The position numbers were made by a program, and so were the translations under genes. From NCBI GenBank assembly GCA_024232355.1, contig JAAEPW010001321.1, positions 1 to 25,015 of the forward strand: DNA of 25,015 nucleotides, written 5' to 3'. Origin of the DNA: Chloroflexota bacterium. GTDB lineage: Bacteria > Chloroflexota > Anaerolineae > B4-G1. Position 1 is the stretch's first letter; the number at the start of each line of letters is the position of its first letter. Under the pieces are notes generated by a model that did no database searches, was not told the origin of the DNA, and worked only from the letters and a program-made list of their open reading frames with translations. Below are positions 1 through 25,015 of the stretch, in pieces.

Positions 1-26
1 GTAGCAGAATGGCGACCACACGCCCT

Positions 27-1406
27 CTAGCAGACATCGGCGCACAACTCCCGTGCCTTGGCAATGACGTCGGCCACTGCTACCATCTGGGTTTCAGAGC
101 CAATGATGGGCGGGGTAAGGAGATACGAACCATTGCTCCTCTCGGTGGACCATCCTTGCAGGCTGAGGAAATCCACCGCATCGTCCAGGGTCGCGATCTC
201 TGGAACCCGTAATGCCTGTTGAGCACCATTGACAGCCTCGAACTTGCAACGGGTGAGTACAGTCTGGCGCACGTTTTGGTACTCGTCGTGGGCCTTGACC
301 GTGGCCTTGCCTGTGTAGGTCAGGGCGTGTTCCAGTTCTGCGTTGGACGCAAACCAGACCAGGACATTGCCAGCAGGGTCTCGAAACTTGTGCAGGTTGG
401 TCACCCCGTACCTGCCATCTATGGGAATGATGGTGGTGACGGTCAGCTCGTCAAAGTGTTGTCGTTGGCCAACTGTGCTGACGTGCTGGCTCTTTGCCTG
501 AGACTCTTGCTCTGCCTGCCGATTCATCTCCCGCGTGTAGGCGGGAATGAGGCTGGCGGCGTAACCGATCCAGCTGGCCTCGATCACGTCGCTCTCACAC
601 ACCCGGACGAGGTTCCACTCGTAATCGCTGAGGCGATCATGGGTAGCCAGTTCCTCGCGTGCCCAGGCCAGGGCTTTTTGTGCTTTCTGCCAATCACGCT
701 CGATTGGTTCCAGGTTACTTGTGTGACCATTCTTGCCCTGGTTCAGCATCGCGGAGAGAGCACAATCGGCGGTGGATCCCATCTGATCGCGTGGTATCCA
801 GCCGTTGAGGCGGGCATCGGCGGAGACGTAGGCCAGGTAGGTCTCGATCTGGATCAGGAAAGGCCCACCTCTCCCGCCACCACCCAGCCAATCATCGTTC
901 CCAGCCTCGTTGCAAAGCTCGTCGGCCTGGATCAGATACTCGGCAGTCTGTGCAGCGGCATCGGGGCTTTGGTGTCCGGTAAAGTCAGACAGACAAGAAC
1001 TGCCTACCTGCTTGTACTCATCATTCTTGGTCACCACAAAAGTATCCTTGCGATTGCGGTTCATATTGCAGTGGTCACACCACGGATCAACCGTGCGGAA
1101 TCGTTCCGGTACGCTCTCGCCGGGAACAGTGCGAACGATGTTTCCCTGTGCAGTGCCATCATCTAGATGCTGGAGCTTGGCGACGAATCGCCAGCCATTG
1201 AGACGGGGAGCTTTGCCGGTTACGCTCACTAAGTAGAGCCGGGTCACGGTGCCGTCGTCGTTTTCGATGTCCTCATAGTCCTTGAGGATTTCCATTCTGA
1301 TGTCTGGAGAGCCAAGTTTGGCGGCCCGACGGGCGAGCTGCTCGATCTTTTTCTGTAGCGGCCCCAGGTTCCGAGCCGGGATTTTGTAGATATTGTTTTC
1401 GTTCAT
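27..1406 (-). CDS. Phage/plasmid-type protein with CxxC...C motif, unknown function
   Basis: A 459-residue soluble protein with no signal peptide or membrane segment. The start is the ATG at 1406, because a perfect AAAGGAGGT lies just upstream on the minus strand with 9 nt after GGAGG. An in-frame ATG at 1457 would add 17 residues but lacks this site. Residues about 105-142 carry WCDHC (C110, C113), then a basic stretch with NRNRKDTFVV, and VGSSCLSDF (C138). From memory, this C-D-H-C...VG-x-x-C-L-x-D-F signature occurs in uncharacterised proteins of phages and integrative elements; a zinc-binding or nucleic-acid role is inference only. The middle has a Gly-rich patch (GGGGRGG). The gene is divergent from the response regulator and shows no link to the surface cluster. 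The long plus-strand frame over the same bases is treated as a shadow. I do not assign a biochemical function. Confidence 0.8.
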   Translation of the reverse strand: MNENNIYKIPARNLGPLQKKIEQLARRAAKLGSPDIRMEILKDYEDIENDDGTVTRLYLVSVTGKAPRLNGWRFVAKLQHLDDGTAQGNIVRTVPGESVPERFRTVDPWCDHCNMNRNRKDTFVVTKNDEYKQVGSSCLSDFTGHQSPDAAAQTAEYLIQADELCNEAGNDDWLGGGGRGGPFLIQIETYLAYVSADARLNGWIPRDQMGSTADCALSAMLNQGKNGHTSNLEPIERDWQKAQKALAWAREELATHDRLSDYEWNLVRVCESDVIEASWIGYAASLIPAYTREMNRQAEQESQAKSQHVSTVGQRQHFDELTVTTIIPIDGRYGVTNLHKFRDPAGNVLVWFASNAELEHALTYTGKATVKAHDEYQNVRQTVLTRCKFEAVNGAQQALRVPEIATLDDAVDFLSLQGWSTERSNGSYLLTPPIIGSETQMVAVADVIAKARELCADVC

Positions 1407-1718
1407 ACGTTTTGACCTCCTTTGAATTCCTATGATGTGTGCATTTTGATCTCGCAAAACCGAGTAAAACCATCAACGAATGGACCATCCAACGAAAAAT
1501 CATGCCTCGCCAAATATGCAGCCTGGCATAATTGCGAAATGAAGAAAAACGTCGGAACCAGTACAGCCACAACATCTAGCTCGATCAGAAAGCCTACCCT
1601 GTGCTGCGTATCTCCTGCTTACGATTGCCCAAATTCACCTCGGCAAAATGCTCTGACCTACGTTCATTTTATAGGGAAGAGGATCTGAGATTTTGTGCGC
1701 AAGTGTCCGTCCGAGTTA

Positions 1719-1764
1719 ATTTTAGCACCTTTGTTACTTGCCCAAGACCGACGTCTGCTAAAAT
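1719..1764. promoter_or_regulatory. Inverted repeat upstream of the response regulator
   Basis: ATTTTAGCA at 1719-1727 is perfectly complemented by TGCTAAAAT at 1756-1764, with a 28-bp spacer. The right arm contains TAAAAT, which could serve as a -10 box. There is no T-run, so a terminator is unlikely. It could be an operator for the adjacent regulator or chance; only the 9-bp symmetry is observed. Confidence 0.3.
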
Positions 1765-1772
1765 GAGGTCGT

Positions 1773-1792
1773 TGTGTATTACGAATGACACA
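1773..1792. promoter_or_regulatory. Possible operator, TGTGT-N10-ACACA
   Basis: A 5-bp inverted repeat TGTGT (1773-1777) and ACACA (1788-1792) with a 10-bp centre lies about 85 bp upstream of the regulator start and just ahead of the TTGACA hexamer. The symmetry suits a dimeric DNA-binding protein. No experimental or comparative support is available here. Confidence 0.25.
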
Positions 1793-1877
1793 CTTGACAG
1801 TGGGTGCCAATTTGTCTCGGACGATGCTGCAGATAACCATTGGTATTGTGAACATCATAACGAGTGAGGAGTTTCGT

Positions 1878-2549
1878 ATGTCAGCCAGAATTATCGTGAT
1901 CGACGATGACGTCACTTTTGCGACCTACGTCCGTGCCGCGCTTGGACGTTACGGACACAGGGTCACGGCCTTTGAATCGGCGAGAGACGGCGTGTGGGCG
2001 GTCGCCAGCACCGCTCCCGATTTGGTGATCCTGGATGTGATGATGCCAGAGATGAACGGCTGGGAGGTCTGCCAGCGCTTACGCGTGATCTCGGACGTGC
2101 CGATCCTGATGTGTACGGCTCTAGGATACGGCCTCAACGCCGCCAAGGGCTTGAGCCTGGGGGCCGACGATTACGTGACAAAGGCGTGCCTGCCCCAGGA
2201 ACTGCACGCCCGGGTAAAAGCCCTGCTGCGGCGTGCGGCGTTGATGCGCGCCGTCCCCGTGCCACCTTTGTTCGTGGTGGACGATGCGCTGCACCTAGAC
2301 CTGGAACGCAAGATGGCATGGTTGGGCGGGCAGACAGTAAAATTGTCTCCTCTCGAGTTCCAACTGCTGGCCTATATGGCTCACAGCCAGGGCCAAACGG
2401 CCGCCTACGACGAGCTGTGGAGCCACGTGTGGGACTATGCCGGTGTGCCCGACAAAGGCCTGATCCAGCGCACGGTGAGCAACCTGCGGCGCAAGGTGGG
2501 CAAGGAACGGATCACCAGCGTGCGCGGCCACGGCTACTGCCTGAACTGA
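1878..2549 (+). CDS. Orphan OmpR/PhoB-family response regulator
   Basis: A 223-residue two-domain transcription factor. The ATG at 1878 is chosen over an upstream in-frame ATG because TGAGGAG ends 6 nt before it and the protein then begins directly with the receiver beta-1 strand. Receiver domain, about 1-120: acidic cluster D9-D11, phosphoacceptor D53 in LVILDVMMPE, switch T80 and invariant K102. The residue after K102 is Ala (TKAC) where Pro is usual. C-terminal winged helix, about 130-223: LSPLEFQLLAYM, the recognition-helix stretch TVSNLRRKVG, and the terminal wing VRGHGYCLN. The family is normally phosphorylated by a sensor histidine kinase and binds direct repeats in promoters. No kinase gene is adjacent, so its signal is unknown. 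It lies in the same direction as, and about 470 bp ahead of, the surface-protein cluster, which makes that cluster a candidate target (inference). Confidence 0.95.
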   Translation: MSARIIVIDDDVTFATYVRAALGRYGHRVTAFESARDGVWAVASTAPDLVILDVMMPEMNGWEVCQRLRVISDVPILMCTALGYGLNAAKGLSLGADDYVTKACLPQELHARVKALLRRAALMRAVPVPPLFVVDDALHLDLERKMAWLGGQTVKLSPLEFQLLAYMAHSQGQTAAYDELWSHVWDYAGVPDKGLIQRTVSNLRRKVGKERITSVRGHGYCLN

Positions 2550-2582
2550 CCCTTTCTCCCAAGGCTGTTCAGTTCTAGTTTT
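2543..2582 (+). terminator. Weak intrinsic terminator candidate after the response regulator
   Basis: GAACTGA (2543-2549, overlapping the stop codon) pairs with TCAGTTC (2569-2575), followed by TAGTTTT. The 7-bp stem has a 19-nt loop, so it is weak. The stronger foldback just downstream may be the real transcript end. Confidence 0.3.
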
Positions 2583-2585
2583 CCA

Positions 2586-2686
2586 ACGCTCTCAGCCCCT
2601 GTCTCGGGGGCGGTTTGGGAGCAAAAGTCTTTTCCACAAGCACTATACCGTTGCATAGGCCGCCCCCAAGACGGGGGCCTGAGCGT
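2586..2686. repeat. 101-bp GC-rich foldback (long inverted repeat)
   Basis: The left arm 2586-2613 (ACGCT, then CTCAGCCCCTGTCTCGGGGG and CGG) is complementary to the right arm 2660-2686, with only a few mismatches and a 2-nt bulge. The arms are 27-28 nt around a loop of about 46 nt. There is no T-run after the right arm. It could be a strong hairpin at the end of the regulator transcript, a REP/MITE-like element, or a structured RNA. Confidence 0.6.
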
Positions 2687-2743
2687 CTTGTGTGAGAACT
2701 GACAGCCCTGCCCTCTCTCCCCCTCTGCCAATTTTCCGAAACC

Positions 2744-2776
2744 TTTCCGAATTCTGGGCCGATTTTTGGGTATAAT
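2744..2776 (+). promoter_or_regulatory. Candidate promoter of the surface-protein cluster
   Basis: A consensus TATAAT lies at 2771-2776. The best -35-like hexamer, TTTCCG/TTCCGA near 2744-2750, is weak and 20-21 bp away, longer than usual, so activator dependence is possible. The box is about 240 bp upstream of the first small ORF. It is the only consensus -10 hexamer I noticed between the regulator and the cluster. Confidence 0.35.
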
Positions 2777-2806
2777 ATAGGTTGTGGTACACATTAAAAA
2801 CTTTTT

Positions 2807-2874
2807 ACCACAAATTAACACGAATGTATAAGCGCAGCGGCAAAATTTGTGAAAATTCGGTGTAACCTGCGGTT
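2807..2874. repeat. Imperfect AT-rich foldback, ACCACAAATTAACACGAAT type
   Basis: ACCACAAATTAACACGAAT at 2807-2825 is imperfectly complementary to 2854-2874 (AATTCGGTGTAACCTGCGGTT with mismatches), followed by a second AATTCGTGGC at 2880-2889. From memory, foldbacks of this sort recur as short dispersed intergenic repeats in some bacterial genomes. A single copy is present here, so dispersal cannot be shown from this window. Confidence 0.4.
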
Positions 2875-3014
2875 GCCTTAATTCGTGGCTAGAATTTGTA
2901 AAGACTAAAAACTCTATAAAACGCCCAGTCCCGCGCAACCCTGACCACGCAGGCGGGTTACTTATTTACGGTGCTCAACATCGCACCAAACAACATTGCC
3001 AAGCACGATCTTGA

Positions 3015-3221
3015 ATGACCAATTCAACAAAGACAAATAGCACTACAACTCAAACCGGCGCACCCCCAGGTGGTTGCCCGCCTCAGACAGAAACCTACCC
3101 GGCCAGAGTAGGGGCTTTTACGTCCCTTTCTCTGGCCGAATTGCATTTTGGCACACAGAGCAATATGAGAAACTGGGCTGATTCTTTACGAGCGAAACGA
3201 CTGTACCAAGGAGGCAAATAA
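3015..3221 (+). CDS. Small protein, 68 residues, translationally coupled to the transglutaminase-like gene
   Basis: Not recognised. The predicted peptide starts with a Thr/Asn/Ser-rich stretch, then a Pro/Gly-rich segment with a single Cys (GAPPGGCPPQ), and ends in a basic tail (RAKRLYQGGK). There is no signal peptide or membrane helix. Its stop overlaps the next start as TAATG at 3219-3223, and its last codons contain the AAGGAGG (3208-3214) that serves the next gene, so its main role may be translational coupling as a leader ORF. I see no good Shine-Dalgarno ahead of its own ATG, which lowers confidence that it is an expressed functional protein. Confidence 0.5.
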   Translation: MTNSTKTNSTTTQTGAPPGGCPPQTETYPARVGAFTSLSLAELHFGTQSNMRNWADSLRAKRLYQGGK

Positions 3222-6073
3222 TGATCTTTCATAATTTCATAGGTTCGGTAGCATACAAATTGGTGGTCTACCTGCTAATCACGGCGATGACGGCGACCTC
3301 ATCCATTCCCATCCTCCAGCGTATGCAAGTCATCACCGATGCCTACACGGGGCTGATGCAACGGCTGGGCACCGAGTCTGCCATCGCATCTACTGCCTCG
3401 GCCCTGGACGCCATCACCGCGGCATTGCCAGCAAGTGGGCAAGGGGCAAGTATGCAAGGGGCAAATGAGCAAGTGGCAAGTGGCAAGTCACGCCCCTCCG
3501 CTCCTCTGCCTCTCCGCTCCCCTGCTCCTTCTCCCTCGATCTCCGTCTCTCGCGTGCAATCGGCATACACACCAGGCGATACCATTTCCGGCACTCTCAC
3601 CATCACTTTCCGCGTCACCAACAACAAGCCGCCGACATTGATGCCTCAAGTATCCGAGAACGCCACACTCACCGAGACCGCAGCCGCGATCCAAGCCTTT
3701 GACGCGACCGCCGACCCGAACGCGGTGCATAACGTCCTGCTCGTGGACACTCTGACCACCAACGCGACCTTTATCTCTGCCAACCCACGGGCCGACTACA
3801 AGGACGATCAATACACCTGGAACCTGGGCAGCATTCCGCCAATGAAATCGATCACGGCGACGCTGACGCTGCAAGTGCCCGCCAACATCGCCGATATCGT
3901 GGCGCTCGACACCGGCGCGACCACCTGGGGCACGCTCCAAGGAGAAATGGTCAGCGCCAGCGCTTGTCCCACAACGTTAGCTCCTGCTGCCTTGAGCGAG
4001 TATCTCCAGCTTACCGTGGATGCCAACTTCCAAGATGAGTATGTGGCTAAACGAGCGGGCCAACTATGCCCTAACCCAATGGGACCTTTTGATTACGTGC
4101 AAACCCTGGGCTATGAGGCATATAAAGGCAGCCTACGCGGCGCGCGCGGTACCGAGTGGAGCCAGGCCGGCAACAGCCTCGACCAATCTAACCTGTTGGT
4201 GGCGATGCTGCGCGGCAACGGCGTGCCCGCCCGTTACCGCCATGGCACGTTGAGCACAGAACGCGCGCAAGAACTGATCCTCTCAATGTTCCCCACCACG
4301 GCTCCCGTGGTAGGCTACGTACCAGAGGACACCGAGACCTCCGACCCGGCCAATGACCCCGACCTGCTGGCCGAGGCCCAGGACCACTGGTGGGTGGAGG
4401 CTTACGTGGACGGCGCTTGGGTGGCAATGGATCCCTCCTTCAGTTATGCAGAGCCGGGCCAGACCTTTACCACGGCAGAGGGGGCTTCTCTGGACGAGGT
4501 GCCCGATGAGGAGCGCCACAAAGTGACGGTCACCATCGAGGTTGAAAAGTACGACATGCTTTCCTACCTCTCATCCGGCTTTACCTACGAGATCCCACTA
4601 ACCACCACCTTTACCACCGCTGAACTGGTGGGTAACCCGCTGGCACTGGAACACCTGACGGCCCACGAGACGCCCCCGATGGGCTATATGATCTATGGCT
4701 GGGTCTATTACACCTACGTGCCCTACTTGCGGTTGGGGGACGATGAAACCCTGGTTGTCGGCGATCCCTTTTGGGAACTGCTCTCCAACTATCCCTTTGG
4801 GCAGTTTGCCATCATATCTGAGTATCTTCACTTTGACGTGCAAGACGCCGACGGCAACGTAACCCGCTACACGCGCCAAATCGCTGACCGGGCCAAGGCA
4901 GGTCCCCTGGGTGGTCCGCTGCGCAGCGATTCCAAACAGATCATTGGATTGATGACCCAGGATGTGCTTTCCTCGTTGGGGCCAGAGGCACTTCCATTGG
5001 TGCACCAAGGGGACAGTCACACCATCTACTTAAACCCGTCTTGGATGTCCAACGAGTATGCGGCCCACGTGGGCGAGGATTTGATGGTGACCGTACCCCG
5101 CATCGCCGAGGTAGAGTCCATCGCTGCGGGACTGGGGGCTTTGGAAGAAGGATACCAGGCCAACTTTGGCGCGGTAGAACTGGCAGAGATTGCCGACCTG
5201 ATCGAGGGAACGTCGCAGGCGTTCGACCGTATGCTGGGCGCCTCCTTTGTCACCATGTCTGACCAGGCATCGCAAGACCTGGCAGAGACGGGCCTGGTGC
5301 GCACCTACCCTGACGCGCCGCGCATCACCATTGCTTCCTCAGTGATCTCGATGAGCAGGGAAATTTCCCAGACGGCGCAGTTGCAGATTCTCGACTTGCT
5401 GCACGATTCCGTGCGCGCGATTGGCTACCCCGGCCAAGCGCGCGGCGCCGAGCAAGTATACCGGATGACGCGCGGCGTCTGCAACACCTTCCTGGAATCC
5501 GCGGTAGGCGAGGCGTTGACCGGAGAACAGAGCAAATCGGCGGCCAACGTTCTGCAGGCGGCGCAGTACCAGGACATTCCCCTGGCCTACGTGGACGCCG
5601 ACCACCTGGACGTGTTGGCCCGGTTGGAGATCTCTACCCAGGCCAGGGCGTTCATTATGGACGCGGTACAGCAGGGCTACGGGGTGCTCGTGCCGGAGCA
5701 GATGGTAGACTGGGATGGCGATGAGACCATCGCCTGGTGGCAGTTGGATCTAGAGACCGGCGAGATGGTGGGCATAGGAGAGAACGGCACCCACGATTTT
5801 ATCACGTTTACGACAATGTTCATGGTAGGTTTTATGATAGTATTGCACCTGATGTGGCTCATCGCCCTGTTATGGAAATTGATCCAATGGAGAGACGCGA
5901 TCTATATGACGTGGGAGCACTTTTGGGAGAACGAAGTCCCTTCAGCTATGGGCCAAAATGAAGACCAACAACTGATTTACACAGATGCATTCCAAGCTAC
6001 CAAGACCCATATGCAGGAATACATAGAAGAGCACGTGTGGTGGTTTTCCAGGACATCCTGGTGGGCACGGTAA
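3221..6073 (+). CDS. Membrane-anchored transglutaminase-like protein with Cys-to-Ser active site
   Basis: A 950-residue surface protein. The start has AAGGAGG 6 nt upstream and overlaps the previous stop. An N-terminal hydrophobic segment (about 10-30) is a signal peptide or anchor. Residues about 70-107 are a low-complexity insert encoded by short tandem repeats. Residues about 108-230 look like a DUF11-type beta-sandwich. The transglutaminase-like core follows: GNSLDQS with S319, LLVAMLRGNGVPAR, DHWWVEAY with H389, and AMDPSF with D404. The alignment to the family motif G-x-C-x-D is clear and puts Ser319 at the nucleophile position; His and Asp of the triad remain. This suggests a non-catalytic or altered enzyme (inference). 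A C-terminal membrane helix (about 860-890) precedes a ~60-residue tail rich in Trp and acidic residues. The gene lies 36 nt ahead of the A1 start, consistent with one operon and a role in handling or anchoring the downstream surface proteins. Confidence 0.85.
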   Translation: MIFHNFIGSVAYKLVVYLLITAMTATSSIPILQRMQVITDAYTGLMQRLGTESAIASTASALDAITAALPASGQGASMQGANEQVASGKSRPSAPLPLRSPAPSPSISVSRVQSAYTPGDTISGTLTITFRVTNNKPPTLMPQVSENATLTETAAAIQAFDATADPNAVHNVLLVDTLTTNATFISANPRADYKDDQYTWNLGSIPPMKSITATLTLQVPANIADIVALDTGATTWGTLQGEMVSASACPTTLAPAALSEYLQLTVDANFQDEYVAKRAGQLCPNPMGPFDYVQTLGYEAYKGSLRGARGTEWSQAGNSLDQSNLLVAMLRGNGVPARYRHGTLSTERAQELILSMFPTTAPVVGYVPEDTETSDPANDPDLLAEAQDHWWVEAYVDGAWVAMDPSFSYAEPGQTFTTAEGASLDEVPDEERHKVTVTIEVEKYDMLSYLSSGFTYEIPLTTTFTTAELVGNPLALEHLTAHETPPMGYMIYGWVYYTYVPYLRLGDDETLVVGDPFWELLSNYPFGQFAIISEYLHFDVQDADGNVTRYTRQIADRAKAGPLGGPLRSDSKQIIGLMTQDVLSSLGPEALPLVHQGDSHTIYLNPSWMSNEYAAHVGEDLMVTVPRIAEVESIAAGLGALEEGYQANFGAVELAEIADLIEGTSQAFDRMLGASFVTMSDQASQDLAETGLVRTYPDAPRITIASSVISMSREISQTAQLQILDLLHDSVRAIGYPGQARGAEQVYRMTRGVCNTFLESAVGEALTGEQSKSAANVLQAAQYQDIPLAYVDADHLDVLARLEISTQARAFIMDAVQQGYGVLVPEQMVDWDGDETIAWWQLDLETGEMVGIGENGTHDFITFTTMFMVGFMIVLHLMWLIALLWKLIQWRDAIYMTWEHFWENEVPSAMGQNEDQQLIYTDAFQATKTHMQEYIEEHVWWFSRTSWWAR
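3431..3535 (+). repeat. In-frame short tandem repeats inside the transglutaminase-like gene
   Basis: Eight GCAAG/GCAAA cores start at 3431, 3439, 3446, 3454, 3461, 3469, 3476 and 3483, spaced 7 or 8 bp apart. A pyrimidine block built on CTCCGCTCC and CTGC motifs follows at about 3496-3530. The tract stays in frame and encodes a Gln/Gly/Ala/Ser-rich then Pro/Ser-rich linker between the signal segment and the first domain. Its base pattern is unlike the surrounding coding sequence, suggesting insertion of repeat DNA. Confidence 0.65.
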
Positions 6074-6109
6074 AATGAATTCAGAGATACGAAAACAGGA
6101 GGTAGTGTG

Positions 6110-7033
6110 ATGAACACCAAAACCCGATTGATCTTGATCGTAGCCCTACTTGGTATAAGCGCCGTGGTGCTGGCAGTGGTATTTATGCAGCGCGGAGGAA
6201 CACCCACGCCTGCGACAACCCCGTCGCAGGCAACGGAACCCAGCGACACGACAGACATAGCCGCCGCGCCAGGCGCAACGGCCCTGCCGGGCGAGACAGC
6301 AGCGCCAGCCACGCCAGAGGCAATGGCAGCGACTATGCTGCCTGACAGCGTGACCGTAGAGCCCAGTACAACAACCGCCACACCTGCACCTACTCCCACG
6401 CCGACAGAAGGAGAAAAAGTAACGGCGGCGGTGGGGCAGGAGCACATTGCCTACCGACCGACACAGACAGAGTGTGAGCAGACTGTAGATGATGGAGAAG
6501 TTGTGGCTTGCGTGTGGCATGATTCCTCTCGGTTAATCGTGCGCTCAGAGTGGGAACAATTGTTTCCTGATACGGACTTTTATTTAGTTGAGTTGGGAGG
6601 TTATCGACCAGATTCAACTGAACCATATAGCTCTCGTCGTAGACTTGCTGCCTGGTATGACGACAAGCACTACACCGCCGAGACCTTTGACCGTTTACTA
6701 AAGGCCAATGGTGTCACCATCACCGATGAGAACCGCGAACTGGTCGCCAAGGCATTCGCACTGATGACCATTCCTGATTATCTCAAAGAAGAGATTATTT
6801 TCATTGAGTGGGTTGAGGGGGACTGGCGAACATTGCATAATTATGATCACTATTTGAAGGCTTGGACCAAGATACAAGGCTTGGAGATATGGTGGTGGTT
6901 TGATTTCGCTGATAATCAATTGAGATTTGTCTCAAGAAGTGATGTTAACAAACACGTTGGTGATTATATTGATGTGTCAGTCATAGAACTTCCCCCCCCC
7001 TCATTCGTTGATTATCAGTTCAGAGGAGAATGA
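6110..7033 (+). CDS. Family A surface protein, copy 1 (A1)
   Basis: A 307-residue protein of unknown family. I prefer the ATG at 6110 (AGGAGGT at 6097-6103, 6 nt spacing) over the GTG at 6107. A single membrane helix (about 6-26) is followed by a Pro/Thr/Ala-rich stalk (about 30-110). A globular extracytoplasmic domain (about 112-307) carries two cysteines, C122 and C134, possibly a disulfide. The core FDRLLKANGVTITDENREL and IPDYL is nearly invariant in all three copies; the end has GDYIDVSVIELPPP and FRGE. There is no lipobox, so it is likely a signal-anchor protein. The stop is 3 nt before B1. The last codons form the GAGGAG that is probably the B1 ribosome-binding site. A run of nine C near the 3' end is prone to slippage. 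Function unknown; constant pairing with a B leader suggests a partner of that domain (inference). Confidence 0.85.
   Translation: MNTKTRLILIVALLGISAVVLAVVFMQRGGTPTPATTPSQATEPSDTTDIAAAPGATALPGETAAPATPEAMAATMLPDSVTVEPSTTTATPAPTPTPTEGEKVTAAVGQEHIAYRPTQTECEQTVDDGEVVACVWHDSSRLIVRSEWEQLFPDTDFYLVELGGYRPDSTEPYSSRRRLAAWYDDKHYTAETFDRLLKANGVTITDENRELVAKAFALMTIPDYLKEEIIFIEWVEGDWRTLHNYDHYLKAWTKIQGLEIWWWFDFADNQLRFVSRSDVNKHVGDYIDVSVIELPPPSFVDYQFRGE
6992..7000 (+). repeat. C9 homopolymer within A1
   Basis: Nine consecutive C residues encode part of the Pro-Pro-Pro near the A1 C-terminus. The equivalent site in A3 is interrupted (CCTCCCCCC). A one-base change would replace the last ~14 residues and could break the coupling to B1. 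Confidence 0.9.
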
Positions 7034-7036
7034 TCA

Positions 7037-7447
7037 ATGAAAACAAAACAGGTGAAATCGCTCGTTATAAGTTGTGTTCTGGCACTGATATTGTTGCTTT
7101 TTACAATTCAATTCGTTTCGGCCAGCGCGGATCCGGGTAGAGTAAAGCAACCGGTTGCCATTGCTCCTCCTCCTTCATCCTCGACAGAGTCCGGGCAGGC
7201 AGTACCTTTGCAGCAGCCTGGCGGCTTGACCGCTACTCTGCGGGCAGCATCCAAGAGAGAGATCGAGTTCTGGACATTGAATCGCGATATGGACGCTGGA
7301 GCCCAGCAGAGCTTTATTCCCCACCTCATACTCTACCAAGATGGGAAACTGACCCCTGAGGTCTCCCGCGCTCCGATTGTGACCACAAACTCGGTGCTCT
7401 CATTTTCTTCATTGAATTCAGTGATACAAAAACAGGAGATAGTGTGA
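7037..7447 (+). CDS. Family B leader-domain protein, copy 1 (B1, short form)
   Basis: A 136-residue predicted secreted protein. A cleavable signal peptide with a Leu/Ile-rich core ends at about FVSAS (residues 26-30). A Pro/Ser-rich stretch ([12 protein letters not shown]), [11 protein letters not shown], a variable segment and HLILYQDGKLTPEVSR follow. These match the first ~110 residues of the giant protein at 9717. After that the frame enters the junction shared with B2 and stops, so the last ~19 residues are read from the leader sequence of A2. Its TGA overlaps the A2 ATG (TGATG at 7445-7449), and GAGGAG in the A1 tail is spaced 8 nt from its start, so it is translationally coupled on both sides. 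It is either a truncated relic of a tandem duplication or a functional free-standing leader domain; the intact frame and ribosome-binding site favour expression. Confidence 0.8.
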   Translation: MKTKQVKSLVISCVLALILLLFTIQFVSASADPGRVKQPVAIAPPPSSSTESGQAVPLQQPGGLTATLRAASKREIEFWTLNRDMDAGAQQSFIPHLILYQDGKLTPEVSRAPIVTTNSVLSFSSLNSVIQKQEIV

Positions 7448-8367
7448 TGAACACCAAAATCCGATTGATCTTGATCGTAGCCCTACTTGGCATAAGCGCC
7501 GTGGTGCTGGCAGTGATATTTATGCAGCGCGGAGGAACACCCGCGCCTGCGACAACCCCGTCGCTGGCAACGGAACCCAGCGGCACGACAGACATAGCCG
7601 CCGCGCCAGGTGCAACGGCCCCGCCGGACGAGACAGCAGCGCCAGCCACACCAGAGGCAACGGCAGCGACCACGTCACCACCGGATGGTGCGACTATTGA
7701 GCCTGGTGCACCAGTGGCTACACCCGAGCCCACGCCAGCATTGAGGGCAGAGGAGTTGCTGGCGCGCGAACTGATACAACCAAGAGGTCAAGTTACATTT
7801 TCAGATGATGAGTGCAGTAGAATTCTTGAAACTGAATCGTCGTGTAGCGTGATCAAATCCGCGGCGCCCATCATACGTCCAGAGTGGGAAGAACTGTTTC
7901 CTCAAACGAACTTCTTTCTCGTAAAGACCAATTTGCATAGTTATGACGAGTTTGCTGGACAGCCCAAATGGCTCATCGTTGAGTATGATGGACAGCACTA
8001 TACTTCCGAGACCTTTGACCGCCTGCTGAAGGCCAATGGTGTCACCATCACCGACGAGAACCGCGAACTGGTCGCCAAGGCATTCGCACTGATGACCATT
8101 CCTGATTATCTTGAGGAAGAGGTTATTTTCACTGAGTGGGAAGTGGGCGAGTGGGATTCTGGGTTATTCATGTATACCAACTATTTAAAAGCCTGGACGA
8201 AAATTCAGGGTTTGGAGATTTTGTGGTGGTTTGCATTCAATGATAACCGGTTAAAAGCTGCTACGAGATTTAGGGTTGTTGAGTCTCATATTGGGGACTA
8301 CATTGACGTGTCCCCTTTTGACTTGCCTCTTCCTTTAACCCAACACTACTATTTCCGTGGAGAATAA
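7447..8367 (+). CDS. Family A surface protein, copy 2 (A2), most divergent
   Basis: A 306-residue paralogue of A1. The first ~75 residues (membrane helix and proximal stalk) and the core FDRLLKANGVTITDENREL are almost identical to A1 and A3. The distal stalk, the first half of the globular domain and the C-terminus are clearly different: C123 and C133 are kept, but the A1/A3 GGYRPDSTEPY region is replaced by an unrelated-looking segment, and the end reads GDYIDVSPFDLPLP. The ATG at 7447 overlaps the B1 stop and has AGGAGA upstream. It ends 3 nt before B2, with GGAG again placed in the terminal FRGE codons. Function unknown. Confidence 0.85.
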   Translation: MNTKIRLILIVALLGISAVVLAVIFMQRGGTPAPATTPSLATEPSGTTDIAAAPGATAPPDETAAPATPEATAATTSPPDGATIEPGAPVATPEPTPALRAEELLARELIQPRGQVTFSDDECSRILETESSCSVIKSAAPIIRPEWEELFPQTNFFLVKTNLHSYDEFAGQPKWLIVEYDGQHYTSETFDRLLKANGVTITDENRELVAKAFALMTIPDYLEEEVIFTEWEVGEWDSGLFMYTNYLKAWTKIQGLEILWWFAFNDNRLKAATRFRVVESHIGDYIDVSPFDLPLPLTQHYYFRGE

Positions 8368-8370
8368 CCA

Positions 8371-8772
8371 ATGAAAACAAAACAAGTGAAATCGCTCGTA
8401 GTAAGCTGTGTTCTGGCACTGATACTGTTGCTTTTGGCAATTCAGTTTGTTTCAGCCAGCGCGAGTCCAAGCAGGACAGAGCAACCGGTTGCCGTTGTTC
8501 CTCCTTCATCCTCGGCAGAGTCGGGGCAGGCAACACCTTTGCAGCAGCCTGGCGGCTTGACCGCTACTTTGAAGGTAGCGTCTGGGGCGGATATTGTTTT
8601 CATAACACAAAACGATCGAACAGTAAACAATGTCCCGCCGCAAACGTTCGACATACCTCACCTCATACTCTACGAGGATGGTGCCTTGACCCATAAGGTC
8701 TCTTACGCGCTGATTGTGACCGCAAACTCAGTGCTCTCATTTTCTTCATTGAATTCAGTAACACGAAAATAG
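8371..8772 (+). CDS. Family B leader-domain protein, copy 2 (B2, short form)
   Basis: A 133-residue predicted secreted protein with the same signal peptide and [11 protein letters not shown] motif as B1 and the giant. The central segment (about 75-95) is different again, and PHLILYEDG is retained while TPEVSR has become THKVSY. It ends with the shared junction tail NSVLSFSSLNSV and then a TAG 11 nt before the A3 ATG. Many differences from B1 and B3 in the signal region are third-position changes, suggesting the short forms have been under selection as proteins. B2 is the most divergent B and sits next to the most divergent A. Confidence 0.8.
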   Translation: MKTKQVKSLVVSCVLALILLLLAIQFVSASASPSRTEQPVAVVPPSSSAESGQATPLQQPGGLTATLKVASGADIVFITQNDRTVNNVPPQTFDIPHLILYEDGALTHKVSYALIVTANSVLSFSSLNSVTRK

Positions 8773-8783
8773 GAGATAGTGTG

Positions 8784-9713
8784 ATGAACACCAAAACCCG
8801 ATTGATCTTGATCGTAGCCCTACTTGGTATAAGCGCCGTGGTGCTGGCAGTGGTATTTATGCAGCGCGGAGGAACACCCACGCCTGCGACAACCCCGTCG
8901 CTGGCAACGGAACCCAGCGGCACGACAGACATAGCCGCCACGCTAGGTGCAACGGCCCCGCCGGACGAGACAGCACCGCCGACCACACCAGAGGCAACGG
9001 CAACGATCATACCACTGGACGGTACGACTATTGGGCCTGATGCTCAAGCAACTACACCTGCACCCACCCCAACGCCAACAGAAGGGGAAGAAGCTGCGGC
9101 AGCGGTGGGACAAGGATACACTGCCTATCGACCAACACAGACGGAGTGCGAACAGATTGTGGATGACGGACAAGTTGTGGCTTGCGTGTGGTTTGATTCT
9201 GCTCGGTTAATCGTGCGCTCAGAGTGGGAACAGTTGTTTCCTGATACGGACTTTTACGTACTTGGGTTGGGAGGTTATCGACCAGATTCGACTGAACCAT
9301 ATGACTCTCGTCGTAGACTCGTGGCCTGGCAGGACGACAAGCACTACACCGCCAAGACCTTTGACCGCTTGCTAAAGGCCAATGGTGTTACCATCACCGA
9401 CGAGAACCGCGAACTGGTCGCCAAGGCATTCGCACTGATGACCATTCCTGATTATCTTGAAGAGGAAGTTGTCCTCACTGAATGGGAAGAGGTCAATATG
9501 CAGCCAGCACTCCATAACTATAATTATTGTTTGGGACTTTGGACCAAGCTTCAAGGGCTAGAAATAAAATGGTGCTTTGTATTTGGGAACGAGCGTCTGA
9601 GAATAGCATCAGGACCCGCTGTTCAACAAGACGACGTTGGTGATTATATTGATGTGTCAGTCATAGAACTTCCTCCCCCCTCATTTGTTGATTATCAATT
9701 CAGAGGAGAATGA
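8784..9713 (+). CDS. Family A surface protein, copy 3 (A3)
   Basis: A 309-residue paralogue directly upstream of the giant gene. It has the same membrane helix (about 6-26), Pro/Thr stalk and globular domain. The distal stalk and first half of the domain match A1 closely (RPTQTECEQ, GGYRPDSTEPY), as does the C-terminus (GDYIDVSVIELPPP, FRGE). The segment after IPDYLEEE differs and contains two extra cysteines, in NYCLG and KWCFV. The ATG at 8784 has AGGAGA upstream; a GTG one codon earlier is also possible. The stop is 3 nt before the giant's ATG, so the two are likely co-translated. Function unknown. Confidence 0.85.
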   Translation: MNTKTRLILIVALLGISAVVLAVVFMQRGGTPTPATTPSLATEPSGTTDIAATLGATAPPDETAPPTTPEATATIIPLDGTTIGPDAQATTPAPTPTPTEGEEAAAAVGQGYTAYRPTQTECEQIVDDGQVVACVWFDSARLIVRSEWEQLFPDTDFYVLGLGGYRPDSTEPYDSRRRLVAWQDDKHYTAKTFDRLLKANGVTITDENRELVAKAFALMTIPDYLEEEVVLTEWEEVNMQPALHNYNYCLGLWTKLQGLEIKWCFVFGNERLRIASGPAVQQDDVGDYIDVSVIELPPPSFVDYQFRGE

Positions 9714-9716
9714 CCA

Positions 9717-12700
9717 ATGAAAACAAAACAAGTGAAATCGCTTGTAGTAAGCTGCGTGTTGGCACTGATACTGTTGCTTTTGACAATTCAGTTTGTTTCG
9801 GCCAGCGTGAGTCCAAGCAGGACAGAGCAACCAGTTGCCGTTGTTCCTCCTTCATCCTCGACAGAGTCCGGGCAGGCAGTACCTTTGCAGCAGCCTGGCG
9901 GCTTGACCGCCACTTTGCAGGCAGCATCCGAGTTGGAAGTGGATTTCTATCCAGGGAATGATGACAGAAACCCAGTTGTACATCTACCCTACCTCATACT
10001 GTACCAGAATGGGGATCTGACCCCTGAGGTCTCCCGTACGCTGTATATCACTGTGGAGAACGTAGAGGCGCCCCCAGGTATAGTGGTGAACGTCGAGATC
10101 ACAGTTAGCACTCAGCATTGTGATCCAGACGGAGGCGGATGTCTTGCCTTCGCACCACAAATCCCCGTCTGGCGCGAGGTTAAGCAACACCCCGCTAATG
10201 GCCCCGAGCCAGCGACCTCCTGGGAAAACATTATATTCTCTCGCACATTTACCACGAGCATCCTATACGCTGGCAACGTTGTCAGCACCCCCACCGATTA
10301 CTTCCAGGTGGGCGTCCGGGTGGACGGAGTGCCGGTCGGCGACTTTGATCCCAGGGAGTACGCCCTCCTGATGGAAAATCAAGTGAAGGGTTTCCTGGAC
10401 GCCGACAATGATTTCCTGGTACGCTACTACGACATGGCCCCCTTTGGCCACAAAACAAGGTGGGGAGGTCCCCCTGCTGGAACAAACTGGTTGCTCAGAG
10501 AAGACGTCATGGACTACATCCAGAATGATTTTACCAATCTGTTGACAAAAACTTTCGAGACAGAGATAGGCTGGGGATTGCCTGGTGGTCTGGACCCACG
10601 CTGGGGGTCCAAAGATACTACAAACTTCTTGAACGTGGACATCAATGATTCTGGCACTTACTTTCACGGTAGAGCAGGAAATAACTCGTCTATGCACTTA
10701 ACCTCCTATCCAAGATCATGGGATGGTTATACGAGCCTGTCTGCCATGATCGAATCCTCTTTGTCCCACGAGATGTTTCACAATATGCAAGATAGTGTAA
10801 TGTATACAGTGATAAATGACGATACCTGGTTCTGGAATCCCATCGGCGAGGGGACCGCTGTTTTGGCATCAGTACTTATATCGCCCACTGCACAATTTAC
10901 TACTGCTCCTCTCCGGCAGTATTCTCATTTTACTGGGAGGTACTTGAACGAGTTTCTAAATTATACTTATAATTCTTCGTACAAAGTATTGCCTGATAAG
11001 ATTTTTAACTACAGCACTGCCCTGTATTGGCGTTTTCTGTATGAACAGTGTGGAGGCCTCGACGCCGGGGGGGAGAATCCAACAGAAGGGATGAAAGTGA
11101 TATGGCGCGCTTTGGAAGAAATGTACCCCAAAGCCGATGACGACCCTGATCCCGTTGCTAATCCCAGCGTTGTTGACGGTATGGAAGCGTTGATGAATGA
11201 AGCATTGACAGAGTGCTCCGCTTTTAGTACATATACAGAAAGCCTCACTACCTTTGCCAGTGCCAACTATGCGCTTCTCATAGAAAATGGCAGATGTGCT
11301 GGGGTGCCAGACATTTCTCAGGGATGCTTTTATCATGACCCAAACAACATGTATAGCAATCCAATAAGCACTGAAATTGATTATACAGGAAATCTCATAA
11401 ACCGTGGTTATGCCATAACTAGCAGCTTTGGTATGGACTTTGTTAACATAAAGCTGGATCCAAGCACCGACAATCAAACGATGACGCTCTCGTTCAGTGA
11501 CCCAATGGGTGCGGATGAGTTTCACGTACAATTGTGGAAACTACTGGATGATCCTGCACGAGTAAGAAAACCACAACGGATTCCAAATGACAACACTCCT
11601 ACTCAAGTCCTCACAATGACGAACCCAGATGGGGATTTGATCTATACCGTCCCAGCGATCAGTACTACCGTTTTCAACAGAATAGGCTTGATCATCACAC
11701 GAATTGACGCTGACGAAGCAATAGACGGAACTGGTTTCTATTTCATTGCCTTGGACCCGAACGCCGACAGCGATGGCGACGGCATTCCTGATAGCGTCGA
11801 ACAGCGTTTTGGCATCGAGGACGCAGATGATGACGGCGATCCCAACTATCTTGATCTGGACAGCGACGGAGACACCATCTCGGACACCATCGAGGCTGGC
11901 CTCAATCTGCTGAACCCGGTAGATACGGACAGCCTGATAACGGCCACTACCTTTATCACTCCTTCCGACAAGATTCCTGACTTTCTAGACCTTGACAGCG
12001 ATGAAGACACCATCTCGGACACTATTGAGGCTGGCGACGACGATCTAGGCACGGAGCCTGACAACACCGATGGTGATACCCGCGATGGGTTGCCCAATTA
12101 TGACTATCGCGACTTTGATAGTGACAACGACACTATTCTCGATCTGCACGAGGCTGGCGATGATCCAAACACTATCCCCATAGATACAGACTTGGCTCTG
12201 ATATCCGACAAGATACCCGACTATTTGGACGACGACAGCGATGACGACACAATTCCAGATCGCATCGAGGCTGTCGACAACGATTTGCTGACGCCACCCT
12301 GGAACAGTGACACGGACAACATCCCTGACTTTCAAGACGAGGACAGCGATAACAACCTTCTACCAGACATAGTGGAAGTTGGGCCAGACCCTGAAGACCC
12401 AAGGAACACAGATGCAAATACAGAGATCATTATGGTCCCAGATTTTCGTGATTCCGACAACGACAATGACGGAATTCCCGATACTATTGAAATACTCCAA
12501 TTGTATCCCAATGGCTTTGAGTTAGACAGCGACGGCGATTACATTCCCGACCACCTGGAACTCGATAGCGACGACGACACAATTCCAGATCACACTGAGG
12601 CGGGCGCTGACCCATTGAACCCCGTCAATCACGACGACGACGATTTACCCGACTACCGCGACCTCGACAGTGATGCCGACTATATCTACGACGAATACGA

Positions 12701-15700
12701 AGCCACGTGTTCAGTAAGTATCACTGGCACCGTTGTAGGCACCGGCTTTCCATGCAACAGCGATGCTACCAACGTGCTTTCCCCGACCCTGGTCGTGACT
12801 GATACGATACCTGACTATATTGACATCGACAGCGACGGCGACGGTGTGTTGGATAGCATTGAGGCCGGGGATGACTATTTGGTAACAGTTCCCCGCGACA
12901 GTAACAACGACGATGTTCCTGATTTTCGTGACCCTGTTATACGCTACATCGCATCGCCCTCAATGTGGGATATGAGGTGGTGCATACCGTTCCGGACTGT
13001 TCCATGGGGCTTTGACATGGGTGTAGCGTGTGGTCTCGAGATCATCCGCCACACGCTGGAGAACGCCGGCATCGACGTGGGCGACGACCCACCCGTGCCC
13101 GGTATGCTCTTTTCCACCACTCCCTTCCCCACACTGCCGGCCGGTAGCGCACAAAGCGTGATCGCTGCCTCCGCCACTCACACCACCACGTCCATCGGCG
13201 CATCGTTCACTACATCCCATACCATCCTCGCCGGTGATCTCCAGGCCACGTGGAACACCGATGCCTGGGCCGGCGCCCAGTTCATATCTCTCACCGTTCC
13301 TTGGGCGCACCTCTATGACGAAAGCAATACTCTCGTCGCCACGGGTACAGTGGAAGCACGACCTATCATTTTCTCCGATGGAGAAAAATCGTCGGCTATC
13401 GCACTGGCAATGGGCGATGCCCTCACGTACACCGTCGAGGGCACCGGTTCCGCTGCCTTTTACGCTCCCGCCATCGATGGCCTGGGCGTGGGCGGCCAAT
13501 GGTTTGCCCACACCGCCCAGGTACAGTCCGTTGTCACCTACGGCGTCGGCTTGCAAGGAGCCGTCGTTATTGTGGGTGGTCAGGAATACACCGGTACCTT
13601 TGTTCTCGTTACTACCGATACCGTCACGTTGGAAGGCCGAGGCCACACCCTCACCCCCAACTTTGCCGACCACGTGCTCATCGAGGCGGAATCTGCAAAT
13701 CTGCAGATCGCTGGATCTGCGGATCAGCAGGTCGCTTATTCCGGCTACACTGGTCCCATCACTATCACTGAACACACGACCGAATTGGATCGTGTAGAAC
13801 TGAACGGCCCGGCTGCTCGCGATCTCTCGCTGGCGCTGGTCCCTGCCGAGAGCAGCATCACGCCTGTGGAGACCGCCTCCTTCCAGGCCGATATCCACTC
13901 CAACCAGGATGACACCTACACCCTCACCGTCGCGCCCCCCATGGGCTGGCAAGCACAAGTAGACGCCAACGGCCACATCACCATCACCCCGGCCCTCGAT
14001 GCCGCCCCTGGCACCTACCATGTTCACGTCGCGGCTCAATCCCAATCGGTCAATCCTGCCCATCCGCTGTTCTCCACCGCCATTCACCAGGTCACCATCC
14101 TGCCCTGGCAGGGACTCAAACTATCCGTCGTCCCCGACCCGGTGACCACCGTCCCGATGGGGCCAATCGATTCTGACTCCGAACTCGGAGACATCAACAA
14201 CGGCCAGGTCCAGGTGCCCGATGCAGCCTACGTTGCCACCATCACCAACACCTCCTCCACCGGCCACACATTCGACGTGCAAGTGATTCCTGACGGCTTC
14301 CCGGTGGAGTGGATCATGCTCGGCGGCGCGGGCCGTTTGCCCACCACCACCGTCACCCTGCCTGCGGGCGGAACCGGCAACCTGGGCGTCTACGTCTCGC
14401 CCGTCGGATTGGAGACGCTGCCTCCGATCGGTACCGAGTATCCCTTCACCATCCACGCCACGGCAGCGGACGACCCCGCGCTCACTCAGAGCGCTCCAGA
14501 GACGTTCGTCATGCCACCCATCCCGTTTGCCCAAGTCTCGGCTCAACCTGACCTCGTCTATGCCACCCCCGGCCTCACCACCACCTTTGAGGCTGGCGTG
14601 CGCAACGTCGGCAACGTCTCTGACACCTTTGAACTTGAAGTTACCCTGTCGAGCGTCGATTACCAATCAGCCGTCATCAACGATCAACCGGTGATCCTGC
14701 CGGGTGAAACGGATGTTATGCCGGTCGAGCTTCTCATCACCGATGGTGAGATCGGCCGCAATTACCACGCCAGGGTGGGCACTTGGTGCGGCCCATACAA
14801 ACCCTCGGCCCACGTGACCGTGCGCTTGGTTAGCCCGTGCGTGTTCGAGATCTACCAAGCCGCCCGCGCGGCCACGCAACTGGACGATGCACAGTTGCGC
14901 CAGGCTCTGGACAACCTGGCCTTCCAACTCGAGCGCTGGGAGCAAGACCCCGGCAACACCGCCCTACGCGATCGCACCGTCGCCGCGCTGGAAGACGTCA
15001 TCACCCGCGTGCAAGCGCGCTACCCCCTGGCGGGCACCGGCGACCTGGAGACCCTGACCGCAGCGCCTACCATCGAAGGCTTTTGCGCCCCTATTTCCAA
15101 CTTGCAAAACACCCTGACCCGCATCGCCGAACGGAACGTCGCCGTGACGATCCAACCGGGCTTTGATGCTACCCTAGTGGGCCAACCCGTCACCTACACC
15201 TTGACCCTGGAAAACCAGGGAACCTTAACGACGACCTACGGGGCGAGTCTACAAGTTTGCGAGTCTGCAAGTCTGCAAGCGTGCGACTCGTTGGTGTCTG
15301 GTGTGCAATACACGATACCTGCGGGTGAGGCGTTGGCGATTCCTATCGTGGTCACGCCCACGGATTTGGGCTACTATACCCTCGCCGCCGACGTTCAGGC
15401 CGTTGAGGACAGCTTGATCCAGGCCCAGGCCACCGCCGGTCTCAACGTAGTGGACCGTTTCGTGCAGGTCGTGTCGGTGAGCGCCGATCCCGACTTTGTC
15501 GAACTCGGCCCCAATACCGTCGATCTGTACGCCCAGGTCGCCAACGTGGCCGGCATCGCCCAGGAAGGGCAGGCCTTGGTACACGTCATCTCGCCCGAGG
15601 GCGACCCCGTCTATACCAACACCCTGCCTGTTACCCTGGTCCCCGCCCTGCAGTTGCAGGGGCTTGACCTGGGCACCGCCTCCACCGATGGCTGGGGCGA

Positions 15701-18700
15701 GGGCGTCTATACCATCACCCTCGACATCGTGGACGAGGTCGGTGACCCCATTCTGGATGGTTCCGGTTACGGCCATCTGCTGGCGGGCACCGGGCTGAGG
15801 GTTGGCAACAGCGTGCAACCCGCGCTGGTCGTACCCGGCACGGTGACCGTCACCACCGCCATCGTCGCCGAGCGGACAGCGCCCCATACCGGGTCTGAGG
15901 GAGACGGGTCGAGTGAACTCTCCAACATCTACTCCTTTTACATGCCCGCCGCGTTGACGGCGAACACCGAAGACCCACGTGACCAACTCTTTTACGTCGT
16001 CGGCCTGCGCCCGGAGACGACCTACGTGGCGCAACGCTTTGACGAGGACACCATGACCTGGACTCACGTGCTGACCGACAGCGTGGTCATGGACCAGGTC
16101 AACGTCCACGTCACCGGCATCCTGCCGGATCAACTGTATCGCGTCCAGGCATCCCAACCTTTGCTGCTGGTGGTTACCTCCAACGAAGGCTCGTTGGTGC
16201 CCGCCGCTACCTCCGACCTCAAATTCCGGGGCCGCCGCTTTATCTTTGTCGGCAACTATGAGGGGGCCTACAACCGGTCGCGGGCCTCCGTCTTTGGCTT
16301 GGAAGACAGCACCACCGTCACGATGGAGGTACGCGCTTACCAGGACGACTGGACCACGCCCCTCGCCACACTGACCCATACCCTCAATGCCGACGAGTAC
16401 TGGTTCGAAGAGATCGCGACCGACAGGGACACGACGACCGTGATGCGGGTGACCGCCGACCGGGACGTGATCGTCTACCGCACCAGCAACGACAACGACG
16501 AGTTGGACACGGCGATGAGCGATAACGGCACTCCTTACGGCAAGGTCTTTTACTTTGCCCCGGTGCCGCACGCTTTCCACAACGTCATGCTGCTCTTTAA
16601 CACCGAGCCGCTCAGTGCCACCGTGCACATCTACGGCCTGGACACACCCTATACCACAACGGTGATCCTGGAGCCTTATGGCGCGCAGACCGTGGACCTG
16701 AAAAACCACCCGGCCGATTATTTCAAGATCGTCTCCGACCGCACCCTGAGCGTCATTGGCGGAGGCGTGTATCCCGGCCAGCTGCAGCCCGACAGCAGCA
16801 AAGCCGACGATGCCATCTGGGAGATACTGCCCACTCGTATGGGGGACCAGTACCTGTACCAGACCAACCTCCTCCACTCCCGTGGCCAGTCGATCGTCCG
16901 GGAGTACACCGAGTTCGACACCGGCCCTCTGCACGACGTAGAGATCGCCACTGCCATTTCGTTGGTCGACAAATCAACCGACCACCTGTGGTATACCAAC
17001 GGGCTCAACTATCTGGCCAGCCGGCCCTTTACCGTCACGCTGGAGGTGATCTCGCGCACCGTGCCTCCGGGCATCATCCGCCACGAGGAGAACCACGACG
17101 TCCATTACACCCCTGCTGCCTGGAACCGGACCGGCAACGACCGGATGAGTCGAGGCTACTATGCTCAATCCGACGCCGCCGGTGCCACTGCCAGTATGAG
17201 TTTCGAGGCCCCCTGGGTGGGCGTAGGCTTTTTCACCAATTCAGACGGTGGCCAGGCCGAGGTCTTTATAGACGGTGCCAGCTATGGAATAGTCGATACC
17301 TACAGCCGCATCGCCGACACGACGAGCGTCTACTACTCGGGTCTCTCCACTGGCACCCACACCATATCGATCACCGTGCTAGACACACAGAACGACTTTT
17401 CCAACGGCTACTATGTGCGGTTGGATTATTTCGACAGTTGGGACGGGACAGAAATGGCGGGAGGTACCTTTGAGGAAAGCGACGCCCGGGTGTATCTCAG
17501 CCCCAGGTGGCTGTATAGAACCAATTCCGCGGCCAGCGGCGGCACCTATTTCGATGCCGACGTCAGACATAGGCCATCCAGCGCCTGGTTCCCATTCACA
17601 GGGGATTCCATCACCTACCAGGGCATCGCCCACACAGGAGGCGGGCAGGTAGAGATATTCGTGGATGGCGTCAGCCAAGGGTTCTTTGATTTCCATAATT
17701 ATTCCTCCCACATTACCCGCACCTACACCTTTGAGGGGCTGGGGGTAGGCCCTCACATTCTGCAAGTGAGGGCCTATCGGAGTGTGGCCAGCGTGGATGC
17801 CTTTATCACCCCCGGCGTTCCCCCCACCCACGAGCCTCCGGTGCAGCAAGGCGTCGTGCGCTACGAGGAAGACGCCCCGATTCTGCGCTACAACGGCGCT
17901 CCCTTGCCGCAAACTATTAGATCCTGGAACGTCTTTGGCAAAGACCGTCTCAGTGCTGGTCATATGGCCGAGTCGAGAACGCCCGGCGATACGGTCAGCT
18001 TGAGCTTTAAAGGTCCCTGGGTGGGCGTGGGCTTTTTCACCGCTTCAAACGGTGGTCAGACCGAGGTCCGTATCGATGGTGCCAGTCAGGGAATCGTCGA
18101 TACCTACAGCCGCGTTGATGACGTGACGAGCGTCTACTATTCGGGTCTCTCCACCGGCACTCACACCATCTCGATCACCGTGTTGGATACAAAGAATGAC
18201 TTGTCCACCAATAATTATGTCCGGTTGGATTATTTCGACAGTTGGGATGGTACCCAGATGGCAGAAGGTGTCTTTGAGCAGGACGACACCCGTGTGTATC
18301 GTAGTACCAGATGGTTGCAGAGGACCAATTCCGTGGCCAGCGGGGGCACTTATTTCGATGCCGATGTTAGGTATAGGCCATCCAACGCCTGGTTCCCATT
18401 CACGGGTGACTCGGTCACCTATCAGGCCATTGCTAGTCAAGGGGGTGGGTGGGTAGAGATATTTGTGGATGACGCCAGCCAGGGATTCTTCGATCTCGAT
18501 ACCTTCTCCTCCTCCCACGTTACCCGCACCTACACCTTTGAGGGGTTGGGCGCAGGTCCGCACATCCTGCAGGTACAGGGCTACCGGGGCGTGGCCAGCG
18601 TGGATGCCTTTATCACCCCCGGTGTTCCTCCTACCCACGAGCCTCCGGTGCAGCAGGGCGTCGTACGCTACGAGGATGACGCCCCGGCTTTGCGCTACAA

Positions 18701-21700
18701 TGGCGTTTCTCTCCGCCAGACCGCGAGAACTTGGGAGGAATCCGGCGGCGACATTCTCAGCTCCGGGTGGGCGGTTGGGTCGAGGACACTCGGAGACGCA
18801 GTTAGCCTGACCTTTGAGGGCACCTGGGCGGGTGTTGGTTTCTTGGCCAGGAGCGACGGCGGCGAGGCACAAGTCTTTATTGACGGCACTATCCTGGACG
18901 TCGTGGACACCTATAGCACCACCGAGCACGTAAAGAGTGTCTACTACTCTGGCCTTTCTACCTCCACCCACACCATCTCTATCACCGTCGGGGAGAACAA
19001 CCGGCGGGTCTACCTGGACTATATCGACGTGTGGGATGGCACACAAATGGCGGGAGGCCTGTTTGAGGAAGATGATGCCCGTATACACCATAGCAACAAG
19101 TGGAAGCATATTGACGACTCGGTGTCCAGTGGAGACAAATACATCGAGTTTGGCTGGAATGCTTGGTTCCCCTTTACGGGTGAGACTGTCACCTACCAGG
19201 CACTGGCCCACGGTGCGGCCGGTTTGGCCGAGGTTTTGGTAGACGGCGTCAGTCGGGGGCTCTTTGACCTCAACAGCAGCACTACCATCACCCGTACCTT
19301 TACCTTTGACGGCTTGGGCGCAGGTCCCCACATCATACAGGTCAAGAGGCACCAACAGGATCGAGTCACGATAGATGCTTTCATCGTGCCTGTAGTTGAG
19401 CCTCTCGGAGCTCCACCCTTGCCGACACCTACACTCACACCTGTGCCAACCCCGACTACCACACCTACACCAACTTTTACGCCCACGTCTATAAGCGCAG
19501 CGACGCCTACGCCGACTGCGACTTTGATACTTGTGCCAACGTTTACGCCCACGCCCGCAAGCACACCGGCACCTACGCCTACATTCACGCCGACGCCCAC
19601 ATTCACGCCCATAAGCACACCAACGCCTATAGCAACGCCCACACTGACGCCTACGATTACGTTTGCACCAACTACCACCCCCACCGCCACGACCACACCA
19701 ACTGCTACCGCTACGCCCACTTCTACAGCCTCCAACACTTCTTTCCAGATGATCAACAAACCTCTGGCAGCCCTTCGCCAGGTTGGTAGCGCTGCTCCAG
19801 AGCCGCGCTATCAACTCCAAGCCGTGGGGCAAGGCGCAAACGTTGAATTGGTCCTGGATGGAGGTACTCTCCAGACCATCACCGAACCCGGCATCTATAC
19901 CATCACCCTGCCTGCCGGTCGCCACCGGATGGACCTCTTTGCAAATAGAGGCGACGTGACGCTGGGAGGCTTTGGGTTGAACGAGAACGCTTCCCTGGTC
20001 TGGAACCTGAAGGATGTGCCGGAGGAAGCGTGGGACGGCGTCTACTCCCAAAAGTTCTGGGCCTTTACCTCGGACGCGCCCTTTCACTTTCTCCAGGGCG
20101 GCTCCGGCAACTGCTGGATTCACACAGTTCTGCCCTACGAATACGGCGAGAGCTACCATGTCCAGGTCGACCACCGCGTGCCGCTCTCCGGCGTGCAACC
20201 GCTCGTCGGGACCTTTGCCCCGCCGGCAATTAGCACGACGGTCGGGATCAAAGAGACCGCCTACGTCTGGCAGCACGAGATGCTTCCGAGCCAGCAGACC
20301 TACACCATCACCTTTGACGCTGTTCTAAACGACATGCAGCCCGGAGAAGTGCGCCGGGTCTCGAATGGCACATTGTTCAACTATACCAACCTGGGCGGTC
20401 AGGGACAGGCGACGCTTCCGCCCCTCTACGTCGCCGCGTCTCACATCTTGGCCTTTTCCCCGCTCACCAACACGACCACTCCCGGCGGCGTGGCCCACTA
20501 CGAGGCAACGCTCTACAATCCAACACCCACCGCCGACACCTACACCTTTGTGCTGGATGGACTGCCCTCCGGTTGGGCCACCGAACCGTTCACAGTGCCC
20601 GTCGGCGCGGGCGCACAAGTGATCGTGCCCGTGGCCGTGCCGGTTCCCACTGGCGCTGCACTGGGCGACTATGCCTTTGCCGCCCTGGTAGAGACCGGCT
20701 CCAGTGGTCGGGACGGCGTCCAGGCCCAATTGACGGTCGCCAACCTGCTAGAGATCGTTGCCACACCATCACAACTGAACGCAGACAACAGTGAGACCGT
20801 CACCTACACCGTCGCCATCACCAACCTAGAGGACGTAGAACGCACGTATAACCTGTCTGTGAACGGTCTATCGGGCAACGAGATCACCCTGCCCGCCGCA
20901 CTGATCGTTGGTGCGAACGATGTCGCCACCACGACGCTGCGCGTCACCGCACTGGCCCCGATGGGCCTGTACCCCTTACAAGTCTTGGCTGCCTACGAGG
21001 AGCCGGGGCGGGCCGTCCAGGCTGTCGACGACGCAACACTGGCCGTCCTCAGCGAACTGGGTGTCGAGATGAATCTCGCCCCGAGCACAAACACCGGCGG
21101 GCAAGGCTCACCGGCCGCTTATACCATGATCATCACCAACACCGGCTCGGTGGCCGACACCTACGACCTGACGGTGGAGGTGCCCGATGGCTGGAACGCG
21201 GACCTTTCCGCCAACAATGTGCAGGTTTCCGAGATCACGCTGACGCCCTACGTCTTTAACGCCGCGTCCTTGCAGCTGATCGTCGTCCCACCCGTGGGCA
21301 CACCGGCGGGAACGTACACCTTTACCATCAGCGCCAGCTCGCAGACCGATCCTGGCACGACGTTTACGACGGTGGGCACACTCGTCGTCTCTTCCTACGG
21401 CATCACCGTCCAGATCACGCCGCAATCCACGGCGATGGACCCGCCCAGCACCCACACGTGGGACGTGACCGTGACCAACACGGGCTCGGTAGCCGATACC
21501 TTTGACCTGATGCCCGGCGGTGTCGTCGCCGGTACGGTGCAGTTCAGCGCCAACCCGGTCACGCTCGCGGCTGGAGAGTCTACCGTGGTACAGTTAACGG
21601 CAGGGCCACTGGATTTTGCCTTGCCGCAAATCTATCCCTTTGCCGTCACCGCCGTTTCCCAGGGAGACGCTGACGTGTTCGGCTACGATCGGGCCGAGAT

Positions 21701-24700
21701 CGCCTTTGAGGGCTTTGAGGATGTCGAGGTGGCGCTGCAGCCCGTCAGCCAGACGATCACCAACACCTTTGAGGCGTCGTACCTGGTGGTCGTCACCAAC
21801 ACCGGCAACGTGGGCACCGTTTACGCTCTCAGCGCCTATGCCTTGACAGCTTCCTCCGATCCCGCGCTGAACTTGGAACTGGAGGTAGACGAGGTCTACA
21901 TCCCGCCGCGTATGGCTGCCGGTATCCTGCTAACGGCCAAGGCCAATGCCACCGGGACCTACGCTATCATCGTCCAGGCCGACTCGCAGACGGATGGCAG
22001 CACAGTCTCGAACACCGGCGTGGGCGAGTTGACCATCGTTTTGGTCAACCGGCCACCGCTCGCTGCCGACGACAGCGCCTCTACCGACGAGGATACATCC
22101 GTCGCCATCGACGTGCTGGCAAACGACAGTGATAGCGACGACAACACACTGAGTGTAGACACCGTGGCCCAGCCGTCAAACGGCATTGTGATCAACAACA
22201 CTGCCGACATCACCTACGAACCGGACGCCGACTATTGCGGCGACGACAACTTTACCTACGTCACCAGTGACGGTGTTCTGACCGACACCGCCACGGTGAA
22301 CGTCACCGTCGAATGTGTCAACGATGCCCCCGTAGCAGAGGATGACAGCACCACGGTAGTCGAGGACGCAGCCATCACGGTGGACGTGCTGGACAACGAC
22401 GGCGACGTAGACGGTGACACGCTGAGCATCGAGTCGATCACGCAACCCACCAGCGGCGTAGCAACTAACAATACTACCGACGTGACCTACACGACCGACG
22501 CCGACTACTGTGGACCGGACTCGTTCACCTACACGGTTTCCGACGGCGCCGCTCCGCTTGACGGTACTGACACCGCTACAGTGAACGTCACCGTCGAATG
22601 CGTCAACGACGCGCCGGAAATCACCGGTATCGGCAGTGCCACGACAAGAGAAGACACCCCGGTCGCAATAGACGTGTTGGTCAATGTCACCGACGTCGAT
22701 GGCGATCCGCTGACCGTCATCAGTGTCACTCAACCGGCGGATGGTACGGTCGTCATCAATCCGGACGACACCGTCACCTACGCGCCAGACACTGACTTTA
22801 ATGGCGAGGACAGCTTTACCTACACTGTCAGTGATGGCAACGGTGGTCAAGTAACAGGCACAGTGATCGTCACCATCACTGCAGTCAACGATGCCCCCAT
22901 CACGACGGATGACGATGTCGAGATCAACGAGGACACTGCTATCACGATTGACGTGCTGGACAATGATACTGATGTGGACATTGGCGACAGCCTGAGCGTT
23001 GATTCGATCACGCAACCTGCCAATGGTTCTGTGACCCACAACACTTTCGACGTAACCTATACACCTGACGCCGACTATTGTGGGCCAGACTCATTCACCT
23101 ACACCGCTTCCGATGGTAACGGCAGTACAGACACCGCCACGGTGAACGTCACCATCACTTGCGTCAACGATGCACCAGTAGCGACGGATGACAACGAGAC
23201 GGTGAACGAAGATACCATCGTCACAGCGGACGTGCTGGACAACGATACTGATGTGGATGGTGACATCCTGAGTGTCGAGTCGGTCACGCAGCCCGCCGAT
23301 GGCACAGTGGTCAATGGCACCATTGATGTGACCTACACGCCGGACCCTGATCATTGCGGCAATGACAGCTTTACCTACGTCGTCAGCGACGGTGTTCTGA
23401 CAGACACCGCTGTGGTGAACGTGACCATTACGTGTGTCAACAATGCACCGATAGCAGTGGATGACTCGGGGACGACAAATGAAGATACCGCGGTCACGGT
23501 AGATGTGTTGGTGAACGATACTGACATCGACACTGGTGACACGTTGAGCGTTGAATCAGTTACCCAGCCTGATAACGGCACCGTGACCAACAATGTCACC
23601 GATGTGACTTATGAACCAAACGCCAACTATTGTGGTGACGACAGCTTTACCTACGTTGTCAGTGATGGCGCACTCACGGACACTGCCATGGTGAGCCTCA
23701 CCATCACTTGTGTCAACGATATACCTGTAGCGGTAGACGACAATATTACGGTGACTGAGGATACATCCATCGTGGTGAATGTGCTGGCGAATGATACCGA
23801 CGTGGACACCGGCGATAGCCTGACCGTCGATTCGGTAACGCAGCCAAACGATGGTACCGTGACTAACAACACTGCCGATGTGACCTATGCACCCAACGCC
23901 AACTATTGCGGTAGCGACTCATTCACCTACACAGTGAGCGATGGAAACAACGGCACAGATACCGCCACGGTGAGCGTCACCGTCGAATGCGTCAACGACG
24001 CGCCGGAAATAATCGGTATCGGTAGCGCCACAACGGACGAAGATACCCCTGTCATAATAGACGTGTTGGTCAATGTCACTGACGTGGATGGCGATCCGTT
24101 GACTGTCATCAGTGTCACCCAACCAGCGGATGGCACCGTCGTCATCAACTCGGACAACACCGTCACCTACACACCCGACGCTGACTTTAACGGTGAGGAC
24201 AGCTTTACCTACACCGTCAGTGATGGCAACGGTGGCCAAGTGACAGGCACGATTGTTGTCACTGTCACTGCGTTCAACGATGCTCCAGTGACAGCAGATG
24301 ATGATGCGATGACGAACGAAGATACTGTTGTCGTGATAGACGTGCTGGTCAACGACACCGACGCCGACACTGGCGACACACTGTCTGTGGGCTCGGTCAC
24401 TCAGCCCACCAGTGGCGCAGTGGTCAACAATGGCACCGACGTGACCTACACGCCCAACGCCGACACCTGTGGCAGCGACTCGTTCACCTACACCGCCAGC
24501 GACGGAAACGGCGGCACAGACACCGCCACGGTGAACGTGACAGTCACCTGCATCAACGACGCGCCGGTAGCGGCGGACGACAGTACCACGACCGACGAAG
24601 ACACCGCCGTCACGATAGACGTGCTGGACAACGACACCGATGCCGATACCGGCGACACGCTGTTCGTGGACTCGGTGACGCAACCGGCGAACGGTACGGC

Positions 24701-25015
24701 AGTCAACAACACCACCGACGTGACCTACACACCGGACACCGATCACTGCGGGCCGGACTCGTTCACCTACACCGCCACCGACGGAAACGGTGGCACAGAC
24801 ACCGCCACGGTGAACGTCACCATCACCTGCATCAACGACACGCCAGGCGCAGTGGATGACGACGCCAATACCAACGAGGACACTGCCGTCACGATTGACG
24901 TGCTGGACAACGACACCGATGCCGATACCGGCGACACGCTGTTCGTGGACTCGGTGACGCAACCGGCGAACGGTACGGCAGTCAACAACATCACCGACGT
25001 GACCTACACACCGGA
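9717..25015 (+). CDS. Giant modular secreted protein with zinc-peptidase-like domain (B3), 3' end beyond window
   Basis: One uninterrupted frame of at least 5,099 codons; codon checks at widely spaced points keep the same frame and no stop appears before the edge. The start has GAGGAG in the A3 tail. Residues 1-33 are a signal peptide; 33-115 is the leader domain shared with B1 and B2. Then: HExxH peptidase-like region (about 116-680), TSP3-like repeats (683-1072), beta-rich regions with a helical island (1713-1808), possible IgGFc-binding-like region (about 2069-2451), three long tandem modules (2452-3229), Pro/Thr linker (about 3233-3340), five NEW3-like domains (about 3572-4110) and eleven cadherin-like repeats (from 4111). 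It is likely exported and surface-attached or released, with adhesive, calcium-binding and perhaps proteolytic functions; substrate unknown. The C-terminus and any sorting signal are not visible. Large antisense frames over it are treated as composition artefacts. Confidence 0.9.
10062..11756 (+). other. Zinc metallopeptidase-like domain of the giant protein
   Basis: HEMFH at residues 351-355 (10767-10781) is followed by Glu378 in [12 protein letters not shown], a spacing of 23 residues from the second His, the arrangement of gluzincin peptidases. The residues around the motif ([13 protein letters not shown]) have helical character. The segment is richer in A+T and in aromatic residues than the rest of the gene, and has several cysteines. 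I cannot place it in a named peptidase family. Boundaries are approximate. Confidence 0.7.
11763..12932 (+). repeat. TSP3-like calcium-binding repeats in the giant protein
   Basis: Residues 683-1072 hold more than a dozen Asp-rich loops of the type DSDGDGIPD followed by x-x-E, alternating with [14 protein letters not shown] spacers. This is the pattern of thrombospondin type 3 or EF-hand-like calcium loops. Many loops have Thr where Gly is usual (DGDTISD, DDDTIPD). Calcium would be expected to stiffen this stretch between the peptidase-like domain and the long beta-rich part. Confidence 0.85.
12933..14100 (+). other. Beta-rich region of unknown family in the giant protein
   Basis: About 390 residues with the Thr/Val/Gly-rich alternation of beta-sandwich proteins but no motif I recognise. 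It starts with an unusual Trp/Cys/Met-rich stretch ([19 protein letters not shown]). Base composition becomes more G+C-rich here than in the upstream TSP3 part. Confidence 0.5.
13691..13731 (+). repeat. In-frame CTGCA/GATC-type micro-repeat in the giant gene
   Basis: ATCTGCAAATCTGCAGATC is followed by GGATCTGCGGATC: overlapping copies of an ATCTGC unit and its complement GCAGAT. It codes in frame for a Gln/Ala/Ser-rich patch ([13 protein letters not shown]) in the beta-rich region. This looks like inserted repeat DNA, as at the other two micro-repeat sites in this window. Confidence 0.5.
14101..15920 (+). other. NEW3/CARDB-like beta domains around a helical island
   Basis: Segments with [36 protein letters not shown] and [18 protein letters not shown] fit the NEW3/CARDB/DUF11 style of immunoglobulin-like domain. 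Between them, residues 1713-1808 (14853-15140) are strongly helical, with heptad-like Leu/Ala spacing ([18 protein letters not shown]), and are the only clearly alpha-helical spacer I see in the giant apart from the peptidase-like region. Domain assignments are by pattern only. Confidence 0.5.
15244..15290 (+). repeat. In-frame CAAGTCTG-type micro-repeat in the giant gene
   Basis: GAGTCTACAAGTTTGC, GAGTCTGCAAG and TCTGCAAGCGTGC are successive variants of one unit, bounded by CGAGTC at 15244 and its complement GACTCG at 15285-15290. It encodes [16 protein letters not shown], adding two cysteines within a CARDB-like domain. Confidence 0.55.
15921..17069 (+). other. Possible IgGFc-binding-like N-terminal region in the giant protein
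   Basis: Residues about 2069-2451 contain blocks such as [38 protein letters not shown] and [16 protein letters not shown]. The recurring 'surface Asp, then V-x-V-Y/I' pattern resembles the beta-propeller-like N-terminal region of IgGFc-binding-type proteins. Low-confidence recognition; it could be another beta-rich fold. Confidence 0.35.
17070..19397 (+). repeat. Three tandem ~260-270-residue modules in the giant protein
   Basis: Modules start at 17070 (residue 2452), 17850 (2712) and 18657 (2981); spacing is 260 then 269 residues, and the third is about 249. Each has two beta-sandwich halves. The first half is [21 protein letters not shown] and DYFDSWDGT. The second is WFPFTG(D/E), GG-x-[17 protein letters not shown] and GPHILQV. 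The pattern resembles galactose-binding-like carbohydrate-binding domains. Copies 1 and 2 are the most alike; copy 3 is more divergent. Confidence 0.85.
19413..19734 (+). other. Pro/Thr-rich linker in the giant protein
   Basis: About 107 residues dominated by TPT, TPTFTPT and ATPT motifs encoded by degenerate ACGCCC/ACACC codons. It is probably an extended, possibly glycosylated stalk separating the tandem modules from the C-terminal beta domains. Confidence 0.85.
19735..20429 (+). other. Unassigned beta-rich segment after the linker
   Basis: About 230 residues containing [29 protein letters not shown] and a lone Cys in GSGNCWIH. It has beta-strand character but no family is recognised. Confidence 0.4.
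20430..22046 (+). repeat. Five NEW3-like immunoglobulin domains in the giant protein
   Basis: Five ~105-115-residue units start near 20430, 20745, 21055, 21395 and 21715. The shared pattern is [17 protein letters not shown], a W or L strand, a PAG-type turn, and a closing YPL/YTF-x-V-x-A strand. NTGSVADT is repeated almost exactly in units 3 and 4. This is the NEW3/COG1470-like pattern typical of bacterial surface proteins. Confidence 0.7.
22047..25015 (+). repeat. Eleven cadherin-like (tandem-95 type) repeats, continuing past the edge
   Basis: Units begin at an N-x-x-P motif (mostly NDAP) at 22047, 22320, 22605, 22887, 23166, 23439, 23715, 23994, 24276, 24555 and 24834, giving 91-95 residues each. 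The pattern is DD-x-x-x-T-x-EDT-x-x-x-DVL-x-ND-x-D, SV-x-QP-x-x-G, VTYTP, DSFTYT and TATVNVT. Eight of the ten complete units have a Cys pair (YCG or TCG and EC/TC before NDAP). Units 3 and 8 lack both. Such Asp/Glu-rich repeats normally bind calcium between domains and form long adhesive stalks. Confidence 0.9.

Follow-up and report, generated by a model that had tools for sequence, protein, structure and literature searches.

Organization of the locus

The window (the whole 25,015 nt stretch of DNA that was analysed) encodes what we take, at about even chances, to be an old recombining array in which membrane-anchored proteins, here called A, lie between an anchor protein of an inactive transglutaminase type and a secreted metalloprotease/adhesin-like giant, and in which short copies of the giant's front (short B) are functional. 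A recount of open reading frames gave the order A-B-A-B-A-giant, with all frames open and on the + strand. The array is preceded by a transglutaminase (TGase)-like protein (3221..6073, +; Pfam Transglut_core, E 9.8e-13) with hydrophobic stretches at the N- and C-terminus. A1 (6110..7033, +; 307 aa) consists of an N-terminal membrane anchor, a Thr/Pro-rich linker and a domain of ~ 210 aa. B1 (7037..7447, +; 136 aa) joins a signal peptide and the front of the giant to a tail of its own, and is followed by A2 (7447..8367, +; 306 aa), B2 (8371..8772, +; 133 aa), the anchored protein A3 (8784..9713, +; 309 aa) and the giant (9717..25015, +), which runs for 5,099 codons and is still open at the window end. 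Residues 1–107 of the giant (9717..10037, +) are the portion common to the short B proteins. The stop codon of B1 and the start codon of A2 overlap (TGATG); the intergenic gaps are 3 nt from A to B, 11 nt from B2 to A3 and 36 nt from the TGase-like gene to A1. AGGAG- or GGAG-type sites were seen by eye upstream of the starts. The recount and this reading of the sites bear out the first-pass annotation, which described a three-fold A-B layout of intact, closely coupled frames with ribosome-binding sites. Promoter-like sites (8, vs 5.2 with sd 2.4 in shuffles) and terminator-like sites (2, vs 6.5 with sd 2.9) were uninformative.

The flanking proteins

In the TGase-like protein, AGNSLDQ stands where the Cys motif is expected, with Ser at what we presume, from the customary form of that motif, to be the catalytic Cys position; the His and Asp are retained. 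Ser or Ala occupies this position in every row compared (16 of the 32 rows, 15 of them distinct). Because of the Ser at the catalytic position, the protein is probably inactive.

The giant starts with the B leader, which forms the first part of a metalloprotease-like region with an HExxH motif, and continues with Asp-rich repeats and Ig/cadherin-like repeats; its C-terminus lies beyond the window end. The earlier description of a third B leader fused to an 'effector' of > 5,000 residues stands as to size; what the window shows is a metalloprotease-like start followed by Ig/cadherin-like repeats, and an effector is at most putative. The motifs HE[ML]FH and EG[TQ]A occur in four of four sequences compared (the window, L001, L026 and L027), and the front thus carries HExxH and a downstream conserved Glu, which we take to be the mark of gluzincin-type metalloproteases. 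The HExxH region weakly resembles the MXAN_6640 family of putative metalloproteases (NF045524, E 0.0011), but it scores 18.7 bits where the family's curated threshold is 140, too low for membership. No relatives among solved structures were found by sequence for its first 660 residues at E up to 1, and the predicted model of the first 238 residues is poor (pLDDT 50).

The A genes are old and exchange sequence

The first-pass annotation reported an exact 1,337 bp period. This is true of one 300 nt block (6076..6375, +; further copies at 7413–7712 and 8750–9049), whereas the other five repeat families deviate, with spacings of 1334/1346, 1328/1346, 1331/1346, 1334/1340 and 1337/1331. In 60 nt windows the likeness of the copies is a mosaic: 90–100% across the first ~ 190 nt of A, 23–70% between A2 and the other copies in the stretch that follows, 87–98% in a central block (6683–6802 in copy 1) and rising again in the B leader, where B2 and the giant match at 90–95% of positions along most of the opening ~ 200 nt. 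At the codon level, the A copies are nearly identical over their first 62 codons and over a central block of 33 codons, with 1–2 synonymous differences of 53–55 across the first 62 columns. Between A1 and A2, synonymous differences amount to 26/49 and 25/44 outside the blocks and to 2/53 and 4/32 inside them (p 2e-12).

The C-terminal domain of A2 clusters with P0026 and P0016, proteins from other contigs (support 0.96), while A1 and A3 form one subfamily of the C-domain tree. The array is thus a tandem of distantly related paralogues from different ancient subfamilies. C-domain dS between A2 and A1/A3 is 1.86–2.04, near saturation at synonymous sites; values of 0.08–0.18, set against it, are a sign of old copies combined with conversion. 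By tree and synonymous divergence alike, the A genes are ancient paralogues and not recent copies, and since their C-domains have diverged but the first 62 codons and the central block are nearly identical, these comparisons demonstrate gene conversion that keeps the 5′ ends and the central block alike. Recent triplication of a single 1,337 bp unit was rejected on the unequal spacings, dS, the trees and the synonymous-difference mosaic.

The A proteins gave no significant match in Pfam, in NCBIfam or by sequence to solved structures. One relative, P0055, is flagged as PF27998.1 in its protein listing, but our Pfam scan of it returned no family. The predicted model of A3 is confident from about residue 91 onward, and its fold matches, to PepSY/YpmB or NTF2/cystatin-like folds, are weak. 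The search for A proteins scored 7,994 candidates, and contigs of 31,389, 37,710 and 52,539 bp are among those that carry A; A was not found in the plasmids searched, and neither A nor short B in the viral contigs searched.

Recurrence of short B

Two parts make up the tail of short B, a stretch of 14 residues (7370..7411 in B1 and 8707..8748 in B2, both +) and the last 11 (B1) or 7 (B2) residues. The first-pass annotation derived the tails from a shared duplication junction. The second part is the translated form of the stretch that precedes each A; the first part aligns neither with the giant nor, by eye, with the stretch before A1, and is also absent, by eye, before the A of L001. Between contigs the tail, in its first part, is 80% identical, compared with 51–54% for the rest of short B and 17% to the giant, and the eight best-conserved 14-column windows of short B all lie within it.

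A profile search (7,989 candidates scored) found short B with the same tail in 4 of 10 outside matches, on contigs of three different sizes: P0071 (1,714 bp), P0072 and P0074 (3,285 bp) and P0076 (2,544 bp). Two of the four thus come from contigs of 3,285 bp, a size shared with two A proteins; taking equal contig size to indicate co-location, there is probably a second A-B-A-B array on a 3,285 bp contig. These alignments show that short B recurs as a gene form and has its own conserved tail. Because relatives have the tail in common, the small B copies probably represent genuine genes and not the scars of a fresh duplication. The four outside proteins uphold the earlier view that the short forms do not look like decaying pseudogenes, and they show that at least some relatives have short B. 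A simple unequal-crossing-over relic specific to the window, the annotation's competing explanation, does not hold, as the A copies diverged long ago and different organisms have the junction in common.

Elsewhere the picture is more varied. G024 has a free B-like frame (123 codons) that is truncated at the same position and carries a different tail, with no giant behind it; only its downstream side is visible. P0073 is a truncated copy, and what resembles a B start in G002 (E 0.024) is degraded, running into a stop after 32 codons. No B match was found in the A-bearing genomes G003, G088 and G215, A is solitary in G088 and on contig C58 of G003, four of five outside groups of A proteins with a common contig size have no short B among the matches listed, and G146 and G087 contain B-type metalloproteases with no A match (≤ 6 candidates scored per genome); these absences are soft, as the genomes are MAGs and may be incomplete. 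Two loci in which the TGase, A and the giant occur together allow a count of short B ahead of a giant: the window has it, and L001, with the order TGase-A-giant, does not. A and B are also found separately, so they do not as a rule pair one to one, and A-B pairing as an obligatory unit was rejected.

The signal peptide of B has dN/dS of 0.07–0.12. For the mature part, pN/pS is 0.36–0.86 between B1 and B2, and the intervals against the giant's leader extend to 1.05 and 1.14. These ratios point to clear selection on the signal peptide and weak selection on the mature part, where the signal could also arise by gene conversion from the giant's leader; a neutral pattern is excluded for the former but only weakly for the latter. 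With 0.25 changes per site, neutral simulations leave the frame open in 5–7% of runs, which counts for a functional short B; with 0.15, they leave it open in 14–18%, which counts against.

Origin and role of short B

We suggest that an early duplication of A also copied the 5′ end of the gene for the giant and that the first short B would have arisen at the junction before the next A. Its descendants may have been retained because a short protein, exported via the giant's signal peptide, was useful; the simplest use would be as a small exported companion co-translated with the next A through the overlapping stop and start. With less assurance, A could be a tethered recognition or inhibitor-type protein directed at the giant with its protease region or at relatives of the giant; this would account for different A subfamilies stacked at one place. 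Both roles are inferred. A more far-reaching version is tentative, and we regard it as possible but short of likely: that short B proteins are selected small exported proteins, derived from the front of a giant metalloprotease and bearing a new, best-conserved C-terminal motif, and that with the gene-converting array of tethered A they constitute an undescribed surface system of Anaerolineae-type bacteria, with diversifying outer A domains and with anchors and B-A junctions that stay uniform.

Short B might instead have no protein function, being a leftover 5′ end of the giant's gene whose frame is held by conversion and by translation into the next A. Conversion is active in the locus, and the closeness of B2 to the giant's leader, the stop/start overlap, the weak selection on the mature part and the truncated (P0073) and degraded (G002) copies all favour this reading. 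Conversion with the giant, however, cannot explain why the tail is the best-conserved part between organisms, since the giant has no tail, and G024 keeps its B-like frame with no giant behind it, the upstream side being outside view; we consider the reading somewhat unlikely. The tail could also be conserved as an element that serves the next A at the level of DNA or RNA (a leader, an aid to ribosome access or a recombination site) and be translated incidentally. Its second part does precede each A and contains the ribosome-binding site, and the repeat block extends into the A gene, but the first and best-conserved part is missing before both A1 and the A of L001; we consider such an element quite unlikely.

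The two remaining alternatives concern A. The first-pass annotation proposed that each A recognizes its adjacent B leader and that short B proteins serve the giant as decoys, subunits or regulators. The alternating order, the coupled frames and the probable second array fit this proposal; the cases elsewhere of A with no B, and of a B-type protease with no A, do not. A2 is far from A1 and A3, yet the distances of B2 from B1 and from the giant's leader are not correspondingly large, so there is no sign of matched A-B divergence. On sequence grounds we judge it improbable. That the A array is a polyimmunity-type locus, with distantly related immunity proteins stacked against a toxin-like giant and its variants, would be in keeping with its ancient subfamilies, but A is exported and lies upstream of the giant, it is solitary in G088 and G003:C58, its fold matches are weak, and no toxin domain is visible within the window, the giant's end lying beyond it; this reading seems unlikely.

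Relation to known systems

Polymorphic toxin proteins with inactive TGase domains, and polyimmunity loci, have been described (Zhang et al., 2012; PMC3482391). As far as the relevant portions of that study describe them, the window resembles these systems in its Cys-less TGase-like domain behind an N-terminal membrane or signal stretch, in the adjoining Ig-like domains and in the tandem of distantly related paralogues alongside. It differs in showing neither RHS repeats nor a toxin domain within its bounds, in an A that is exported, anchored, ahead of the giant and without a Pfam family, and in the short B copies between the A genes.

Two further comparisons are instructive. The Lap system consists of the adhesin LapA and the BTLCP protease LapG. 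It is similar in that a giant, repeat-containing adhesin-like protein adjoins a TGase-fold protein, but the TGase of the window lacks the catalytic Cys; LapG-like cleavage, which uses Cys-His-Asp, was rejected because the Cys is absent from the motif stretch. Concerted evolution of tandem paralogues through gene conversion is a known process, and the blocks of near-identical synonymous sites within anciently diverged tandem genes are like it; unlike it, the uniform block here reaches from the tail of short B across to the anchor of the A that follows.

Within the terms searched, we found no description of this locus in the literature. The locus would illustrate how a fragment of a giant gene can survive as an independent gene that has a new tail, within an array whose export anchors and junctions are held uniform by conversion despite the divergence of the outer domains. 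Should short B act on A or on the giant, this would add a new means of controlling or varying giant surface proteins. Elsewhere the TGase and the rear of the giant form a single protein. The recurring pair of TGase and A is, in addition, a way into a protein family that Pfam does not name.

Layout of the array

The A and B genes lie on the + strand throughout and are tightly coupled, the start of A2 being overlapped by the stop of B1. Three A genes of 307, 306 and 309 codons (A1, A2 and A3), which encode N-terminally membrane-anchored proteins, are accompanied by two short B genes; a further B frame, the giant, stays open over 5,099 codons to the window end (9717-25015). The three-fold A-B layout proposed in the first-pass annotation is thus retained. 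The exact 1,337-bp period that it reported holds only for the 300-nt block with which each unit opens; the copies of five more repeat families in the array are spaced 1328 to 1346 apart. The likeness of the copies is a mosaic. The first ∼ 190 nt of A are 90-100% alike, A2 is 23-70% like the other copies in the stretch that follows, the central block of A is again 87-98% alike and likeness is high once more in the B leader. The window also encodes a response regulator ahead of the locus (1785-2549, + strand) and contains a 476-aa frame (27-1457, - strand) with no significant Pfam match.

The A copies are old and partly homogenized

Nei-Gojobori counts gave dS values for the C-terminal part of A of 2.04 (A1-A2), 1.86 (A2-A3) and 0.55 (A1-A3), with dN/dS of 0.20-0.25; dS over the first 90 codons is 0.08-0.18. 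Where A1 and A2 encode the same residue, their codons differ synonymously at 2 of 53 positions over columns 1-62 and at 4 of 32 within the central block, against 26 of 49 and 25 of 44 outside these blocks (p 2e-12). The same comparison of blocks with the rest gave p 2e-12 for A2-A3 and p 4e-5 for A1-A3, although the A1-A3 central block taken alone was not significant (p 0.11). In a C-domain tree of 66 sequences A2 groups with the outside proteins P0026 and P0016, and A1 with A3 (support 0.96 in each case); the midpoint root is the common ancestor of these two groups. A tree of residues 1-36 from 64 sequences, a short stretch that resolves poorly, instead clusters A1, A2 and A3 with P0009 and P0014 (0.85). 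Because of the dS contrast, the synonymous counts and the two trees, we regard A1, A2 and A3 as ancient paralogues in which gene conversion has overwritten the 5' ends and the centre. A simple unequal-crossing-over relic, the competing explanation offered earlier, does not, as a recent event, account for copies so anciently diverged.

The A protein search returned at least 68 matches, including the three window proteins, and all six that bear an organism name are from Anaerolineae or Chloroflexi MAGs. Eleven matches fall into five groups on equal-sized contigs (3285, 31389, 2377, 52539 and 37710), which suggests further A arrays outside the window; P0025 and P0026 also have adjacent locus tags. 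A is rare in whole genomes, being found in at least 5 of 396 drawn from the class, in 3 of 5 genomes of one family and in 1 of 56 from the order to which G215 belongs. In P0068 (234 aa) the A anchor (89% identity across 12% of the query) is joined to a C-terminal part unlike that of A, a hint of domain swapping behind a uniform anchor.

Short B genes

Our first short-B search found three outside proteins, and a profile search at least ten besides B1 and B2. Four of the ten listed (P0071, P0072, P0074 and P0076) have the same tail as B1 and B2; P0078 ends in a different tail, P0073 is truncated, and P0075, P0077, P0079 and P0080 keep following the giant over some distance and could be fragment ends. 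P0072 and P0074 lie on contigs equal in size to those of the A proteins P0003 and P0004, and the same holds for P0071 with P0006 and for P0073 with P0016. The first part of the tail (14 residues; 7370-7411 and 8707-8748) is 80% identical between contigs, while the mature part reaches 51% and the signal 54%. Ranked by conservation, the top eight 14-column windows of short B all begin within the tail (best 88%), and windows not reaching it range from 22 to 67% (every third window shown). The short-B tail, which looked like a junction scar, is common to other organisms and better conserved than any other part of short B, which is a new point. It also bears out the earlier view that the short B genes are more than decaying copies.

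The signal peptide has a dN/dS of 0.07-0.12 (upper bootstrap limits of pN/pS 0.32-0.62). Values for the mature part are 0.46 for B1-B2 (pN/pS 0.36-0.86), 0.60 for B1-giant (0.42-1.05) and 0.65 for B2-giant (0.45-1.14), so the synonymous versus non-synonymous check called for earlier gives a low ratio in the signal, but mature B-giant intervals that reach 1.05 and 1.14. In substitution-only simulations from the present B sequences, a neutral frame stayed open in 14-18% of runs at 0.15 changes per site, in 5.4% and 6.9% at 0.25 and in about 3% at 0.35. We favour selection as the force that keeps the B1 and B2 frames. Alternatively, conversion and translational coupling may keep them open. The first tail part is only 17% identical to the giant, which lacks the tail, and conversion with the giant therefore cannot maintain it.

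Pairing of A with B and decoy action of short B, as proposed earlier, would be candidate roles, and A and B do not go together one to one. The fetched stretch L001 runs from a transglutaminase through a single A to a giant and lacks a short B, and G024, which belongs to the family of G001, has a free B-like frame of 123 codons (L028 1486-1857, - strand) and no A match. This frame shares 37% identity with the giant's leader and 36% with B1, and ends, with its own tail, nine residues past the same Ser-Arg-Thr point as short B. A gene on the opposite strand follows after ∼ 60 nt, which leaves no giant downstream of the frame, and the frame's start codon is where the contig begins, its upstream side falling beyond the contig. 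In G002 a weak, degraded B-like signal peptide (L002 5938-6036; E 0.024) directly follows an A gene and meets a stop after 32 codons.

The giant and the transglutaminase protein

A metalloprotease-like region begins with the shared B leader; its HE[ML]FH and, downstream, EG[TQ]A are found in the window, L001, L026 and L027; the open frames of the last two have 697 and 751 residues and are not giants. Over 9717-24716 the giant also has a CE2_N match, located in its best stretch at about residues 2751-2822, and Big_9/Cadherin_5-type repeats (ten stretches each).

In G001, G215 and G003 (C193), a relative of the window transglutaminase protein (3221-6073) precedes A or an A-like frame; the stretches fetched from G088 (C88, C494) and G003 (C58) had no such relative adjoining A. 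Single open frames in L060 and L061 join the transglutaminase counterpart to sequence matching the giant from about residue 1124 onwards, and one in L059 joins it to sequence matching the giant from about residue 3477 onwards; in L031, ended by the contig end, a 155-column match follows. The transglutaminase and the rear of the giant thus form one polypeptide in other Anaerolineae genomes. In the window lineage they are encoded separately, and A, B and the metalloprotease region lie between them.

At the motif position of the catalytic Cys, the window transglutaminase has Ser, and Ser or Ala stands there in every readable row (16 of the 32 given, 15 distinct). This fits the inactive transglutaminase domains described in PMC3482391. 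Relatives of the transglutaminase protein occur in 29 of the 396 genomes.
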